Source: Terriglobia bacterium
GTDB lineage: Bacteria > Acidobacteriota > Terriglobia > Acidiferrales > UBA7541
Reading direction: 5' to 3'
DNA: 64,000 nucleotides
Assembly: GCA_020072785.1 (NCBI GenBank)
Contig: JAIQGG010000002.1
Coordinates: forward strand, 124,001-188,000
In this document: positions 1 through 64,000 of the stretch, in pieces
Layout of the letters: every line of letters begins with the position of its first letter
Position numbering within the stretch: the first letter of the stretch is position 1
Notes under the pieces: model-generated
Told to the model about the DNA's origin: nothing
What the model saw: the letters and a program-made list of their open reading frames with translations, nothing else
The model's database searches: none
Program-made: the position numbers and the translations under genes

Positions 1-76
1 CTTTCCGGGGTTTTCAGAATTGCGCTCCTGCGAGTAGAGTAGGGAAGCCGTTTCCCGCGAGGGAGTTGGAGAAACG

Positions 77-1210
77 ATGAACGCAGTATGGATCGTGCTG
101 GCGGTTGTGGTGGCGCTGCTCGTGCTCTGGCAGGTGCTGCAGAGCAGGCAAAGCCGGAGGCGCGAGGAAGAGGCGCGCGCGCGCAGCGAACAGCTGCAGC
201 GCGACCTGCAGACGCTCGCCGGGCAGACGCAGAATTTCAGCCAGCAGATCGGGCAGATGCAGCAGAGCGTGGCGCAGCGGCTGGAGTCGGTGACCCAGGC
301 GCTGCACAAGGGCGTGACCGATTCCGCGAATATCTCCGCGGCGGCTCAGGCGGCGATGAGCGGCGAGCTGAAAAACTCCCGCGAGATGATCGGGCAGATC
401 CAGAAGCAACTGGGCGAGGTGCAGGAGGCCGGGCGCGAGATGTCCCAGGCCACGCAGACCCTGCAGCACATTCTGGGCGGGGCCAAGTCCCGCGGGTCGC
501 TGGGCGAAGTGACCCTGGAGCGGCTGCTCGAGGATTCGCTGCCCTCCGCGCAGTACGCCATGCAGTACCGCTTCGCCAGCGGGGAGGCCGCCGACGCGGT
601 CATCTTCCTGCGCGACAAGAAGCTCATGGCCATCGATTCCAAGTTTCCCCTGGATGCCTACCGCCGCCTGAGCGCCGAGGGTGACGAGGCGCGCCGCGCC
701 TTTGCCACCGCGGTGAAGGGCCACGCCGACTCCATCGGCAAAAAATATATCGTGCCGAACGAGGGCACGCTGGATGTGGCGCTGATGTTCGTGCCCTCGG
801 AAGCCGTCTACTACGAGATGCTGATGACCGAGGACAGCAAGGGACTGCAACTGGACGCCTACTGCCGGGAGAGAAAAGTCATCGCCGTATCTCCGAACAC
901 TCTCTACGCGCACCTGTGCGTGATTTCCATGGGGCTGCGCGGCCTGCAGATCGAGGAAAACGCCAAGCGCCTGGTCGCCGGCCTCTCCGGGATGCAGAAG
1001 CAAATGGACACCTTCACGGAAGTGTTCGAGAAGCTGGGCACGCACCTGAAGAACGCGCAGCAGAGCTACAGCGACGCGGACAAGCGCTTCGAGAAGGTGC
1101 ACAACACGCTAGGCGGAATGCTGGGCACGGAAACCGCGGGTGCGCTGGGCGAAGCGGGGCCCGGCGAGCTGTCCTTGCCGCCGGCGAAAAACGCCAAGCA
1201 GATCGCCTAG
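77..1210 (+). CDS. rmuC: DNA recombination protein RmuC
   Basis: RmuC-family protein of 377 residues, a membrane-anchored factor thought to limit inversions at short inverted repeats through a nuclease-like core. One N-terminal membrane helix (residues 4-20) is followed by a long charged, Gln-rich coiled coil (about 25-135). The conserved RmuC core follows, with GSLGE at 140-144 and IDSKFPLDAY at 186-195, the usual family signatures. The C-terminal tail after about 350 is low complexity. The ATG has a GGAG-type ribosome site a few bases upstream. The gene stands alone, convergent with the next gene. The long antisense frames over it are shadows of its codon bias. Family assignment is firm; the exact molecular role of RmuC is still debated. 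Confidence 0.93.
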   Translation: MNAVWIVLAVVVALLVLWQVLQSRQSRRREEEARARSEQLQRDLQTLAGQTQNFSQQIGQMQQSVAQRLESVTQALHKGVTDSANISAAAQAAMSGELKNSREMIGQIQKQLGEVQEAGREMSQATQTLQHILGGAKSRGSLGEVTLERLLEDSLPSAQYAMQYRFASGEAADAVIFLRDKKLMAIDSKFPLDAYRRLSAEGDEARRAFATAVKGHADSIGKKYIVPNEGTLDVALMFVPSEAVYYEMLMTEDSKGLQLDAYCRERKVIAVSPNTLYAHLCVISMGLRGLQIEENAKRLVAGLSGMQKQMDTFTEVFEKLGTHLKNAQQSYSDADKRFEKVHNTLGGMLGTETAGALGEAGPGELSLPPAKNAKQIA

Positions 1211-1314
1211 TCCTCCTGGAAAAATCAAATACCGCAAAGAGTTGTCTGGCCGGAGTGCGTGCGGAAGTCCGCCGGCTGCCGCAGTCTTGCGGTGCGACCG
1301 GGGCGGAGGAGAGG

Positions 1315-2271
1315 TCAGCGGTGCGGCGGGACGTAGGAGGGCACCAGGCGGATGCTAATGAGGAAGGAGCCGTGGCTGCGCCCGAAGAGCTGCAGGCCCG
1401 CGGAATTTTCCGGGCCGCCGGTGGAGGGCAGGCGCACGGGATTGCCGCCGGCGAGCTCGGCGATTTGCGGGGCGAGGTTGCGCGCTTCGAGTGGGACGCG
1501 CTCCGCGGTGCCATGGACGAGGATGACGAGCTCGCGCTTTTCTCCGGGGGCCAGGGGGGCGGAAGAAGCTACCAGCTCGAGCGACACGAAGTGCAGGGAG
1601 AAGGGAGGCGCGGCGCGTTCGCCGCAGGCGAGCGTGGCTTCGGCGGGGCCGGGGGGGAGGCCGTCGGGCGGGAGGATGGTCAGCGCCAGCGAAGAGGCGG
1701 CAAGGACCAGCGCGGGCTGGCCGGCGATGAGCACGCGGTTGGCATCGGCCGCGCCGCAGAAACCCGTGCCGAAGAGGTCGAAGCGGTCGGCGAGCAGGGC
1801 AAAACGCGGGATGGCGAGCACGGCGAGGCGTGGCAGGGAGGTTTCGCCCGCGCGTGGGGTTCCGCCGGCGCCGGTGAGGGCCTGCGAGGCGACGATCGTC
1901 AGAGGCACGCGGCCGGGGCGTCCGGAGATGGAGGCGAAGAACGTGCCCGCAGCGGAGGGTGCGGCCAGGGTGGCGCGGCCGGTGGCGTCGGTGGTGACGC
2001 GGTCTCCGCTGGAAAAAGCGACGCTGACGCCGGGGGTGAGGCGGCCAGTGAAGTCGAGGACGGCCAAGGTGATGCGTTCCCCGGCCAGGGCCCGCCGGGG
2101 CAGCAGGAGGATGCGCGCGGCGGAGGGCGCCGGGGCCGCGGGCAGCTTCTGTGCGTGGCCCAGAGCCGGGAAGACGGAAAGTGCGGCGAGGATCGTCACG
2201 GCAACGAGGGCCAGCCCTTCGAGGCGCAGGGTAAATAGACGAGAAAAGCAGAAGTGGCGGAGGCGGAGCAC
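1315..2271 (-). CDS. Secreted protein with Ig-like/TIG-like regions, function unknown
   Basis: A 318-residue protein that I do not recognise as a named family. The N-terminus carries a hydrophobic stretch (about 18-40) ending in GHAQ, a plausible Sec signal peptide. Residues about 50-115 look like a beta-rich Ig-type module (repeated V/T/G strands such as GVSVAFSSGDRV). Residues about 130-200 resemble an IPT/TIG fold (FDLFGTGFCG, then VLIAGQPALV). The plus-strand frames over the same bases lack a signal peptide and read as Arg/Gly-rich noise, so the minus frame is preferred. The start is an alternative codon (GTG) and may be further in. It converges on rmuC. A surface or periplasmic structural protein is likely. 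Confidence 0.62.
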   Translation of the reverse strand: MLRLRHFCFSRLFTLRLEGLALVAVTILAALSVFPALGHAQKLPAAPAPSAARILLLPRRALAGERITLAVLDFTGRLTPGVSVAFSSGDRVTTDATGRATLAAPSAAGTFFASISGRPGRVPLTIVASQALTGAGGTPRAGETSLPRLAVLAIPRFALLADRFDLFGTGFCGAADANRVLIAGQPALVLAASSLALTILPPDGLPPGPAEATLACGERAAPPFSLHFVSLELVASSAPLAPGEKRELVILVHGTAERVPLEARNLAPQIAELAGGNPVRLPSTGGPENSAGLQLFGRSHGSFLISIRLVPSYVPPHR

Positions 2272-2489
2272 GCAAGGATTGTAGATGAGAGCCCTGCCCA
2301 GGTCGATTACTTCATGACGCGTTTCAGTCCTTGCTCGATCCTCGAATCACAGAACAACATACGGATTTTCACGGGGCTGGTCTTCCGCTTCGGAAGCCGT
2401 TAACAAGCGCAAAGCACAACGTAAGCGCATTCCCCTACAAAGGGAAGCAAAGAGGGACGGCGGGGCAAACCCGCCGCTACAAGAGAGAC

Positions 2490-3890
2490 TCAGTGGCTGA
2501 CGGGGGCGCTGCTGGCTGCCGCCACGGGCAGCTTGCAGGTGGTCCAGGCGCTGAAGCCGCCTGCGATGTTGATAATGTTCTGGAAGCCGGCGCGGCGCAG
2601 GAGGCTGGCGGCGATGGCGCTGCGGTATCCGCCCTGGCACTGCACGGCGAGAGGGCGGCTGCGGTCGAGGCCGTCGAAGTCCTTTTCCAGATTGTTCAGC
2701 GGCTTGAGCATAGCGCCGGCGATGTGGCCCGAATCCCACTCGCCCTGGCGGCGCACATCGAGCAGCTGCAAACCTTCAGCGCCGCGCATGCGCTGGTGGA
2801 GTTCCTCGACGGTGATCTCCGGAATGCTCTCCAGGGGAAGGCCGGCTTTTTGCCAGGCCAGGATGCCGCCCTCCAGGTAGCCTTCGAGCTTCTCGATGCC
2901 CACGCGTGCCAGGCGCATGCGGGTTTCCTCCACGGCGGCGGAATCTTCCGCGACGAGGAGCAGGCGGGCATCTACACCAAGCAGAGCGCCGGCCCAGGAA
3001 GCGAATTGGCCGCCCAAGGCGATCTGCACGGAACCCGGAATGTGGGCAGGGAGGTATTTTGCTGCAGGACGGGTGTCCAGCACGATCAGCCCTTCGCTGC
3101 GCTGGGCTTCGAATGCGGCGGGCGAGAGGCCGAGCAGCGGCGGGAGATCGGAGAGCGCGGGCGCGCCGCTGCGATTGATGGCGGCGTCGCGCAGGAAGTA
3201 GCCGGGGCGCTCGGGAAGATCATCGGTGAGCAGGCGGACGAACTCGTCTTTGCTGGCGGCGCGCAGGGCATAGTTCAGAGTGCGTTGCGTGCCGATGGTG
3301 GAAGAGAGGTCCGTGCTCATCTGGCGTCCGCAGAGGGAGCCGGCGCCATGCGCGGGATAGACGAGAACGTCGTCGGGAAGGGTCAAGAGTTTGGAGTGCA
3401 GGCTGTCGTAGAGCAGCGCCGCCAGCTGCTGGGGAGTGTGGTTCGGGGAGAGGTCGGGCCTGCCGACGTCGCCGATGAAAAGGGTGTCTCCGGTCAGAGC
3501 CGCCCACGGCTTTTCGGAGCGGTCCAGATCGGTGACCACAATGCAGACGCTCTCCGGGGTATGGCCGGGGGTCTCCAGAAAGCGCAGAACGACGCGGCCA
3601 AAACGGACTTCCTCGCCGTCCTTTACGGGAACGTGCGGAAAGGTCGCGCCGGCCTGCGCGCCCAGGTAGATCTGAGCGCCGGTGCGGCGCGCCAGTTCCA
3701 CATGGCCGGAGACAAAATCGGCGTGCAGGTGGGTCTCGATGATGTGCTGGATGCGGAGCCCGCGGCGGGCGGCCTCCTCGAGATAGATGTCGACGTCGCG
3801 TTGCGGGTCCACGATGGCGGCGATGCCCTCCGAGCCAACAAGGTAGGAGGCATGCGCAAGGCAGCTGAGATAGAACTGTTGAAATTCCAT
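2490..3890 (-). CDS. MBL-fold hydrolase with two rhodanese domains (persulfide dioxygenase-like)
   Basis: A 466-residue protein with an N-terminal metallo-beta-lactamase domain (about 1-250) carrying the metal ligand motif THLHADF at 53-59 and a further His at 63. Two rhodanese domains follow (about 265-355 and 375-460). The second has the active-site loop CQGGYRS with Cys418. The first lacks the catalytic cysteine (VAEDSAAV in its place), so it is probably structural. This architecture is typical of enzymes that oxidise or move persulfide sulfur. The ATG at 3890 was chosen because the frame upstream is only the shadow of the peroxiredoxin gene. It lies 23 bases downstream of that gene on the same strand, so the two probably form a sulfur/peroxide stress operon. 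Confidence 0.88.
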   Translation of the reverse strand: MEFQQFYLSCLAHASYLVGSEGIAAIVDPQRDVDIYLEEAARRGLRIQHIIETHLHADFVSGHVELARRTGAQIYLGAQAGATFPHVPVKDGEEVRFGRVVLRFLETPGHTPESVCIVVTDLDRSEKPWAALTGDTLFIGDVGRPDLSPNHTPQQLAALLYDSLHSKLLTLPDDVLVYPAHGAGSLCGRQMSTDLSSTIGTQRTLNYALRAASKDEFVRLLTDDLPERPGYFLRDAAINRSGAPALSDLPPLLGLSPAAFEAQRSEGLIVLDTRPAAKYLPAHIPGSVQIALGGQFASWAGALLGVDARLLLVAEDSAAVEETRMRLARVGIEKLEGYLEGGILAWQKAGLPLESIPEITVEELHQRMRGAEGLQLLDVRRQGEWDSGHIAGAMLKPLNNLEKDFDGLDRSRPLAVQCQGGYRSAIAASLLRRAGFQNIINIAGGFSAWTTCKLPVAAASSAPVSH

Positions 3891-3913
3891 GGCACGCTCC
3901 CGGGTCGGCCCCG

Positions 3914-4567
3914 CTACTTCTTGTGAGCCTTGAAGGCGAGGTAGAAGTCCTTCTTCTCGTAGTCCTTGTTGGCGGTGTTGCGGGCGACGTCTTCGACGGT
4001 TTTGGGCGCGGGCACAACCACGGGCTGGCCCGGCTGCCAGTTCACGGGCGTGGCGCAGGCCTGGGTGTCGGCGGTCTGCAGCCCCTTGACCAGGCGGACC
4101 ACCTCGTCCACGTTGCGGCCGACGTTCAGAGGGTAGTAAATAATCGCGCGAATCACCCGCTTGGGATCGATGACGAAGACCGCGCGCACCGTGGCCGTGG
4201 CGCTGGCTCCCGGGTGGAGCATGCCGTAGAGGCTGGAGACCTTCATGTCGATGTCGGCGACCATGGGGTAGGAAATCTCCACGCCCATGATCTGCTTGAT
4301 GTTCTGCAGCCAGGCCAGATGGGAGTGGATGCTGTCGATGCTCAGACCGATCAGCTTGACGCCCAGAGCCTTGAACTCGTCGTTGCGCCGGGCGAATTCG
4401 GTAAGTTCCGTGGTGCAGACGGGCGTGAAATCGGCGGGGTGGGAAAAAAATACGACCCAGGAATCGCCCTGCCATTCGCTGAACTTCATCGCCGGAGAGT
4501 GCGTGGTTACGGCGGTGAAGTCCGGAGCGGTTTCCCCGATCTTGGGAAGGCTGATGGTGTCTGTCAT
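3914..4567 (-). CDS. Peroxiredoxin (Prx6/archaeal-type AhpC-TSA)
   Basis: Peroxiredoxin of 217 residues that would reduce hydrogen peroxide and organic peroxides in the cytoplasm. The peroxidatic Cys51 sits in DFTPVCTTEL, the standard active site. The long C-terminal arm (about 160-217) contains ACATPVNW with Cys171, as in archaeal-type Prx6 enzymes. The length fits that subgroup (about 210-225) rather than the short BCP type. It is the first gene of a two-gene unit with the MBL-rhodanese gene. On the minus strand the ATG is preceded by GGAA-rich sequence that can serve as a ribosome site. Family assignment is firm; the physiological reductant is unknown. Confidence 0.93.
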   Translation of the reverse strand: MTDTISLPKIGETAPDFTAVTTHSPAMKFSEWQGDSWVVFFSHPADFTPVCTTELTEFARRNDEFKALGVKLIGLSIDSIHSHLAWLQNIKQIMGVEISYPMVADIDMKVSSLYGMLHPGASATATVRAVFVIDPKRVIRAIIYYPLNVGRNVDEVVRLVKGLQTADTQACATPVNWQPGQPVVVPAPKTVEDVARNTANKDYEKKDFYLAFKAHKK

Positions 4568-4658
4568 GGCTGCTTGCGTTCCTTTCCTGCGTGCCTGAAT
4601 GATAGCTATATTCCGCGACCTGCTCCGCGATCCGTTTGAGTAAGAGAGCTCGCTGCAC

Positions 4659-4965
4659 CGGGCTCTAGAGCGGGAGAGATCTTACATCATTGCAGCGGCA
4701 GGCGGTGAACTGGGATTAGGGGCCCGCCTGTGCGGACCCGTCACCGAAATGGCACAAAAAAGCGTCGGATGCGGGGGCCTGTGCGGGGATGCCCGACGGC
4801 GGAAAGTGGCGAAAATGCGAATAACTAGTTGAGGCCAGTCCATTGAGGAGGACGCAGGGCTCTGTTAGCGTGGGAGCAGACAGTCCGGAGCGGGTGTGTC
4901 CGGGCAGCGGGTGAGCCATCGGACGGGCGAGTCGAGGCTCGCCGGAATAGTGCGGAGCAAAGCCA
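4659..4965. other. Intergenic region between divergent genes, no gene seen
   Basis: About 300 bases between the peroxiredoxin (leftward) and phosphatase (rightward) genes. It must hold both promoters. No convincing small ORF, hairpin terminator or repeat is visible. GGAG shortly before the GTG at 4966 can serve as the phosphatase ribosome site. Confidence 0.5.
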
Positions 4966-5805
4966 GTGCGAATTGTATGCGGCGGCAGCAGCGACGTGGG
5001 CCGTGTCCGCTCGAACAACGAGGATAGTTACCGCATTGTGGCGCCGCTGAACCTGTTCGTGCTATCGGACGGGATGGGCGGCGAGGCGCACGGGGAAGTC
5101 GCCAGTGCGCTGGCGGTGGAAACGGTGGCGGGACACTGTCTGGAGGCGCAGATCGACCAAGCCGCGCCGCTGTTCGGCGAGCCGGTGGTGGGCTGGAGCG
5201 AGCGCACCAGACGCTTGGTGAGCGCGGTGCACCTGGCCAACCGGAATATTTACGCTTCGGCGGAAGAGCATGCGGAACAGCAGGGAATGGGCGCGACGCT
5301 GAGCGCGGTGTGGATTGAGGGCGAACGGATGAGCGTGGCGCACGTGGGGGACAGCCGGGTGTATCTGCTGCGCATGGGCGGGCTGCACCAGTTGACCAAC
5401 GATCATTCGCTGGTGGCCGAGCAGGTGCGGCGGGGCATCCTGACGCCGGCGGAAGCCGAGCAGAGCGAGATGCAGAGCGTGCTGCTGCGGGCGCTGGGGA
5501 CGCAGGCGGAAGTGGAAGTGGATACGGATGAGCACGCGCTCATCGCGCGGGATGTGCTGCTGATCTGCTCGGACGGGCTGACGCGCATGGTCACCGAGCC
5601 GGAAATTGCCGGGACGCTGCAAGCGGAAACCGATCCCCAGCGGGCGGCGGAAAAGCTGGTGGCGCTGGCCAATGAAAACGGGGGAGCGGACAACGTCACG
5701 GTGATCGTGGTACGGCTGGATTCCGAAGCGAAGGGATTGTTTTCCTGGCTGCGCGGGAGCGCCCGGAAGACGGGATCAAACGGGGATGCGGGAGGAGGCG
5801 TTTGA
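4966..5805 (+). CDS. PP2C-family Ser/Thr protein phosphatase (Stp-like)
   Basis: A 279-residue metal-dependent phosphatase that would remove phosphate from proteins modified by bacterial Ser/Thr kinases. All PP2C motifs are in order: SDVGRVRSNNEDSY near the N-terminus, LSDGMGGEAHGE for metal binding, GMGATLSAVW, VAHVGDSRVYLLR, LLICSDGLTRMV and GGADNVTVIVVRL at the end. The start is GTG with GGAG upstream. Its TGA is one base from the ATG of the FHA gene, so the pair is surely co-translated and forms a phosphatase plus phosphothreonine-reader module. The nearest kinase in the window is at 16.6 kb, on the same strand but far away. Confidence 0.93.
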   Translation: MRIVCGGSSDVGRVRSNNEDSYRIVAPLNLFVLSDGMGGEAHGEVASALAVETVAGHCLEAQIDQAAPLFGEPVVGWSERTRRLVSAVHLANRNIYASAEEHAEQQGMGATLSAVWIEGERMSVAHVGDSRVYLLRMGGLHQLTNDHSLVAEQVRRGILTPAEAEQSEMQSVLLRALGTQAEVEVDTDEHALIARDVLLICSDGLTRMVTEPEIAGTLQAETDPQRAAEKLVALANENGGADNVTVIVVRLDSEAKGLFSWLRGSARKTGSNGDAGGGV

Positions 5806-5806
5806 A

Positions 5807-6532
5807 ATGGCAAAGCTCAGCCTGATGTTCGAGAACCGGGTGGTCAAGGAAGTGCCCGTGGGGAGCGTGCCGGTGGGCATCGGGCGCGCGCCGGACAATG
5901 ACATTCCCGTGGACAACCTGGCGGTCTCCAACTACCACGCGCGCGTCTATTTCGAGGCGGGCAAGCTCGTGGTGGAGGACCTGGACAGCCTGAACGGAAC
6001 GTTTGTGAACGATCTGCGCATCGAGCGCGCCACCCTGCACGACGGCGATTCCATCTGGATCGGCAAGCATCACATCAAGGTGGATGCCACCGGAGAGGGG
6101 CCGCTGACGCTGGAGAGCGCGCGCAAGGCCAGCGCGCCGCGCATTGATGAAACCATGGTGCTGGACACCAAGGAGAGGCGCGACCTGCTGCAGCAGGCCG
6201 TTGCCCTGGGGGAGCGCTCGCAGTTCGCGGGGGGGCGGCTGAAAATGCCCTCGCTAGCGGTGCTCGGCGGAAAGACCGATCAGCGGGACTATATGCTCAC
6301 GAACAAGCTGACGGTGATCGGGAAATCGGCTATGGCCACGGTGCGGCTGAAGGGCTGGTTCAAGCCGGAGGTCGCCGCGCAGATCAATCATCGCGATGAC
6401 GGCTACTATCTGGGGCCCGGCGACAAGATTCCCACGGTGAACGGCATGCCGATTCACGGGCCCACGCGTCTGAACGACGGCGACCTCATCGAGGTTTGCG
6501 GCGTGCGTCTGAACTTCTTCTTCCGCGAATAG
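5807..6532 (+). CDS. FHA domain protein with two FHA-like domains
   Basis: A 241-residue phosphothreonine-binding adaptor. The first FHA domain (about 10-90) is canonical: GIGRAPDNDI, the SNYHARV turn, then DLDSLNGTFVND. A linker with a possible phospho-acceptor sequence (DETMVLDTKERR, about 115-128) leads to a weaker second FHA-like domain (about 160-241, VIGKSAMATVRL then VNGMPIHGPTRLNDGD). Two in-frame ATGs exist. The one at 5807 is preferred because GGAGGAG lies 9-16 bases upstream, while the one at 5786 would lie inside the phosphatase gene. It is coupled to the upstream PP2C phosphatase. No membrane segment is present, so the protein is cytoplasmic. Confidence 0.9.
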   Translation: MAKLSLMFENRVVKEVPVGSVPVGIGRAPDNDIPVDNLAVSNYHARVYFEAGKLVVEDLDSLNGTFVNDLRIERATLHDGDSIWIGKHHIKVDATGEGPLTLESARKASAPRIDETMVLDTKERRDLLQQAVALGERSQFAGGRLKMPSLAVLGGKTDQRDYMLTNKLTVIGKSAMATVRLKGWFKPEVAAQINHRDDGYYLGPGDKIPTVNGMPIHGPTRLNDGDLIEVCGVRLNFFFRE

Positions 6533-6856
6533 CGAAGCAGACGAAGGGCGGGGCGCCGGGGCTCCGCGCCGGCGGCTGCCGCTACTGCGACGGTCGCCGG
6601 GCCTTCTTCCTCTGAATCCGGACATCCTGCGCATACGTTAGGCGGTGTTTCGCGCGGTCTGCGAAGCATGAGGAAAAGGGTGTTGGTCGAGGTTGCTGTA
6701 GCGGCGGGTTGTCTCGTTACATCGCGGCCTCCCGGCCGCGCCGGGATCAATGCCACCGCCGCTGCGAGCTGAGGCAGGGCGTGGAAAGTGGCTGGATTGA
6801 CAAATCCCGGAGCGCTGCCTACTCTCGATTTGAGGTGTGGAGTAAGGGAGGACGAT
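6533..6856. other. Intergenic region, GC-rich
   Basis: About 320 bases between the FHA and peroxidase genes. It holds a GC-rich imperfect palindromic stretch near 6548-6605 of the kind also seen in other gaps of this window, then the peroxidase promoter. No supported gene. Confidence 0.4.
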
Positions 6857-7954
6857 ATGCTGCATCGAGTGACTCGTTTCCATATTCTTCTCGCAGCAGC
6901 CGCAGCCGGAGCAGGACTGTGGTATGCCGGAGCGTTCCATCCGCAGGTTGTGCAGGCGCAGGGAGCCGCGCGGCCTGTAGGGAAAACCATTGAAATCAAG
7001 GCGCCGCTGGGGCTGCCGCCGGTGCCGGTGCCGGCAAACAATCCGCCGACCGTGGAGACCATCGCGCTGGGCCGCCGGCTGTACTACGACAAGGCACTTT
7101 CGTTGGACGACACCATCTCCTGCGCCAGTTGTCATGGCCCGGCCAGCGGATTCACCGACAACAAGGCGTTTTCCTCGGGGGTGGGTGGCAAGCTCGGCGG
7201 GCGCAGCGCGCCGACGGTAATCAACTCGGCCTACAACACGGTGCAGTTCTGGGACGGGCGCGCGCCGAGCCTGGAAGACCAGGCTATGGGGCCGATGCAG
7301 AACCCGGTGGAAATGGCGCACACGCTGGAAGGCGTGGTGAAGTACGTGCAAGGGAATGCCAGCTACCGCGAAGCCTTCCAGAAGGCCTGGGGCACGGACC
7401 AGATCACCATCGACATGGTGGCGAAGTCCATCGGTTCGTTCGAACGCACGGTGTTGAGCGGGAATTCCCCGTTTGACCGCTACTACTACAGACACGACAA
7501 GAAGGCGCTTTCGAAGTCCGCGCAGCGCGGGCTGAAAGTGTTCCAGGACCCGAAGAAAGGCAACTGCGCCGTGTGCCACACGATCGGCGACAATTACGCG
7601 CTGTTCACCGACAACAAGTTCCATAACATCGGCATCGGCGCGGATACCCGGGGCAATTTCACCGATACCGGCCGCGCCGCGATCTCCAAGAATGAGGCGG
7701 ACACCGGGGCGTTCAAGACGCCGACGCTGCGCAACATCTCGCAGACCGCTCCGTACATGCACGACGGCAGCATGCCCACGCTCAAGGATGTGATCGACCA
7801 TTACATCGGCGGAGGCAATTCCAATCCACACCTGGACAAGGAAATCCACGTTCTGGATTTTCTGACCGGGCAGGAGCGCGAGGATCTGCAGGAGTTCCTG
7901 AAATCGCTGGACGGCAAGCTGCCTCCCGACGTCGGACCGCCGGAAGGGAAGTAA
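6857..7954 (+). CDS. Di-heme cytochrome c peroxidase (MauG/CcpA family)
   Basis: A 365-residue exported enzyme that reduces hydrogen peroxide with electrons from c-type cytochromes in the periplasm. An N-terminal hydrophobic segment (FHILLAAAAAGAGLWYAG, about 8-26) serves as signal or anchor. Two CxxCH heme sites are visible: CASCHGPASGF in the first half and CAVCHTIGD in the second. Downstream stretches such as FKTPTLRNISQTAPYMHDG are typical of the family. The ATG at 6857 has GGGAGG 4-11 bases upstream and opens directly into the signal sequence; the longer frame does not. The gene is monocistronic and followed by a strong hairpin terminator. Confidence 0.94.
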   Translation: MLHRVTRFHILLAAAAAGAGLWYAGAFHPQVVQAQGAARPVGKTIEIKAPLGLPPVPVPANNPPTVETIALGRRLYYDKALSLDDTISCASCHGPASGFTDNKAFSSGVGGKLGGRSAPTVINSAYNTVQFWDGRAPSLEDQAMGPMQNPVEMAHTLEGVVKYVQGNASYREAFQKAWGTDQITIDMVAKSIGSFERTVLSGNSPFDRYYYRHDKKALSKSAQRGLKVFQDPKKGNCAVCHTIGDNYALFTDNKFHNIGIGADTRGNFTDTGRAAISKNEADTGAFKTPTLRNISQTAPYMHDGSMPTLKDVIDHYIGGGNSNPHLDKEIHVLDFLTGQEREDLQEFLKSLDGKLPPDVGPPEGK

Positions 7955-7983
7955 GCCGCATCTGCGGTTGTGGTGAAAATCAG

Positions 7984-8029
7984 CCGGCCGGTGGGTACCC
8001 ATTGCAAGGTGCGCACCGGCCGGTTTCTT
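7984..8029 (+). terminator. Rho-independent terminator after the peroxidase gene
   Basis: CCGGCCGGTG (7984-7993) pairs perfectly with CACCGGCCGG (8014-8023) across a 20-base loop and is followed by a short T-rich tract. It lies 30 bases after the peroxidase stop. Confidence 0.75.
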
Positions 8030-8164
8030 GTTGACGCCAAGACCGGACGCAACTTCGCCTCCTCACCGCTGGCCTGTGTTTCCGGGGAGATCTTTTCCGG
8101 CGCGCCGGAATCAACTATCGCTCCGCTCGGGAGGACAACCGCCAACGCGATTTCCGGCACCTTG

Positions 8165-10141
8165 CTAAAACCTTGCCGGTAGGGCGGGGCGGCGGGGGCC
8201 GAGGCTCGGCATGTCAGCGAGTTTTTCGACCGGCAGGGCCACGCGCACGGCGTTGAGCACGGCGACGAGATCGATGACCTCCTGGGCTACCGCCCCTTCG
8301 AGAGCGGGCAGGTAGCCGAAAGCGGCCAGGGCCATTCCAATCATGCTCAAAAGCATGCCACCGACGGCGCTCTGCAGGGCGATGGAGCGCATGCGGCTGC
8401 TGATGTGAAAGAGCTCGTCCACTTTTTCCAGCGAAGTGGTCAGGATGACGGCGTCGGCGGCTTCCGAGGTGATGTCGCTGTTGGGACCGAAGGCGATGCC
8501 CACGGTGGCGGCCATCAGCGCCGGGGCGTCGTTGATGCCGTCGCCCACAACCATGGTCTGCGCGCGGCGCATCTCCTCCACCACGATGGCCACCTTCTGC
8601 TCCGGGCTCTGGCTGGCGTAGACGTCGGTGATGCCCACTTCGTCGGCGAGGTATTGCACCTCGGATTTGCGGTCGCCGGAGACCAGCAGGACGCGGTCGA
8701 TTTTGTGCCGGGGCTTGAGGTGGTCCACGAAGGAGCGGCTCTCCTTGCGCGGCGCGTCGTGGAAGCGGAACGTGGCGGCGTAGACGCCGTCCACGAAGAC
8801 CAGGCATTCGAGACCGGAGACGACCGGGGGCAGATGCAGAGCCTCCGCGGCAACTTTGTCGCGGCCGGTAATCTTGACGAATTTGCCCGCGACTTGTCCG
8901 GCGAGGCCCTGGCCGGGCTTTTCGGTCATCTCGCTGACCGCATACATCGGCAGGGAAGCGCCCAGGGCGGCATCGCGCACGGCGCCGGCCAGGGGATGAC
9001 GGGAGTACTGCTCGAGGCTGGCGGCAAGCTGCAGCACTTCGTCGCGGCGGAAGCCCGCGGGGCCGAGGATTTCGGTGAGGGCGGGCTTGCCGTAGGTGAG
9101 CGTGCCGGTTTTGTCGAGGACCAGGGAGCGGCAGTTGCTGATCTGCTCGAGGACCGCGGGATTTTTGATGATGATGCTGTGGCGGGCGCAGAGCGAGATG
9201 GCGCCGATGATGGCCACGGGAATGGCCAGGAGCAGCGGGCAGGGCGTGGCGATGACCACGACCGCCAGGAAGCGCATGGGATCATGGGTCACGAGCCAGG
9301 TGAGGACGGCAACGCCGACGGCCAGCGGCGTGTACCAGGCGCCGAGGCGGTCGCCCAGGCGCCGCAGATGCGGGCGGCGCTCTTCCGTGGCACGCATCAC
9401 TTCCATGATCTTGGCGTAGCGGGAGTCCACGGCCAGCTTTTCGGCGGCGATAGTCAGCGCCGTCTCCCCGTTGATGCTGCCGGAGAGGACCTTGGAGCCG
9501 GGGGTTTTGGAAAGCTCGTAGGGCTCGCCGGTCAGGTAGGACTCGTCCATGATGCCGTGGCCTTCGACGACCACGCCGTCCACCGGGCAGAGCTCGTGGG
9601 GGAAGACGATCAGGGTGTCGCCGATGGCGATCTCTTCGAGGGGCACGTCGGCGATGCCCACTTCGCGCTTGCGGTGCGCCACCTGGGGCATGCGTTTGGC
9701 CAGGGCTTCCAGAACCGAGGAGGCGCGGCGTGTGGCGTACTCCTCGAGCGCTGTGCCGCCGGAGAGCATGAGCACGATGATGCAGCCCACTAGGTATTGC
9801 CCCAGCAAGATGGAGCTGAGGATGGAGATGCCGGCGAGGAGATCGGAGCCGAATTCGCGAGCCAGCAGATTGCGCCCGAGGGCGATGACCAACGGCACGC
9901 CCCCCAGCAGCAGAACAGCGTAGAGAGGAAGGAGCGAGGTGGAAGGGCTGGCGCCCGCGGCATAGCGCAGCAGGAAGTGCGCGAGCATGCCGGCGGCGGT
10001 CAGCGCGGCGATGTAGGTTTCCCGGGAATGCGAGAGGCGCCAGGCGCGCGGCGCGGGGAGCGGGGAAGGTTTCTTCGGCGCAGGTGCGCCGCGCGCCGGG
10101 GAGACATCCCCGGCGGCGGAACTGCCGGATGTGGTGTCCAT
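8165..10141 (-). CDS. Heavy-metal P-type ATPase (P1B-like), no N-terminal metal-binding domain
   Basis: A 658-residue membrane pump driving metal cation transport with ATP. It shows the phosphorylation site DKTGTLTYGKPALTE, the hinge GDGINDAPALMAATVGIAFG, and the membrane motif TPCPLLLAIP where most P1B enzymes have CPC, CPH or SPC. The C-terminal EVIDLVAVLNAVR helix is typical of the group. No CxxC or His-rich N-terminal domain is present; the first 45 residues are Pro/Ala/Ser-rich. The ATG at 10141 has GAGGTGA 8 bases upstream and is preferred over the longer frame. The substrate is unknown: the CPL triad does not match the classical Cu, Zn or Co subgroups. It lies downstream of glnA but behind a terminator, so it is probably transcribed separately. 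Confidence 0.9.
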   Translation of the reverse strand: MDTTSGSSAAGDVSPARGAPAPKKPSPLPAPRAWRLSHSRETYIAALTAAGMLAHFLLRYAAGASPSTSLLPLYAVLLLGGVPLVIALGRNLLAREFGSDLLAGISILSSILLGQYLVGCIIVLMLSGGTALEEYATRRASSVLEALAKRMPQVAHRKREVGIADVPLEEIAIGDTLIVFPHELCPVDGVVVEGHGIMDESYLTGEPYELSKTPGSKVLSGSINGETALTIAAEKLAVDSRYAKIMEVMRATEERRPHLRRLGDRLGAWYTPLAVGVAVLTWLVTHDPMRFLAVVVIATPCPLLLAIPVAIIGAISLCARHSIIIKNPAVLEQISNCRSLVLDKTGTLTYGKPALTEILGPAGFRRDEVLQLAASLEQYSRHPLAGAVRDAALGASLPMYAVSEMTEKPGQGLAGQVAGKFVKITGRDKVAAEALHLPPVVSGLECLVFVDGVYAATFRFHDAPRKESRSFVDHLKPRHKIDRVLLVSGDRKSEVQYLADEVGITDVYASQSPEQKVAIVVEEMRRAQTMVVGDGINDAPALMAATVGIAFGPNSDITSEAADAVILTTSLEKVDELFHISSRMRSIALQSAVGGMLLSMIGMALAAFGYLPALEGAVAQEVIDLVAVLNAVRVALPVEKLADMPSLGPRRPALPARF

Positions 10142-10321
10142 CGGCAAGGTCACCTCGCGGGCCGTTTGTGCGCCGGATGGTGCAGGTAGCGGCGTAAGAC
10201 CGGGGATATGGCAGGGGTCCCGGCGAACGCCAGGGGTCACGGCTACCTAGAGGAAGTGTAGGGGAAAAGAGCGGCGGAAAGAAGGGGTAGGGTCCGGCAG
10301 CGCCAGGGGACACCTGCGCAG

Positions 10322-10361
10322 AAAAACAAGACGTCCCGGCTCAGCGGGACGTCTTGTTTTT
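10322..10361. terminator. Strong hairpin terminator after glnA (symmetrical)
   Basis: A perfect 17-base stem (arms 10322-10338 and 10345-10361, loop GCTCAG) with A5 on one flank and T5 on the other. It would stop transcription from either side. It lies 20 bases past the glnA stop and separates glnA from the metal ATPase gene. Confidence 0.92.
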
Positions 10362-10380
10362 CTGAATTGTTTGCGGAAGC

Positions 10381-11811
10381 CTAGAACTTGTTCCAGAGGA
10401 ACTGATTGTAGACCTCGTGGTGATATTGCACCTCGGGCGCCTTGACGAAGGTGCCCAGCATACGGGGGCAGCGGTCGGCGGAGGCCTCCTTGAGGTCGGC
10501 GTAGCGGCCCTTGACGTCTGCGCCGAGCAGCTTGGTGGTCCAGGCGGCTTCCTTGAAATTGGCGAGGGCGGTGTAGACGTTGTCGGGCAGGTAGCGTTCA
10601 GCTTGGCGCAGGTTCTTAATCTTGGCGGTCTCGCCCTCCAGGCCGGCCTTGAAGATCGAGTACATGACCAGGTAGGGATTGGCGTCCGGCCCGACCGAGC
10701 GAACTTCCACGCGCATGCTCTTTTCGTTGCCGATGGGGATGCGGATCATGGAGCCGCGATCCACGGGCGAAGCCTTGATCTGGTTCGGGGCTTCGAAGTG
10801 CGGGTCGAGACGGCGGTAGGCGTTGACGCTGGCGTTGAGCAGCAGGCAGATATCGTTGGCGTGGGTCAGGATGCGATCCACGAACGACCAGCCGAGCTTG
10901 CTGAGGTTCTCTTCGCCCTTGGGATCCCAGAAGAGATTCTTGCCGCCCTTGCTGACGGAGACGTTGGTGTGCATGCCGTTGCCGTTGACGCCGACCACCG
11001 GCTTGGGCAGGAAGCTGGCCGTGAATCCCATCTTGTTCGCCACCTGGCGGCAGATCAGCTTGTAGAGCTGGATCTGATCGGCCGCGGCCACCACTTCGCC
11101 GTAGCTGTAATTGATTTCGAACTGGGAAGGCGCGACTTCCGGGTGGTCCTTCTCGTTCTGGAAGCCCATGGCGCGCTGCACTTCGGCGGCGGTGTCGATG
11201 AAGGTGCGCAGGGGGTCGCCGGGCAGGGAATGGTAATAACCGCCGGTGTTGACGTAGTCGAACCTGCCGGTTTCGTGGTAGCGGCGCTCCGCGTCGGAGC
11301 CATTGAAGAGGAAGCCTTCAATTTCGTTGGCCGCGTTCAGCGTGTAGCCTTCCTTCTTGTGCTGCTCCTCGGCAAACCCCTTCAGGGCGCCGCGGATATC
11401 GGCGGTGTAGGGCGAGCCGTCCTTGTCGATGACTTCGCCGAAAACCAGCACCTTGCCGGAACCGAAGAAATCGGCGGGAGCCCAGTAGAAGGCGCCCCAG
11501 TCCATGGCCAGGCGCAGGTCGCTTTCGCGCTGTGCGGTGAAGCCGCGGATGGAAGAGCCGTCAAAGGTGAGGTTGTCCCAGCTCTTGACGAGGAACTTCT
11601 TGTCGTAGTCCAGCATGTGCAAGCGGCCTTCGAGGTCGCTGAAGAGCACGGTGACGGCCTTGATGCGCTTCTCGTCGGTCAGATACTTGAGGCGGTCCTC
11701 CTGGACCTTGTGGGCGGCAACGCGGTTTTTGCGCTGCTCTTTGGCCTTCAGGTTCAGTTCTTCCAGCTCTTCATAGGAAAGGGCCAGGAAATTACGCAGT
11801 TCGTTCGACAT
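10381..11811 (-). CDS. glnA: Glutamine synthetase
   Basis: A 476-residue enzyme that makes glutamine from glutamate, ammonia and ATP. Class motifs are visible in order: FDGSSIRGF (about 83-91), FEINYSYGE with metal-binding Glu residues, NGNGMHTNVSV in the ATP/glutamate region, and an Arg-containing active-site stretch (SMIRIPIG). The NLYDLP-type adenylylation loop of enterobacterial enzymes is not seen, so control by adenylylation is unlikely. The ATG is preceded by GAGGAG at 4-10 bases. The gene is monocistronic, with a strong terminator behind it and the EamA gene diverging in front. The sequence suggests the longer GlnA variant common in Acidobacteria and cyanobacteria. Confidence 0.95.
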   Translation of the reverse strand: MSNELRNFLALSYEELEELNLKAKEQRKNRVAAHKVQEDRLKYLTDEKRIKAVTVLFSDLEGRLHMLDYDKKFLVKSWDNLTFDGSSIRGFTAQRESDLRLAMDWGAFYWAPADFFGSGKVLVFGEVIDKDGSPYTADIRGALKGFAEEQHKKEGYTLNAANEIEGFLFNGSDAERRYHETGRFDYVNTGGYYHSLPGDPLRTFIDTAAEVQRAMGFQNEKDHPEVAPSQFEINYSYGEVVAAADQIQLYKLICRQVANKMGFTASFLPKPVVGVNGNGMHTNVSVSKGGKNLFWDPKGEENLSKLGWSFVDRILTHANDICLLLNASVNAYRRLDPHFEAPNQIKASPVDRGSMIRIPIGNEKSMRVEVRSVGPDANPYLVMYSIFKAGLEGETAKIKNLRQAERYLPDNVYTALANFKEAAWTTKLLGADVKGRYADLKEASADRCPRMLGTFVKAPEVQYHHEVYNQFLWNKF

Positions 11812-12102
11812 GAATCTCCTCGTGTTGGAGTGATCGGCAATTCAGCGGCGAATTCAGGGGCCAAAGCGAAATCATGCAGGGGGTAGGGTATCGCCGCTGC
11901 GGCGGAGCGTCAAATCGAAAAAACTGATGGCTGCGATAACGGGGCCGCGCGGTGGAGCGGGCGAGTGGTTGTGTATTTTCCGGCGAAGTATGGGAATATC
12001 CCTCGCCGGGTGACCGGGCGGGGGCTGCGGGCAAAAGCTTGCGGGAGACGTGGCGCGGGTGTTCGCAGAAAAAGTTGCTGTCATGCAACGACAGGAGGAA
12101 AC

Positions 12103-12513
12103 GTGAAGATCTGGTATTTCTACGCCATGCTGACGGTGTTGTTGTGGGGGATCTGGGGAGTTTTCAGCAAGCTGGCTGCCGTGCATTCCAAGCCGCGGCA
12201 GATGCTGCTGTTTCAGTCGGTGGGAGTGTTGGCGTTCGCCTTCGTGGTGCTGCTGATCGAAAAATTCAAGATCGAACCGTCGCTGCCGGGATTCAGCTGG
12301 TCGTTCGCCGGGGGATTCTTCACCTTCGTGGGCTTTCTGACATTTTTCGCGGCACTGGAGCAGGGCAAAGCCTCCACGGTAGTCACGCTTTCGGCGCTGT
12401 ACCCGGTGATCACTATCCTGCTGAGCATCCTGTTTCTACACGAGAAGCTGACGCCGCGCCAGGCAGCGGGGATCGCCTTTGCCTTGATCGCGAGCGTGCT
12501 CCTGGCGGAGTGA
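12103..12513 (+). CDS. EamA-type (DMT superfamily) small membrane transporter
   Basis: A 136-residue membrane protein with a single EamA-like half instead of the usual two. About five hydrophobic helices are visible, starting with WYFYAMLTVLLWGIWGVFSK. The closing part, ALYPVITILLSILFLHEKLTPRQ, carries the characteristic family ending of small EamA proteins. The start is GTG with AGGAGG five bases upstream; the longer in-frame extension is Arg/Cys-rich and has no ribosome site. Such half-size proteins work as dimers; the exported small molecule is unknown. It converges on the saccharopine-dehydrogenase-like operon, with only 20 bases between the stops. Confidence 0.88.
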   Translation: MKIWYFYAMLTVLLWGIWGVFSKLAAVHSKPRQMLLFQSVGVLAFAFVVLLIEKFKIEPSLPGFSWSFAGGFFTFVGFLTFFAALEQGKASTVVTLSALYPVITILLSILFLHEKLTPRQAAGIAFALIASVLLAE

Positions 12514-12533
12514 CGCGGCGCGCTCTCCGCGCG

Positions 12534-13739
12534 TTACGACGCCGGTGTCTCGATCGTCTGGATCTCGATTTCTACGGCGAAACGGCGCTGGCGCAGCGCG
12601 GTGAAGAAGGGATCGACCTCGAAATATTCTTCGGGCGCCCAGACGCCCGGAAGCAATGGCCGGGCCAGAATCTGCTGCACCCCGACGGACATGCACATGG
12701 AGGTGCCGGCGTCGGCGTAGTCGTCGTAGAAAGGATCCGGGCGGCCAATCACACGGCAGGTGACGCGGCAGGGCCAGCCTCCGCGGGTGCCGTGTCCGAC
12801 AGCGAAGTGCATCTCGTGGCTTTCCTGCGCGGGGATGCGGGCGCGGTTGCGCGCGATGTTGCGATCAATCACCGCTTGCAGCACGTCCAGCGGGCGCACC
12901 GCAACTCCCTTCACAGTGACGGCTTCCTCGAAGGCCCCGAAGCCGGCCTTTACCAAACCAACCCAGGCTTCATGCTCGCGTTCCGGAAGCGAGAGTTTCC
13001 AGGTGAACTCGCGAATGCCTTTTTCTGCGATGCCCTGGGCAAAAGGCACGGTAAGCGGCTCGGAATGCTGCGAGTGCAGGAAAGTGGTGCGTCCCCAGGG
13101 AGCGGGAAGCTCCATCGTTTCCAGGCCGCTCTGCGGAGGAACCTCGCGCAGCTTCCCGTCGAGAAACTGCTGGCTGGGATTGGCGTATTCGGCGAGCACC
13201 GTGGAAAGGCTGTAGGGCGGCACGAGGACCGGATTTTCCGGGCCGATGCGCGTGGCGGCCCAATACAGATTGATGCGCTCGATGCGATCCAGGCGGTCGG
13301 CCACGGCGCGGCAGAGGACATTGGACAGGCCGGGATCGGAGCCCAGGCCGAGCACCGCGGTGACGCCCGCTTCCTGCCAGCGCTTCTGCTGCGCCTTTTG
13401 CTGCACGGTGTAGACGCCCATGCCGCCATAGTCGGCGTAGGTGCGCCGCGCTTCGAGGCAGGCCTCGAAGAGGGGCATCTGAAAGCCGGCGAAAGTAGGA
13501 ACGCCATTGATGCACAGATCGCAGCCGGCGAGCAGAGCGCGGAGCGCGGCGCGATCGGTGACGTCGAGCAGGCGCGTCTCCAGGCGCGGATCGGGGAGCG
13601 CCTGTTGCAGAACAGCGAGACGCTCGCGGCTGGAATCCGCGGCGATGACCCGGGTCACGCCCGGCGACAAGGGCGAGAGAAGATCGCGGGCGGTTCCCGC
13701 GGCCATCAGGCCGGCGCCGCCGATCAGTAGAATGCGCAT
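12534..13739 (-). CDS. Saccharopine dehydrogenase-like NAD(P)-dependent oxidoreductase
   Basis: A 401-residue protein with an N-terminal Rossmann fold (MRILLIGGAGLMAAGTARDL, residues 1-20) and the catalytic-domain layout of the saccharopine dehydrogenase/carboxynorspermidine synthase superfamily. GLGSDPGLSNVLCR (about 131-144) matches the substrate-side loop of that group. The real substrate is unknown; lysine catabolism is not implied by the neighbours. It is the last gene of a minus-strand operon after the double-cupin and glycosyltransferase genes, about 40 bases from the cupin gene. The operon suggests modification of an amino-acid-like or glycosylated small molecule. Confidence 0.82.
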   Translation of the reverse strand: MRILLIGGAGLMAAGTARDLLSPLSPGVTRVIAADSSRERLAVLQQALPDPRLETRLLDVTDRAALRALLAGCDLCINGVPTFAGFQMPLFEACLEARRTYADYGGMGVYTVQQKAQQKRWQEAGVTAVLGLGSDPGLSNVLCRAVADRLDRIERINLYWAATRIGPENPVLVPPYSLSTVLAEYANPSQQFLDGKLREVPPQSGLETMELPAPWGRTTFLHSQHSEPLTVPFAQGIAEKGIREFTWKLSLPEREHEAWVGLVKAGFGAFEEAVTVKGVAVRPLDVLQAVIDRNIARNRARIPAQESHEMHFAVGHGTRGGWPCRVTCRVIGRPDPFYDDYADAGTSMCMSVGVQQILARPLLPGVWAPEEYFEVDPFFTALRQRRFAVEIEIQTIETPAS

Positions 13740-13778
13740 GTCAGTCCGCTTCTCCTTGTCCGGAATTCCCGGGACGTC

Positions 13779-14582
13779 CTACCGGATCATATAGATTTTG
13801 CGCACCGTTCGGTGCACTTCGCAACGGCCGGCCCAGCCCTGCGGGAAGAAGGCCAGCGTATCGGGCTGGATCTCGATCCGCTCGCCGCCATCGTGGGTGT
13901 AGGTGCAGGAGCCTTCGAGGAAGTGGCAGAACTCGTCGTGGATCACTTCGCAGCGCCACACGCCCGAGGTGCAGGTCCAGATGCCGCTTTCGGCGCGGCC
14001 ATTAGCCTCGCGGCTCAGCAGGATGCCGGCGGTGTGCGAAGTCCCGTCTAGTATCGTGGGGATCGCTCCCCAGTCCTTGAGAGGACTTGCGGTCATTGCG
14101 TCGCGCAGCAGCGGCGTGCGCTCGGCTGGCCCTCCTGCGCACATCATGAAGGTTGCATCCAGGAGTTCGGCGATCTCCGCATGGCCGCTCCAGCCTTGCT
14201 TGAAGTGCACGACCGTGCCGGGAGCGATCTCCAGCGTCTCGCCCTGTCCGCTATGGAAGACGGCTCGGCCACAGGTGAAGTGGCAGAGCGTATCCGCGGA
14301 CACGGCAAAGGGTGCTGCTCCTGGGGACCAGCGGCGGATGCCCACTTCCACCGCGCCGTCCGGGCTCCTGTGCAGCACAAGGCCAACGATCTTTGCGTGG
14401 GCGTCGCGGAGGAGAAAGCGCTCGTCCTGACCCGCGACGTGCTGCTCCCATTGCGCGGCGGGATGAAGATGCGGAGCCGAGGAAGTTCGATCGAGAGTCA
14501 TACGTACGCCGGGATTGCAGCCTTTCCGTGAATCACATTCACCGAACGAATTCGTTTGGCTGCCGCTGAACGGGCGGCTCAT
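13779..14582 (-). CDS. Tandem-cupin protein (cupin_3/DUF861-like)
   Basis: A 267-residue protein with two beta-barrel cupin repeats. The first (about 75-140) contains DTLCHFTCGRAVFHSG and the second (about 180-260) DEFCHFLEGSCTYTHDGG. The repeats share the CHF-then-EIxPxT pattern (LEIAPGTVVHFKQGWSG against IEIQPDTLAFFPQGWAG), which shows an internal duplication. This is the cupin_3 type found in ureidoglycine and sugar-related enzymes; which reaction it catalyses is not clear. The start at 14582 overlaps the glycosyltransferase stop as ATGA, which favours it. An alternative ATG lies at 14501, just before the conserved part begins. Confidence 0.8.
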   Translation of the reverse strand: MSRPFSGSQTNSFGECDSRKGCNPGVRMTLDRTSSAPHLHPAAQWEQHVAGQDERFLLRDAHAKIVGLVLHRSPDGAVEVGIRRWSPGAAPFAVSADTLCHFTCGRAVFHSGQGETLEIAPGTVVHFKQGWSGHAEIAELLDATFMMCAGGPAERTPLLRDAMTASPLKDWGAIPTILDGTSHTAGILLSREANGRAESGIWTCTSGVWRCEVIHDEFCHFLEGSCTYTHDGGERIEIQPDTLAFFPQGWAGRCEVHRTVRKIYMIR

Positions 14583-15871
14583 GCGCGGTGCTGCCGCAAG
14601 AGCTTATTGAGCAGCATTGCGGCCTTGCCTGGGCCGGGCTGGCGGTGCATCTGCGCAGAAGTGGCCGCGAGCCGCTGCTGCATTGCCGGATCGGTCAGAA
14701 GGACGTGTAGATTGCGGGCGAGCTCTTCGGGCGCCCAGTGGTTGCGGTGCATCTTGATGCCGTGCCCGGTTTCGTGGACGCGCGTGGCGTTGTCGTGGCC
14801 GTCCCACACGTAGGGCATGATGAGGGAGGGCTTGCCGAAGTACAGGCATTCGGTGAAGGTGTTGTTGCCGCCGTGATGAATCACGGCATCCACCTGCGGG
14901 ATTAACGATGGCTGCGGGAACCATCTGTCGAGGATGACGTTCGCCGGGACCGCTGTGTAGGCGTCGAGATAGCCGCCGGCGTTGACCAGCGCGCGCACCG
15001 GGAGATGGCCCAGCGCGGCGATCAGGCGCTGCAGTGTTTTGGTGTCGCCGCAGCCCAGCGAGCCGAAGCTGACGTAGACGACCGGCTTGTCCTGGTTGGC
15101 CGGGAAAACCGGGAGCGTGTAGGGCTGCTCCTGGCGGACGCAACCCTCCAGGTACTGGAAGCGCCCAGGGTCGAGGGGGTGGCGGCGCGTGAATTTGACC
15201 GCTTCGGGATAGAGGAGCAGGTTCAAATAGGGCGAGGTTTCGAAGAACTGGCCGAGGGGATAGGCAGCCTCGCCATGCGCGGCGAGAAATTGATTGAAGC
15301 GCGCGTGGATCGGCTGGATGACTTCGTTGAAGTGCGCTTCGTAGCGCCGGAAACAATCGCGGTCCTTCTCCCCGCAGCCGGAGAGGTGCGGGGGAATCTC
15401 CGGGTCGGGGATTTCGTTTTCGCTGCAGGAGATGATGCGCACCCAGGGCTTGCCGTACTGCTTGATGGCGGGAAAGAGGATGACGTTGTCCACGCAGATC
15501 AGGTCCGGGCGCACCTGTTCGAGCACCTGGGGGAGACCCTTCTGCGCCCAGACGGCCGTCTCCACGATGGCGTCCCAGCAGTCGCGCACGTAGTTGTCAA
15601 TCTGCTCGTAGGGCGACTTGTCGAAGTTCTGGATATGGCCGTTGATAAAGTTCTGCCAGTACTGGGCAGCCTCGTCCGCCGCCATCGGCTGGGCCATGTT
15701 GACGATGAATTCCCGGAAGCCGTAACCCGCGTAAACTCCGGCCATGTCCGGGGCGGTCAGAAAGACGGCCTGGTGGCCGAGGGCTTCACAGGCCTGTGCA
15801 ATGCCCACGGAATTCAGAGCGGGGCCGTAGGCCGCCTCGGGAAAGAAGGCGATGACTTTTTGTTGTCCCAT
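14579..15871 (-). CDS. Glycosyltransferase of the UGT/MGT type (GT-B fold)
   Basis: A 430-residue NDP-sugar-dependent glycosyltransferase resembling macrolide and UDP-glucuronosyl transferases. The C-terminal donor domain shows YVSFGSLG, then HHGGNNTFTECLYFGKPSL and PYVWDGHDNATRV, the GT1 signature in a slightly altered form (GGNNT in place of the usual CGxNS). The N-terminal acceptor half begins KVIAFFPEAAYGPALNSVGI. The ATG at 15871 starts immediately before this strand; the longer frame adds 33 poorly conserved residues. It is the first gene of an operon with the double-cupin and saccharopine-dehydrogenase-like genes, suggesting that a small molecule is glycosylated and further modified. 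Confidence 0.87.
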   Translation of the reverse strand: MGQQKVIAFFPEAAYGPALNSVGIAQACEALGHQAVFLTAPDMAGVYAGYGFREFIVNMAQPMAADEAAQYWQNFINGHIQNFDKSPYEQIDNYVRDCWDAIVETAVWAQKGLPQVLEQVRPDLICVDNVILFPAIKQYGKPWVRIISCSENEIPDPEIPPHLSGCGEKDRDCFRRYEAHFNEVIQPIHARFNQFLAAHGEAAYPLGQFFETSPYLNLLLYPEAVKFTRRHPLDPGRFQYLEGCVRQEQPYTLPVFPANQDKPVVYVSFGSLGCGDTKTLQRLIAALGHLPVRALVNAGGYLDAYTAVPANVILDRWFPQPSLIPQVDAVIHHGGNNTFTECLYFGKPSLIMPYVWDGHDNATRVHETGHGIKMHRNHWAPEELARNLHVLLTDPAMQQRLAATSAQMHRQPGPGKAAMLLNKLLRQHRA

Positions 15872-16119
15872 GTGACGCGCAGCTCCCCCGGACAGTGTCT
15901 CGATCCATTCCCGCGCCCAACCGCGCCTTGCGGCCTTAGAGTCTATCCAATAAGCGGCGCCGTTCTCCACGGAATACTCTGCCGCGCCATAGGCTGGCTC
16001 ACGCCTGGCGAAGCGAAGATCCTCAGCCGCGGGGAGTAACTTTTTGGTGCAAAGCCTGGTTTGTCCTGCAGCATCAGGAAGCCTCCGTCCGCTAGCATGT
16101 CAGATGTCGGGGGCTCCCT

Positions 16120-16365
16120 ATGGCAAGACGGCATAATTGTCCGAGATGCGGAAGCGCTAAGGTGCATCGCTCGAAGAGGAAAGCTCTCTTCGAGAAGCTC
16201 ATTCTGCACCGGCTCAACATCCACGCGTATCGGTGTCATTCCTGCAGCTATCGGTATTACGGTTTTAAAGCACAGAAACAGACCGCCACACAAGAGTTGA
16301 CCGCTTCGCGGTCACCCGAAACGCTGTTCAGCCCTTCGGGATCCACTGAACTTCGCAGAGTGTGA
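16120..16365 (+). CDS. Small zinc-ribbon protein
   Basis: An 81-residue protein. Residues 1-52 form a zinc ribbon with CPRCG at 7-11 and CHSC about 30 residues later, within a basic surround (KVHRSKRKALFEKL). Short proteins with this pattern occur widely in Acidobacteria and Proteobacteria as uncharacterised families; nucleic-acid or membrane-associated roles have not been shown. The last 23 residues are encoded by a dispersed palindromic repeat (see 16298-16314) and look like a recent, non-conserved tail. The ATG is the first in the frame; its ribosome site is weak. Confidence 0.68.
   Translation: MARRHNCPRCGSAKVHRSKRKALFEKLILHRLNIHAYRCHSCSYRYYGFKAQKQTATQELTASRSPETLFSPSGSTELRRV
16298..16314. 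repeat. Dispersed palindrome, copy within the zinc-ribbon gene
   Basis: TGACCGCTTCGCGGTCA, a 7-bp stem with a TTC loop. The identical sequence, with the same T before it, recurs at 32669-32685, and close variants recur three times at 31409-31478. It is in frame and encodes part of the C-terminal tail of the zinc-ribbon protein. Confidence 0.8.
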
Positions 16366-16380
16366 ATGATAAGAGGACGC

Positions 16381-16457
16381 TGGTGGGCCTGGGGAGAGTC
16401 GAACTCCCGACAAACGGTTTAGGAAACCGCTGCTCTATCCATCTGAGCTACAGGCCC
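16381..16457 (-). tRNA. tRNA-Arg (anticodon CCT)
   Basis: Read on the minus strand, the acceptor arm GGGCCTG (16451-16457) pairs with CAGGCCC (16385-16391), with a D-arm TAGCTCAG, an anticodon stem GCGGT/ACCGT around the loop TTCCTAA giving anticodon CCT, and a T-arm with GTTCGACTC. The 3' CCA is encoded (16381-16383). It is an isolated tRNA gene, transcribed against the kinase downstream. Confidence 0.95.
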
Positions 16458-16622
16458 GTATCGCCCAACATTTTTAGTTTACACCAGTTACAAGGGCAGT
16501 CGTTCCTTGCCATTTATCTGAACTCCAGGCTCGTGCTTCTTAATTGAAGAGTTTCTATTCCGGCAAGGCGACACCCAGTTTCGTTCCCGCCAAGCGTGTG
16601 CTTGCGATTTGCAAACGCCTGA

Positions 16623-16640
16623 TATACTTTGCGGACCGTG
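16623..16640 (+). promoter_or_regulatory. Probable -10 box close to a start codon (leaderless kinase mRNA)
   Basis: TATACT at 16623-16628 lies only 9 bases before the GTG at 16638, with no purine-rich ribosome site between them. A transcript starting 6-8 bases after this box would begin at the start codon. The -35 is weak (TTGCGA at 16602-16607, spacing 15). Confidence 0.45.
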
Positions 16641-17867
16641 GACAAGCAGAACTTTATCGGGCGTACGGTTTCGCACTACCGCATCGTTGAGAAGTTAGGC
16701 GGCGGCGGGATGGGCGTGGTGTACCGCGCCGAAGACGACCGTCTGGGCCGCTCCGTGGCGCTGAAATTCCTGCCCCCGGATCTGATCCGCGACCGCCAGG
16801 CTCTGGAGCGCTTCCAGCGCGAAGCCCGCGCGGCCTCGGCCCTGAATCACCCCAATATCTGCACCATCTATGACATTGACGATTACGAAGGGCAGCCGTT
16901 CCTGGTGATGGAAGTGCTCGAGGGGCAGACGCTGCGCGAGCGCATCGACGGGAAGCCGCTGCGGACGCCGCTGCTGGTGGACCTGGCCATTCAGGTAACG
17001 GATGCGCTGCAGGCCGCGCACGCCAAGGGCATCGTGCACCGGGACATCAAGCCCGCCAATCTTTTCGTGACGCAGCGCGGGCAGGCGAAGATCCTGGATT
17101 TCGGGCTGGCCAAGGTCGGCCCGCGCGAGCGCGTGCCCGGAGGGGTGACCGCATCGGACCTGCCGACCATGGGGCCCGGGGAGGATCTGCTCACCAGCCC
17201 CGGGCTGGCTGTGGGCACGGTGGCCTACATGTCGCCCGAGCAGGCGCTCGGCGAGGAACTCGACGAGCGCTCCGATCTTTTCTCTCTCGGCGTCGTGCTC
17301 TACGAGATGGCCACCGGCCGCAACGCCTTTTCCGGCAGCACCTCCGCGGCCATGTTCGATTCGATTCTGCACAAGGCGCCGGTTGCCCCGGTGCGCCTGA
17401 ATCCCGATCTGCCGGCGGAGCTCGAGCGCATCATCAATAAATCGCTGGAGAAGGACCGCAAACTGCGCTACCAGACGGCCTCCGACCTGGAATCCGATCT
17501 GCAGCGTCTGAAGCGCGACAGCGACTCTTCGCGCACTGCGGCGGTGGCTTCCGCGGCTGCGGTGGACTCTTCTCCTGCGCGCCGCGGGCCGCTGGCTGCA
17601 GGTGCGTTCGCCGCCGTACTCTTGGCCGTGATCGGCTTCAGCGGCTACAAGGCCGGCTGGTTCGAAGGCAAGCGCCCCTTTACCCAGGCCGAGCTGAACC
17701 CTGCGCAGATCACCACCAACTCCGCGGAAGATCCAGTCTTCACCGCCGCGCTTTCTCCGGACGGCAAGTACCTGGCCTTTGCCGATCTCGAAGGGCTGCA
17801 CCTGCGGCTGCTGGGCAGCGGCGACACCCAGTCCCTGCCCATCCCCGACGAATTCTGTTTCCGGTGA
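16638..17867 (+). CDS. Ser/Thr protein kinase, cut short before its propeller domain
   Basis: A 409-residue membrane-anchored Hanks-type kinase. The catalytic domain (about 10-275) has all key motifs: [15 protein letters not shown] (ATP loop), VALKFLP with the lysine, [10 protein letters not shown] (catalytic loop), DFGLAKV, and [21 protein letters not shown] (activation segment to APE region). A membrane helix follows ([15 protein letters not shown], about 317-337), then the first blade of a PD40/WD40-like propeller. The protein ends at the TGA at 17865-17867, but the same frame stays open to 19412 and continues the propeller, so the ancestral protein was about 925 residues. GTG at 16638 is chosen; a TTG at 16629 is possible. 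Confidence 0.88.
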
Positions 17868-17898
17868 GCGCGCTTTGATTGGTTCCAGGATGGAACCA
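17865..17898 (+). other. In-frame TGA in the kinase-propeller gene, followed by a small hairpin
   Basis: TGA at 17865-17867 is the only stop in a frame open from 16629 to 19412. Twelve bases later, TGGTTCC (17880-17886) pairs perfectly with GGAACCA (17892-17898) around the loop AGGAT. The layout superficially meets bacterial SECIS criteria: the loop begins 19 bases after the TGA and has G in second place. A nonsense mutation, assembly error or real gene split is at least as likely as recoding. Confidence 0.55.
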
Positions 17899-17957
17899 GA
17901 CTGCTGGTAAGCGGGCCGGTCGGTGCGGAAGATCATGTAGGAATTTACGTCATCAAT

Positions 17958-19412
17958 GTGATCGGCGGCACAATCCGCAAGCTGCGCGACGATGCCCGGG
18001 GTGCGGCGGTCTCCCCCGATGGTTCGCGCATTCTGTTCCTGGCCAAACATCCGACGGAAGTCATGGTTATGCACGCGGACGGAGAAGGGGCGCATACGAT
18101 TGTGCCGGGAGTGAAAGGCGACGGGATCATGTTGCCGAGCTGGTCTCCCGACGGGCAGCGGATTCTATTCACGAGGATCCACCAAACGGGGCAGGATCCG
18201 GAGTTCACTCTGGAGGGCCGGGATGCCAACGGCGGCAATCCGGTTGTGGTCCTCGCCAATTCCGATGTGCGGGATTTCTGTTGGCTGCCCGGCAACCGTC
18301 TGGTCTATTCGGCGCAGGAGGCTTCTCCGCATCGCGACGATATGAACCTCTGGGAACTGCGCCTGGATCCGAAGACCGGTGCGCCGCGCAGCAAACCCCG
18401 GAAGTTGACGGACTGGTCTGGATTCATCTTCTGGAAGCTGAGCGCAACCTCCGACGGCAAACGTCTGGCCTTCGTGAATGATCGCGACCAGAGCGATGTG
18501 TATGTCGGAGAACTCGAGAAGAACGGGACGCAGATGAAAACGCCCGTGCGGCTGACCTTGAGCGAGAAGAACGACTGGCCCGGCGGCTGGACGTCCGACG
18601 GCAAGACCATGCTTTTCTACTCCAACCGCAACGGCAATTTCGATCTCTACAGGCAGAAGGTGACCGATCGCTCCGCCGAGGCCATGGGCACTGCTCCCGA
18701 AGAGAAACGAATGCCGCAGATGAGTCCCGATGGGGCGTGGATCGTCTATCTTTCCTGGCCGCGAATGCCCAATGAGGCCCAGCCGTCTTCCGGACATCTG
18801 ATGCGCATGCCCGTGGCGGGCGGCCCGCCGGAGCCGCTCTTTGAAGTGCAGGGTTATGCGAGCTGGGGCTGGCCGGGAGATATCCAGCGCAACATCGGCG
18901 ACGTTCCCGGTTTCCGCTGCCCGTCTTCGCGCCAAGGATCCTGCGTTCTGGTGGAAGGAGACGCAGAGAAGAAGCATCTGGTATTCACTCCTTTCGATCC
19001 GGCGCAGGGAAAGAAGGGCCAGCCCACGCGAGTGGAATTTCCCGATGAGCCGGCCTGGACGCTCTCCCCGGATGGCTCGCGCATCGCAGTCACTTGGTTC
19101 GACACGCAGGCGGCCACGATCCGCATCGTGCCGCTCGGCGGCGGGGCCGCGCGCGACCTCTCTCTGAAGGGCGTGACGGAACTTATCGGTCTGGCGTGGG
19201 CTGCGGACGGCAACAGCCTGTTCGCGGTCCGCAATTCTTCGAAGGGCGCTTTGCTCCTGCATGTGAACCTGAACGGGGAATCGCAGGTCCTCTACCGTGC
19301 CGCCTGGGATGTCGGCCTGCCGGCCGCCTCGCCCGACGGCCGCTTCCTGGCCTATGGCGCCGTTAATTCCAACAGCAACGTCTGGACGATCCCGAACCTC
19401 CCCGAACCGTAG
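17958..19412 (+). CDS. PD40/WD40-like beta-propeller protein (C-terminal half of the kinase)
   Basis: Up to 484 residues from the GTG at 17958; the frame is open back to the TGA at 17865. The protein is a chain of PD40-type blades with recurring motifs: VSPDGSRILFL, SWSPDGQRILFT, MSPDGAWIVYLS, LSPDGSRIAVTW and SPDGRFLAYGA. This is the sensor/propeller half usually found after the membrane helix in acidobacterial kinases, located outside the cytoplasm in the intact protein. Alone it has no signal peptide, so as a separate protein it would not reach the right place. It may be a pseudogene fragment, or it may be read through. No ribosome site is seen before the GTG. Confidence 0.6.
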   Translation: MIGGTIRKLRDDARGAAVSPDGSRILFLAKHPTEVMVMHADGEGAHTIVPGVKGDGIMLPSWSPDGQRILFTRIHQTGQDPEFTLEGRDANGGNPVVVLANSDVRDFCWLPGNRLVYSAQEASPHRDDMNLWELRLDPKTGAPRSKPRKLTDWSGFIFWKLSATSDGKRLAFVNDRDQSDVYVGELEKNGTQMKTPVRLTLSEKNDWPGGWTSDGKTMLFYSNRNGNFDLYRQKVTDRSAEAMGTAPEEKRMPQMSPDGAWIVYLSWPRMPNEAQPSSGHLMRMPVAGGPPEPLFEVQGYASWGWPGDIQRNIGDVPGFRCPSSRQGSCVLVEGDAEKKHLVFTPFDPAQGKKGQPTRVEFPDEPAWTLSPDGSRIAVTWFDTQAATIRIVPLGGGAARDLSLKGVTELIGLAWAADGNSLFAVRNSSKGALLLHVNLNGESQVLYRAAWDVGLPAASPDGRFLAYGAVNSNSNVWTIPNLPEP

Positions 19413-19575
19413 GGCGTGGTCTCGTGCGATCGGATCTCCGGCTGTCCGCCGTCTTCGCGCTTACCGCTCGTGCTTGCAAAGTACTGATCTTCTTTTGTCC
19501 CGCTGACCACGCGCTTTTTCTTGTGCCAGCCGCGGGCCAGCCGGATTGGCTCTCGCACGGGAACGCCTGTGCAGG

Positions 19576-19592
19576 TATACTCCCGCGCTATG
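19576..19592 (+). promoter_or_regulatory. Probable -10 box directly before the thioesterase start
   Basis: TATACT at 19576-19581 lies 8 bases before the ATG at 19590, with no Shine-Dalgarno in between. This is the same arrangement as before the kinase gene and suggests a leaderless mRNA. Confidence 0.45.
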
Positions 19593-20054
19593 GAGCACGA
19601 AAAGCAGCCCGCAGCGCTGGATCCGTCTTACGAAAGCCGCGTGCGGGAGAGCTTTGCGCGGCAAGGGTTCATGCAGCATCTCGGTGCGCGGATCACCGAA
19701 CTGCGCCCGGGACACTGCGAGATCCGCGCGCAGCACCGGCCGGAACTTACGCAGCAGCATGCCTACTTCCATGCCGGTGTCTCCGGGGCGATTGCCGACA
19801 GCGCCTGCGGCTATGCCGCGTACACGCTGATGCCCGAGGATTCCTCGGTGCTGACGGTCGAGTACAAGATGAATCTGCTGGCGCCGGCCGATGGGGAAGA
19901 GCTGCTGGCGCGGGCGCGCGTGCTGCGCTCCGGGAAGACGCTGAAGATCTGCGCGGCGGATGTTTACGTGCGCAAAGCGGGCCGCGAGACGCATTGCGCC
20001 ACGTTACTCTCGACCATCATGTGCCTGCCGGGAAAGCCGGACCGGCCCGCCTGA
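19590..20054 (+). CDS. PaaI-family acyl-CoA thioesterase (hotdog fold)
   Basis: A 154-residue single hotdog-domain thioesterase that would hydrolyse acyl- or aroyl-CoA. The central helix and catalytic surround are visible in HAYFHAGVSGAIADSACGYAAYT, with the family pattern HxGxxxxxxD. The second strand pair SSVLTVEYKMNLLAP and the closing AADVYVRKAG also fit. The length is typical. The ATG at 19590 is chosen; the frame is open further upstream, but that part is not conserved and lies before a -10-like box. It follows the propeller half of the kinase but is probably transcribed from its own promoter. The substrate is unknown. Confidence 0.88.
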   Translation: MEHEKQPAALDPSYESRVRESFARQGFMQHLGARITELRPGHCEIRAQHRPELTQQHAYFHAGVSGAIADSACGYAAYTLMPEDSSVLTVEYKMNLLAPADGEELLARARVLRSGKTLKICAADVYVRKAGRETHCATLLSTIMCLPGKPDRPA

Positions 20055-20078
20055 TTCCCCGCTGGCCGCTTGCGCAGC

Positions 20079-20888
20079 TCAGTGCGGCGTCCAACTGGGG
20101 TGGCTGGTGAAAAGCCCGCCCACGAAGCCGATCTGGTAGGAAAGAAACAATCCAAAAGCGATGCTCACCACGCCGGAGGTCACGCTCAGGCCGCGCTGCA
20201 TCCAGGCAAAGCGCCGGCCCACGAGCGTCATGGGCAGGGCCAGGGCCATGGTGATGAGCATCATCCCCGCGATCGTGCCGCCGCCGAAGACCAGCAGATA
20301 CAGCACGCCCGCCCGGGCATTGTGAATCGCGCCCAGCACCAGCAGGGCCACCGCCGCCGACCCCGCCAGACCGTGCACAATTCCGACCAGCAGCGGCCGC
20401 AGCGCCTGGTAGATTCCGAGACGGCCGAAAACGCGCCGGAGCCACGCCGGCGGCTCCAGGCTTTCGCCATGATGCGCCGTTTGCGGCGCGTGCGTGTGCG
20501 CGTGGAAGTGCAGGTGCCCTTCGTGGCTATGCACGTGGACGTGCTTGCCGGCGTGCGGCGGGTGCGTCGGCGCGAACTTCTCGCTGATCCACTGCAGCGC
20601 CCCGCTCAGGTTTAGCAATCCCAGCACGATCAACATCAGGCCGACGGAGAACTCCATGGCCAGGCCCGCGCGCGCGGGGATCGTCAGATGGAAGAGAAGT
20701 ATGCCCGCGCCCACAGCCAGAATCGTCAGCGTGTGTCCCAGCCCCCAGAGCACGCCGATCAAAGCGGCCTGAGCGACCGAGCGCTGGCGGCTGACGATAG
20801 TGGAGACGGCGACGACGTGGTCCGGGTCGGTGGCGTGCCGCATGCCCAGGAAGAATCCGATGGTGACGATGGCGAAAAGACTGTCCAT
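20079..20888 (-). CDS. Nickel/cobalt transporter-like membrane protein (NiCoT/UreH)
   Basis: A 269-residue membrane protein with six to eight hydrophobic helices. The second segment carries GMRHATDPDHVVAV, the His-x4-Asp-His nickel/cobalt signature of the NiCoT family. The central loop (about 105-140) is rich in His (HVHVHSHEGHLHFHAHTHAP), as in UreH/HupE-type metal transporters. It probably moves Ni or Co across the inner membrane; no urease or hydrogenase gene is nearby. The ATG at 20888 opens into the first helix; the 31-residue extension upstream is Arg-rich. It is monocistronic, convergent with the thioesterase. Confidence 0.87.
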   Translation of the reverse strand: MDSLFAIVTIGFFLGMRHATDPDHVVAVSTIVSRQRSVAQAALIGVLWGLGHTLTILAVGAGILLFHLTIPARAGLAMEFSVGLMLIVLGLLNLSGALQWISEKFAPTHPPHAGKHVHVHSHEGHLHFHAHTHAPQTAHHGESLEPPAWLRRVFGRLGIYQALRPLLVGIVHGLAGSAAVALLVLGAIHNARAGVLYLLVFGGGTIAGMMLITMALALPMTLVGRRFAWMQRGLSVTSGVVSIAFGLFLSYQIGFVGGLFTSHPSWTPH

Positions 20889-21045
20889 ACTCTTGCAGGC
20901 TGCCCTTGCTGGAATGGTGCCCCGCCGGGGACCCCGGCGAGCGGCTCCCAGCAGCATACCCGAAGCGCGCCGCGCGCGCATCCCGCAGTTACCCCCGGCA
21001 GGAGTTCCAGGCCTGGCACCTTGCTGGAAAAAAGTTTTCCGGGGC

Positions 21046-21930
21046 TTACGCGGCCTCGCCCTCTTTCAACAGGCGCAGAAGCTCCGCGGCGGCGTGCTGC
21101 AGCTTGGCGCCTCGCCGCGAGATCAGGTACAGGTGGCGCGGCATGCTGAGCTGTTTCACCTTCACCTCGGTCAGCAGGCCCCGCTCCACTTCCCAGCCCA
21201 CGCACATGCGCGGCACAATGGCCACGCCCTTGCCCATCTGCACGAAGCGCTTGATGCTCTCGATGGTCGGCAGCTCCACCTGCATGTGCAGCGGTGTGCG
21301 GTGGCGTGCGAAAAGTTCGATCACCCGCCGGCGGAACGGCGATTCCACGATGTGCGCGATGAAGATCTCCTTGCCCAGCTCGCCGATGTCCACGGAGCGG
21401 CGCTTGGCCAGGGCGTGGGTCGGCGGCACTACCAGGGTCAGCTCGTCGCGCAGGATTTCCGTGGCCTGCAGTTGCGGCTCGCGGGGCACGAACGACACCG
21501 CCCCCAGATCCAGCCGGTAATTAAGCACTTCGTGGGGGATGTCCCGCGAGTAGACGCGGTGCACGCGGATCTGCACGCCCGGGTGCAGATCCAGGAAGCG
21601 CGCCAACGCCGGGATCAGGGCATGAATCGAGCTTTCGTTGACCCCCAGCGACAGCTCGCCCCGGCGCAGGCCCTCCAGGTCGGCCAGCCCCTTCTGGACC
21701 TCGTCGCGCAGATTGATGAGCCGCTCGGAGTACTCCTTCAGGAGCTTGCCGGCGTCGGTGAGGCGGATGGGGCGGGCGCCGCGCACGAATAGTGACTGGC
21801 CCAGGGAATCCTCGAGTTTGCGGATAGCCAGGCTGATGGCCGGCTGGGTGCGGTAGAGCTTTTCGGCGGCCCGGGAGAAGCTGCCCTCGCGCGCCACCGC
21901 CAGAAACATCTGCAATTCGCCGAAATCCAC
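21046..21930 (-). CDS. LysR-family transcriptional regulator
   Basis: A 294-residue LysR regulator. The N-terminal winged helix-turn-helix (1-60) reads MDFGELQMFLAVAREGSFSRAAEKLYRTQPAISLAIRKLE (split here across its helices), the standard arrangement. The effector-binding domain (about 90-290) follows. It diverges from leuA with a 116-base gap that contains a LysR-type box (21963-21977), so control of leuA and its own gene is likely. The effector is unknown; by analogy with other leu-linked LysR proteins an isopropylmalate-type ligand is possible, but this is inference. Confidence 0.93.
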   Translation of the reverse strand: MDFGELQMFLAVAREGSFSRAAEKLYRTQPAISLAIRKLEDSLGQSLFVRGARPIRLTDAGKLLKEYSERLINLRDEVQKGLADLEGLRRGELSLGVNESSIHALIPALARFLDLHPGVQIRVHRVYSRDIPHEVLNYRLDLGAVSFVPREPQLQATEILRDELTLVVPPTHALAKRRSVDIGELGKEIFIAHIVESPFRRRVIELFARHRTPLHMQVELPTIESIKRFVQMGKGVAIVPRMCVGWEVERGLLTEVKVKQLSMPRHLYLISRRGAKLQHAAAELLRLLKEGEAA

Positions 21931-21962
21931 GGGTTCGACCTCCGGAGGGGACTGCCGCTAGT

Positions 21963-21977
21963 ATAAGGCAATATTAT
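21963..21977. promoter_or_regulatory. LysR-type operator between the regulator and leuA
   Basis: ATAAGGCAATATTAT is an interrupted dyad (ATAA-N7-TTAT) with the T-N11-A pattern of LysR sites (T21964, A21976). It sits in an A+T-rich stretch (21962-22005) that must also hold the promoters. The surrounding genes are otherwise GC-rich, so the motif stands out. Confidence 0.6.
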
Positions 21978-22046
21978 AAAAACTAGAATAAAGATAAATT
22001 AGACTCGCGGGCCCCATTCTGGTCTACTGGCTCACTAGGGGGGTCT

Positions 22047-23255
22047 ATGGACCTCATACGCATTTTTGACACTACCCTGCGCGACGGCGAGCAATCGCCT
22101 GGCTTTTCCATGAATGCCGAGGAGAAGGTGCGCATGGCGCGGCAGTTGGCCGCCCTGGGTGTGGACATCATCGAAGCCGGCTTCCCCATTGCCTCCAAGG
22201 GCGACCTGCAAGCGGTCCAGACCGTGGCGCGGGAGGTGCGCGGTGCGCGCATTGCCGCGCTGGCCCGGGCCAAGCAAGAGGACGTGGACGCGGCGCTGGA
22301 AGCGCTGGAACCCGCCGCGCATCCGCGCCTGCACGTATTCTTCGCCACCTCCGACCTCCATCTGCGGGCCAAGCTCAACGTGACCCGCGAGCAGGCCAGC
22401 GAAGCCATCGGGGCCATGATCCGCCGCGGCCGGCAGCGCGTCGGCGAAGTGGAATTTTCCGCCGAAGACGCCAGCCGCAGCGATCTCGGCTATCTCTGCC
22501 AGGTCTGCAAAGTGGCCGTGGAAGCCGGGGCCACCATCCTGAACCTCCCGGACACGGTAGGCTACGCCGTTCCCGAGGAATATGCGGCGATGTTCCGCCG
22601 CGTGCGCGAATATCTGGGCGACCCGCGGGGGGTCACCTTCAGCGCGCATTGCCACAACGACCTGGGCTTGGCGGTGGCCAATTCCCTGGCGGCGGTTCGC
22701 GCCGGCGCGCGGCAGATCGAATGCACCATCAACGGCATCGGCGAACGCGCCGGAAACGCCTCGCTGGAAGAGGTCGTGGTGGCCCTGGCGGTGCGCCAGG
22801 CCTCCTTCGGGCTGAAGACCAATGTACGCTTGGAGGAGTTGTTTACTTCCAGCCGCATGCTCTCGGAGATCACCGGGGTGCAGGTTCCGCCGAATAAGGC
22901 CGTGGTCGGCGCCAACGCCTTCGCCCACGAGGCCGGCATTCACCAGGACGGGATCATCAAGAATCCGCTGACCTACGAGATTATCTCGCCGGAAACGGTG
23001 GGCGTGCCGGCGCGCTCTCTGGTCCTTGGCAAGCATTCCGGGCGCAACGCCCTGCGCTTGAATTTGCGCGACCTGGGCTACGATCCCAGCGACACGGAGC
23101 TGGCCGAGTGCTACCGCCGGGTAACCACGCTGGCCGACCAGGCCAAGCAGCTGCGCCCGCGCGACCTCGTGGCCATTGCCCATGAAGTGATGCGCCGCAA
23201 GCCGGCGGGCATGGCCTCGGCCGCGACGGCTTCCCCGGCCCCGTCGGTGGCCTGA
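22047..23255 (+). CDS. leuA: 2-isopropylmalate synthase-type enzyme lacking the regulatory domain
   Basis: A 402-residue aldol-type synthase condensing acetyl-CoA with a 2-oxo acid. The catalytic TIM barrel is complete: DTTLRDGEQSPG at 9-20, GFP and EFSAEDASRSD, then FSAHCHNDLGLAVANSL and GIGERAGNASLEEV. The protein stops after the linker (about 400), whereas full LeuA is about 500-520 with a leucine-binding C-terminal domain, so it would be insensitive to leucine. Homocitrate or citramalate activity cannot be excluded by sequence alone. Its pairing with leuB favours the leucine pathway. A run of AGGGGGG before the ATG is the ribosome site. It is divergent from the LysR gene. Confidence 0.88.
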   Translation: MDLIRIFDTTLRDGEQSPGFSMNAEEKVRMARQLAALGVDIIEAGFPIASKGDLQAVQTVAREVRGARIAALARAKQEDVDAALEALEPAAHPRLHVFFATSDLHLRAKLNVTREQASEAIGAMIRRGRQRVGEVEFSAEDASRSDLGYLCQVCKVAVEAGATILNLPDTVGYAVPEEYAAMFRRVREYLGDPRGVTFSAHCHNDLGLAVANSLAAVRAGARQIECTINGIGERAGNASLEEVVVALAVRQASFGLKTNVRLEELFTSSRMLSEITGVQVPPNKAVVGANAFAHEAGIHQDGIIKNPLTYEIISPETVGVPARSLVLGKHSGRNALRLNLRDLGYDPSDTELAECYRRVTTLADQAKQLRPRDLVAIAHEVMRRKPAGMASAATASPAPSVA

Positions 23256-23476
23256 CGATCCTCCGCGCCCGCTCGGCGGGGCGCGCACGGCGGCGCTTGG
23301 CTGCGCCCCTTACCCGGGAGCATCATAGGAACGGACGCGCTCCGCAGCGGGGTGCCTGGGTAAGCCCCTAGCCGGGGCATGGGCATTGCGGCTCTGGATC
23401 CGAGCCATTTTCGTATGTGCCTGGCGCGCTGCGCACAGGACACGTTGCGGGCCCTGAGAGGGAGTTCACGGTGACC

Positions 23477-24586
23477 ATGCTGAAGAAGACGATCGTGCTG
23501 CTGCCGGGCGATGGAGTCGGCCCGGAAGTGATTCGCGCCGCGACCGCCATCCTGCGCGAGTGCGCCACGGAATTCGGCCACCAGTTCGATCTCCAGGAAT
23601 TTCCGCTCGGCGGCGCGGCCATTGACGCCACCGGAGAGCCGCTGCCCGCGGCCACGCTCGCAGCCTGCCGCAAGGCGGATGCGGTGCTGCTCGGCGCGGT
23701 CGGCGGCCCCAAGTGGGATGCGCGGCCCGTGGGCCAGCGCCCGGAGAGCGGCCTGCTCGGCATCCGCAAGGAGCTGGGCTTGTACGTCAACGTGCGCCCG
23801 GTGCGCCTGCGCGAGCCGCTGCGCGACATCTCCCCCTTGAAGCGCGAGCGCCTCGGCGAACTGGACCTGGAAATTGTCCGCGAGCTGGCCGGCGGCATGT
23901 ACTTTGGTGCGCGCGGCAACGAGCAGAGCGGCGGCGTCGAGCGCGCCTTCGACACCGAGAGCTATTCCACGCCGGAGATCGAGCGCATCGCCGTCTTCGC
24001 CTACAACCGCGCGGAGGGCCGCTCGCGCCGCCTCTGCTCGGTGGACAAGGCCAACGTGCTCACCAGCTCGCAGCTGTGGCGCCGCACCGTCACGGGGATG
24101 AGCCACCTCTATCCCTCGGTGCAGCTCGAGCATATGTACGTGGACAACGCCGCCATGCAATTGGTGCTGCGCCCCACGCAGTTCGATGTGATTTTGACCT
24201 CCAACATGTTCGGCGACATCCTGAGCGACGAATCCGCCGCGCTGGTCGGCTCCATCGGCCTGCTGCCTTCGGGCAGCTTCGGCACCGGCGCGCCGCTTTT
24301 CGAACCCATTCACGGCTCCGCGCCGCAGATCGCCGGCAAAGACCTGGCCAACCCCATCGGCACAATCTTGAGCGTCACTATGATGCTTCGCGACACTTTC
24401 GGCCTGGGCATTGAAGCCGACTGGGTCGAGCGCTCCCTGGACCGCGTCCTCACCGCGGGCTACCGCACCGGCGACATCGCCGAGCCCGGCTCCCGCGTCG
24501 TCGGCACCACCGCCTTCACCGAGCACCTCCGCCAGGAGATGCAGCTCACCCTCGGCCACGCCGAGCGCTACGGCTGGGGCGTTTAG
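23477..24586 (+). CDS. leuB: 3-isopropylmalate dehydrogenase
   Basis: A 369-residue NAD-dependent enzyme oxidising and decarboxylating 3-isopropylmalate in leucine synthesis. Typical features are LLPGDGVGPEV near the N-terminus, GAVGGPKWD, ELTGG-equivalent ELAGGMYFG, the metal/substrate segment NMFGDILSDESAAL and FEPIHGSAPQIAGKDLANPIGT. The ATG at 23477 follows a GAGGGAG ribosome site; a GTG two codons earlier is possible. It lies 220 bases after leuA on the same strand and is probably cotranscribed. leuC and leuD are not in the window. Confidence 0.95.
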   Translation: MLKKTIVLLPGDGVGPEVIRAATAILRECATEFGHQFDLQEFPLGGAAIDATGEPLPAATLAACRKADAVLLGAVGGPKWDARPVGQRPESGLLGIRKELGLYVNVRPVRLREPLRDISPLKRERLGELDLEIVRELAGGMYFGARGNEQSGGVERAFDTESYSTPEIERIAVFAYNRAEGRSRRLCSVDKANVLTSSQLWRRTVTGMSHLYPSVQLEHMYVDNAAMQLVLRPTQFDVILTSNMFGDILSDESAALVGSIGLLPSGSFGTGAPLFEPIHGSAPQIAGKDLANPIGTILSVTMMLRDTFGLGIEADWVERSLDRVLTAGYRTGDIAEPGSRVVGTTAFTEHLRQEMQLTLGHAERYGWGV

Positions 24587-24757
24587 CGCCGCGCTGCCCC
24601 GCGCCTTGCGAGAAGTCGCTGAGGATGCTACTTTTGACCTTCCATTGAGTCGAGGGGCTGTTCCAGTCGAGGACCACAAGTACGTTTGAAGACAGCCGGC
24701 GGCACGCGTTCCGCACCAGATCAGGTTTTGCGGAATCAGAGCGTCCGCCAATGCACC

Positions 24758-27133
24758 ATGTTGCCATCTCACCTATCGCGAAGCACGGAACCCGCATCGG
24801 CCGCCGGCGGGCCGCTGGCCTATTGGCGGGTGGAGGGCTGTCTGCTCGAGCTGGGCGCGCTGCGTCCGGTCGGCTACGTTACCTGGAACGCGCAGAGCTT
24901 CTCCGAGCGCTGGGCCCGTCGCGCGGGCATGGCCGCCATGGCCCTGCTGCGCCCGCTGGTCTTTGCCGCCAGCCGCCAATGGGCCACGCGCTTTCTCTAT
25001 ATGCTGCTGCGCGGCGTCAGCCGCGACCGCCTGGACTCCCTCGGCGAAGAGTATTTTCAGTACGTGCTGAAGCCGCAGTTGCGCCAGGCCGCCGCCGCGG
25101 AACTTACCGAGGCCGTGCGCCGCGGGGAGCGCATCGCGCTGGTCAGCCAGGGCCTGGACCATATCATCCGCCCGCTGGCTCGGCATTTCGGCGTCGCTTG
25201 GCTCATCGCCAACCGCCTCGAATTCCGCGACGGCCACGCCACCGGCCGGCTCCTCGATCCGCTGGTCCTGCCGCGCGGCCCGCTCACCTGGCTCTCCAGC
25301 GGCTCGGCGAACGGCCGCATCGAGAAAGCGGCGTTGCTGCGCCAGCTCGGCGGCACCGGTGCCCCGGACTCGGCCGATGCCGCGTTGCAACCCGCGGCGC
25401 GCCCGAGCCCCAACGTGCAGCGCCCCGTCGTGCTCTTTGGCGCCGCCCCGCGCGTCCCGGAGCTGCGCGTGCGCGAGATGCTCGCCGGCAAGCACGTCCT
25501 GCTTATCGGCGTCACCGGCTTCATCGGCAAGGTCTGGCTGGTCAATCTCCTGGAAGACATCCCGCAGATCGGCAAGATCACCCTGCTGATCCGCCGCAAC
25601 CGCACCACCACTGCGCGGCGGCGCTTCGAAAAAATCGTGGAAGAGTCGCCGACCTTCGACACCCTCCAGGAACGCCATGGGCGCGGCCTGGCCGCCTTCC
25701 TGCAGCAGAAAGTGGAAGTGGTCGAAGGCGACGTCAGCGTCTCCGGGCTGGGCCTGGATGAATCCACGCGCGCGCGCCTTGGGAAATCGCTCGATCTCGT
25801 CGTCAACAGCGCCGGCCTCACCGATTTCAATCCCGACCTGCGCGACGCCCTCTCCTCTAACGTGGATTCCGCCGCGCACCTGCTCGAGTTCCTGCGCCAG
25901 TGCGATCACGCCGGGCTGATGCATCTCTCCACCTGCTACGTCATTGGCGCGCGCGACGGCCGCGTCACCGAGGAACTCCAGGAAAACTACAATCCCGCGC
26001 ACGACCCCGCATTTGACGCCGAGCGCGAGATCGCCTCCCTGCGCGAAACCATCCGCTGCGTCGAGGAGCGCGCCGAAAGCCCGGAACTTACCGCCGCGCT
26101 GCGCCGCCAGGCCCTCGGCCGCGGCGGCGACCCCGCGGACGTGCCGCAAGGCAAACTGGACGGCGTGCTCAAACGCAACCGCATCCGCTGGGCGCGCAAC
26201 CGCCTCACCCGCGTGGGCCTGCGCCGCGCCAGGCATCTCGGCTGGCCCAACACCTACACCTTCACCAAGAGTCTCGGCGAATCGCTTCTCGCGCGCCACG
26301 GGCGCGGCCTGGCCATCGCCGTCGTGCGCCCCTCCATCGTGGAGAGCTCCACGCGCTCGCCCTTCACCGGGTGGAACGAGGGCATCAACACTTCCGGCCC
26401 GCTCTCCTATCTGCTGGGCACCAACTTCCGCCAGCTCCCCTCCAACGAGCACAAGTGCCTCGACGTCATTCCCGTGGACATGGTCTGCCGCGGCATGACG
26501 CTCATCGCCGCCGCCGTCGTCAGCCGCTGCAACGCGCGCCTCTACCAGTTGGCCACCTCCGCCGTGAGTCCCTGCGACATGGGCCGCTCCATCGAATTAA
26601 CCGCTCTGGCGCACCGCAAGCACTACCGCACCCAGCCGGGCATGGAGCACTGGTTCAAGCGCAAGTTCGAAACCATCCCGGTCTCCAAGCTGCGCTACGA
26701 GCGCCTCTCCATCCCCATGCAGAAGGCGGTCGTCTCCCGCATCAACCGCCTCGCCGACTCCCTGGGCATGAAAAAGCCCCCGCTGGCCCGCCAGGAGCGC
26801 GACCTTATCCGCGCCGAAAAGCTGATCGAGCTCTACGAGCCGTTCATTCTCCACAACGAGCACGTTTTCGAGGCCGAGAACGCCCGCCTGCTCTCCGCCG
26901 TCCTTTCCCCGGAAGAACGCGAGCTCTTCGCGTTCGCTCCGGAAAACATTGACTGGTGGGACTACTGGATTAACATCCACATTCCGGCGCTGCGGCGCTG
27001 GTGCTATCCGCTCATGGAAGGGAGACCGCTCGAGGCGCGCGCCCCGCGGGAGCTCGACTGGCCGGGCGAAGCGGTGGGGGCGGCCGCGCCCGCCTCCGCG
27101 CCGCACTCCGATCCACTATGGCGATCTTCGTAA
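24758..27133 (+). CDS. Fatty acyl-CoA reductase with a degenerate N-terminal HAD domain
   Basis: About 791 residues. The N-terminal part (20-190) aligns with the layout of HAD-IB phosphatases, but the catalytic DxDGT is replaced by YWRVEG (22-27), so phosphatase activity is doubtful. A Pro-rich linker leads to a NAD-binding_4/FAR domain (about 245-640) with GVTGFIG (251-257) and the catalytic YxxxK at Tyr500-Lys504. A C-terminal 'sterile'-type region follows. Such enzymes reduce fatty acyl-CoA or acyl-ACP to the aldehyde or alcohol. It is the first gene of the lipid operon. The next gene starts inside its last codons (27118). The start is uncertain (TTG at 24686 is open upstream) and no clear ribosome site is visible. 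Confidence 0.8.
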
Positions 27134-28281
27134 CCGGCTCTACAGGCTATCTCGGCAGCTACATCGTTGCCGGGCTCTTCACCGGGCATCGCGAGCCCCT
27201 CAATCTCCTGGTGCGCGCCAAAACGCAGCAGGAGGCGCGCGAGCGCCTCTGGCAGTCGTTGCAGCTGCACTTCGCTTTTCCCGAATTCCAGGAGCACCTG
27301 CGCGGCCGCGTGCGCATCTTCCTCGGCGATCTCACCAGCGAACGCTTCGGCCTGAGCGGCGACGACTACCACGAGCTCGTGGACTCCACCGATTCGCTCA
27401 TCCATTGCGCCGCCTCGCTCAACCGCAAATCGGAAAAGCAGTGCCTCAACGTCAATCTTCGCGGCTCGCTGGAGGTCATCCAGCTCGCCCGCCGCGCTCA
27501 GGATCGCCACGGCCTGCGCCGCTACAGTCACGTCAGCACCGTGGCCGTCGCTGGGCGCCGCCAGAACGAAGTCGTCCAGGAAGACGCCTCCATTGACTGG
27601 GCCCGCTCCGACTATGATCCCTACGCGCGCACCAAGAAATTCTGCGAGCACATGGTCGCCCAGCTGCTCCCCGACGTGCCGCGCACCATCTTCCGCCCGG
27701 CCATCGTCCTCGGCGACAGCCGCCGTCCGGAAACCACGCAGTTCGACATGGTGCGCGCCTTCTCCGTCCTCGCTAGCCTTCCCGTGCTGCCGCTCCGCCC
27801 CGATGACCGGATCGACATTGTGCCCGCGGACTACGTCGGCAAGGCCATCGTCGCTATTCATCAGAAGGACCAGGCCGCGCACCGCATCTACCATCTGTCC
27901 TCCGGGACCGGCTCGCAGACCTGCCGCGAGCTCACCGACGCCCTGGCGCAGGCCGGCGGATGGCGCCGCCCGCTCTACTGGCCGGGACTCGGCGGGCCGT
28001 TTTCCTCCACCGTGAACTGGCTGGCGCGGCGCGGCGGTTCCCTGGGCCGCGGCGCGGCGCTGCTCCAGGTCTTCTGGCCGTATCTGGTGTGGAACACGGT
28101 CTTCGACAATTCCCGCGTCGTCGCCGAACTGGGCGAGGCCCCTGCGAAATTTTCCGCCTACGCCTATCCGCTCCTGAAATTCAGCCGCGAAAACCACTTC
28201 CGCTATCCGGCGCAGCCCTGGCCTGCCAGCGCCGCGGCCGATGCCGCCGCCAAAGGAGCGGCGGGGAGCGCCGCCGTATGA
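27118..28281 (+). CDS. NAD(P)-dependent thioester reductase/SDR-type protein
   Basis: A 387-residue extended short-chain reductase of the NAD-binding_4 group. The nucleotide loop GSTGYLG (6-12) and the catalytic Tyr169-x3-Lys173 (YARTK) are present, with [16 protein letters not shown] in the substrate-side region. It is a close functional relative of the FAR domain in the preceding gene, so the cluster has two reductases and could carry out aldehyde-then-alcohol reduction or reduce two different acyl chains. It begins 16 bases before the previous stop, and its own TGA overlaps the next ATG. The Pro/Ala-rich tail (about 370-387) is not conserved. Confidence 0.85.
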
Positions 28282-29720
28282 CCGATTTTCTCCTCGTTGC
28301 CTGGGTCAGCGCGCTGATCGAGATCACGCGCATCGGCTGGGTGTGCGGACTCGGCCGCCGCTGGACCCCCGGGGAAAAACTCAAGCTGCTCTTTGCCGGC
28401 TACAACGGCACGCGCAACACCGGCGCCGACGTCCGCGTGGAGGAGATGCTGCGCCAGGTGCGCCACGTACTTGGTGCCGAGCACGTGGACTTCAGCGTCA
28501 TGACCCAGAACTTCAAGCGCACGCGCGGTTATTTCGCGGGCACTCGCCAGGCGCATCTCCCCGACGTCTACCCGCCGTTTCTCTTCCGCGAGGTGCGCGC
28601 CAATCACGGAGTCATCGCCTGCGAAGGCTCGATGTTCAAGAGCAAGTTCGCCAACGCCCTCACCACCATGATGATCGGCTCCCTAGGCATCGCCTCCGCC
28701 GAGAACAAGCTTTCCGTGGGCTACGGCGCCGAAGCCGGCCACATGGATTCGCTCCTCGAGCGCATGTGCGCGCGCTACGTCCGCGATTCGCTGATCATCA
28801 CTCGCAATCCCGAATCGCAGACCCTTCTCAGCCGCCTGGGCGTTCCCACCGAGCTCGGTACGGACACCGCCTGGACTTTCGAACCGCACCCGCCCGAATA
28901 CGGCCGTCAGGCTCTCCGCGCAGCCGGCTGGGACGAGAAGACTCCGGTCCTCGTCCTGTGTCCCATCCACCCCTTCTGGTGGCCGGTGAAGGCTTCCATC
29001 GCCAAGTATCTGGCGCGCGTCACCACCGGCGCTTTCCAGGATAGCCAGTACCGCACCGTTTATTTCCACGAGTCCGGCGCCGCCGTGGACGCCAAGTACC
29101 GCCACTACATCTCCGCCTTCGCCCGTGCCACCGCGGCCTTCCGCGAGCGCCACAACGTTTTTCCCGTGCTGGTGGCCATGGAGCGGCTTGACGCCCGCGC
29201 CTGCCGCGACGTCGCCGCGCTGCTTCCCGGCACTCCGGTGCTCACCTCGGACGACTACGATATGTTCCAGCTCGTCAGCATCCTGCGCCAGTGCGCGCTG
29301 ATGGTCTCCTCGCGCTATCACGGCATCGTCACCTCCATGCCCGGGCTGGTCGCCTCTGCCGGCGTCACCATGGACGAGCGCATCCACAATCTCATGACCG
29401 AGCGCGGCCACCAGCACCTCCTCCTCACCGTGGATGACCCGGAGCTCGAGCCCAAGCTGCTGGCCGTCCTCGAGCGCCTGCATGCGGAGCAGGAGGCCGT
29501 GCGCGAGGGCATTGCGCGCACCGTCGTGCGCAACCTCAAGGTCATGGCGCGCATGGGCGTCTTCCTCGAGGATGCCGTCCGCCGCCAGTACCCCGAATTT
29601 CCGCTGCGCAGCGGCGTTCTCCGCTGGGAAGACTATCTCCCGCCGCTCAGCCCGAATCTGCGCGCGCTCGCCGCGCGCTACGAATCCGCTCCGGAGCTTG
29701 CGCGCGCCGCGCAATCCTGA
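28278..29720 (+). CDS. Polysaccharide pyruvyl transferase-family protein
   Basis: A 480-residue protein with the PF04230-type fold. The family landmarks [18 protein letters not shown] (about 37-54), [12 protein letters not shown], and the C-terminal [14 protein letters not shown] are clear. Enzymes of this family add pyruvyl ketals from PEP to sugars; some members instead modify other phospho- or glyco-compounds. Its position inside a lipid operon suggests modification of a glycolipid or lipid head group, which would be unusual. A hydrophobic N-terminus ([19 protein letters not shown]) may anchor it to the membrane. It is coupled by ATGA to the gene before and is followed after 5 bases by the ligase gene. 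Confidence 0.75.
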
Positions 29721-29725
29721 TTCCC

Positions 29726-31495
29726 ATGGCCAATTTTCTCGAAAACATCTTTGCGCAGCTCCAGCAGGCCGCGGACCGCGTGGTCCTGCAGGAGCTGCAA
29801 GCTGGAGGCATGGCTAGCGTGCGCGGTAGGGAACTTCTCGACCAGGTCCGCCACGCCCGCGCCTTTTTGCGCCGGGCTGGCCTCCAGCCCGGCGACTGCT
29901 GCGCCCTGCTCGGCCCCAACTCCATCCGTTGGATCGCACTGGACCTGGCGCTGATGGCCGAAGGCCTCGTGGTCATCCCGCTTTATGCGCGCCAGGCTCC
30001 CGCCGAGCTCGCCGCCATGCTCCAGGACGCCCAGCCGCGCTTCCTCTTCTGCAGCGACGCGCCGCTCGGGGAGAGCATCGCCGATCTGTGGCCGCCCAGT
30101 GGACCGCTCAGTGGACCACAAATTCCGCCGCGCGTGCTCTTCGAGGAGGTCTTGTGCGGGGACGCCGCCGGCGCGGCTGCAGCCATCCCCGATGCGCCCG
30201 TGGCTTTGCAGGATTCCGCGCTCCTGACCATCATCTACACCTCCGGCACCTCGGGCGAGGCCAAGGGCGTGTGCCTGAATCTGGGTAACGTCAATCACAT
30301 GCTCGGCTGCACCACCGCGCGGCTGAACCAGCTTATGGTTTCGGCATCCCGTCCCGACCGGGTCTTCCACTATTTGCCCTTCAATTTTGCCGGCTCGTGG
30401 ATACTGCTCCTCTCTTGCCTCGCGCGCGAGAGCCAGCTCACGCTCTCCACGGACCTCGCGCGCCTCGCGGACGACATGCGCCTCGCCGCCCCGGACTATT
30501 TCCTGAACGTGCCCACGCTGCTCGAGCGCGTGCGCCGTGGCGTCGAGGAGGCCATCGCCAGGCGCAGCAAGCCCATCCGCATGCTGTTTGCCCGGGCGCG
30601 CACCGCCTGGCAGCGCCAACACGCCGGACGCGGGCAGGCCTTCGACGGCGTGTGGTTCGATCTCGGCCGCATGCTCCTCTTTTCCAAAATCCGCGCGCGC
30701 TTCGGCCCCCACCTGCGCGCCATCATCTGCGGCTCCGCGCCCCTGGCCCCAGAGACCCAGCAGTTCTTCCACATGTTGGGCATCCCCGTCCTGCAGGTCT
30801 ACGGACTCACGGAAACCACGGCCATCTGCACCATGGACGATCCACGCCAGCCTCCCGAGCCCGGTTTCGTGGGTCCGGCCATCCCGGGGATCGAGATGAA
30901 GATCGGGGAACACGAGGAGATCCTCGTGCGCGGCCCGCACATCTTCCCCGGTTACTGGAAGCGCCCGGAAGAGACGGCCCGCGTGCTGCAGGACGGGTGG
31001 TTCCACACCGGCGACCAGGGTGAGGTCAACGTGCGCGGCAACTGGCGCATCGTCGGCCGCCTCAAAAACCTCATCATTCTCAATTCCGGCCACAATATCG
31101 CTCCCGAGCCCATCGAGGAGAAGCTGCAGCAGCTTCTCCCCGCCGCGCAGCAGGTGGTCCTGGTGGGCAACGGCCGTGGTTACCTGGGTGTGCTGGTCAG
31201 CGGCGCCGTGAAAGAATCCGCCGTCCAGGCCGCGCTCGGCGCCGTCAATCCGGGTTTGCCCCATTACCGCCAGCTGCGCGGCTTCCGCGTCCTCGGCGAA
31301 GCTTTTACCCCGGAAAATGGCTTGCTCACGGCCAACGGCAAGCTCCGCCGCGACGCCATCAACTCCCGCTTCGCTTCCGAAATCAATGCCATGTACGATG
31401 TCACGGCTGACCGCGAAGCGGTCGGCAAGCAAGGTGGCCGCGAAGCGGCCAACAAGCAGGGTGACCGCAAAGCGGTCAACAGGAAGCCGGCATGA
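29726..31495 (+). CDS. AMP-forming acyl-CoA/acyl-ACP ligase with a repeat-made tail
   Basis: A 589-residue ANL-superfamily enzyme that adenylates a fatty acid and loads it onto CoA or ACP. Core motifs are TIIYTSGTSGEAKG (about 169-182), VYGLTETTAI and GWFHTGDQGEV, followed by GRLKNLII at the hinge. The last 29 residues are unlike the family: they are three 9-residue copies (DREAVGKQG, GREAANKQG, DRKAVNRKP) encoded by the 27-bp tandem repeat at 31409-31478. That tail is basic and probably disordered. The stop overlaps the ATG of the enoyl-CoA hydratase gene (ATGA). Substrate chain length cannot be read from the sequence. Confidence 0.88.
   Translation: MANFLENIFAQLQQAADRVVLQELQAGGMASVRGRELLDQVRHARAFLRRAGLQPGDCCALLGPNSIRWIALDLALMAEGLVVIPLYARQAPAELAAMLQDAQPRFLFCSDAPLGESIADLWPPSGPLSGPQIPPRVLFEEVLCGDAAGAAAAIPDAPVALQDSALLTIIYTSGTSGEAKGVCLNLGNVNHMLGCTTARLNQLMVSASRPDRVFHYLPFNFAGSWILLLSCLARESQLTLSTDLARLADDMRLAAPDYFLNVPTLLERVRRGVEEAIARRSKPIRMLFARARTAWQRQHAGRGQAFDGVWFDLGRMLLFSKIRARFGPHLRAIICGSAPLAPETQQFFHMLGIPVLQVYGLTETTAICTMDDPRQPPEPGFVGPAIPGIEMKIGEHEEILVRGPHIFPGYWKRPEETARVLQDGWFHTGDQGEVNVRGNWRIVGRLKNLIILNSGHNIAPEPIEEKLQQLLPAAQQVVLVGNGRGYLGVLVSGAVKESAVQAALGAVNPGLPHYRQLRGFRVLGEAFTPENGLLTANGKLRRDAINSRFASEINAMYDVTADREAVGKQGGREAANKQGDRKAVNRKPA
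31409..31478. repeat. Three 27-bp tandem copies of the dispersed palindrome, inside coding sequence
   Basis: Palindromic units GACCGC-GAA-GCGGTC (31409-31423), GGCCGC-GAA-GCGGCC (31436-31450) and GACCGC-AAA-GCGGTC (31463-31477) repeat with an exact 27-base period. The frame is kept, so they add nine-residue repeats to the ligase C-terminus. The units are the reverse-loop form of the element seen at 16298 and 32669. Confidence 0.85.
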
Positions 31496-32295
31496 AATCC
31501 TTTACGGGCAAAACGCTGCGCTGGGAATGGCGCGAGGGCATCCTCGAACTGACGCTCGACCGCGAGCCCGCCAACGAGATCGGCTCGGAGATGCTCTCGG
31601 AACTGGAGAAATTTGCCGCCGCGCTCGAAGCGCTCTCTTCCGAAACCAGCGCGTGCATTATCTCCAGCGCGCGCAAGCACGGCTTTTCCGCGGGCGCCGA
31701 CCTGCGCGAGCTGTATCATGCCGCCGCTCCGCTTGCCGAAAAAGAGCGCCTGGCAGGCGTGCGCGATTTCCTCGAGCGCATCCACAAGGTTCTGAACGCC
31801 CTGGATGCCGCTCCGCTCGTGACCATCGCCGCGGTACACGGCGTCTGCTTCGGCGGGGGCCTCGAGCTGGCCCTGGCCTGCGACCTCATCGTTGCCGACA
31901 AGATGGCCCGTTTCGCCTTTCCCGAGCTGCGCCTCGGCCTGATCCCCGGCTTCGGCGGCATCCCCCGCCTCAAGCGCGACTTGGGCAACGCTTTCGTCCG
32001 CGATCTCCTGCTTACCGGCCGCAGCGTGAATGCCGCGCGCGCCCAGGCCGTGGGCCTCGTTGCGCAGCTCGCCGCCGAGGGCGAAGCGCTCCGCCTGGCG
32101 CGCTCCACCGCCGCGCAGGTCGCCAAGTTCGACGCCGGCGCGCGCATCGCCGCCAAGAAATTCATCAAGCCCATCCCCAGCGAAGAGCTGCGCCGTGAAA
32201 TCGATATCTTCTGTGAACTATTCATGCGCCCCGCAGTCATGGCCGGCCTCAAAAAATTCGTCGCGTCCACCGACGCCATGCCCTACCTGCCCTGA
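31492..32295 (+). CDS. Enoyl-CoA hydratase/isomerase family protein
   Basis: A 267-residue crotonase-fold enzyme. Oxyanion-hole segments are recognisable: SAGADLRELY and VHGVCFGGGLELALACDLIVA, then FAFPELRLGLIPGFGG with the catalytic acid position (FPEL, a Glu as in hydratases). The substrate in this cluster is unknown; it may act on an acyl-CoA or acyl-ACP intermediate feeding the reductases. It overlaps the preceding ligase stop by four bases and is followed by a 167-base gap. Length and motif order are typical. Confidence 0.87.
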   Translation: MKSFTGKTLRWEWREGILELTLDREPANEIGSEMLSELEKFAAALEALSSETSACIISSARKHGFSAGADLRELYHAAAPLAEKERLAGVRDFLERIHKVLNALDAAPLVTIAAVHGVCFGGGLELALACDLIVADKMARFAFPELRLGLIPGFGGIPRLKRDLGNAFVRDLLLTGRSVNAARAQAVGLVAQLAAEGEALRLARSTAAQVAKFDAGARIAAKKFIKPIPSEELRREIDIFCELFMRPAVMAGLKKFVASTDAMPYLP

Positions 32296-32462
32296 TCTCC
32301 GCCGCCCGCCACTTTACTGTTTGGGGCCCTGCTTGCCGCAAACCCCCGCGAACGTGGCATGGTTAGTAGTAACCCGGCCGCGACATTGCACTGTACGGAC
32401 AAGCATCCCCGGGAATCCCGGGACGCAAATCGCTCCCTTGTCCGCAGCAGGAAGGAGCCTTC

Positions 32463-34322
32463 ATGCGCCGTACCGTTCTTCGAGGAATCGCCGCGTTTCT
32501 CGTTTGCTTCTGCGGCGCGCACGCGGCTTCCGCGCAGCTCCCCGTGGCCTCCTTTCCTGCCCCCGCGCCGCAGTATGAAATCCGCGTCGAAAAGAGCGTA
32601 CGCGTGCCCATGCGCGACTCCGTGCTCCTCTCCACCGATCTCTATTTCCCGGTGACCGCGAACCCTGTTGACCGCTTCGCGGTCACAAAGATAAAGGATC
32701 GCTTCCCCGTCATCCTCATTCGCACTCCCTACGACAAAAACGCGGAATGGAACGTCGCCAACGCCCGGCGCTTTGCCGGGCAGGGCTACGTCGTCGCCGT
32801 GCAGGACGTGCGCGGGAAATATGAATCCGGAGGCAGTTTCACCGTTTCCGCCGCGGACACCGAGGACGGCACGGCTACTGTCGAGTGGCTGGCCGAACAG
32901 CCCTGGTCCTCCGGGAAGATCGGCACCACGGGCTGCTCCTATTCCGGCGAAAACCAGGTGGAGATGGCCAAGAACCGCAGCGTGCACCATCTGGCGATGA
33001 TCCCCCAGGCCGCCAGCGGCGCCCTGCAGTATTTCGGCGCGCGGCGCGGCGGCGCCTTCGAGCTGGCGGCGAGCGCGGACTGGTTTCTCTCGAACGGCGT
33101 AAAGGAGCGGCCGCGGGCAGCGCCCGGGGCGTCCCCTCCGGCCGGATTCACTCCGCCGAAAGTAGACTGGCCCGTGCTCTGGCGGAGCCTGCCGCTGAAG
33201 GGCCTGATGAGCCGCGCGGAAATGCCCGCGACAGACTGGGACGACTTCGTCGCGCACCCCGAGGGCGATCCCTGGTGGCGCACCCTCGGCTACGTCACCA
33301 GCGCGGACAAGTTCGATGTGCCCGCCCTGTTCGTGGATTCCTGGTACGACTACGGCGCGGGCGACACCTTCCGCCTCCTGGACCTGCTGCAGAAAAACAG
33401 CGAGAGCCAGCTCGCCCGCGACAATCAGTTCGTCGTCATCGCACCCACCACGCACTGCCGCTACGAGCAGGCCACGGAGCATACCGTGGTGGGTACGCGC
33501 GATCTCGGCGACGCGCGCTTCGATCTTTTCGGTCTCTATCTCGCCTGGTTCGACCACTGGCTCAAGGGCGCGGACAACGGCGTCCAGAAAATGCCCAAGG
33601 TGCAGCTCTTCGTCATGGGCAAGAATGAGTGGCGCGGCGAAAACGAGTGGCCTCTGGCCCGCACCCAGTTCATGCAGGTCTACCTGAGCAGCGAGGGGCA
33701 TGCCAACAGCCGCTTTGGCGACGGCGTTCTTTCCCTCGACCGCCCCGCGGAGGAAACTCCCGACCACTATGTCTACGATCCGCGCTCGCCCGTGCCCTCC
33801 ACCGGTGGACCGGACTGGGGCGCAGCCCTGGGCGACCTGAAATCCGGCGCCGTGGATCAGTCCGACGTCGAGATGCGCCAGGATGTCCTCGTTTACACCA
33901 CGCCGCTCCTCGAAAAGGGCGCCGAAGTGACCGGCCCGGTCGAGGTCGTCCTCTACGTCAGCTCGGACGCTCCGGACACGGACTTCACCGCCAAGCTCGT
34001 GGACGTCTATCCCGACGGCACCGCCTACAACGTGCAGGAAGGCATCCAGCGCGCGCGCTACCGCGAGGGCTACGACAAGCCGGCGTTCCTGAAGCCCGGC
34101 GAAACCTACGAGCTGCACATCAACCTCAACGCCACCAGCAATTACTTCGGCCCCGGCCACCGCATCCGCCTGGAAATCTCTTCCAGCAACTTTCCGCGCT
34201 TCGACCGCAACCTCAACACCGGCGGCGCCAACTTTGACGGAGCGGTCTGGCATGTGGCCCGCAACACCGTTTACCACTCCGGCTCCCACGTCTCCTATAT
34301 CCTCCTGCCGGTCATCCCCTGA
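32463..34322 (+). CDS. Secreted CocE/NonD-family (S15-type) hydrolase
   Basis: A 619-residue alpha/beta hydrolase of the X-Pro dipeptidyl-peptidase/cocaine-esterase group. A Sec signal peptide is evident (MRRTVLRGIAAFLVCFCGAHAASAQ). The nucleophile elbow GCSYSG (near residues 160-165) carries the catalytic Ser. The C-terminal jelly-roll region (about 430-619) is typical. The protein would act in the periplasm or outside the cell on an amide or ester. It has its own leader region after the hydratase gene and may be an insertion into the lipid cluster rather than a member. Residues about 67-75 (PVDRFAVTK) are encoded by the dispersed palindrome at 32669. Confidence 0.9.
   Translation: MRRTVLRGIAAFLVCFCGAHAASAQLPVASFPAPAPQYEIRVEKSVRVPMRDSVLLSTDLYFPVTANPVDRFAVTKIKDRFPVILIRTPYDKNAEWNVANARRFAGQGYVVAVQDVRGKYESGGSFTVSAADTEDGTATVEWLAEQPWSSGKIGTTGCSYSGENQVEMAKNRSVHHLAMIPQAASGALQYFGARRGGAFELAASADWFLSNGVKERPRAAPGASPPAGFTPPKVDWPVLWRSLPLKGLMSRAEMPATDWDDFVAHPEGDPWWRTLGYVTSADKFDVPALFVDSWYDYGAGDTFRLLDLLQKNSESQLARDNQFVVIAPTTHCRYEQATEHTVVGTRDLGDARFDLFGLYLAWFDHWLKGADNGVQKMPKVQLFVMGKNEWRGENEWPLARTQFMQVYLSSEGHANSRFGDGVLSLDRPAEETPDHYVYDPRSPVPSTGGPDWGAALGDLKSGAVDQSDVEMRQDVLVYTTPLLEKGAEVTGPVEVVLYVSSDAPDTDFTAKLVDVYPDGTAYNVQEGIQRARYREGYDKPAFLKPGETYELHINLNATSNYFGPGHRIRLEISSSNFPRFDRNLNTGGANFDGAVWHVARNTVYHSGSHVSYILLPVIP
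32669..32685. repeat. Dispersed palindrome inside the CocE-type hydrolase gene
   Basis: Same 17-base TGACCGC-TTC-GCGGTCA as at 16298-16314, here in frame and coding for residues within the mature hydrolase, just after an acidic/neutral strand near residue 68. Confidence 0.8.
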
Positions 34323-34409
34323 TGTGGCCCTGGCTGGGCCGCTGCACAGGCGGATTTTCCCCGCCACTTTCGCTTTTCCATCTCCCGCGGGGATGATAAA
34401 TTCATTGCT

Positions 34410-34652
34410 ATGCGTACACTGGAGCAGACCACGCAGGAAGTCCTCGCCCTGGCGGCTCAGCATTTCCACGTGCCCCTCGAGACGCTGGCGCCGAACGACG
34501 ACTTCTTCAAGAAGCTGGGCATTGACAGCCTGCAGGCCCTCGAGCTGCTCACCCGCCTCGAAAACCATTTCGGCATCGAGCTCCCCGACTACGAAGTGCA
34601 GGGCGTCAGCGATTTCCGCACCCTCGCTGACCGCATCCAGGCCCGCCTGTAA
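34410..34652 (+). CDS. Stand-alone acyl carrier protein
   Basis: An 80-residue ACP. The phosphopantetheine attachment Ser40 lies in [11 protein letters not shown], the standard motif. Helices flanking the site are visible and the length is normal. It is not the housekeeping FAS ACP by context: it sits directly before an acyl ligase, which starts on its stop codon (TAATG at 34650), so the ligase probably charges this ACP. A loose -10-like sequence (GATAAA, 34395-34400) lies 9 bases before the ATG, with no ribosome site, suggesting a leaderless or upstream-derived transcript. Confidence 0.9.
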
Positions 34653-36361
34653 TGCTGGACCTCACCAAGTATGAGTCGCTCGGCGCGGCTCTGCACGATG
34701 CCCTCGGCCGTTTTGCCGGGGAAGTCTGTCTGATCGAGGCGGACCGCGAGAAAGAGAAAGAGCGGCTCACCTACCGTGATTTCCAGCAGTGTGCGTTCCC
34801 GCTCGCCCGGGCCCTGCAGGACGCTGGTTTTGCCGCCGCCGCTCGCGCCTCGATTATCATGACCAATCAGTCTAAGTGGCTGATTTCCGCTGCGGCCATC
34901 TTCTTCCGCGGCGGCGTCCTGGTGCCCCTTGATTACAAGCTCACCCCCGCCGAGCACTGGCAGCTGCTGAAGCACTCCGGCGCCACGGTGCTGATCACCG
35001 AATACCCCATCTGGCGGCAGCTCTCCGCCGCGCCCGGCCGCGCCGAGTGCGCCGTGCGCACGATCCTCGTCAGCGAAGCACCGCCGAACGCGGACCTCGC
35101 CGGTGCGCAGCGCTGGGAGGAGTTCCGCGGCGCGGGCGAACCGGAGTTTCTCCTGCGCCAGCGCAGCGATGCGGCCTGCATCGTCTATTCCTCTGGCACG
35201 GGCGGGCAGCCCAAGGGCTGCGTGATGACCCACGAGAACTATCTCGCGCAGTGCGTCGCGCTCACCGCGCTCTATCCCTTCTGGCCCGGCGTGCGCTACC
35301 TGAGCATTCTCCCCACCAACCACGCCATCGACTTCATGGTCGGCTTCATCGGCCCTTTCACCTGCGGCGCCGCTGTCGTGCACCTGCGCACCCTCCGCCC
35401 CGAATACGTCCGCGAGGCTTTCCCGAAGTACAAAATCACCTATGTCAGCCTGGTGCCGCTGGTCCTGAAGAATCTGCAGAAGGGCCTGCAGGCGCGCTTT
35501 GCCGCGCTGCCACCGCTCAAGCGCCGGGTGCTCAACGCCATGATCGCCCTGAACAAGCTGCTTACGCGGGATCATCCGCGCCTCGCCCTCAGCCGCCTGC
35601 TGCTCAAGCAGGTGCATGCGGCGTTCGGCGGCGAGCTCCGCGCCATCATCGTTGGCGGCGCGTTCACCGAGCCGCAGACGTTGCAGTTCTTCTATGACCT
35701 GGGCATTCCCGTGGCCAACGGTTACGGCCTCACCGAGGCCTGCACGGCCATCACCGTGAACGACCTCCGGCCGTTCCGCGCAGACACCGTGGGCAAGCCG
35801 CTCCCCGGCATGGAAGTGCGCATCGTCAAGCCGGACGCCGAAGGCATCGGGGAAGTGGCCGTGCGCGGCCGCACCGTCATGTCCGGCTACCTCAACGAGC
35901 CGGAGCTGACGGCCGAAACCATCGTGGACGGCTGGTTGATGACCGGCGACCTCGGGCGGCTCGACGCCACCGGCCACCTGCAGCTTTTCGGCCGCAAGAA
36001 AAACATGATCGTCACCGAGGAAGGGAAGAACATCTACCCCGAGGACATCGAGAACGTCTTCGAGGGCCTCCCGGTCAGGGAGTTCTGTGTCTTTGCCGCC
36101 AACTACATCTGGCCGCGGCGCTCCCTGAGCGGCGAGCAGCTCGTCCTGGTGCTGCATCTCGAGCCCGGGCAGTCCTTCTCCCCCGAGCTGCAGTCCGAAA
36201 TCAATGCCCGCAACAGCCGCCTGCTCAATTACAAGCGCATCCACGGCGTGGTATTGTGGGCCGAGGATTTTCCCCGTACGGCCTCGTTGAAGATCAAACG
36301 CAATCTTCTCGCCGAGCGGATCGCGCAGCTGGACCGCGACGCCGCCATGCAGCCCCTGTGA
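34652..36361 (+). CDS. AMP-forming acyl-ACP/CoA ligase, second copy in the cluster
   Basis: A 569-residue ANL enzyme. The motif [17 protein letters not shown] (about 175-190), [11 protein letters not shown] and [15 protein letters not shown] are conserved, with FGRKKNMIV and the catalytic Lys in the hinge region (SLKIKRN near the C-terminus). It shares the fold but not close sequence with the ligase at 29726. Translational coupling to the ACP gene indicates an acyl-ACP synthetase role. It is followed after 29 bases by the lipid-kinase gene. The N-terminal [15 protein letters not shown] is in the normal position, so the ATG at 34652 is right. Confidence 0.9.
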
Positions 36362-36390
36362 GGAGTTTGCCGGCGCTTCGCGAAGGAACT

Positions 36391-37293
36391 GTGAAGGAAC
36401 ACTTTTTCGCCATCGTGAATCCCGCCGCCGGCGGCGGCCGCTCGGCCAAGCTGGCCGGCCCGGCGCTCGCGCGCCTGCGCGATGCCGGCGTGCGCGTGGA
36501 CGTCATCGCTTCGACCGGACCCGGGCATGCCATCGAGCTGGCCCACGAGGGCTACCGGCAGGGCTACCGCCAGTTCCTGGCGGTGGGCGGCGACGGCACG
36601 GCCCACGAAATCGTCAACGGCATCTTTGCCGCGGACCCTGCTCCCGACCGCGTAGCGCTGGCTTTCCTCCCGCTCGGCACGGGCAACTCCTTTCTCCGCG
36701 ATTTCTCCGAAAACGGCGCGGAGGCCGCCATGCAGGCGCTCCTCGCGGGCCGCACGCGCCGCTGCGATCTTCTCCGCCTCACGCACGCCACGGGCACGCT
36801 CTATTCCATCAATCTTCTGAGCGTGGGGTTCACCGCGGACGTGGGTGCGCTCGCCAACCGCCGCTTCAAGCGCCTCGGCGAGTTGGGCTATCTGCTCGGC
36901 GTCTTCGTGCGCGTCCTGCAGTTGCGCCGCCGCGCTTTCCCTTTGCGCTGCGACGCCGGCACCGAGTGGGACACGCGCCGCTGCCTGTTTCTCGCCTTCT
37001 GCAACAGCAAATTCACCGGCGGCACGATGCTCATCGCTCCCCAGGCCGACCCCACCGACGGCCTCATCGAGTACGTGCGCTGGGGGCCCATCGGCCGCTT
37101 CGGGCTGGTGCGCATGCTTCCCCGCCTCTATGACGGCACGCACATCCAGCACCCGCTGGCCTCGCGCCGCGCCGTGCGCCGCGTGGAATTCAATCTTCCC
37201 GCGCCCGTGGACGTTCTCGTGGACGGCGAAGTTTTCACCCTCGACTGCCATTCTCTGGATATTCTTCCCGCCGCCGTGGACGTTTACATATGA
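36391..37293 (+). CDS. Diacylglycerol/sphingosine-type lipid kinase (DAGK catalytic domain)
   Basis: A 300-residue lipid kinase that transfers phosphate from ATP to a lipid alcohol. The DAGK signatures NPAAGGGRSAK at the N-terminus, VGGDGTAHEIVNGI and LPLGTGNSF are all present in order, and the C-terminal VDVLVDGEVF closes the domain. Substrates of this family include diacylglycerol, ceramide/sphingoid bases and bactoprenol; the cluster suggests a glycerolipid or long-chain alcohol. The GTG at 36391 has GAAGGA close upstream; TTG at 36367 is possible. It overlaps the PlsC gene by ATGA at 37290. Confidence 0.88.
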   Translation: MKEHFFAIVNPAAGGGRSAKLAGPALARLRDAGVRVDVIASTGPGHAIELAHEGYRQGYRQFLAVGGDGTAHEIVNGIFAADPAPDRVALAFLPLGTGNSFLRDFSENGAEAAMQALLAGRTRRCDLLRLTHATGTLYSINLLSVGFTADVGALANRRFKRLGELGYLLGVFVRVLQLRRRAFPLRCDAGTEWDTRRCLFLAFCNSKFTGGTMLIAPQADPTDGLIEYVRWGPIGRFGLVRMLPRLYDGTHIQHPLASRRAVRRVEFNLPAPVDVLVDGEVFTLDCHSLDILPAAVDVYI

Positions 37294-38030
37294 GAAGCGC
37301 GTGGCCGGCCGTGCGCAGCGTGCTGTTGTGGCTGGTCAGCGGGCTGCATTTTTTCACCTTCGTTCCGGTCCTCATCCTGCTGGCCGCGGTGCTCGACCCG
37401 CGCAAGCATGACTGGCTGCAGCGCGGCCTCTGCCGCCGCATCGTCTTTCTGGCCGGCGCGAAACTTGTCGTGCACCGCGCCCCCGGCTTCGATCCCCAGC
37501 GCACCTCCTTCTTCATGGTCAATCACGTCAACCTCTTCGATCCCTTCGTGCTGTATAGCGCGCTGCCGCAATTCGTCCGCGGCTGGGAGCTGGAGTCGCA
37601 TTTCAAGATTCCCGTGTATGGCTGGCTGATGAAGCGCTTCGGCAACGTTCCCGTGCCGGACGTGCGCCGCCCCTCCGACCTCAAGCGCATGTGGCGGCTC
37701 ACGCAGGCGGCCATTGACGGCGGCACCAGCCTCATCGTCTTCCCGGAGGCCAAGCGCACCCGTGACGGCCGCCTCAGCGAATTTCAGGTCGGCGGTTTCC
37801 GCGTCGTGCAGCAGCTCGGCGTACCCGTCGTTCCCGTCACCGTGGTCGGCTCGTTCGAACACCATCGCACCGGCGACTGGATGCTCCGCCCCGCCACCAT
37901 CACCGTCTACATTCACGACACCATTGAGACCACAGGCCTCACCAAGGACGATGTTCCCGCGCTGCGCGACCGCGTCCGCGCGGTCATCGCCGCCCCGCTG
38001 GAGGAATGGTTGAAAAAAACGAGAGGGTAG
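37290..38030 (+). CDS. 1-acylglycerol-3-phosphate acyltransferase family protein (PlsC-like)
   Basis: A 246-residue membrane-associated acyltransferase. The catalytic HX4D motif appears as NHVNLFDPF and the glycerophosphate-binding motif as FPEAKRTRDGRL; both are slightly unlike the housekeeping NHxxxxD/FPEGTRS, so another acceptor is possible. A membrane segment lies near the N-terminus (WLVSGLHFFTFVPVLILLAAVL). The start codon overlaps the kinase stop. It is the last gene of the lipid operon; a CDP-alcohol phosphatidyltransferase gene faces it 37 bases further on. Confidence 0.87.
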   Translation: MRSAWPAVRSVLLWLVSGLHFFTFVPVLILLAAVLDPRKHDWLQRGLCRRIVFLAGAKLVVHRAPGFDPQRTSFFMVNHVNLFDPFVLYSALPQFVRGWELESHFKIPVYGWLMKRFGNVPVPDVRRPSDLKRMWRLTQAAIDGGTSLIVFPEAKRTRDGRLSEFQVGGFRVVQQLGVPVVPVTVVGSFEHHRTGDWMLRPATITVYIHDTIETTGLTKDDVPALRDRVRAVIAAPLEEWLKKTRG

Positions 38031-38067
38031 GGGCGGGCCTTCGGTTGCCCGTTTCAGCGATTGCCGC

Positions 38068-38685
38068 TCAGAGGCTCAGCTTGATCCCGGGCAGGGTGCG
38101 CCCGGCGCGCGTTTCCTGCCACGTGAAGACGATCCGGTGGATCACCGTGATCGTCGACACCACTGCAATTACCCACAGCACCGGCCCCATGCGGTTGAAC
38201 ATCCCCCCGATGATCAGCAGCACCAGCCGCTCCGGCCGCTCCATGAAGCCCGCCTTGCACAGCGGGATCAGCGATTCCGCGCGCGCCCGCGCGTAGCTCA
38301 CCATCACCGAACCCGCCGTTGCCACTGCCGCCAGCGCCACGTAGGGCGTCCGCCCGCTCACCGAATAATAGACCAGCAGCCCCATGTACAGCGCCATGTC
38401 CGCGTAGCGGTCCAGCGTCGAGTCGTAGAACGCCCCGAAGGCCGTCACCCGGTTCTGCCGCCGCGCCACCTGCCCGTCCAGCATGTCCAGGAAGCCCGCG
38501 AAGAAAATGATGATCGCCCCGGTGCGAAAGCGCCCCGTGGCGAACATCGCCGCCGCTCCGAAATTCACCACCAGCCCGAGGAAGGTCAGGAAGTTGGGGT
38601 TGATCCCGGTCGCCGCCAGCGCCCCCACAATCTTGTCGAGCAGCCATTTGCTGCCGGTGCCGATCGCTCCTGTGAACGTAGCCAT
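38068..38685 (-). CDS. CDP-alcohol phosphatidyltransferase
   Basis: A 205-residue membrane enzyme that joins a CDP-activated lipid to an alcohol head group. The full catalytic motif DG-x2-AR-x8-G-x3-D-x3-D is present (DGQVARRQ through STLD, about 68-90) on the second of about six helices. The head-group alcohol cannot be read; PgsA (glycerol phosphate) and inositol-phosphate types both fit the length. The ATG at 38685 is used because the upstream extension is not conserved. It converges on the PlsC gene, so it is near the cluster but on the opposite strand; a functional link is likely but unproven. Confidence 0.87.
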   Translation of the reverse strand: MATFTGAIGTGSKWLLDKIVGALAATGINPNFLTFLGLVVNFGAAAMFATGRFRTGAIIIFFAGFLDMLDGQVARRQNRVTAFGAFYDSTLDRYADMALYMGLLVYYSVSGRTPYVALAAVATAGSVMVSYARARAESLIPLCKAGFMERPERLVLLIIGGMFNRMGPVLWVIAVVSTITVIHRIVFTWQETRAGRTLPGIKLSL

Positions 38686-38872
38686 GCCTGTGCGCCCATC
38701 ACCCCGCTTCGCGCGGTCGTTTCTGTTTCTGCGGCATCCTACACTAGCCCGCCGCCGCTCCGCAAACGCGCTGGTCCTCCGGTGCCATGTGCGGGAGTCG
38801 TTTGCCGCCTTTTTGCTTGACCCGTATCGCCCTGCGGCATAGAGTTTCGGACGCCTTTGCGAGGGTACTGAA

Positions 38873-39529
38873 ATGCAATCTGTATTCGCACGCCGCCGCT
38901 TCCTCGCCCAGGGGCTGAGGGGCATCCCGGCGGCTTGGCTCGCTCTCCACTGGCCGGAAATCGCTTCCGCCGCACAGCACGGCCACGAAGCTGTCCGTTC
39001 CTCCGCCCCGCCGAAATTTGAGGTTTTCTCTGCCGAAGACGCCGTGGAAATTGCAGCCGCGGCCGCGCGCATCATTCCCACCGACGACCTGCCGGGCGCG
39101 CGCGAAGCCGGAGTTGCTTACTTCATCGACCGCGCCCTGAAGACCTTTGCCGCCGATTCCCTCAAGACCTACCAAAAGGGGCTCCCGGAAATGCAGGCCA
39201 AGGTCCGCGCCATGCTTCCCGGCACAGAAAAATTCTCCGCAGCCACACCGGAGCAGCAGGATGCGGTCCTGCACGCCATGGAAGATCAGACTCATCAAGG
39301 CTGGGGACCCTTTGATCCGGGATCCGCCGAGCCCTCCTTTCTGGCTGTGCTGCGCGTTCACACCATCGCCGGTTTTCTGGCCAATCCTTTGCGCGGCGGC
39401 AACCCCGGCGGGGTAGGCTGGCGCTTCATCGGCCGCGAAGACGAGCACTCCTTTGACCCGCCCTTCGGCTATTACGACAAGGATTATCCCGGCTGGCAGC
39501 CGGTTACCCGGGAGACAGAAAAGAAATGA
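38873..39529 (+). CDS. Gluconate 2-dehydrogenase subunit 3-type protein, Tat-exported
   Basis: A 218-residue small subunit of a GMC-type membrane dehydrogenase. The N-terminus RRRFLAQGLRGIPAAWLAL is a Tat signal (twin Arg then FLxxG). The domain with GAREAGVAYFIDRAL (about 80-95) and FLANPLRGGNPGGVGW matches the gluconate dehydrogenase gamma family. It chaperones or couples export of the cofactor-bound large subunit. It overlaps the GMC gene by ATGA. No cytochrome subunit gene follows here. Confidence 0.9.
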   Translation: MQSVFARRRFLAQGLRGIPAAWLALHWPEIASAAQHGHEAVRSSAPPKFEVFSAEDAVEIAAAAARIIPTDDLPGAREAGVAYFIDRALKTFAADSLKTYQKGLPEMQAKVRAMLPGTEKFSAATPEQQDAVLHAMEDQTHQGWGPFDPGSAEPSFLAVLRVHTIAGFLANPLRGGNPGGVGWRFIGREDEHSFDPPFGYYDKDYPGWQPVTRETEKK

Positions 39530-41184
39530 AGCCTGTCCAGCCGCTTTACAAGACCTCGGACGAGGTGGATTTCGTCATCATCGGCTCCGGCGCCGCGGGT
39601 GGGGTCATGGCCAAAGAGCTTGCCGCCAACGGTTTTCGCGTCGTGGTCCTCGAACAAGGGCCCTATCGGACCGAAGCGGACTTCTCCCACGATGAAATAG
39701 AAGTTCTCAACGAACACGCGCTGACCAACGACTGGAAGTCCCAGCCCAACACGTTCCGCAAGACCCCCGGGGAGCAAGCCAAGCAGCAGCCCGCGGTCAT
39801 CTATGGCCGCTGCGTCGGTGGCAGCAGCGTCCATTTCACCGCCAATTTCTGGCGCTTCCACGAAATCGACTTCATCGAGCGCAGCAAGCTCGGCGCCATC
39901 CCCGGCACCGGCTTTGCCGACTGGCCCATTACCTACGCCGACCTCGAGCCCTACTACACCAAGGTCGAATGGGAGATCGGGGTTTCCGGCCTCGCCGGCG
40001 CCAGCCCCTTCGATCCCCCGCGCTCCAAGCCCTATCCCATGCCGCCCCTGCCGGTGAAATCCTCCGGCGTGATCTTCGAGCGGGCCGCCCGCAAGCTCGG
40101 CTGGAATCCGTTTCCCGCGCCGATGGCCATCCTTTCCCAGCCGCGCGCCGGCCGCAGCGCCTGCATTCATTGTGGCTCGTGCGAATTCTTCGGCTGCGAG
40201 GTCGGGGCGAAGTCCACCTCCTTGTCCAGCGTAATCCCCATGGCCCTGAAGACCGGCCGCTGCGAGATTCGCCCCAATTGCTATGTGCACCGCATCGAGA
40301 CCAATGCCGCCGGGCGCGTCACCGGCGCCGTCTATTTCGATTCCCAGCGCCATGCCCATCTGCAGCGCGCCAGGACCGTCATCGTCTGTGCCAACGGAGC
40401 GGAAACCCCGCGTTTACTTCTTCTCTCCGCCAGCAAACAGTTTCCCAACGGCCTGGCCAACTCCAGCGGCCTGGTCGGCAAATACCTCATGCTCAATGGC
40501 GGATCCTTCGCGCTCGGCGTTTTCGAACACCCTCTCAACGACTACAAGGGTTTTGCCGTCAGCCGCGTCCTCCATGATTTTTACGAGCTGGACACGCGGA
40601 AGCTCGGCTTTTACGGAGGAGGCGGTCTGGATGCCCGGTTTGATCTTCCGCCCATCTCCTTCGCCCTGGCTGCTCTTCCTCCTGGAACGCCGCCGTGGGG
40701 CAAGGGCTTCAAGGACGTCCTGCGGGACTCCTACACCCGGACCATGCAGGTCATGGGACACAGCACTTCGCTCCCGGTTGAGTCCAACAGCTTTTCACTC
40801 GACCCCGGCCTGAAGGACGCCTGGGGGCTTCCCGCGCTGCGCATGACCTACAAGGATCATCCCGACGATCTCCAGACCATGCACTGGATCAATGACCGCG
40901 CGCTCGAATTGCTGGAGGCCGCCGGGGCCCGCAAGAAGTGGCACTTCCCGATCGAGGAAAGCGAGATCGCCGTTCATCTGCTGGGCACCTGCCGTATGGG
41001 CAAGGACCCGAAATCTTCGGTGATCAATCCCGATCACCGCACCCACGACGTGCCCAATCTTTTCCTCTGCGATGGCAGCAGCCTGGTCACCTCCGGCCGC
41101 GGCCAGCCCACTATGACCATCCAGGCGCTGGCCTATCGCGCCGCCGACCGCATCACCGCCCTCGCCAAACGCGGCGCGCTCTAG
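39526..41184 (+). CDS. GMC-family oxidoreductase (gluconate 2-dehydrogenase-type flavoprotein)
   Basis: A 552-residue FAD-dependent sugar or alcohol dehydrogenase. It has the FAD Rossmann motif GSGAAGGVMAKELA (17-30), a signature CxHCGSCxFFGC cluster (CIHCGSCEFFGCEVG) typical of the sugar-acid GMC subgroup, and the C-terminal active-site segment LLGTCRMG and GRGQPTMTIQAL. The partner is the Tat-exported subunit just upstream, which probably carries it to the periplasm. The electron acceptor (a cytochrome c or quinone) is not encoded next to it. Substrate: sugars or sugar acids, not defined. Confidence 0.92.
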   Translation: MKPVQPLYKTSDEVDFVIIGSGAAGGVMAKELAANGFRVVVLEQGPYRTEADFSHDEIEVLNEHALTNDWKSQPNTFRKTPGEQAKQQPAVIYGRCVGGSSVHFTANFWRFHEIDFIERSKLGAIPGTGFADWPITYADLEPYYTKVEWEIGVSGLAGASPFDPPRSKPYPMPPLPVKSSGVIFERAARKLGWNPFPAPMAILSQPRAGRSACIHCGSCEFFGCEVGAKSTSLSSVIPMALKTGRCEIRPNCYVHRIETNAAGRVTGAVYFDSQRHAHLQRARTVIVCANGAETPRLLLLSASKQFPNGLANSSGLVGKYLMLNGGSFALGVFEHPLNDYKGFAVSRVLHDFYELDTRKLGFYGGGGLDARFDLPPISFALAALPPGTPPWGKGFKDVLRDSYTRTMQVMGHSTSLPVESNSFSLDPGLKDAWGLPALRMTYKDHPDDLQTMHWINDRALELLEAAGARKKWHFPIEESEIAVHLLGTCRMGKDPKSSVINPDHRTHDVPNLFLCDGSSLVTSGRGQPTMTIQALAYRAADRITALAKRGAL

Positions 41185-41268
41185 CGCCGAAGCGCGACAC
41201 GGTACCGCAGTTATCGGCTGGCGATATGGCGTTCAGATGACCAACCATTGCATTTATCATTCCAGTCT

Positions 41269-41613
41269 TCACTGCCCTCTCAGCTCATCGATCCACTTCT
41301 CGAGAGACATCTGATTCTTCGCTTCGATGGTGGTGAAGATCACCCCCATGCCGGCATTTGCCCGAGTATTCGCTACCCGGCCCAAAGCCACGAAGACGAC
41401 ACCCTTGTGCAGGATTCTGACTCGGACTCTTGTTCCTACCTTCCAGGGTTTTAACGTGTTCACGCTGCAGCCAAACAGGCTTAGGTCTCTGGTTTGCCCT
41501 TGCGTCTCAGCTTCTGATTGCAGGTCAATCAGCTCAATTCTGGCGGCGAAGGGGTATCGGCGTGCGCGGTGTCGTCCGGATTGCATTTGGAATCTCCGTC
41601 TAAGAGTTCGCAA
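41269..41613 (-). CDS. PilZ-domain protein
   Basis: A 114-residue single PilZ domain likely to bind c-di-GMP. The RxxxR-type site is RRYPFAARIEL (near 18-28), followed by the DLSLFGCSV turn (D/NxSxxG). The gene lies in an A+T-richer patch and runs away from the second PilZ gene (21 bases apart, same strand). Neither has an obvious partner domain. It follows the GMC gene in convergent orientation. Confidence 0.82.
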   Translation of the reverse strand: MRTLRRRFQMQSGRHRARRYPFAARIELIDLQSEAETQGQTRDLSLFGCSVNTLKPWKVGTRVRVRILHKGVVFVALGRVANTRANAGMGVIFTTIEAKNQMSLEKWIDELRGQ

Positions 41614-41634
41614 AGCTGTGATACGTGTGCAGTC

Positions 41635-42018
41635 TCAATCGCACACGGAAATTCTCGAAGGCCCCGCCCGTCGCAATGGTTTCACCTCCACGGCCGGGAA
41701 AAACATATTCCAAAAGTTTGTTTGCGGATCTACGAATTCGAATGCCACATTCGTCTTGCCGTCACGGCCCCGCCGAATGGAGACGACTTTGCACTCCGCT
41801 TCCCGCTGATTATTTTCGTTGATCAACTGGAACGTCTGCCCGACAACCACTGTGGCATCGAGCGACAGCAACCCGCCATGGCCACTCACAGAGAGAGAAC
41901 GCGTCTTGACACTGAATTTCTCGCTCGTCTCTGTGTGGCCGGAGACTACCAACCTGATAGGAAGTGTCACTCGCGCGGTACGGCGGCGTTCTACGCTACG
42001 GAAGTGAAGGATTGGCAT
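41635..42018 (-). CDS. PilZ-domain protein, second copy
   Basis: A 127-residue PilZ-like protein with ERRRTARVTLPIRL at the N-terminus (the Arg-rich c-di-GMP arm) and a LSVSGHGGLLS turn. It shares layout, but not close sequence, with the neighbouring gene at 41269. Both probably sense c-di-GMP or act as adaptors. No motility or exopolysaccharide gene is near, so the output is unknown. Codon use is less GC-biased than that of the surrounding genes. Confidence 0.75.
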   Translation of the reverse strand: MPILHFRSVERRRTARVTLPIRLVVSGHTETSEKFSVKTRSLSVSGHGGLLSLDATVVVGQTFQLINENNQREAECKVVSIRRGRDGKTNVAFEFVDPQTNFWNMFFPAVEVKPLRRAGPSRISVCD

Positions 42019-42512
42019 GGCGGCTGAATCCTCTCTCCGGAATTGCCGGACCCTGTCCTAGGTCTTTCCCCTGCGGACCGGCTTTAGCGTCAAGGCACGT
42101 ACGAACAGGCAGCCAAAATGGGCACAGGAAGTAGTTGACGCAGGGAGCTCGAACCATGTCCACATCAGTCACATCATATGAGCTAATTTCCACAAAAAGA
42201 ATAGGTTGGCGGTACCAAAGAGCTGGCAAGCAAGGTAGTACTCTCGGCCCAGCACTTTTCCTGGTATCTCTTCTGAAAAACATTCCGCTTATTCCTTCAG
42301 AGGTACCTGCAGATAGAAGGGGTTATCATCAGCGATCTCAAGATGAGACCCTTCGCCTCGATTCTCCGCGCTTGGGTGGAGGTGCGCATCCTGAGCGCAG
42401 CGAACGGAACTACCGCCGAAAAGCAGGGTGCTAACGAGGGGTAAGGTGGCCTGGGTGGACTTGCTTATCCTGAGCATGCGAAGGGAAGCACTGAAAACGC
42501 GAAAGGAAGGAA
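42019..42512. other. Intergenic region, A+T-richer, no gene seen
   Basis: About 490 bases between the PilZ genes and tRNA-Ile. No supported ORF. It contains a copy of a GAGCG-type dispersed repeat (about 42385-42410) and, near its end, a partial duplicate of the tRNA 3' end (42445-42463). Confidence 0.5.
42445..42463. repeat. Partial duplicate of the tRNA-Ile 3' end
   Basis: GGTGGCCTGGGTGGACTTG matches the acceptor/T-arm end of tRNA-Ile at 42514-42533 (GGTGGGCCTGGGTGGACTTG, one base less). The two lie about 70 bases apart in direct orientation, as after insertion and loss of an element that targets a tRNA. Confidence 0.7.
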
Positions 42513-42589
42513 TGGTGGGCCTGGGTGGACTTGAACCACCGACCTCGCCCTTATCAGGGGCGCGCTCTAGCCACCTGAGCTACAGGCCC
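42513..42589 (-). tRNA. tRNA-Ile (anticodon GAT)
   Basis: Minus-strand tRNA: acceptor GGGCCTG at 42583-42589 pairs with CAGGCCC at 42517-42523. The anticodon loop CTGATAA (stem CGCCC/GGGCG) gives GAT. The T-arm has GTTCAAGTC and CCA is encoded at 42513-42515. Its 3' flank carries a partial repeat of its own end. Confidence 0.95.
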
Positions 42590-42662
42590 ACTCCAACAAC
42601 AACTCAAAAATTCTAGCACGCCCGGGCGGTTTCTGCATCCCCGGCTGCTTGCCCGCCCGTTT

Positions 42663-42959
42663 CTACTGCACAAACCCCACGTTGGGCACCGGCGTGCCTC
42701 CCTCCGGCGCCTCTTTGATGGTGCCAAACTGCGCCTCATAGCGCGCGATGTTCTCCCCCAGCGCCCGGTGGATGCGCTTGGCGTGCGCCGGGCTGACGAT
42801 CATGCTCGCCAGCAGCTTGCCCTGCGCGCCGTTGGGGAAAATGTAGATGTAGTTGAGCGTGAACTCCTCCACGTTGTGGTGGATCATCACCAGGTTGCTG
42901 TATTGCCCCTGCAGCTCTTTTTCGTCCGCCTTGATTTGTACCTGCCTCTGTTCTTCCAT
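42663..42959 (-). CDS. DUF3467 family protein
   Basis: A 98-residue protein of a short family widespread in Acidobacteria and other bacteria, with no known function. The conserved core YSNLVMIHHNVEEFTLNYIYIF and LASMIVSPAHAKRIHRALGENI are clearly present. The ATG at 42959 is the natural start; the 42-residue extension in the frame is Arg/Ala-rich and not conserved. It lies downstream of tRNA-Ile on the same strand. Confidence 0.88.
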   Translation of the reverse strand: MEEQRQVQIKADEKELQGQYSNLVMIHHNVEEFTLNYIYIFPNGAQGKLLASMIVSPAHAKRIHRALGENIARYEAQFGTIKEAPEGGTPVPNVGFVQ

Positions 42960-43078
42960 CGTCGCCCTCTCCCGGAATATCCCCACGAAAGTATCATACC
43001 CGCGCCGCTTCCGCTGCCGGGCCCTCGCGAAGGGAGCCGCAGAGGCTGGCAAAATGCACAAAGGGGTCTGCGGGGCCA

Positions 43079-43105
43079 TTGACACGGCCCGGCATTAAGT
43101 ATAGT
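43079..43105 (+). promoter_or_regulatory. Promoter of mntH (weak match)
   Basis: TTGACA at 43079-43084 with TATAGT at 43100-43105 (spacing 15, short) in an A+T-rich stretch about 50 bases before mntH. A perfect manganese-regulator palindrome is not seen. Confidence 0.4.
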
Positions 43106-43154
43106 TTCATTTATAGATTTAGCGTGGTTAACTTAGGCCCGGCTCCTTTCGGCT

Positions 43155-44531
43155 ATGACACCCACGGTTCCTCCCGAACTCGACGCCTTAACCCCCGCCG
43201 GCGGAGCCCCCGCTCCCGCAGCGGAGCCCCCCAGGGCCCCTGTACCGTCGCTCCCCGAGGTCTACCGCACCGTGCCCTTCGCCCACGGCGCCTCCTGGCT
43301 GCGCAAGATGCTGGCTTTCGCCGGACCGGGCTACCTGGTCGCCGTCGGCTACATGGACCCCGGCAACTGGGCCACGGATATCGGCGCCGGCTCCAAATTC
43401 GGCTATACCCTGCTCAGCGTCGTCCTCCTCAGCAACTGCATGGCCATGCTCCTGCAGGGGCTGGCCGCCAAGCTCGGCATTGTCACCGGTCGCGACCTCG
43501 CCCAGTCCTGCCGCAGCCAGTATTCGCGCCGCATCAACTTCGTGCTCTGGGTGCTTTGCGAAGTCGCCATCGCCGCCTGCGACCTTGCCGAAGTCCTGGG
43601 CTCCGCCGTGGCGCTGAAGCTGCTCTTCGGCCTGCCGCTTCTCGCCGGCGTCTTCCTCACCGGCTTGGATGTGCTCCTGGTGCTGGCCATGCAGAACCGC
43701 GGCTTCCGCCTGATCGAGATCTTTGTCGTTACCCTCACGGCCACCATCGCCGGCTGCTTCGCCTATGAAATCTTCTTCGCCCGTCCCCTGTGGCTGGAAG
43801 CCGCCCACGGCTACATCCCGCAACTGGAGATCCTGCGCAATCGCGAGATGCTTTATCTGGCCATCGGCATCCTCGGCGCCACGGTCATGCCCCACAATCT
43901 CTATCTCCACTCCAGCATCGTGCAGACCCGCGCCTTTGGCGCCTCCGTCCCGGAAAAACGCGAGGCCGTGCGCTACGCCATCTTCGACTCCACCGCCGCC
44001 CTCTTCGTCGCCCTGTTCATCAACGCCGCCATCCTGGTCCTCGGCGCCGCCGCCTTTCACTCCCGCGGCATGACCCAGGTGGCGGAGATCGGCGACGCTT
44101 ACAAACTATTGACCCCGGTCCTCGGCGCCAGCCTGGCCAGCACTCTTTTCGCCTTGGCCCTGCTCGCCTCCGGGCAGAATTCCACGCTCACCGGCACGCT
44201 CGCCGGTCAGATCGTCATGGAAGGCTTCCTCAACCTGCGCCTCAAGCCCTGGCTGCGCCGCCTCATCACCCGCTCCCTGGCCATCGTGCCCGCGGCCATC
44301 GTCATCGGCATTGCCGGGGAGGGGAAGGCCACGGCCTTGCTCATCTTCAGTCAGGTGGTTCTCAGTTTTCAGCTGCCCTTCGCCGTCATCCCGCTCATCC
44401 GCTTTACCAACGACCCCGCCCGCATGGGCGAATTCGCCAACTCCCGTTGGACCGCGGCCTGTGCCTGGGTCGTCGCCATCGCCATCGTCGGCTTCAACGC
44501 CGAGCTCCTCTGGCTCACCTTCCACTCCTGA
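43155..44531 (+). CDS. mntH: Nramp-family divalent metal transporter (MntH)
   Basis: A 458-residue proton-coupled Mn(II)/Fe(II) importer with about 11 membrane helices. The consensus loops GYMDPGNWATDI (TM1 with the metal-binding DPGN), GATVMPHNLYLHSS (TM6 metal-binding MPH) and LASGQNSTLTGTLAGQIVMEG (TM8-9) are intact. A Pro/Ala-rich N-terminal 45 residues precede the first helix. It is a single gene; the following cytochrome gene starts 42 bases later on the same strand and may be co-transcribed. No Shine-Dalgarno is obvious before the ATG. Confidence 0.94.
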   Translation: MTPTVPPELDALTPAGGAPAPAAEPPRAPVPSLPEVYRTVPFAHGASWLRKMLAFAGPGYLVAVGYMDPGNWATDIGAGSKFGYTLLSVVLLSNCMAMLLQGLAAKLGIVTGRDLAQSCRSQYSRRINFVLWVLCEVAIAACDLAEVLGSAVALKLLFGLPLLAGVFLTGLDVLLVLAMQNRGFRLIEIFVVTLTATIAGCFAYEIFFARPLWLEAAHGYIPQLEILRNREMLYLAIGILGATVMPHNLYLHSSIVQTRAFGASVPEKREAVRYAIFDSTAALFVALFINAAILVLGAAAFHSRGMTQVAEIGDAYKLLTPVLGASLASTLFALALLASGQNSTLTGTLAGQIVMEGFLNLRLKPWLRRLITRSLAIVPAAIVIGIAGEGKATALLIFSQVVLSFQLPFAVIPLIRFTNDPARMGEFANSRWTAACAWVVAIAIVGFNAELLWLTFHS

Positions 44532-44572
44532 GCTTCCCGCCCTGCTGCGGATGTGCGAAAATTTCTCCGCCT

Positions 44573-45100
44573 ATGGATCCGAATCGCCGAAGAAGTCTCC
44601 GCCTGCGCAAATTCCTTCTGGCCTGCATCTTCGCCGCGATCGCCATCGCCATCGTCTTTGCCGCCCTGCAGAAGAGCGACTGGAACGTCCCCGAGGAAGC
44701 CAAACAGCGGAAAAATCCGCTCCCGCCCTCCGCGGCCGCGCTGCAGGCGGCGGCCACGACCTACCGCGACAAATGCGCGCAGTGTCACGGCCCGACGGGC
44801 AAGGGCGACGGCCCCGAGGGCAAGAGGCACGATCCCCCGCCCGCCAGCTTCACCGATGCCCCGCGCATGAACGCCGTCAGCGACGGCGAGCTTTTCTTCA
44901 AGATCAGCAAGGGGCGCAGGCCGATGCCTTCCTTTCGTAGCCGATTGACCGAGGAACAGCGCTGGCAGCTGGTCCTCCTCATCCGTAGCTTCGCCCGGAA
45001 ATCCTCCGCGCCGGAAACGCCGCCCGCCTCCGAAGCGCAGCCTGCTTTGGGAAAGCAGCCCGCCCCCGAGAGCCGTCCCGTCGCAACCAGCCCGCGCTAA
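44573..45100 (+). CDS. Membrane-anchored c-type cytochrome
   Basis: A 175-residue protein with an N-terminal membrane anchor (LLACIFAAIAIAIVFAAL, about 15-32) and one heme-binding CAQCH (69-73) in a cytochrome c domain. FKISKGRRPMPSF supplies the usual Met ligand region. The C-terminal 30 residues are Pro/Ala-rich and disordered. It is an electron carrier in the periplasm; the partner is unknown. It may be transcribed with mntH (42-base gap). A similar cytochrome gene occurs at 56691. Confidence 0.9.
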   Translation: MDPNRRRSLRLRKFLLACIFAAIAIAIVFAALQKSDWNVPEEAKQRKNPLPPSAAALQAAATTYRDKCAQCHGPTGKGDGPEGKRHDPPPASFTDAPRMNAVSDGELFFKISKGRRPMPSFRSRLTEEQRWQLVLLIRSFARKSSAPETPPASEAQPALGKQPAPESRPVATSPR

Positions 45101-45193
45101 AACACTGCGCTTAGAAGCCAGGCGCAAAAGGCAGGCATTGTCATCCTGAGTCCCGGTGTTTTTTACCGGGACGACCGATCGCGGATTCCGACC

Positions 45194-45697
45194 TTGTCGG
45201 AAAGATTCCGGCTCCTGCCGGAAAGGATCTCAACGTCAGCGCTTGCAACCACCGCATGCTTTTTCGCCGGTCTTTTGCAGGGCGCGCCTGTATCGCAGCG
45301 CACCGCGCCAGGGAAGGTTGGCATGCTCCCCGAATCCATCGAGAAGGAAAAGAAGATCGGCCGCCTGCAGCGCGAAAATTTCCGCCGCGCCTTCCGGGGC
45401 GGCGCCAGGATGGCCTTCGGCACCGACGGCGGCGTCTACCCGCACGGCGACAATGCCAAGCAGTTCGCCAAAATGGTCGAGTGGGGCATGCAACCCCTCG
45501 ACGCCATCCAGGCCGCCACCGTCAACGCCGCCGACCTCCTCGGCCTGGCCGATAAGATCGGTTCCCTCGAAAAAGGACGCTACGCCGACCTCATCGCCGT
45601 CTCCGGTGATCCCCTCGCCGACGTGCGCGTCCTCGAATCCGTCAAATTCGTCATGAAGGGCGGCTCCGTCGTCCGCAACGACCTCGCCGCCCGCTAA
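45194..45697 (+). pseudogene. Amidohydrolase remnant (C-terminal part only)
   Basis: The frame runs for 167 codons, but only its last about 125 residues match a known family: RENFRRAFRGGARMAFGTDGG, the metal-dependent amidohydrolase (imidazolonepropionase-like) C-terminal region with the GTDG Asp, then GLADKIGSLEKGRYADLI. Full enzymes are over 400 residues, so the barrel's N-terminal metal site is missing. The 5' side (45130-45320) is made of dispersed repeat sequence (for example TCCCGGTG/TACCGGGA around 45151), which looks like the break point. It is not expected to make an active enzyme. Confidence 0.65.
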
Positions 45698-45778
45698 GCG
45701 ACCCAGTCCCGGGTAGCGCCGGCGTCCCGCCGGTTCTTTTCCCCGGCGCGTTTGCCGCGGAGCATCCCCAAAATGGAA

Positions 45779-45816
45779 ACGGCCCTGAATCCCGCGATTC
45801 AGGGCCGTCCCATTTT
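45779..45816. terminator. Symmetrical hairpin terminator
   Basis: ACGGCCCTGAATC (45779-45791) pairs perfectly with GATTCAGGGCCGT (45796-45808) across CCGC, followed by CCCATTTTTC. It sits between the rightward amidohydrolase remnant and the leftward peroxiredoxin gene and can serve both. Confidence 0.9.
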
Positions 45817-45863
45817 TCTTTCCGTACCTCTGTGTCTCGGTGTCTCTGTGGCTAATCTTTCTC

Positions 45864-46325
45864 TTACTTCACCTGCGCCAGCGCCGCCGCCACTTCCTTG
45901 ATGTCCGGCACGGAGGGGATGTCGTAGTTCTTGAACCACGCCACCTTGCCCGCCTTGTCAATGATCACGATCGCCCGCCCCGTGATCCCCTTTTCCGCCA
46001 GGTACACGCCGTACTTCTCGGCCATCGCCCCGCGCGGCTGGAAATCCGCCAGCAGCGAATATTTGATCCCCATCTTTTCCGCGTAGGCCTTGTGCGACCA
46101 TACGCTGTCCACGCTCACGCCCAGCACTTCCGCGTCCAGCTTCTCGAAATCCTTCATGTCGTTCACGAAGCAGGCGTGCTCGTTCGTGCACACCGGGCTC
46201 CAGTCCAGCGGGTAAAACACCAGGACGACCTTCTTCTTCCCGGCAAATTCCGAAAGCTTCACTTCTTTCTGGCTCTGATCCTTTAACACGAAATCCGGTG
46301 CCGCCTGTCCGACTGCGATAGCCAT
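45864..46325 (-). CDS. Peroxiredoxin (AhpE/1-Cys-like)
   Basis: A 153-residue peroxiredoxin. The peroxidatic Cys is in FYPLDWSPVCTNEHACF (residues 37-53); the second Cys there (EHAC) is not the usual C-terminal resolving one. The length fits the short AhpE/BCP-type enzymes, unlike the 217-residue protein at 3914. It reduces peroxides in the cytoplasm. The start ATG at 46325 is preceded by GGAAGAG at a proper distance on the minus strand. Single gene; a strong terminator lies behind it. Confidence 0.93.
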   Translation of the reverse strand: MAIAVGQAAPDFVLKDQSQKEVKLSEFAGKKKVVLVFYPLDWSPVCTNEHACFVNDMKDFEKLDAEVLGVSVDSVWSHKAYAEKMGIKYSLLADFQPRGAMAEKYGVYLAEKGITGRAIVIIDKAGKVAWFKNYDIPSVPDIKEVAAALAQVK

Positions 46326-46560
46326 GTCTCTTCCTCCGTTTGCGAAGTCGCCCTACGATGATAGCGAAACCCGCCCGGCGCCACAAACCCTTCGCGCGCT
46401 TCGTTCTTCCCGATTTCCGATCTTTTCTTCCTCTTCTCCGCGCTTTTGGTTCTTGCCTCTTTTCTTCTCTCCCTCCCAGCAGTACACTCCGCCGCAGGAG
46501 GCCGTGCAGCAAGCTGTGCGGTCGCCCGGAAGAATGTTCGCTGTGCGGTCGCGCATTATT

Positions 46561-46917
46561 ATGAGTTCACCAGCCACTCGCCGTGCCCCGTCCCCCGCTC
46601 CGCAGCCACGCGCGACGTCCCCTGTCGCGCAGCCGCTCCAGGCGTCGGCCGCTGTGCGGTCCCCCAATCCATTGTTGACCCTTGCCGAACTCGTCGACCG
46701 CTATTGCGCCCTCGCCGGCGCCTTCGGCACGCCCGTGCCTCTCTCTGCCTTCGCTCTCTCCCCCGGCGAAACCGAGCGCCTCTTCTCCTCCTGCGACGAG
46801 GACTACCACATCAGCCGCTTCTTCCACTTCACCGAGTCCAACGGCGACTCCTACGCCATCAACGGCATCCCCGCCACCCACGTCCGCATCGACGAAACCA
46901 TCTCCGTCATCCTCTAG
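46561..46917 (+). CDS. Hypothetical protein, possibly conserved
   Basis: A 118-residue protein (an upstream in-frame start at 46324 would add 79 low-complexity residues). The C-terminal half (LLTLAELVDRYCALAGAFG, then FSSCDEDYHISRFFHF) has acidic/aromatic content that looks coding, while the N-terminal 40 residues are Pro/Ala/Ser-rich. I do not recognise the family. It diverges from the peroxiredoxin gene. Three near copies of GCTGTGCGGTC are found before and inside it (about 46511, 46540 and 46650), coding AVRS. Confidence 0.5.
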   Translation: MSSPATRRAPSPAPQPRATSPVAQPLQASAAVRSPNPLLTLAELVDRYCALAGAFGTPVPLSAFALSPGETERLFSSCDEDYHISRFFHFTESNGDSYAINGIPATHVRIDETISVIL

Positions 46918-46997
46918 CCGGACCTTGCGGCACACCTCCTCCTGCTGCGCGCGGAGCGTGCCTGGCAATTACGTTTACGATTGGCGAAGAATTGTTC

Positions 46998-48770
46998 TCA
47001 GGCCGGCACGGCTCGCTGAAAGCGCTGCGCCAGCTTATGGTGCTCGTCCAGAAGTTCCTTCGGCAGGCGTTCGCCGAACTTTGCAAGAAACTGCCTGGTG
47101 TCCGCGAGCTCCGGCTCCCAGTCCGCCGGATTCACGCGCAGCAGTTCATCCACGGCGCCATGCGCGAGCGCCAGGCCGTCCAGTGTCAGCGCGCTGCGCG
47201 CCGGCACATAGCCGATCGGCGTCTCCTGCGCTTCGCCGCGTCCCTCCACGCGCTCCAGGATCCACTTCAGCACGCGCACGTTTTCTCCGAACCCCGGCCA
47301 CAGAAACTTCCCGCTGGTGTCCCGCCGGAACCAGTTCACGTGGAAAATCTTCGGCGCGTGCGGGATGCGCCTGCCCATCTCCAGCCAGTGCCCGAAATAA
47401 TCCGCCATGTTGTAGCCGCAGAAGGGCAGCATGGCCATGGGGTCACGCCGCACCACGCCCACCGCGCCCGTTGCCGCCGCCGTCGTTTCCGAAGCCATCG
47501 TCGCGCCCACGAACACCCCGTGCTGCCAGTCAAACGATTCGTACACCAGCGGCGCCATCCGCGCGCGCCGCCCCCCGAAAATGAACGCCGAGATCGGCAC
47601 GCCTTCCGGCGATTCCCAGTTCGGCGAGATGCAGGGCGATTGCTGCGCCGGCACGGTATAGCGTGAATTTGGATGCGCCGCCGGGCCCTGCGACGGATCC
47701 CACTTCTTTCCCTTCCAGTCGATCATTCCCGCCGGCGGCTCGCTTTCGATGCCTTCCCACCACGGCTCGCGCTCCGGCGTCAACGCCACGTTGGTGAACA
47801 GCGCATTCTTGCGGATCGCATCCATCACGTTGGGATTGGTGTGCTTCCCCGTTCCCGGCGCCACCCCGAAAAATCCCGCTTCCGGGTTGATGGCCCGCAG
47901 GTAGCCGTCCGCTCCGATCTGCATCCAGCTGATGTCGTCGCCCACCGTCCACACCCGGTAGCCCTGGCCTTCCAGCGCCGAGACCATCATCGCCAGGTTC
48001 GTCTTCCCGCACGCGCTCGGAAACGCCGCGGCCATGTACGTCACTTTTCCGTTGGGCGCTTCCAGCCCCAGGATGAGCATGTGCTCCGCCATCCAGCCCT
48101 GCTCCCGCGCCATCACGCTGGCGATGCGCAGCGCCAGGCATTTCTTCCCCAGCAGCGCATTCCCCCCGTAGCCCGATCCCACGCTCCAGATCAGCTTTTC
48201 CTCGGGGAAGTGCATGACGAAGCGCCGCTCGGGGTTCACGTCCAGCAGCGCGTGCAGTCCCGGCACGAATTCCGGGGAGCTCCCCAGCCGCTCCATGGCC
48301 ACCTTGCCCATGCGCGACATGATGCGCATGCTGGCCACCACGTATGCGCTGTCCGTGATCTCCACGCCCACCTTGCTGATCGGCGAGCGCGCCGGCCCCA
48401 TGATGTACGGCACCACGTACATCGTGCGCCCGCGCATCGACCCGTCGCACAGCGCAATCATCTTCTGCTTCGCTTCTTCCGGCGCCATCCAGTTATTGGT
48501 CGGTCCGGCGTCTTCCCGCTTCCGCGAGCAGATAAACGTCACCTGCTCGGTGCGCGCCACGTCGTTGGGGTTGCTGCGGTGCAGGTAGCAATGCGGGTAA
48601 GTCTTGGGGTTCAGCTCCAGCGTGTCCCCCTCGCGCACCATCTCCGCGAGCATGCGCTCGTTCTCCTCCCCCGAACCGTCGCAGAAAACGATGTGTTCCG
48701 GCTTTGTCAGTCGCGCGGTTTCCTCTACCCAGCTTTCAAGAGGGGTGCTCACGGGGGCCTCCCTGGCCAT
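46998..48770 (-). CDS. pckG: Phosphoenolpyruvate carboxykinase (GTP)
   Basis: A 590-residue enzyme making PEP and CO2 from oxaloacetate and GTP, a key gluconeogenic step. Its GTP-type core is identified by FPSACGKTNLAMM (P-loop with the reactive Cys), DDISWMQIGADG and GKHTNPNVMDAIRK, and by its length, since ATP-type enzymes are shorter (about 540) and differ in sequence. The N-terminal region and the C-terminal WFRRDTSGKFLWPGFGEN are intact. A monocistronic unit on the minus strand; divergent from the small gene at 49001. Confidence 0.96.
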   Translation of the reverse strand: MAREAPVSTPLESWVEETARLTKPEHIVFCDGSGEENERMLAEMVREGDTLELNPKTYPHCYLHRSNPNDVARTEQVTFICSRKREDAGPTNNWMAPEEAKQKMIALCDGSMRGRTMYVVPYIMGPARSPISKVGVEITDSAYVVASMRIMSRMGKVAMERLGSSPEFVPGLHALLDVNPERRFVMHFPEEKLIWSVGSGYGGNALLGKKCLALRIASVMAREQGWMAEHMLILGLEAPNGKVTYMAAAFPSACGKTNLAMMVSALEGQGYRVWTVGDDISWMQIGADGYLRAINPEAGFFGVAPGTGKHTNPNVMDAIRKNALFTNVALTPEREPWWEGIESEPPAGMIDWKGKKWDPSQGPAAHPNSRYTVPAQQSPCISPNWESPEGVPISAFIFGGRRARMAPLVYESFDWQHGVFVGATMASETTAAATGAVGVVRRDPMAMLPFCGYNMADYFGHWLEMGRRIPHAPKIFHVNWFRRDTSGKFLWPGFGENVRVLKWILERVEGRGEAQETPIGYVPARSALTLDGLALAHGAVDELLRVNPADWEPELADTRQFLAKFGERLPKELLDEHHKLAQRFQRAVPA

Positions 48771-48988
48771 GGGATGCGGCCTCGCCAGGCTTCACGCACG
48801 CGATGGTGGTGTGGTTGCTAGATTAGCCTGGCGGGCAGTGCGTTCATTTTAACGCACCAGTGTACGGTAGCCCTTCGCCCGATGGCAAGAATTCCATCTC
48901 TCTTTTTCGGGAATGGTGCAACGCCTCGTCCGGGCTGTGGCGAAGCGGCAAACTCCCCGCCATTTTCCGGCGGTTTCGCCCTGGGTGG

Positions 48989-49003
48989 TATCATCTACTC
49001 ATG
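48989..49003 (+). promoter_or_regulatory. -10-like box just before a start codon
   Basis: TATCAT at 48989-48994, six bases before the ATG at 49001, without a ribosome site. It fits the pattern of probable leaderless transcripts also seen at 16623 and 19576. Confidence 0.35.
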
Positions 49004-49270
49004 TACGCGCAGAAACTGGCCGTGGATGTCGTCATTGCAGGGAAGCGGCGCCCCTGCCCGCTCGAGTGGCTGGATCAATTCTGCATGCGCAACTTCACCA
49101 ATGCCGCCGAGTTCGATGACACGCTCCCCACCGCCGAAGGCCGCGTGGAAATCAGCTTCCGCACTACACCGGAGCGCTTTGCCGCGGCCTTCTCGGCATG
49201 GCTCACGCAGCGCGGCAAGGGCCATGGCCAGCCCGTCGAGGTCCTCGCCACCCTGCAAGCTGCCTCCTAA
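49001..49270 (+). CDS. Small hypothetical protein
   Basis: An 89-residue protein of no recognised family, with LDQFCMRNFTNAAEFDDTLP (about 24-43) and a C-terminal AWLTQRGKGHGQPVEVL. The start is placed at 49001 because an upstream -10-like box leaves no room for a longer coding region, although the frame is open to 48860. The neighbours are pckG (divergent) and patatin (convergent). Likely real because codon bias is coding-like. Confidence 0.55.
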   Translation: MYAQKLAVDVVIAGKRRPCPLEWLDQFCMRNFTNAAEFDDTLPTAEGRVEISFRTTPERFAAAFSAWLTQRGKGHGQPVEVLATLQAAS

Positions 49271-49425
49271 ATTGGAAAAAATTCAGTAAGCGCCGTCATT
49301 TCGAGCGAAGCGCGATTCTTGTGCGCATTTTGCATCCCGGTGGTTTGTACCGGGGCGCTTCGAATGCTCTTACGGAGCGGGAAATCTCTCTTCGCTTTCC
49401 GCCACCGGTTCCGCCTTCCCGCGCC

Positions 49426-50307
49426 CTATCCCGCCGCTTCCTTCCGGAACGCCGCTATTTTTGCCCGGATCTGCGGCAGCGCGCGCATGGCCGCGGCTTC
49501 GCCGGCGGCCACCAGTTCCGGCGTTTGCGTGAAGTCATCCCACACGAATGGGCTCACGTCCGGCTCGATCAGCACGTCCGCCTGCTGCCGCCACACCAGG
49601 TCCGCATGCCCCTGGATGATATTGAACGACCGGCTGATGACGTCGCCCACCGTCCGTGCATTTGCCACGTTGCCGGCTTCCAGATACACCGCGATGACAA
49701 TGTCCGCGCCGAGCAGCAGCGCGCCTTCCACCGGTACCGGCGCTGCGAGGAATCCGTCCACCAGCGTGCGGCCTTCGTACTGCACCGGCACGAACAGCCC
49801 GGGGTAGGCGCAGGAGCCGCGCATCGGCGGCCCGACCGGGCCGCGCGTGTAATACGCCGCCACTCCGGCGTTCAGATCCGTCGCCGCGATCGCAAACGGG
49901 GTGACCATCTCCTCGAACGTGCGCACCGACGTCAGCCGCTCCAGATACGTTTCCATGCGTTTGTTGGTGGCCAGGCCCAGCCACGAGGGTGTCCAGCGCC
50001 CGAAATCCGCAAACGTCGTCTCGCGGGCGATCCGTTCCATCTCCTCCAGCGGCGTTCCCGCGCAGTACACCGCACCGAGCAGCGAGCCCACGCTGGTCCC
50101 GGCCACGCAGTCGATCGGAATATTCGCGGCGCGCAGCACCCGCAGCACCCCGATGTGCGCGATCCCCCGCGCAAATCCCCCGGAAAGCGCCAGGCCGATG
50201 CGCGGGCGCGCGCGTTCCGGCTCCTCCTCGGGAGTGCCGAACGTGCGCACCCTGTCCGCCGCCCCGCGCAGCCAGCCGATTGCCGTATTCACTTTGCGTG
50301 CCAGCAT
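49426..50307 (-). CDS. Patatin-like phospholipase/lipid hydrolase
   Basis: A 293-residue patatin domain. The nucleophile motif is GTSVGSLLG (near 87-95), preceded by the oxyanion-hole LSGGFARGIAHIGV, and the dyad Asp is in DGFLAAP. The protein probably hydrolyses phospholipid or lysophospholipid acyl groups and has a weak hydrophobic/amphipathic N-terminus but no signal peptide. It diverges from the FadN/FadB-like gene (109-base gap), so both may be lipid turnover genes under shared control. Length and motifs fit the RssA-type bacterial family. Confidence 0.92.
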   Translation of the reverse strand: MLARKVNTAIGWLRGAADRVRTFGTPEEEPERARPRIGLALSGGFARGIAHIGVLRVLRAANIPIDCVAGTSVGSLLGAVYCAGTPLEEMERIARETTFADFGRWTPSWLGLATNKRMETYLERLTSVRTFEEMVTPFAIAATDLNAGVAAYYTRGPVGPPMRGSCAYPGLFVPVQYEGRTLVDGFLAAPVPVEGALLLGADIVIAVYLEAGNVANARTVGDVISRSFNIIQGHADLVWRQQADVLIEPDVSPFVWDDFTQTPELVAAGEAAAMRALPQIRAKIAAFRKEAAG

Positions 50308-50353
50308 CCTCCCTAAACTCTATCGTGACGCGGGCCCTGAAGCGAGGTATCGT

Positions 50354-50382
50354 TTGACCCGGGGATATCGGTTTTGTAACCT
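50354..50382 (+). promoter_or_regulatory. Predicted promoter of the FadN/FadB-like gene
   Basis: TTGACC (50354-50359) and TAACCT (50377-50382) are separated by 17 bases, an ideal spacing, and lie about 35 bases before the ATG at 50417, which has GGGAGAAAC upstream as ribosome site. Confidence 0.5.
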
Positions 50383-50416
50383 GCCCTGTCACGCAGATCC
50401 CGGGAGAAACCCTGCC

Positions 50417-52840
50417 ATGAAACGTCGCATCGAGAAGGCCGTAGTTCTGGGCGCGGGCACCATGGGTTCGCGCATCGCCGCGCATCTGGCCAACGCCGGA
50501 TTGCCCTGCATCCTCCTCGATATCGTGCCCCCGGATCTCGCTCCCGGCGCGCCGCCCGCCGAGCGCAACCGCATCGTCCGCGCCGGCCTCGACGCCGCCA
50601 GGAAATCGCGCCCCGCCGCCTTCTTCCATCCCTCTTTCGCCGAGCGCATTGCCATCGGCAATTTCGATGACGATCTCGCCCGCTGCGCCGAAGCCGATTG
50701 GATCATCGAAGTCGTCGCGGAAAATCTGGAGATCAAGCGCCAGCTCCTCGCCCGCGTCGCCCAGCACCGCAAGCCCGGCGCCATCGTCTCCACCAACACC
50801 TCCGGCCTGCCCATCCACCTCATCGCCGAAGGCCTTCCCGAGGAGTTTCAGCAGCATTGGGCCGGCACGCACTTCTTCAATCCTCCGCGCTACCTCAAGC
50901 TCGTCGAGCTCATCCCCGGCCCCAAAACGCTCCCCGCCGTCCTCGAAACCCTCGGCGATTTCTGCGACCGCCGCCTCGGCAAGGGCGTCGTCGTCGCCAA
51001 GGACACCCCCAACTTCATCGCCAACCGCATCGGCACCTTTTCCATGCTCAACGCCCTGCGCCTCATGGCCGCGCTGGGCCTGACCGTCGAGGAAGTGGAC
51101 GCCTGCACCGGCCCGGCCGTCGGCTGGCCCAAGTCCGCCACCTTCCGCACCGCGGACATCGTCGGCCTCGATGTCCTTCTCCACGTCGTCAAAAACATCT
51201 ACGAAAACATTCCCCACGACGAATCTCGCGAGAGCTACCGCGTTCCCGCGCTCCTCGAAGAGATGGCCCGCCGCGGCATGCTTGGCGACAAAACCGGCAA
51301 GGGTTTCTACCAGCGCGTCAAAAAAGACGGCTCCAGCGAAATCCTCACCCTCGACGTCAACACCCTCGAGTACCGCCCCAAGCAGAAGGCCAGATTCGCC
51401 TCTCTCGAACTGGGCAAGTCCATCGAGGACACCCGCGAGCGTCTGCGCGCGCTGGTGACCCCCATCCTCGCCGCGCAGCCCGCCGACAAGGCCCAGAAAT
51501 TCATCTGGGGCGGACTTTCCGAGATGTGCCTCTACGCGGCGCGCCGCGTCCCGGAAATTTCCGACAGCCTCGCCGACGTGGACCGCGCCATGCGCTGGGG
51601 CTTCGGCTGGGAACTCGGCCCCTTCGAGCTGATGGACGCCATCGGCGTGCGCGCCTTCGCCGGGCAAATCGAAAAGGAAGGCCGCTCGCTCCCCCCGCTC
51701 CTCAGCAAACTGCTCGCCTCCGGCCGCGACTCCTTCTACACGACGGAGAAGGGCAAAACGGCCTGCTTCGATCTCGCCAGCGCCGCCGCCAGGCCCGTCG
51801 CAGAGCCGCCGGGCATCCTCATCCTGAAATCACTGAAAGACGCCAGCCGCGAAGTGGACCGCAACGCCGGTGCCAGCCTCATCGACCTCGGCGACGGCGT
51901 TGTCTGCTGCGAATTCCACGCCAAGATGAACGCCATTGGCGGCGACCTGGTGGCCATGTTGCACAAGGGCGTGAAACGCCTGGAAACCGATTTCGACGCC
52001 ATGGTCATCGCCAACCAGGCCATCAATTTTTCCGTGGGCGCCAATCTCATGCTGGTTCTCGTCGCCGCCCAGGAGCAGGAGTGGGACGACCTGCACCTCG
52101 CCGTCCGCCAGTTTCAGAACGTCAATCTGGCCCTCAAGTACGCTCCCAAGCCCGTCGTCGCCGCTCCCCAGGGCATGGCCCTCGGCGGCGGCTGCGAGAT
52201 CAGCCTGCACGGCGCAAAGATCCAGGCCGCCGCGGAAGCCTACATCGGCCTCGTCGAGGCCGGCGTCGGCCTCATCCCCGGCGGCGGCGGCACCAAGGAA
52301 ATGCTGATCCGCGCCAACGAACACGCCGCGGGTGGCGAGGACCTCGACCTCTTCCACGCCCTCAAGCCCGTCTTCGAAACCATTGCCATGGCCAAGGTCG
52401 GCACCAGCGCCGAGGAGTGCCGCTCGCTCGGCTTTTTGCGCCCCGCCGACGGCGTCTCCCTGAACCGCGACCGCCTCGTGGCCGACGCCAAGGAAGCCGC
52501 GCTGGCCCTCGTCCGCACCGGCTATCGCCCCGCTGCGGCCACCCCCGCCGAAGGCGCCGCCGCAACGCAGATTCGCGTCCTCGGCGAACAGTTCCTCTCC
52601 GGCGCCAAGCTCGCCATTCACATGCTTCTGCGCGGCGGCTACGCCAGCGAGTACGACGCCCACGTGGCCCGCAAGCTCGCGCACATTCTCGCCGGCGGCG
52701 CCTTGAGCGTTCCGCAACTCGTCAGCGAACAGTACGTCCTGGATCTCGAGCGCGAAGCCTTCGTCTCCCTCTGCGGCGAGAAAAAGACCCAGGAACGCAT
52801 CGCCCACACCCTGAAAACCGGCAAGCCCCTCCGCAACTAA
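50417..52840 (+). CDS. 3-hydroxyacyl-CoA dehydrogenase/enoyl-CoA hydratase fusion (FadN/FadB-like)
   Basis: An 807-residue beta-oxidation protein with the FadN order. The N-terminal NAD-binding domain (AVVLGAGTMGSRIAAHLANAG, 8-28) and dehydrogenase C-domain come first, with the family segment AGTHFFNPPRYLKLVELI near 150. A crotonase-fold hydratase domain follows in the last third (GMALGGGCEISLHG and EAGVGLIPGGGGTKEM). A matching thiolase gene is not next to it. The ATG at 50417 is chosen: the frame continues upstream across the patatin promoter, but that part is not conserved. Single gene. Confidence 0.92.
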   Translation: MKRRIEKAVVLGAGTMGSRIAAHLANAGLPCILLDIVPPDLAPGAPPAERNRIVRAGLDAARKSRPAAFFHPSFAERIAIGNFDDDLARCAEADWIIEVVAENLEIKRQLLARVAQHRKPGAIVSTNTSGLPIHLIAEGLPEEFQQHWAGTHFFNPPRYLKLVELIPGPKTLPAVLETLGDFCDRRLGKGVVVAKDTPNFIANRIGTFSMLNALRLMAALGLTVEEVDACTGPAVGWPKSATFRTADIVGLDVLLHVVKNIYENIPHDESRESYRVPALLEEMARRGMLGDKTGKGFYQRVKKDGSSEILTLDVNTLEYRPKQKARFASLELGKSIEDTRERLRALVTPILAAQPADKAQKFIWGGLSEMCLYAARRVPEISDSLADVDRAMRWGFGWELGPFELMDAIGVRAFAGQIEKEGRSLPPLLSKLLASGRDSFYTTEKGKTACFDLASAAARPVAEPPGILILKSLKDASREVDRNAGASLIDLGDGVVCCEFHAKMNAIGGDLVAMLHKGVKRLETDFDAMVIANQAINFSVGANLMLVLVAAQEQEWDDLHLAVRQFQNVNLALKYAPKPVVAAPQGMALGGGCEISLHGAKIQAAAEAYIGLVEAGVGLIPGGGGTKEMLIRANEHAAGGEDLDLFHALKPVFETIAMAKVGTSAEECRSLGFLRPADGVSLNRDRLVADAKEAALALVRTGYRPAAATPAEGAAATQIRVLGEQFLSGAKLAIHMLLRGGYASEYDAHVARKLAHILAGGALSVPQLVSEQYVLDLEREAFVSLCGEKKTQERIAHTLKTGKPLRN

Positions 52841-53170
52841 TGTTGTGTTGCGCAGATACCTGGCAATAGTTCCCAGCCTGGAATTGCTCGCATGGCTTAG
52901 GAAGTCGCTGTAGGGGCGGGGCTGGCCTTGCCCCCCGACAGCAGTCGGGGCCCCGCCCGCTCTGCAGTTATCCCCGAAAAGTTGCAATCCATCCTTCTCG
53001 CACGCCCATTGAAACTATCTCTCCCTTCTTCTCCGCGTACCCTCTGCGTTCTCTGCTTCTCTGCGTTATCTTCTTCTTTCCTGGGCACAGGCTCTGAGAC
53101 ATATAAAAACGTATTGAGTATACGACTCAATATGTCGTAATATGTGCTTTCTGGCGGACCGGAGAGTGCC
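52841..53170. other. Intergenic region with a GC-rich hairpin and the mod promoter
   Basis: About 330 bases. A GC-rich palindromic stretch (around 52912-52960, GGGGCGGGG with CCCCGCCC) precedes a C/T-rich repeat (53015-53085) also loosely seen near 45825. An A+T-rich segment at 53100-53145 carries the operator and probable promoter of the mod regulator. Confidence 0.5.
53112..53132. promoter_or_regulatory. Dyad operator before the molybdate regulator
   Basis: TATTGAGT (53112-53119) and ACTCAATA (53125-53132) form a perfect 8-base dyad with the spacer ATACG, followed by TAATAT (53138-53143) as -10. It is a likely autoregulatory site for the HTH-TOBE protein that starts at 53171. Confidence 0.65.
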
Positions 53171-53575
53171 ATGAACCTGCTTTCGCCGCGCGACGCGGCG
53201 CGCATCCTGGGTGTCAGCTATCCCACGCTCAAGCAGTGGATCTACAAGAAAAAGATCCGCACCGCCAGGACCCCCGGCGGGCACCACCGCGTCCCGGAAA
53301 GCGAAATCGACCGCCTGCTCCCGAAAAAACTGGAGCGCGGCGGCCTGCGGCATCGCCGCGGCGCGTTTCGCCGCATCAGCGGCCGCAACCAGCTCAGCGG
53401 ACGCGTTCTCGAAGTGAAATACGACGGCCTGCTGGCCCAGGTCACCCTGGCTATCGGCGAACAGCGCATCACCGCCATCATCACCGCCGACGCCGCCCGC
53501 GAATTGCGCCTCAAGCCCGGCGAGCGCGCCGCCGCCCTGGTCAAAGCCACCGAAGTCATGATCCTGCGCACCTGA
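53171..53575 (+). CDS. Molybdate-sensing regulator: excisionase-type HTH plus TOBE domain
   Basis: A 134-residue protein. Residues 1-55 form a helix-turn-helix of the MerR/excisionase type (SPRDAARILGVSYPTLKQW then PGGHHRVPESEID). The C-terminal half (about 72-134) is a molybdate-binding TOBE/Mop domain (SGRVLEVKYDGLLAQVTLAI). Classical ModE uses a winged LysR-type helix-turn-helix, so this is a different fusion with the same sensing part. It is followed after 40 bases by modA and probably controls it through the dyad at 53112. A GGAG ribosome site lies before the ATG. Confidence 0.85.
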   Translation: MNLLSPRDAARILGVSYPTLKQWIYKKKIRTARTPGGHHRVPESEIDRLLPKKLERGGLRHRRGAFRRISGRNQLSGRVLEVKYDGLLAQVTLAIGEQRITAIITADAARELRLKPGERAAALVKATEVMILRT

Positions 53576-53615
53576 CTTTTTCCGGAGAATAAATCCACCG
53601 AGCCTGGGGAGTTTT

Positions 53616-54497
53616 ATGAAATCGTCAACGCACCGTCAGCCTGCAGCGGCAACTCCTTCTCGGCTCCTGGCGCCATTCCCTTGTCATTCCGGGCGCAGCC
53701 GAGCTCTCTCTTTTCGCCTCATCACCGCTGGCCTGTCTTTCTTCCTGGCAGCGAGCGTCCTCCGCGCCGCCGGCATCACCGTCGCCGCCGCCTCCGACCT
53801 GAAGTTCGCGCTGCCGGAAGTCGCGGCCAAGTACGAGGAACAAACCGGCAACCAGGTCAGCATCACCTATGGCTCCTCCGGAAATTTCTATGCGCAGATT
53901 CAGAACGGCGCGCCCTTCGATCTGTTCTTCTCCGCGGACATGGACTACCCGCGCCAGCTCGAGGCCGCCGGCCTGGCCGAGCCCGGCACACTCTACCAAT
54001 ACGGCGTCGGCCGCCTGGTCCTCTGGGTCCCCGCAAATTCTCCGGTGGATGTGGCCCGGCGCGGCTGGGATGCGCTTCTTGATCCCGCCATCCGCAAAAT
54101 CGCCATCGCCAACCCCAGGCATGCGCCCTACGGCCAGGCCGCGGTCGCGGCGCTGATGAGCGCCGGCATCTATGACCAAGTCGCAGCCAAGCTGGTCTAC
54201 GGCGAAAATATTTCGCAGGCGGCGCAGTTTGTGGAGTCCGGCAACGCCGATGCCGGGCTCCTTGCCCTGGCCCTGGCGCTCTCTCCGCACCTGCAGCAAG
54301 CCGGAAAATTCTGGAGCGTTCCTGCCGGCGCGCATCCCCCGCTCAAGCAGGCTGCCGTCGTACTCAAGTCTTCCCCCAATAAAGAGGCGGCCCGGGCCTT
54401 TCTGGAATTCGTGAAGAGCCCGGCAGGCCGCGCGCTGCTCGAGAAACACGGTTTCTCGTTTCTTGCGCAGGCTGTCCCGCCCGCAAAAACGCCATGA
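53616..54497 (+). CDS. modA: Molybdate-binding protein of the ABC importer
   Basis: A 293-residue periplasmic substrate-binding protein. The mature part begins at AGITVAAASDLKFALPEVA with the ModA signature; NPRHAPYGQAAV and ENISQAAQFVESGNADAG continue the fold. A long N-terminus (about 50 residues) precedes the cleavable segment (LITAGLSFFLAASVLRA). Part of it (residues 23-30, about 53683-53703) matches a dispersed repeat and looks like an insertion that pushed the signal peptide inward. A GGGGAG ribosome site precedes the ATG. It overlaps modB by 4 bases. Confidence 0.93.
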   Translation: MKSSTHRQPAAATPSRLLAPFPCHSGRSRALSFRLITAGLSFFLAASVLRAAGITVAAASDLKFALPEVAAKYEEQTGNQVSITYGSSGNFYAQIQNGAPFDLFFSADMDYPRQLEAAGLAEPGTLYQYGVGRLVLWVPANSPVDVARRGWDALLDPAIRKIAIANPRHAPYGQAAVAALMSAGIYDQVAAKLVYGENISQAAQFVESGNADAGLLALALALSPHLQQAGKFWSVPAGAHPPLKQAAVVLKSSPNKEAARAFLEFVKSPAGRALLEKHGFSFLAQAVPPAKTP

Positions 54498-55168
54498 ATC
54501 TGCAAGCGCTCCTGCTCTCGCTGCGCCTGGCGGCGGTTGTTTCCGTCCTCCTGCTGGGCATCGGCCTGCCGCTCGCGGCCTGGCTGGCCTTTGGACGCTG
54601 GCGCGGCCGTTTTCTCCTGGAAGCGCTGGTGGCCCTGCCCCTGGTTCTCCCCCCGACCGTGCTCGGCTTTTATCTGCTGGTGATCATGGGGCCGCGGACG
54701 CCGTTCGGCCGGCTCTGGCAGGCGTTGTTCGGGCACGGCCTGGCCTTCACCTTCCAGGGGCTCGTCGTCGGATCGCTGCTCTACAGCCTGCCGTTTGCCG
54801 TGCAGCCGCTGGTCAGCGCGTTTCGCGGCGTGGACCGCGCGCTGCTCGATGCCTCGTTCGTCCTCGGCGCCTCGCGCCTGCGCACCTTTCGCCGCGTGAT
54901 CCTGCCGCTCTCCTTTTCCGGCCTGCTGACCGCGCTCGTCTTGAGCTTCGCGCATACCCTCGGCGAATTCGGCGTGGTGCTCATGGTGGGCGGCAATCTC
55001 CCGGGCATTACCCGGACGGTGTCCATCGCCATCTACGATTCGGCGCAGGCGCTGGACTACGGCGCAGCCAACCGCCTGGCCCTGCTCCTCCTCCTGCTGT
55101 CCTTTTCCTCTTTGTCCGTGGTGTATGCGGTGAACCGCCGGGTGTGGTCGCCGTGGAGCCCGCGATGA
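54494..55168 (+). CDS. modB: Molybdate ABC transporter permease
   Basis: A 224-residue inner-membrane permease with five to six helices. The EAA-type loop that meets the ATPase is visible as DASFVLGASRLRTFRRVILPL (cut here in two parts by its helices), and AHTLGEFGVVLMVGG is the typical ModB ending. It is coupled on both sides: ATG within modA's end (overlap 4) and stop overlapping the modC ATG by 4. Confidence 0.95.
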   Translation: MNLQALLLSLRLAAVVSVLLLGIGLPLAAWLAFGRWRGRFLLEALVALPLVLPPTVLGFYLLVIMGPRTPFGRLWQALFGHGLAFTFQGLVVGSLLYSLPFAVQPLVSAFRGVDRALLDASFVLGASRLRTFRRVILPLSFSGLLTALVLSFAHTLGEFGVVLMVGGNLPGITRTVSIAIYDSAQALDYGAANRLALLLLLLSFSSLSVVYAVNRRVWSPWSPR

Positions 55169-56271
55169 GCTCTGCTGCGCTCAGCGCCCGCGTCCGCCGC
55201 GCGCAGCGCCGCCGCGGCGCGAACCCCTTCGTTCTGGAGGTCTCGCTGCGGATCGAGCCCGGCTTCACGATTCTTTTCGGGCCGTCGGGGGCGGGGAAGT
55301 CCACGCTGCTGGACTGCATCGCCGGACTCGCGCGCCCGGACCAGGGCCGCATCGCCGCGGGCGATCTGCTGCTCTTCGATTCCGAGACGCGCACGAATCT
55401 GCCGCCGCAGCAGCGGCAACTCGCCTACGTCTTCCAGACCCTGGCGCTCTTTCCGCATCTCACGGTGGAAGAAAACGCCGGCTACGGCCTCGCGCATCTG
55501 CCGGAAGAGCAGCGCCGCGCGCGGGTGGGCGAAATTCTGGAAAGCTTCCGGGTCGCCGGGCTGGCCGCGCACAAGCCCGGGGAAATTTCCGGCGGCGAGC
55601 GCCAGCGCGTGGCCCTGGCGCGCTCGCTGGTGACCTCGCCGCGCGTGCTGCTGCTGGATGAGCCGCTCTCCGCGCTGGACGCCGCGGTGAAAGCAGAAAT
55701 CCTCGCCGACCTGCGGGCCTGGAATGCGCAGCGGCGCCTGCCGATTCTGTACGTCACGCACAACCGCGAAGAAGTGGACGTTCTCGGCGAGCGCATGATC
55801 GTGCTGGAGGAGGGCCGCGTGGTGGCCCAGGGCCCGCCCCGCGAAGTGCTGGAAGCGCCGCGGCGGAAGCGCCTGGCGCAGGCCGCGGGCTTCGAGAATT
55901 TCCTCGCGGCCACGGTGCTGGATCTGCGCGAAACGGACGGCGTGATGCGCGTGCGCCTGGAGGGCACGGCGGTGGAGTTCGAGGTGCCCCTGGCCCATGC
56001 CACGCCGGGTGACCGCGTGCAACTGGCCATCCGCGCGGGGGATATCCTGCTGGCCACGCAACGCCCCGCGGGGCTGAGCGCGCGCAACGTGCTGCCCGGG
56101 CGCATCGCCGCGCTGGAGGAGCGCGGCGCGCTGGTGCGCGTGCAGGTGGATTGCGGCGCGCGCTTCCTGGTGCACGTCACGCCGGGCGCGGTGCGCAGCC
56201 TGCGGCTGGCCGTGGAGCTGCCGGTGTGGGTCGTGGTGAAGACGCACTCCTGCCATCTCGTCGAGGAGTGA
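55165..56271 (+). CDS. modC: Molybdate ABC transporter ATPase with a C-terminal Mop domain
   Basis: A 368-residue ATP-binding subunit. Walker A GPSGAGKST is at 39-47, the signature SGGERQRVALARSL at about 142-155, and Walker B VLLLDEPLSALD at about 161-172. The C-terminal part (about 290-360) is a TOBE/Mop module that binds molybdate and may sense it. The ATG at 55165 overlaps the modB stop. Ends the mod operon; the next gene runs in the opposite direction. Confidence 0.95.
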   Translation: MSSAALSARVRRAQRRRGANPFVLEVSLRIEPGFTILFGPSGAGKSTLLDCIAGLARPDQGRIAAGDLLLFDSETRTNLPPQQRQLAYVFQTLALFPHLTVEENAGYGLAHLPEEQRRARVGEILESFRVAGLAAHKPGEISGGERQRVALARSLVTSPRVLLLDEPLSALDAAVKAEILADLRAWNAQRRLPILYVTHNREEVDVLGERMIVLEEGRVVAQGPPREVLEAPRRKRLAQAAGFENFLAATVLDLRETDGVMRVRLEGTAVEFEVPLAHATPGDRVQLAIRAGDILLATQRPAGLSARNVLPGRIAALEERGALVRVQVDCGARFLVHVTPGAVRSLRLAVELPVWVVVKTHSCHLVEE

Positions 56272-56302
56272 GCGCGCCTCTCCCGGAAGGAAACGCGGCT
56301 GT

Positions 56303-56626
56303 TCACGATTTCGGCTTGGCCTTGGGCGGCACGGTGGCGAAACGCACTTCTTCGGCCACCAGCGCCAGGCCCTTGGGCGTGGCGTGAACCACCACGCGGT
56401 CGCCCAGCGCCAGATCCTGCAGCTTGGCGGGTTGGCCGTCCTTCAGAAAGACGGTAGCGGGGCCGATAGTGACCTCGAAGGTTTTGCCGTTCTTGGCTTC
56501 GACCACGAGGGAGTCGGCGCTGATCTTCACCACGGTTCCCAGGATGTGTTTTTTGGTGTCGTGCGCCAGCGCAAGAGATGCGCACGCGAGAGAAATTGCG
56601 ATCAAGAGCAGAGTGGTGCGTTTCAT
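56303..56626 (-). CDS. Small exported protein with a DUF5666-like beta-barrel
   Basis: A 107-residue exported protein. A clear Sec signal peptide (MKRTTLLLIAISLACASLALA) is followed by one beta-barrel-like domain with HILGTVVKISADSLVVEAKNG and LGDRVVVHATP, similar to DUF5666-type OB-like modules. Function unknown. The ATG at 56626 is chosen because it opens into the signal peptide. Single gene, convergent with modC. Confidence 0.78.
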   Translation of the reverse strand: MKRTTLLLIAISLACASLALAHDTKKHILGTVVKISADSLVVEAKNGKTFEVTIGPATVFLKDGQPAKLQDLALGDRVVVHATPKGLALVAEEVRFATVPPKAKPKS

Positions 56627-56690
56627 AGGACCTCTCCCGGCGGCGCCCTGCGGCATGCCCGGCGCAAACAAGCCCGCCCCTGCATTCTAT

Positions 56691-57293
56691 CTAATGATGG
56701 TGCATCTCCATTTCGGGTGAAGGGCTTGCGCCCTTCAGGAAATCTTCCTCTTCCTGTTCTTCGGCGCGGTCTTCCGCGGTCTTGGGATTGTTGCGCTCCA
56801 TCTCGGCGCGTTCCGCGGGGGTGAGTTGCGGCAGATGGCGGAGGAAGCGCACGAGCTGCCAACTCTCTTGCTGCTCGCCGGGCTCCGAAAACGCGGGCAT
56901 GCCGGTGAAGCGCACGCCGTTTTCGATGATCCAGAAGAGCTCGCCGTCGGAGAGGTTCTGCGTGGCGGCGCTGCGCAGGTCCGGCGGCTTGGGGTAGAGG
57001 CCCTGGCCGTAAGGCGTGTCGCCGCTGCCGTCGTTGGCGTGGCAGGCGGCGCAGTGGTCGGCAAAGTGCAGCAGGCCTTCGCGCATGGCTTCCGGCGAGA
57101 CCGGGACGGGATTCGCCAAAGTCCGGGCATTCGCAGGGAAGGCAAGATGGCGGACGTTGCGCGCCAGGGCGGTTTCCAGGCGCGTGGGCGTGGCGCGGGC
57201 GCTCAGGCCGTGGTGGAGGATCTGCCGGGCCGTCCACGCAGCCGCGGCCAGGAGCACTAGCAAGAGGATAAGGATGAGACGTCGGCGAGTCAT
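56691..57293 (-). CDS. c-type cytochrome
   Basis: A 200-residue membrane-anchored or secreted cytochrome c. The N-terminus (LILILLLVLLAAAAWTA) is a membrane anchor or signal. One CAACH heme site lies in HFADHCAACHANDGSGD near residue 80. The Met ligand region is VRFTGMPAFSEPGE. A charged, Glu-rich tail and a HHH C-terminus are unusual but not diagnostic. It sits between two unrelated genes, as does the cytochrome at 44573. Confidence 0.88.
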   Translation of the reverse strand: MTRRRLILILLLVLLAAAAWTARQILHHGLSARATPTRLETALARNVRHLAFPANARTLANPVPVSPEAMREGLLHFADHCAACHANDGSGDTPYGQGLYPKPPDLRSAATQNLSDGELFWIIENGVRFTGMPAFSEPGEQQESWQLVRFLRHLPQLTPAERAEMERNNPKTAEDRAEEQEEEDFLKGASPSPEMEMHHH

Positions 57294-57400
57294 GATGTGT
57301 GCCTCATCTTAGCCGAGGTGGTGCGGAGTGCGCCACCGGGGAAGGGGCAGGGGTGAAAAAGTAACAGGGTGGACCCTCCCCCCACCCCCGTTGTTTTTGT

Positions 57401-57464
57401 AAGAATATCAAACAAAAAGAGTTGCGGTAGACAGGTGGGAAAGAGTATCAAACGAAAAGACTTG
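57401..57464. repeat. Two imperfect direct repeats with a 40-base period
   Basis: AAGAATATCAAACAAAAAGA at 57401-57420 and AAGAGTATCAAACGAAAAGA at 57441-57460 (each extends 4 more bases) match in 21 of 24 positions. Their role is unknown. Confidence 0.6.
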
Positions 57465-57722
57465 AAGATGTTTGTTTGCATATTCTTGCAGAGGAGTTTG
57501 CAAGTGATGATTCTGAAGAGGTTGCGGAGTGGTTTTGCGGAAGTGCGGATTCTGCAAGGGTTAGCGGGCGAGGGGTGCGGCGCGCGAAGTGGCTGCTGCG
57601 TAATCACACTACATGTTAGCACAGTAGTACATGCACTTCAAGAGGTGATTGGGCGGAATTGGCCGGGGGGAGGCGGGGCATTCGAATGAGATTGTGCGCG
57701 GCATTGCCAGGTGCAGAAAAAA

Positions 57723-57754
57723 CCGCACCCTTTTCGCGGACGAAAAGGGTGCGG
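57723..57754. terminator. Strong hairpin behind the helicase gene
   Basis: CCGCACCCTTTTCG (57723-57736) pairs with CGAAAAGGGTGCGG (57741-57754), a 14-bp perfect stem with a 4-base loop. On the minus strand it lies about 125 bases beyond the helicase stop. It lacks a long T tract, so it may be a repeat-type hairpin rather than a true terminator. Confidence 0.5.
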
Positions 57755-57763
57755 CACCCAGTT

Positions 57764-57790
57764 CCTGCCGACTCGTCAAGGGATTGCCAC
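57764..57790. repeat. Left copy of a 27-base direct repeat flanking the helicase gene
   Basis: This sequence, starting CCTGCCGACTCGTC, matches 60828-60854 in 24 of 27 positions (mismatches at three sites) and has the same orientation. Confidence 0.6.
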
Positions 57791-57877
57791 CCGCCAGGTC
57801 AGCCGGGGACGCGCAGAAAAACATAGCGTCCCATGGGGGGCGCTCACCTAAACCGATATGCTCAGCGACAGAAGGTC

Positions 57878-60667
57878 CTATCGCTTACGCTGTCGACCGG
57901 GCTTCTGCGAACTGGCCCCTTGATTCAACGCTTCAACGCCAGCGCTGCACATCCCTTTGTAATCGCAAGTCTTGCATTTGACTATAGAAGACTGCGCCGG
58001 TAGATCACCCACGCGAAGAGCGTGGGCAGCATGGGTCATCTTTTTCTTCACGTCGTCAATGAACTCGGCATCAACCGACCGCGGCTTGCGTTTCCCTTCG
58101 TCCAGCTCGTATATCTCGACGTAGTCAGCCGGCCTTCCGGTCAGCTCTTGGTACCCGAGCGCATAGATATGAAGCTGCGTCTCCGTGACTTCCTCCGCCT
58201 GGGCCCGGCCGCTGGATTTCAAGTCGACTATCGTTGTTTCGCCAGTATCGATTCTGCGGACCAGATCGATTCGGCCAACGACGCTAACCCCGTCTTCCAG
58301 GCCAATTTCGATCTGTTTTTCGGAGAACTCAATATTCTTAAAATCGGCCTTGTTGTCGCGGATATAGCTTTGGACCACTTTCTTTGCTGCGGCTTCGAGA
58401 TTGTCTTTGAGGGACTGATAAGCGTATGGCGTGTGCAAATGCCGGTCAACCAGCGTACCAACCTCTTTCTCTTTGACAAACTCGCCACGCAGCGCGCGGG
58501 AGTGGATTTCAGCCAGCACATTGTGGAGAGACCGCCCATAGCCGAGCGCCTCGTGAATCGGAGCATTGAACCCATACAGGATCCGGAGCTTGAACTGGTA
58601 CGGACACTCGAAGAAATACTTGATATCCGAGAAAGAAAAGACCACGTTCTCAACGCCTCTTCGCGGCGTGGGAGCAAGCCGCTTGCGACTCGAATAGTCC
58701 GGTAGGCGGCGCTTCACATATTTGGAAACCAGAATGTCGTTCCAAAACTCGGAGGCAATGCGATATCGGTTGTTCTTTCCGGAGATGGGAGCCCAGGTCA
58801 TGTGAAGGAATTTTTGGCTCCTTGTCATGGCTACATAGAAGAGACGCCTTTCGTCCTCAATGCTTCCGTCATAACGTGACTGGCATTTGATTCCAGGTTT
58901 AGGAATCAGATGCCATACGTTTCGACCGCCGTGTGCAGCCGATGGAAAGCGGTTTCTCAATAGTGCTGGAATGAAAACTGCCGGCCATTGCATCCCCTTT
59001 GCCTGATGGATGGTCATAATCCTGACAGCGTCGGGATTCGCATATTGGTTTTCTTGCCATCCCTCCGAGTAGGCGGTTTGCGCACGGTATTGGAGGAAGT
59101 TTGCAAACGTCGCGTATTTCTCTTTCGGCTGCGAGTGATAATGGATCGTCTCGAAATCCGAGATGAGTTGACTGAACTTGCCCAAGTTGTAAAACACAAC
59201 TTCTCCTCGACCATTAGGCACGCGCTCTTCGCGAATTCCAGCCTCGTCGAGGAATGTCTGAAATGTTCGCTGGATCGAGTAGAAGCTGAAGCGCTCAGTC
59301 GGGTTATCAAAGGACTCGCGAAATGTCTGCACGTTTTCGATGGCGTGTCGGAGATCCCCCGCTGATATTCCCAATCCTGCAGCCGTCCATGAATCTTCTA
59401 GTTGGGAAGCATCCAAGCGGCCAGCCATGAAATAAAAAAGCGCTCGCGCAGCCTGCGCCTCCGCCGTACCGAATAGATTATTCATGCCGACGACCAGGTA
59501 CGGTATTTTCGCTTGACTCAGGGAACGCGTGATGGGCTCTCCATTTGCTCCCACGCTTCGAAGGAGAACGGCCATATCGGACCATGCGATGCCGCGTTCT
59601 TTCCCGTCTTCTTTGATAACCACGCCGCGTAGTTCGTGCATCGTGCGGGCAATATATGCGGCCTCGGACTCCGGACTATTAAAAGACATGGCAATAATGT
59701 CGCCACGCTGGCATGTCTGTGCAGGAGTTGGCTGCATTTTCTTTGGCAGGCGGTCTTTGTTTTGCTCTATGAAAGCCCGAGCGGTTTCCACGATTCCGGG
59801 GCTCGAACGGAAATTATCTTCGAGACGGATCTGCTTGGCCTTTGGGTAACGCTTGCTAAATGTAAGAATGTTTCCCACATCGCTGCCGCGCCATTGGTAG
59901 ACAGTCTGATCGTCATCTCCGACAACGCAGACTGTAGCGCCTAGGTCATGGAGATTCCTGACGATGGCTTCCTGCACTGGATTCACGTCTTGATACTCAT
60001 CGACAATAACGTGCTTAATTCTTTGTGAAAGGCGCTCACGAATCGCTCGATCTCTTCTAAGTATTTCCACCGCCGTAGACATGATCGACGAGTAGTCAAA
60101 GAAGTGCGTCTCGTCGAGTAGGTTTGCATATGACTGCAATCCCTGGACGACCGAACATGTCGAAAGCTGTCTTGGATTGGTTTCATCCTCCCGCAGGATG
60201 CCCAATGCGCTGATATACAGGGGCGTGTCCTTGTAACGAGCCAACGTCCGGGATGCCAAATCAGTGGAGGTAGTGAGCCCGCTCCTTCTGCTGTGACGGT
60301 CCACGAAGAGCGATTGTTGAACCTCATTGAGTACATCGTACTTGAGATATTTGGGGACCTCGGTCATGAGCAAATCCAGACAGAACGAATGGATGGTTCC
60401 GACAAACATTTCTGCCATGGCGAGTATATTGCCCAATTCTTCGCGGCACCTCGCATCGATTCGGTCCTTCAGCTCCGCCGCCGCTTTGTCCGTGAAAGTA
60501 AATGCAACAACATTCCTCGGTGCTAGCCCTGTCTGGGCGCCCGCTTTCAACAGGTTGGCGATGCGCCGGGCCACAACCTCCGTCTTCCCAGACCCGGCGC
60601 ATGCAATGATCTGTAAATTGCCATCTTTGTGGCCAATCGCCCGAAGCTGCGATCGCGTGAATTCCAT
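57878..60667 (-). CDS. UvrD-like DNA helicase fused to a PD-(D/E)xK nuclease
   Basis: A 929-residue superfamily 1 helicase. Helicase motifs are complete: Walker A ACAGSGKTEV (22-31), FTDKAAAELK (Ia), VIVDEYQDVN (about 222-231, motif II), VVGDDDQTVYQWRG (motif III), IMTIHQAKGMQWPAVFI (motif V-like) and VAMTRSQ (VI). The C-terminal quarter has a RecB/AddB-type nuclease (GRIDLV, then VDLKSSG), with four cysteines (FECPYQFK and CKTCDYKGMC) that fit an iron-sulfur staple as in AddB or Cas4. Composition is more A+T-rich than the genome, and direct repeats flank the gene. A DNA-repair or phage-defence role is possible; no adjacent partner supports a specific system. Confidence 0.9.
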   Translation of the reverse strand: MEFTRSQLRAIGHKDGNLQIIACAGSGKTEVVARRIANLLKAGAQTGLAPRNVVAFTFTDKAAAELKDRIDARCREELGNILAMAEMFVGTIHSFCLDLLMTEVPKYLKYDVLNEVQQSLFVDRHSRRSGLTTSTDLASRTLARYKDTPLYISALGILREDETNPRQLSTCSVVQGLQSYANLLDETHFFDYSSIMSTAVEILRRDRAIRERLSQRIKHVIVDEYQDVNPVQEAIVRNLHDLGATVCVVGDDDQTVYQWRGSDVGNILTFSKRYPKAKQIRLEDNFRSSPGIVETARAFIEQNKDRLPKKMQPTPAQTCQRGDIIAMSFNSPESEAAYIARTMHELRGVVIKEDGKERGIAWSDMAVLLRSVGANGEPITRSLSQAKIPYLVVGMNNLFGTAEAQAARALFYFMAGRLDASQLEDSWTAAGLGISAGDLRHAIENVQTFRESFDNPTERFSFYSIQRTFQTFLDEAGIREERVPNGRGEVVFYNLGKFSQLISDFETIHYHSQPKEKYATFANFLQYRAQTAYSEGWQENQYANPDAVRIMTIHQAKGMQWPAVFIPALLRNRFPSAAHGGRNVWHLIPKPGIKCQSRYDGSIEDERRLFYVAMTRSQKFLHMTWAPISGKNNRYRIASEFWNDILVSKYVKRRLPDYSSRKRLAPTPRRGVENVVFSFSDIKYFFECPYQFKLRILYGFNAPIHEALGYGRSLHNVLAEIHSRALRGEFVKEKEVGTLVDRHLHTPYAYQSLKDNLEAAAKKVVQSYIRDNKADFKNIEFSEKQIEIGLEDGVSVVGRIDLVRRIDTGETTIVDLKSSGRAQAEEVTETQLHIYALGYQELTGRPADYVEIYELDEGKRKPRSVDAEFIDDVKKKMTHAAHALRVGDLPAQSSIVKCKTCDYKGMCSAGVEALNQGASSQKPGRQRKR

Positions 60668-60827
60668 GTCTCAACCCCTAGCTCGATACTCGTCTTCTCA
60701 GCGCCTGATCCGCAGTCAGCGTTTGCTTGGGTGGGGCAGAGGATGCACGCTGCGGAATGGATTGCTTGGTGGGCACGGGCGGAGTATATCAGTCGAGCAA
60801 GGCGTTTTGCAGACAGGAGACGGGGTG

Positions 60828-60854
60828 CCTGCCGACTCATCAAGGGGTTGTCAC
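60828..60854. repeat. Right copy of a 27-base direct repeat flanking the helicase gene
   Basis: Matches 57764-57790 in 24 of 27 bases, in direct orientation, so the pair brackets the helicase gene and about 3.1 kb of DNA. Confidence 0.6.
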
Positions 60855-60958
60855 TGGCCGAGCTCCCAACCAGGTCGGGATAAATTCCGCCGGCATCTAC
60901 ATAATCGGGAAGAAAATGTGTTTTTTCGCAACCTGTTATAGGTAGTGCTGGAGAAGCC

Positions 60959-61315
60959 ATGGTGTACCAGGTCATGTCGATTGCAGGCGCCCTGACGAGT
61001 CCCGCGCTCAGCGTTCTGGCTTACCGGGGTTGGGCGAAGCACGCCCGAAAAGAGTTGGCGCGCTGGCGCAGCGTTGTGGGTATTTTGGCGATTGTAACCA
61101 CGTCCCTAAGCTGGCTGGCTCTCGTTATTCCCGTCGCCCTTTATCCGATGGGTTTCCACACCAATTTCATTACAAGCGATCGGGCAGGCATAATGCTGCG
61201 TCTGTCAGTAGCGGGAATACCTCTCGCTTTGGCATTGAGAGGGGCTTCGCGAGTTCAAGCACTTCTGGGCGCTCTTCTGATCGTTGGACTCTGGCTCGCA
61301 AGCGGGGTCCACTAG
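60959..61315 (+). CDS. Small membrane protein, unknown
   Basis: A 118-residue protein with three to four hydrophobic segments (GILAIVTTSLSWLALVIPVALY, then GIPLALALRG and LLGALLIVGLWLAS). No family is recognised. The start is supported by GGAG 6-9 bases upstream. The stop TAG is inside the first bases of the MITE-like element at 61310, so the element's insertion defines the C-terminus (GVH at the end). Confidence 0.6.
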   Translation: MVYQVMSIAGALTSPALSVLAYRGWAKHARKELARWRSVVGILAIVTTSLSWLALVIPVALYPMGFHTNFITSDRAGIMLRLSVAGIPLALALRGASRVQALLGALLIVGLWLASGVH

Positions 61316-61462
61316 CAGGCTGCTGAAAAACCCCCAATCGTGTCATTCCGAGGAGCCGCAGGCGACGAGGAATCTGCTTTTTTCTTGGTTTTTTTGCAAA
61401 AAGCAGATCCCTCGCTGCGCTCGGGATGACCGTAAAAGGACTTTTTCAGCACCCTGCTAGTG
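61310..61462. mobile_element. MITE-like non-autonomous element
   Basis: A 153-base element with terminal inverted repeats: CACTAGCAGGCTGCTGAAAA at the left (61310-61329) and the reverse complement of TTTTCAGCACCCTGCTAGTG at the right (61443-61462), one mismatch in about 20. The inside has a hairpin (around 61365-61410) and a copy of the GTCATTCC-type repeat. No transposase is present, so it is non-autonomous. Flanking target duplication is not clear. Confidence 0.75.
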
Positions 61463-61499
61463 AATCATTTTTCTATTCCGACAGGCGGCCGAGTGGCAC

Positions 61500-62615
61500 T
61501 CAGTGTGGGAGCACATCGGTGATGGGCTTTCCCGCCTGGGGAACAGCGGCCGCGTAATCTTCCCCCAAGAGGGCCGCCAGCGTGGCGGCAATCTGATTCT
61601 GGGTGACCGGCGCAATTTGGGAACGTTCGCCGAGAGCGGGTGTGTCCGGACCAAGAAAAGCCATCCAGATGTATTTGGAATCCGGGATTTTCCGGCCATG
61701 GTCGCGCCATTGATGAGGAGCCTTTCCCCGGCCATGGTCGGGAGAAAAAATGAGAGTGGTATTGCCGCGGTATTCGGGCATGGATTGCACCAGCTCCCAG
61801 AGGGATTGCAAGTAGGAGTCTACCCGGCGGGCAGAATCCAGATAATCCGCGTATCTTCCCGCGTGCGCCCAATCGTCCGTTTCGCCAAGCGAGAGATACA
61901 AGATGCGCGGCTTTTGCGCCTTCAGATATTCTTCCGCGGTGTAAAAGGGGAGGGCATCGAAAGGCTCATCGTCCCACACATGGGGTATCTCGGCCTTGAG
62001 GCTATTCAAGAGTTCGAGTTTGGGCGTACTAGGGATGGAGGTGAAGGGATCAAAGCCAGCATCGACGGTGAGTTTGGAGCGTTGGGGATTGAATACCAAA
62101 GCGATCACATCCCACGCGCCGAAGGCTGCGATATCGCCTTGAAAGGAAGGGCGATTTTTCAGCCATTCCAGAACCGTGATGTTGGGATTGGGAACCTTAT
62201 CGTTGGTGTCGATACGGGGATCGGCAAAACCGCAGAGGGTTTCGCTGTAGCCCGGATAGGAGAACCACAAGCCATTGGTGACGTAGGCGTCAGAGCCTTT
62301 CCCGCGATTCCCGAAGATTTGACCCTGCTTGGCCATCACTCCCCAGACAAATGGCAAGAGCGCTTCGCGGCGCGCTTCGGGAGTCTCTCTCCAGTAGGCT
62401 TTCCGCAGCGCGGCTTCGCCGGCAACCTGGCCGTTTTTCTTGTTCATCAGGGATTTTTCCGAGCCCGAGAACACTTCCTGCCAGCGCAAGCCGTCCGTCA
62501 TTACAAAGATGATGTGCTGGGTCTTGTGACCGGCCGGAACCTGGGCGCAGAGCGGCGAGGCGGCGCAGAAGAGCGCACAAAGAATGGCCAGAACCATACG
62601 GAGAGAAGAATTCAC
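61500..62615 (-). CDS. Alkaline phosphatase superfamily protein, secreted
   Basis: A 371-residue exported phosphoesterase. A signal peptide (MVLAILCALFCAASPLCAQ after the start) leads into HIIFVMTDGLRWQEVFSGSE with the metal-binding Asp and the nucleophile region. Later metal ligands are seen in LGETDDWAHAGRYADY and FSPDHGRGKAPHQW. Nucleotide pyrophosphatase or phosphopentomutase-type substrates are possible. The GTG at 62615 is preferred (GAGGA 8 bases upstream); the ATG at 62660 would add a non-hydrophobic leader. Confidence 0.83.
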   Translation of the reverse strand: MNSSLRMVLAILCALFCAASPLCAQVPAGHKTQHIIFVMTDGLRWQEVFSGSEKSLMNKKNGQVAGEAALRKAYWRETPEARREALLPFVWGVMAKQGQIFGNRGKGSDAYVTNGLWFSYPGYSETLCGFADPRIDTNDKVPNPNITVLEWLKNRPSFQGDIAAFGAWDVIALVFNPQRSKLTVDAGFDPFTSIPSTPKLELLNSLKAEIPHVWDDEPFDALPFYTAEEYLKAQKPRILYLSLGETDDWAHAGRYADYLDSARRVDSYLQSLWELVQSMPEYRGNTTLIFSPDHGRGKAPHQWRDHGRKIPDSKYIWMAFLGPDTPALGERSQIAPVTQNQIAATLAALLGEDYAAAVPQAGKPITDVLPH

Positions 62616-62751
62616 AGAAGGATTCCTCAAGGCTCTCGCAAACCGGAAGCCACCACACACTTTACAAGAGAATCCCAGTATTGGCGCTTTTTTCCGGGGC
62701 GGGTGGGAGAGGGGATGGCACCAAAATCGGGCGGTCCGAGTGTCGTCCCCA

Positions 62752-63840
62752 TCAAGCTCCCTGTTTAGGGCAAGCTGTCACGGTCTCGAAGCGGTCGCCG
62801 AAGTACCGCCGATTGATCCACAGGGCGACGTTGACCAGAGAGATCAGGACGGGTACCTCCACGAGCGGTCCGATCACGGCCGCGAAGGCCGCTCCGCTGT
62901 TGATTCCGAAAGTCGCGATGGCCACCGCGATCGCCAGTTCAAAGTTGTTCGACGCCGCAGTAAAGGAGAGCGTCGTGGATTCGGCGTAGGTTGCACCCAC
63001 GCGCGCGCTCATCCAAAAAGAAACGAAAAACATCACGACGAAGTAAATGGTCAGCGGGAGGGCGATGCGAACGACGTCGAGCGGCAAGCGAACGATCATT
63101 TGCCCCTTGAGCGAGAACATCACCACGATGGTAAAAAGCAGGGCGATGAGGGTAAGCGGGCTGATCTTTGGAATGAAGCGGGAGTGATACCACTCCTTGT
63201 CCTTCACGCGAGTGAGCACAAACCGCGTTAGAAAACCCGCGAGGAAGGGAATGCCAAGATAAATGAAAACGCTCGATGCGATGTCGCGAATGGAGATGTT
63301 CACCCGGATTGCGCTCATCCCCAACCACCGCGGCAACACGGCGAGGAAGAAATACGCATAGGCGGAGAAGAACAGAACTTGAAAAATGGAGTTGAAGGCC
63401 ACCAGGCCGGCAGCGTACTCACGATCGCCCCGGGCCAGGTCGTTCCATACGATTACCATGGCAATGCACCGCGCGAGGCCTATCAATATCAGCCCCGTCA
63501 TGTACTCCGGCTTGTCGCGGAGAAAAAGAATTGCCAGCGTGAACATGAGCAGCGGCCCGATGACCCAATTCTGAATCAGCGAGAGGGCCAACACCTTCCG
63601 GTGGCTGAACACCCGTCCCATCTCTTCATACTTCACTTTGGCGAGTGGCGGATACATCATGAGGATGAGTCCGATGGCGATCGGGATGGAGGTCGTTCCC
63701 ACGCTGAAACGGTTTAGAAAGGGAACGATTCCGGCCACCAAGTAACCCGCCGCGACGCCTCCGACCATCGCCGCGAAGATCCATAGCGTCAGAAATCGGT
63801 CCAGGAAAGAAAGCCGGGAAGTACTCTGAGCATTTGCCAT
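62752..63840 (-). CDS. acr3: Arsenite exporter of the ACR3 family
   Basis: A 362-residue permease with about ten membrane helices. Key features are [19 protein letters not shown] (the conserved functional Cys) and a family ending [23 protein letters not shown], with [23 protein letters not shown] as the second conserved loop. It expels arsenite (and antimonite for some members). No arsR or arsC is visible before the window ends; part of a further gene lies upstream on the same strand, so an ars operon may start beyond the edge. Confidence 0.94.
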
Positions 63841-63860
63841 CTTGTTTTGGCCAATTCTCC

Positions 63861-64000
63861 TTACGATTCTATCTGGCTCGCCACATCTCCGCCGATACGG
63901 GCGCCGCGGGCTATTCCGGACAGTTCAGGCTCCACCGAAACCTCAATATGGCCTTTCTCACGCCGAACCCGCAGAGGCGGGTCGCAAATCCATTCGGGGC
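63861..64000 (-). CDS. Partial CDS at the window edge, C-terminus only
   Basis: An open frame of 46 codons entering from the window end and stopping at TAA (63861-63863), reading towards [14 protein letters not shown] and [14 protein letters not shown]. It runs 20 bases before the ACR3 start on the same strand. Short, but the composition looks coding. Identity unknown; an ars-linked gene would be expected from context only. Confidence 0.4.

Follow-up and report, generated by a model that had tools for sequence, protein, structure and literature searches.

Climate proxies built on the related tetraethers make ether lipids important, and how ether lipids are synthesized in Acidobacteria without an elb operon is an open question (PMC10087280, PMC11868695). 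The locus analyzed here is a defined nine-gene set and a candidate for that question. All coordinates refer to the window, the whole 64,000-nt stretch of DNA that was analyzed (G000:C2:124001-188000 in survey numbering). A sequence-only reading had described the locus as a dedicated lipid pathway with a logic like that of the Elb ether-lipid loci and had proposed that a fatty alcohol is attached to glycerophosphate. Three questions follow: which genes belong together, how they relate to the Elb loci, and what they might make.

Gene content and co-inheritance of the locus

Eleven genes, ten on one strand and one convergent, lie where the sequence-only reading had placed them, with the expected domains, and measurement confirmed all of the start/stop overlaps that it listed. 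The first gene (24758 to 27133, plus strand) encodes a pseudo-HAD (ElbB-like) domain fused to a fatty-acyl reductase (FAR; NAD_binding_4 and Sterile domains), with a partial PF12710 match, PF07993 at 5e-53, and PF03015. Its start at ATG 24758 is a choice, and an in-frame TTG lies at 24686. The fusion overlaps by 16 nt (27118-27133) with SDR2, a thioester-reductase-type SDR (27118 to 28281, plus strand; PF07993, 1.5e-44; TIGR01746, 1e-37, below cut-off), which overlaps by 4 nt (at 28278) with PyvT, a pyruvyltransferase-family protein (28278 to 29720, plus strand). The AMP-dependent acyl ligase LigA (29726 to 31495, plus strand; PF00501, 1.5e-57) overlaps by 4 nt (at 31492) with a crotonase-family hydratase, ECH (31492 to 32295, plus strand; PF00378, 5.7e-40). 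After an S15/CocE-type hydrolase (32463 to 34322, plus strand; PF02129 and PF08530), a stand-alone acyl carrier protein (ACP; 34410 to 34652, plus strand; PF00550, 1e-14) overlaps by 1 nt (at 34652) with LigB, a second acyl ligase that is probably ACP-loading (34652 to 36361, plus strand; PF00501, 2e-66). A YegS/DGK-type lipid kinase (DGK; 36391 to 37293, plus strand; PF00781 and PF19279) overlaps by 4 nt (at 37290) with a PlsC-type acyltransferase (37290 to 38030, plus strand; PF01553, 1.6e-16), and a PIP-synthase-like CDP-alcohol phosphatidyltransferase lies on the minus strand (38068 to 38685; PF01066; NF040950 score of 165.9 against a cut-off of 180). Neither sugar-handling genes nor glycosyltransferases were found in the locus.

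Some 25 acidobacterial loci repeat the gene order, with protein identities that lie mostly between 52 and 96%, indicating that the arrangement is better than chance. By its closest loci, which come from Terriglobia and Acidobacteria MAGs, the window belongs to the Acidobacteria. In these loci, tblastn recovers the order HADFAR-SDR2-PyvT-LigA-ECH-(S15)-ACP-LigB-DGK-PlsC-(CDP-alcohol, minus strand); identities are 54-96%, apart from a single ACP at 100%, and eleven loci of the phylum survey carry the same genes, some of them rearranged. Two genes of the window are not part of this core. The earlier gene list covers all but one of the ten same-strand genes; the one left out is the S15 hydrolase, which has an apparent signal peptide, breaks the tight spacing with gaps of 167 and 87 nt, and occurs among the compared loci in L031 and L040 only, as a local insertion. 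The CDP-alcohol gene, which the same reading had counted as a pathway member, is a neighbor on the opposite strand that adjoins the cluster in six related loci, the closer relatives only. Since conservation with the cluster is missing, both genes were rejected as core members, as were the upstream leuA/leuB genes, which are present in six close relatives only.

The remaining genes form two modules, A (HADFAR-SDR2-PyvT-LigA) and B (ACP-LigB-DGK-PlsC), with ECH as an additional gene, and the FAR domain heads every module A. Broken clusters split into the same two pieces (G377, G132, G062, and G389), the arrangement is divergent in G323, and the modules hold together even where they are unlinked. 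In the survey of 396 genomes, PyvT (counted at 62% identity or more) is present in 13 genomes and the HAD-FAR fusion in 12, all 12 of which are shared (Fisher p=5e-22, uncorrected for shared descent); in the survey, the carriers belong to twelve genera in six families. G389, the remaining PyvT genome, carries LigA, PyvT, and SDR2 on a contig of 5.7 kb whose end lies shortly beyond SDR2, and a search of the rest of the assembly found no reductase. In all six tested genomes in which module B is detached or divergent, LigB is present at 68-71% identity; ten genomes with ElbD or stand-alone FAR give at most 35% over its length, or 42-43% over short segments. Likewise, an ECH orthologue is present at 60-70% in 12/12 other carriers, against 44% at most in 12 control genomes. 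PlsC is the least constant part and was not found beside DGK in L077 and L083.

One explanation for such a locus is a chance neighborhood of ordinary fatty-acid degradation paralogues, which might be entertained because ligases and hydratases are large families. LigA and LigB, however, form two cluster-specific clades (LigA on a long stem of its own, in a tree with long-branch warnings), the gene order is shared, and the genes are co-inherited when unlinked, so that this explanation is extremely improbable and effectively refuted. The homologues are not scattered across genomes, and the ligases are not ordinary degradation paralogues, the two outcomes that had been named as fatal to the idea of a dedicated pathway. 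The locus is thus a dedicated, co-inherited pathway rather than a set of scattered fatty-acid degradation genes, as had been claimed, and its nine genes are passed on as a set in several soil-bacterial families.

Partial kinship with the Elb loci

The M. xanthus elb operon encodes a NAD-epimerase, a HAD protein, a protein of unknown function, ElbD (FAR-ACS-ACP-AT), and a second NAD-epimerase, and loss of elbD strongly lowers the ether lipids (PMC9131029). In our comparison, acidobacterial elb-type loci stood in for the M. xanthus Elb proteins. L045, L046, and L052 share the order HAD, LarA-like protein, 1457-1475 aa ElbD, and SDR, and were taken as elb operons because of this gene order and their domains, which were checked for L045: its LarA-like protein, taken as ElbC, exceeds the NF052592 cut-off, and its ElbD carries the FAR-ACS-ACP-AT fusion.

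The reductase domain links the two kinds of locus. It is 35-39% identical to ElbD-type proteins of 1450-1550 aa, and the reductase tree joins the HAD-FAR fusions in a single clade (100/99) next to acidobacterial ElbD and stand-alone FAR domains, with the window sequence grouping among the ElbD FAR domains; the tree has a midpoint root only, which makes it unsure in which direction the change went. The SDR catalytic pair (Tyr500/Lys504) is invariant and the nucleotide-binding fold is found. With a mean pLDDT of 73.5, the model of HAD-FAR is weaker than that of PyvT. The nearest solved relative, both by sequence and by fold, is rice DPW (7eoz), whose substrate is acyl-ACP. The fused HAD domain retains the ElbB-like stretches NRLEF and ATGR, while its motif I reads WRVEGCL in the window and WRVEGSL-like in relatives, against YDLEGTL in ElbB-like proteins. 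The nucleophilic Asp is replaced by Arg in every compared fusion that reaches this position, and motif IV is lost, so an ElbB-type HAD with the catalytic Asp is absent from the locus. Judged by these motifs, phosphatase activity of the HAD domain is very improbable; the earlier annotation as a HAD-fatty acyl reductase fits the reductase half, whereas the HAD half is degenerate.

The other Elb components are matched in part. The locus has no single ElbD polypeptide, and the FAR-ACS-ACP-AT domains lie on four separate genes. LigB does not resolve with the ElbD ligase, again in a tree with long-branch warnings, which speaks neither for nor against a split ElbD as the origin of LigB, ACP, and PlsC, and the best genome match of the ElbD ligase region is another ACS-ACP-PlsC protein. 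No LarA-like ElbC is present in the locus, nor was one matched in the genome by a search run without a positive control. The locus also has no counterpart of the epimerase/dehydratase-type SDR ElbE; SDR2 was rejected for this role, being of the thioester-reductase type and aligning with the L045 ElbE over 29 residues only (E=0.003). In summary of likeness, both kinds of locus have homologous FAR and HAD domains and ligase/ACP/PlsC functions, often with an adjoining lipid kinase (a DGK adjoins several ElbD-type loci too). In contrast to the Elb loci, the present locus has its HAD fused to FAR and lacks the FAR-ACS-ACP-AT fusion, and it adds a pyruvyltransferase, LigA, a hydratase, and a thioester-reductase-type SDR. 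As far as these sequence comparisons go, kinship with the Elb loci is real but partial, because the reductase domain falls among ElbD-type ones. The earlier comparison with Elb is supported by the FAR domain and limited by the very probably inactive HAD and the missing counterparts of ElbC and ElbE.

PyvT and a candidate PEP-derived route

PyvT scores 34 bits against PF04230, above the curated cut-off of 25.3, and falls far below the curated CsaB cut-off of TIGR03609. Its residues R176, R346-x-H348, and R368 are invariant in 19/19 sequences and correspond to CsaB R148, R306, H308, and K328 by motif matching, without a CsaB alignment; these CsaB residues have been tied to PEP binding by docking, three of them also by mutation (PMC10435577). 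At the level of motifs, PyvT thus keeps the PEP-site residues of CsaB. Its model (mean pLDDT 83) matches GT-B folds, UDP-GlcNAc 2-epimerases first, with modest TM-scores, and the PyvT profile, run against PDB sequences, gave a chance match only. PyvT therefore has the Pfam family, the GT-B type fold, and the PEP-site motif residues in common with the ketal-pyruvyltransferases CsaB and Pvg1p, but differs from them as a 480-aa subfamily of its own in a lipid rather than a sugar context. The characterized PS_pyruv_trans enzymes form cyclic ketals with sugar substrates and are not known to form enol ethers of fatty alcohols.

We lean, on balance, toward an alkyl (ether) glycerophospholipid as the most likely product. 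The fuller reading, a dedicated pathway for this lipid that is kin to yet distinct from Elb and uses the mechanism below, is possible, if short of probable. The route proposed earlier, in which the alcohol is attached to glycerophosphate, assigns no step to the pyruvyltransferase, LigA, the hydratase, or SDR2. More tentatively still, we suggest a PEP-derived route in which a lipid-specialized PyvT would couple a fatty alcohol with PEP, and the glycerol backbone would then form around the ether bond. From the observed genes, families, co-inheritance, and active-site conservation, we infer the reactions, their order, and the product as follows. LigB would load a fatty acid onto ACP, which keeps the attachment-site serine (motif IdSLq), and the reductase would make the fatty alcohol, with the dead HAD domain perhaps as a scaffold. 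PyvT would then link C2 of PEP to the oxygen of the alcohol, giving 2-alkoxyacrylate, which LigA would convert to a CoA thioester. ECH, whose glutamates in GGxELAL and FPELRLG are both invariant, would add water to the double bond, much as crotonases hydrate methacrylyl-CoA, yielding 2-alkoxy-3-hydroxypropanoyl-CoA. SDR2, whose eight PDB matches all come from the reductase domains of carboxylic acid reductases or megasynthases, with MxaA (4u7w) as the best one, would reduce the thioester to 2-O-alkylglycerol. The lipid kinase (invariant GGDGT motif) would phosphorylate this product, and PlsC (NHxxxxD motif kept) would add an acyl chain from the acyl-ACP supplied by LigB and ACP. The ether bond would come from PEP, so that AGPS, DHAP, and an ester reductase would not be needed.

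This route balances, with a step for every conserved gene. It is also speculative, having been composed after the gene list was known and to fit that list, and it does not account for the HAD domain. The PEP-site residues, the invariant ECH glutamates, the relatives of SDR2, the proximity of the FAR to 7eoz, and the lack of sugar genes count in its favor. Against it count the sugar ketals made by the characterized family members, the PyvT score below the CsaB cut-off, and the position of the ether: the reported acidobacterial monoethers are named 1-O (PMC10087280), whereas the route predicts an sn-2 (2-O) ether, although 2-O-monoalkylglycerols are known lipids in other bacteria (PMC5552659). 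The literature search, with most subscription papers outside its scope, found no description of a PEP-based glycerol-ether route and nothing relevant on pyruvylated glycerolipids or on a similar cluster. If true, the PEP reading would represent an undescribed way to make an ether bond, with glycerol built from PEP around it.

A different use of PyvT is also conceivable. Ether synthesis could proceed by the unknown chemistry of ElbD, with PyvT placing a pyruvate ketal on the head group or glycerol and LigA, ECH, and SDR2 tailoring the chain. This agrees with the grouping of the FAR, the ElbB-like HAD, the presence of ACS, ACP, and PlsC functions in the locus, and ketal transfer as the known activity of the PF04230 family (PMC10435577). 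It gives no clear step to ECH, however, and is made doubtful by the lack of a resolved grouping of LigB with the ElbD ligase, the missing ElbC and ElbE counterparts, and the lack of a glycosyltransferase or sugar gene. A second option keeps the ester: the pathway would alter the acyl chain ahead of PlsC and yield an ester-linked or head-group-modified glycerolipid. LigB, ACP, DGK, and PlsC do make up a complete acylation module, but the FAR at the head of each module A removes the carboxyl group that an ester needs, and this option is improbable.

Other ether-lipid candidates in the genome

A third option is a product with no ether bond, such as a modified fatty alcohol, an aldehyde, or another secondary lipid, for which FAR, the ligases, and ACP would be enough. 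We know of no lipid from any carrier of the locus, and no ether lipid has been observed. Two proteins elsewhere in the genome contain two BcrAD_BadFG stretches each together with DUF2229, an architecture discussed for Ger/PlsA (PMC13274423). With these two Ger/PlsA-like proteins, other ether routes are possible, and the locus need not be the ether route. The lipid kinase and PlsC, however, travel with module B and point to a glycerophospholipid, making a non-ether product rather unlikely.

For the preferred alkyl glycerophospholipid, the Ger/PlsA ester-to-ether reductases would share the product class, but the proteins are unrelated, and BadF/BadG activase and DUF2229 domains are absent from the locus. 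The AGPS route would share the fatty alcohol as alkyl donor with the proposed route. The locus contains no AGPS candidate, and the genome search for AGPS gave only two neighboring FAD-oxidase_C genes, which were rejected as GlcD/GlcE (glycolate oxidase)-like by arrangement. A CarF search of the genome was empty, with the control query equally silent. The genome also encodes two further ACS-ACP-PlsC proteins.

ElbC and ElbD-like proteins outside the window

The ElbC protein of acidobacterial elb-type loci is LarA-like (L045, and also L046, L049 and L052). The L045 copy (9956-11554, minus strand) scores above the curated cut-off of NF052592, a nickel-pincer hydroxyacid isomerase family, suggesting that Elb chemistry may include a hydroxyacid step. 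Another architecture, consisting of a stand-alone fatty-acyl reductase (FAR) with HAD and lipid kinase genes, is present in L048, L049 and L051, and L049 additionally carries a LarA-like protein, an SDR and a PlsY-type gene. No ligase, ACP or PlsC gene adjoins the stand-alone FAR architecture in these three loci. The window's own genome encodes two ACS-ACP-PlsC proteins (regions L107 and L108; contig C3, about 177225-179978, and contig C1, about 486-3077), which are ElbD-like but lack the reductase domain.

A second pyruvyltransferase

Genome G062, a carrier of the PyvT cluster, has a second, 38% identical pyruvyltransferase (L105, 9497-10819), which lies outside any PyvT-type cluster and adjoins a gene judged patatin-like by eye.

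Flanking regions of the window

Directly upstream of the cluster are leuA and leuB (22047-24586), and six close relatives keep both genes at this position. Iso-branched fatty acids draw on leucine biosynthesis, so the link to the lipid cluster may or may not be meaningful. At 58000-64000 the G+C content falls from about 0.64 to 0.53-0.57; this stretch, with a UvrD-like helicase ORF assigned by eye (57878-60667), is possibly an acquired segment.
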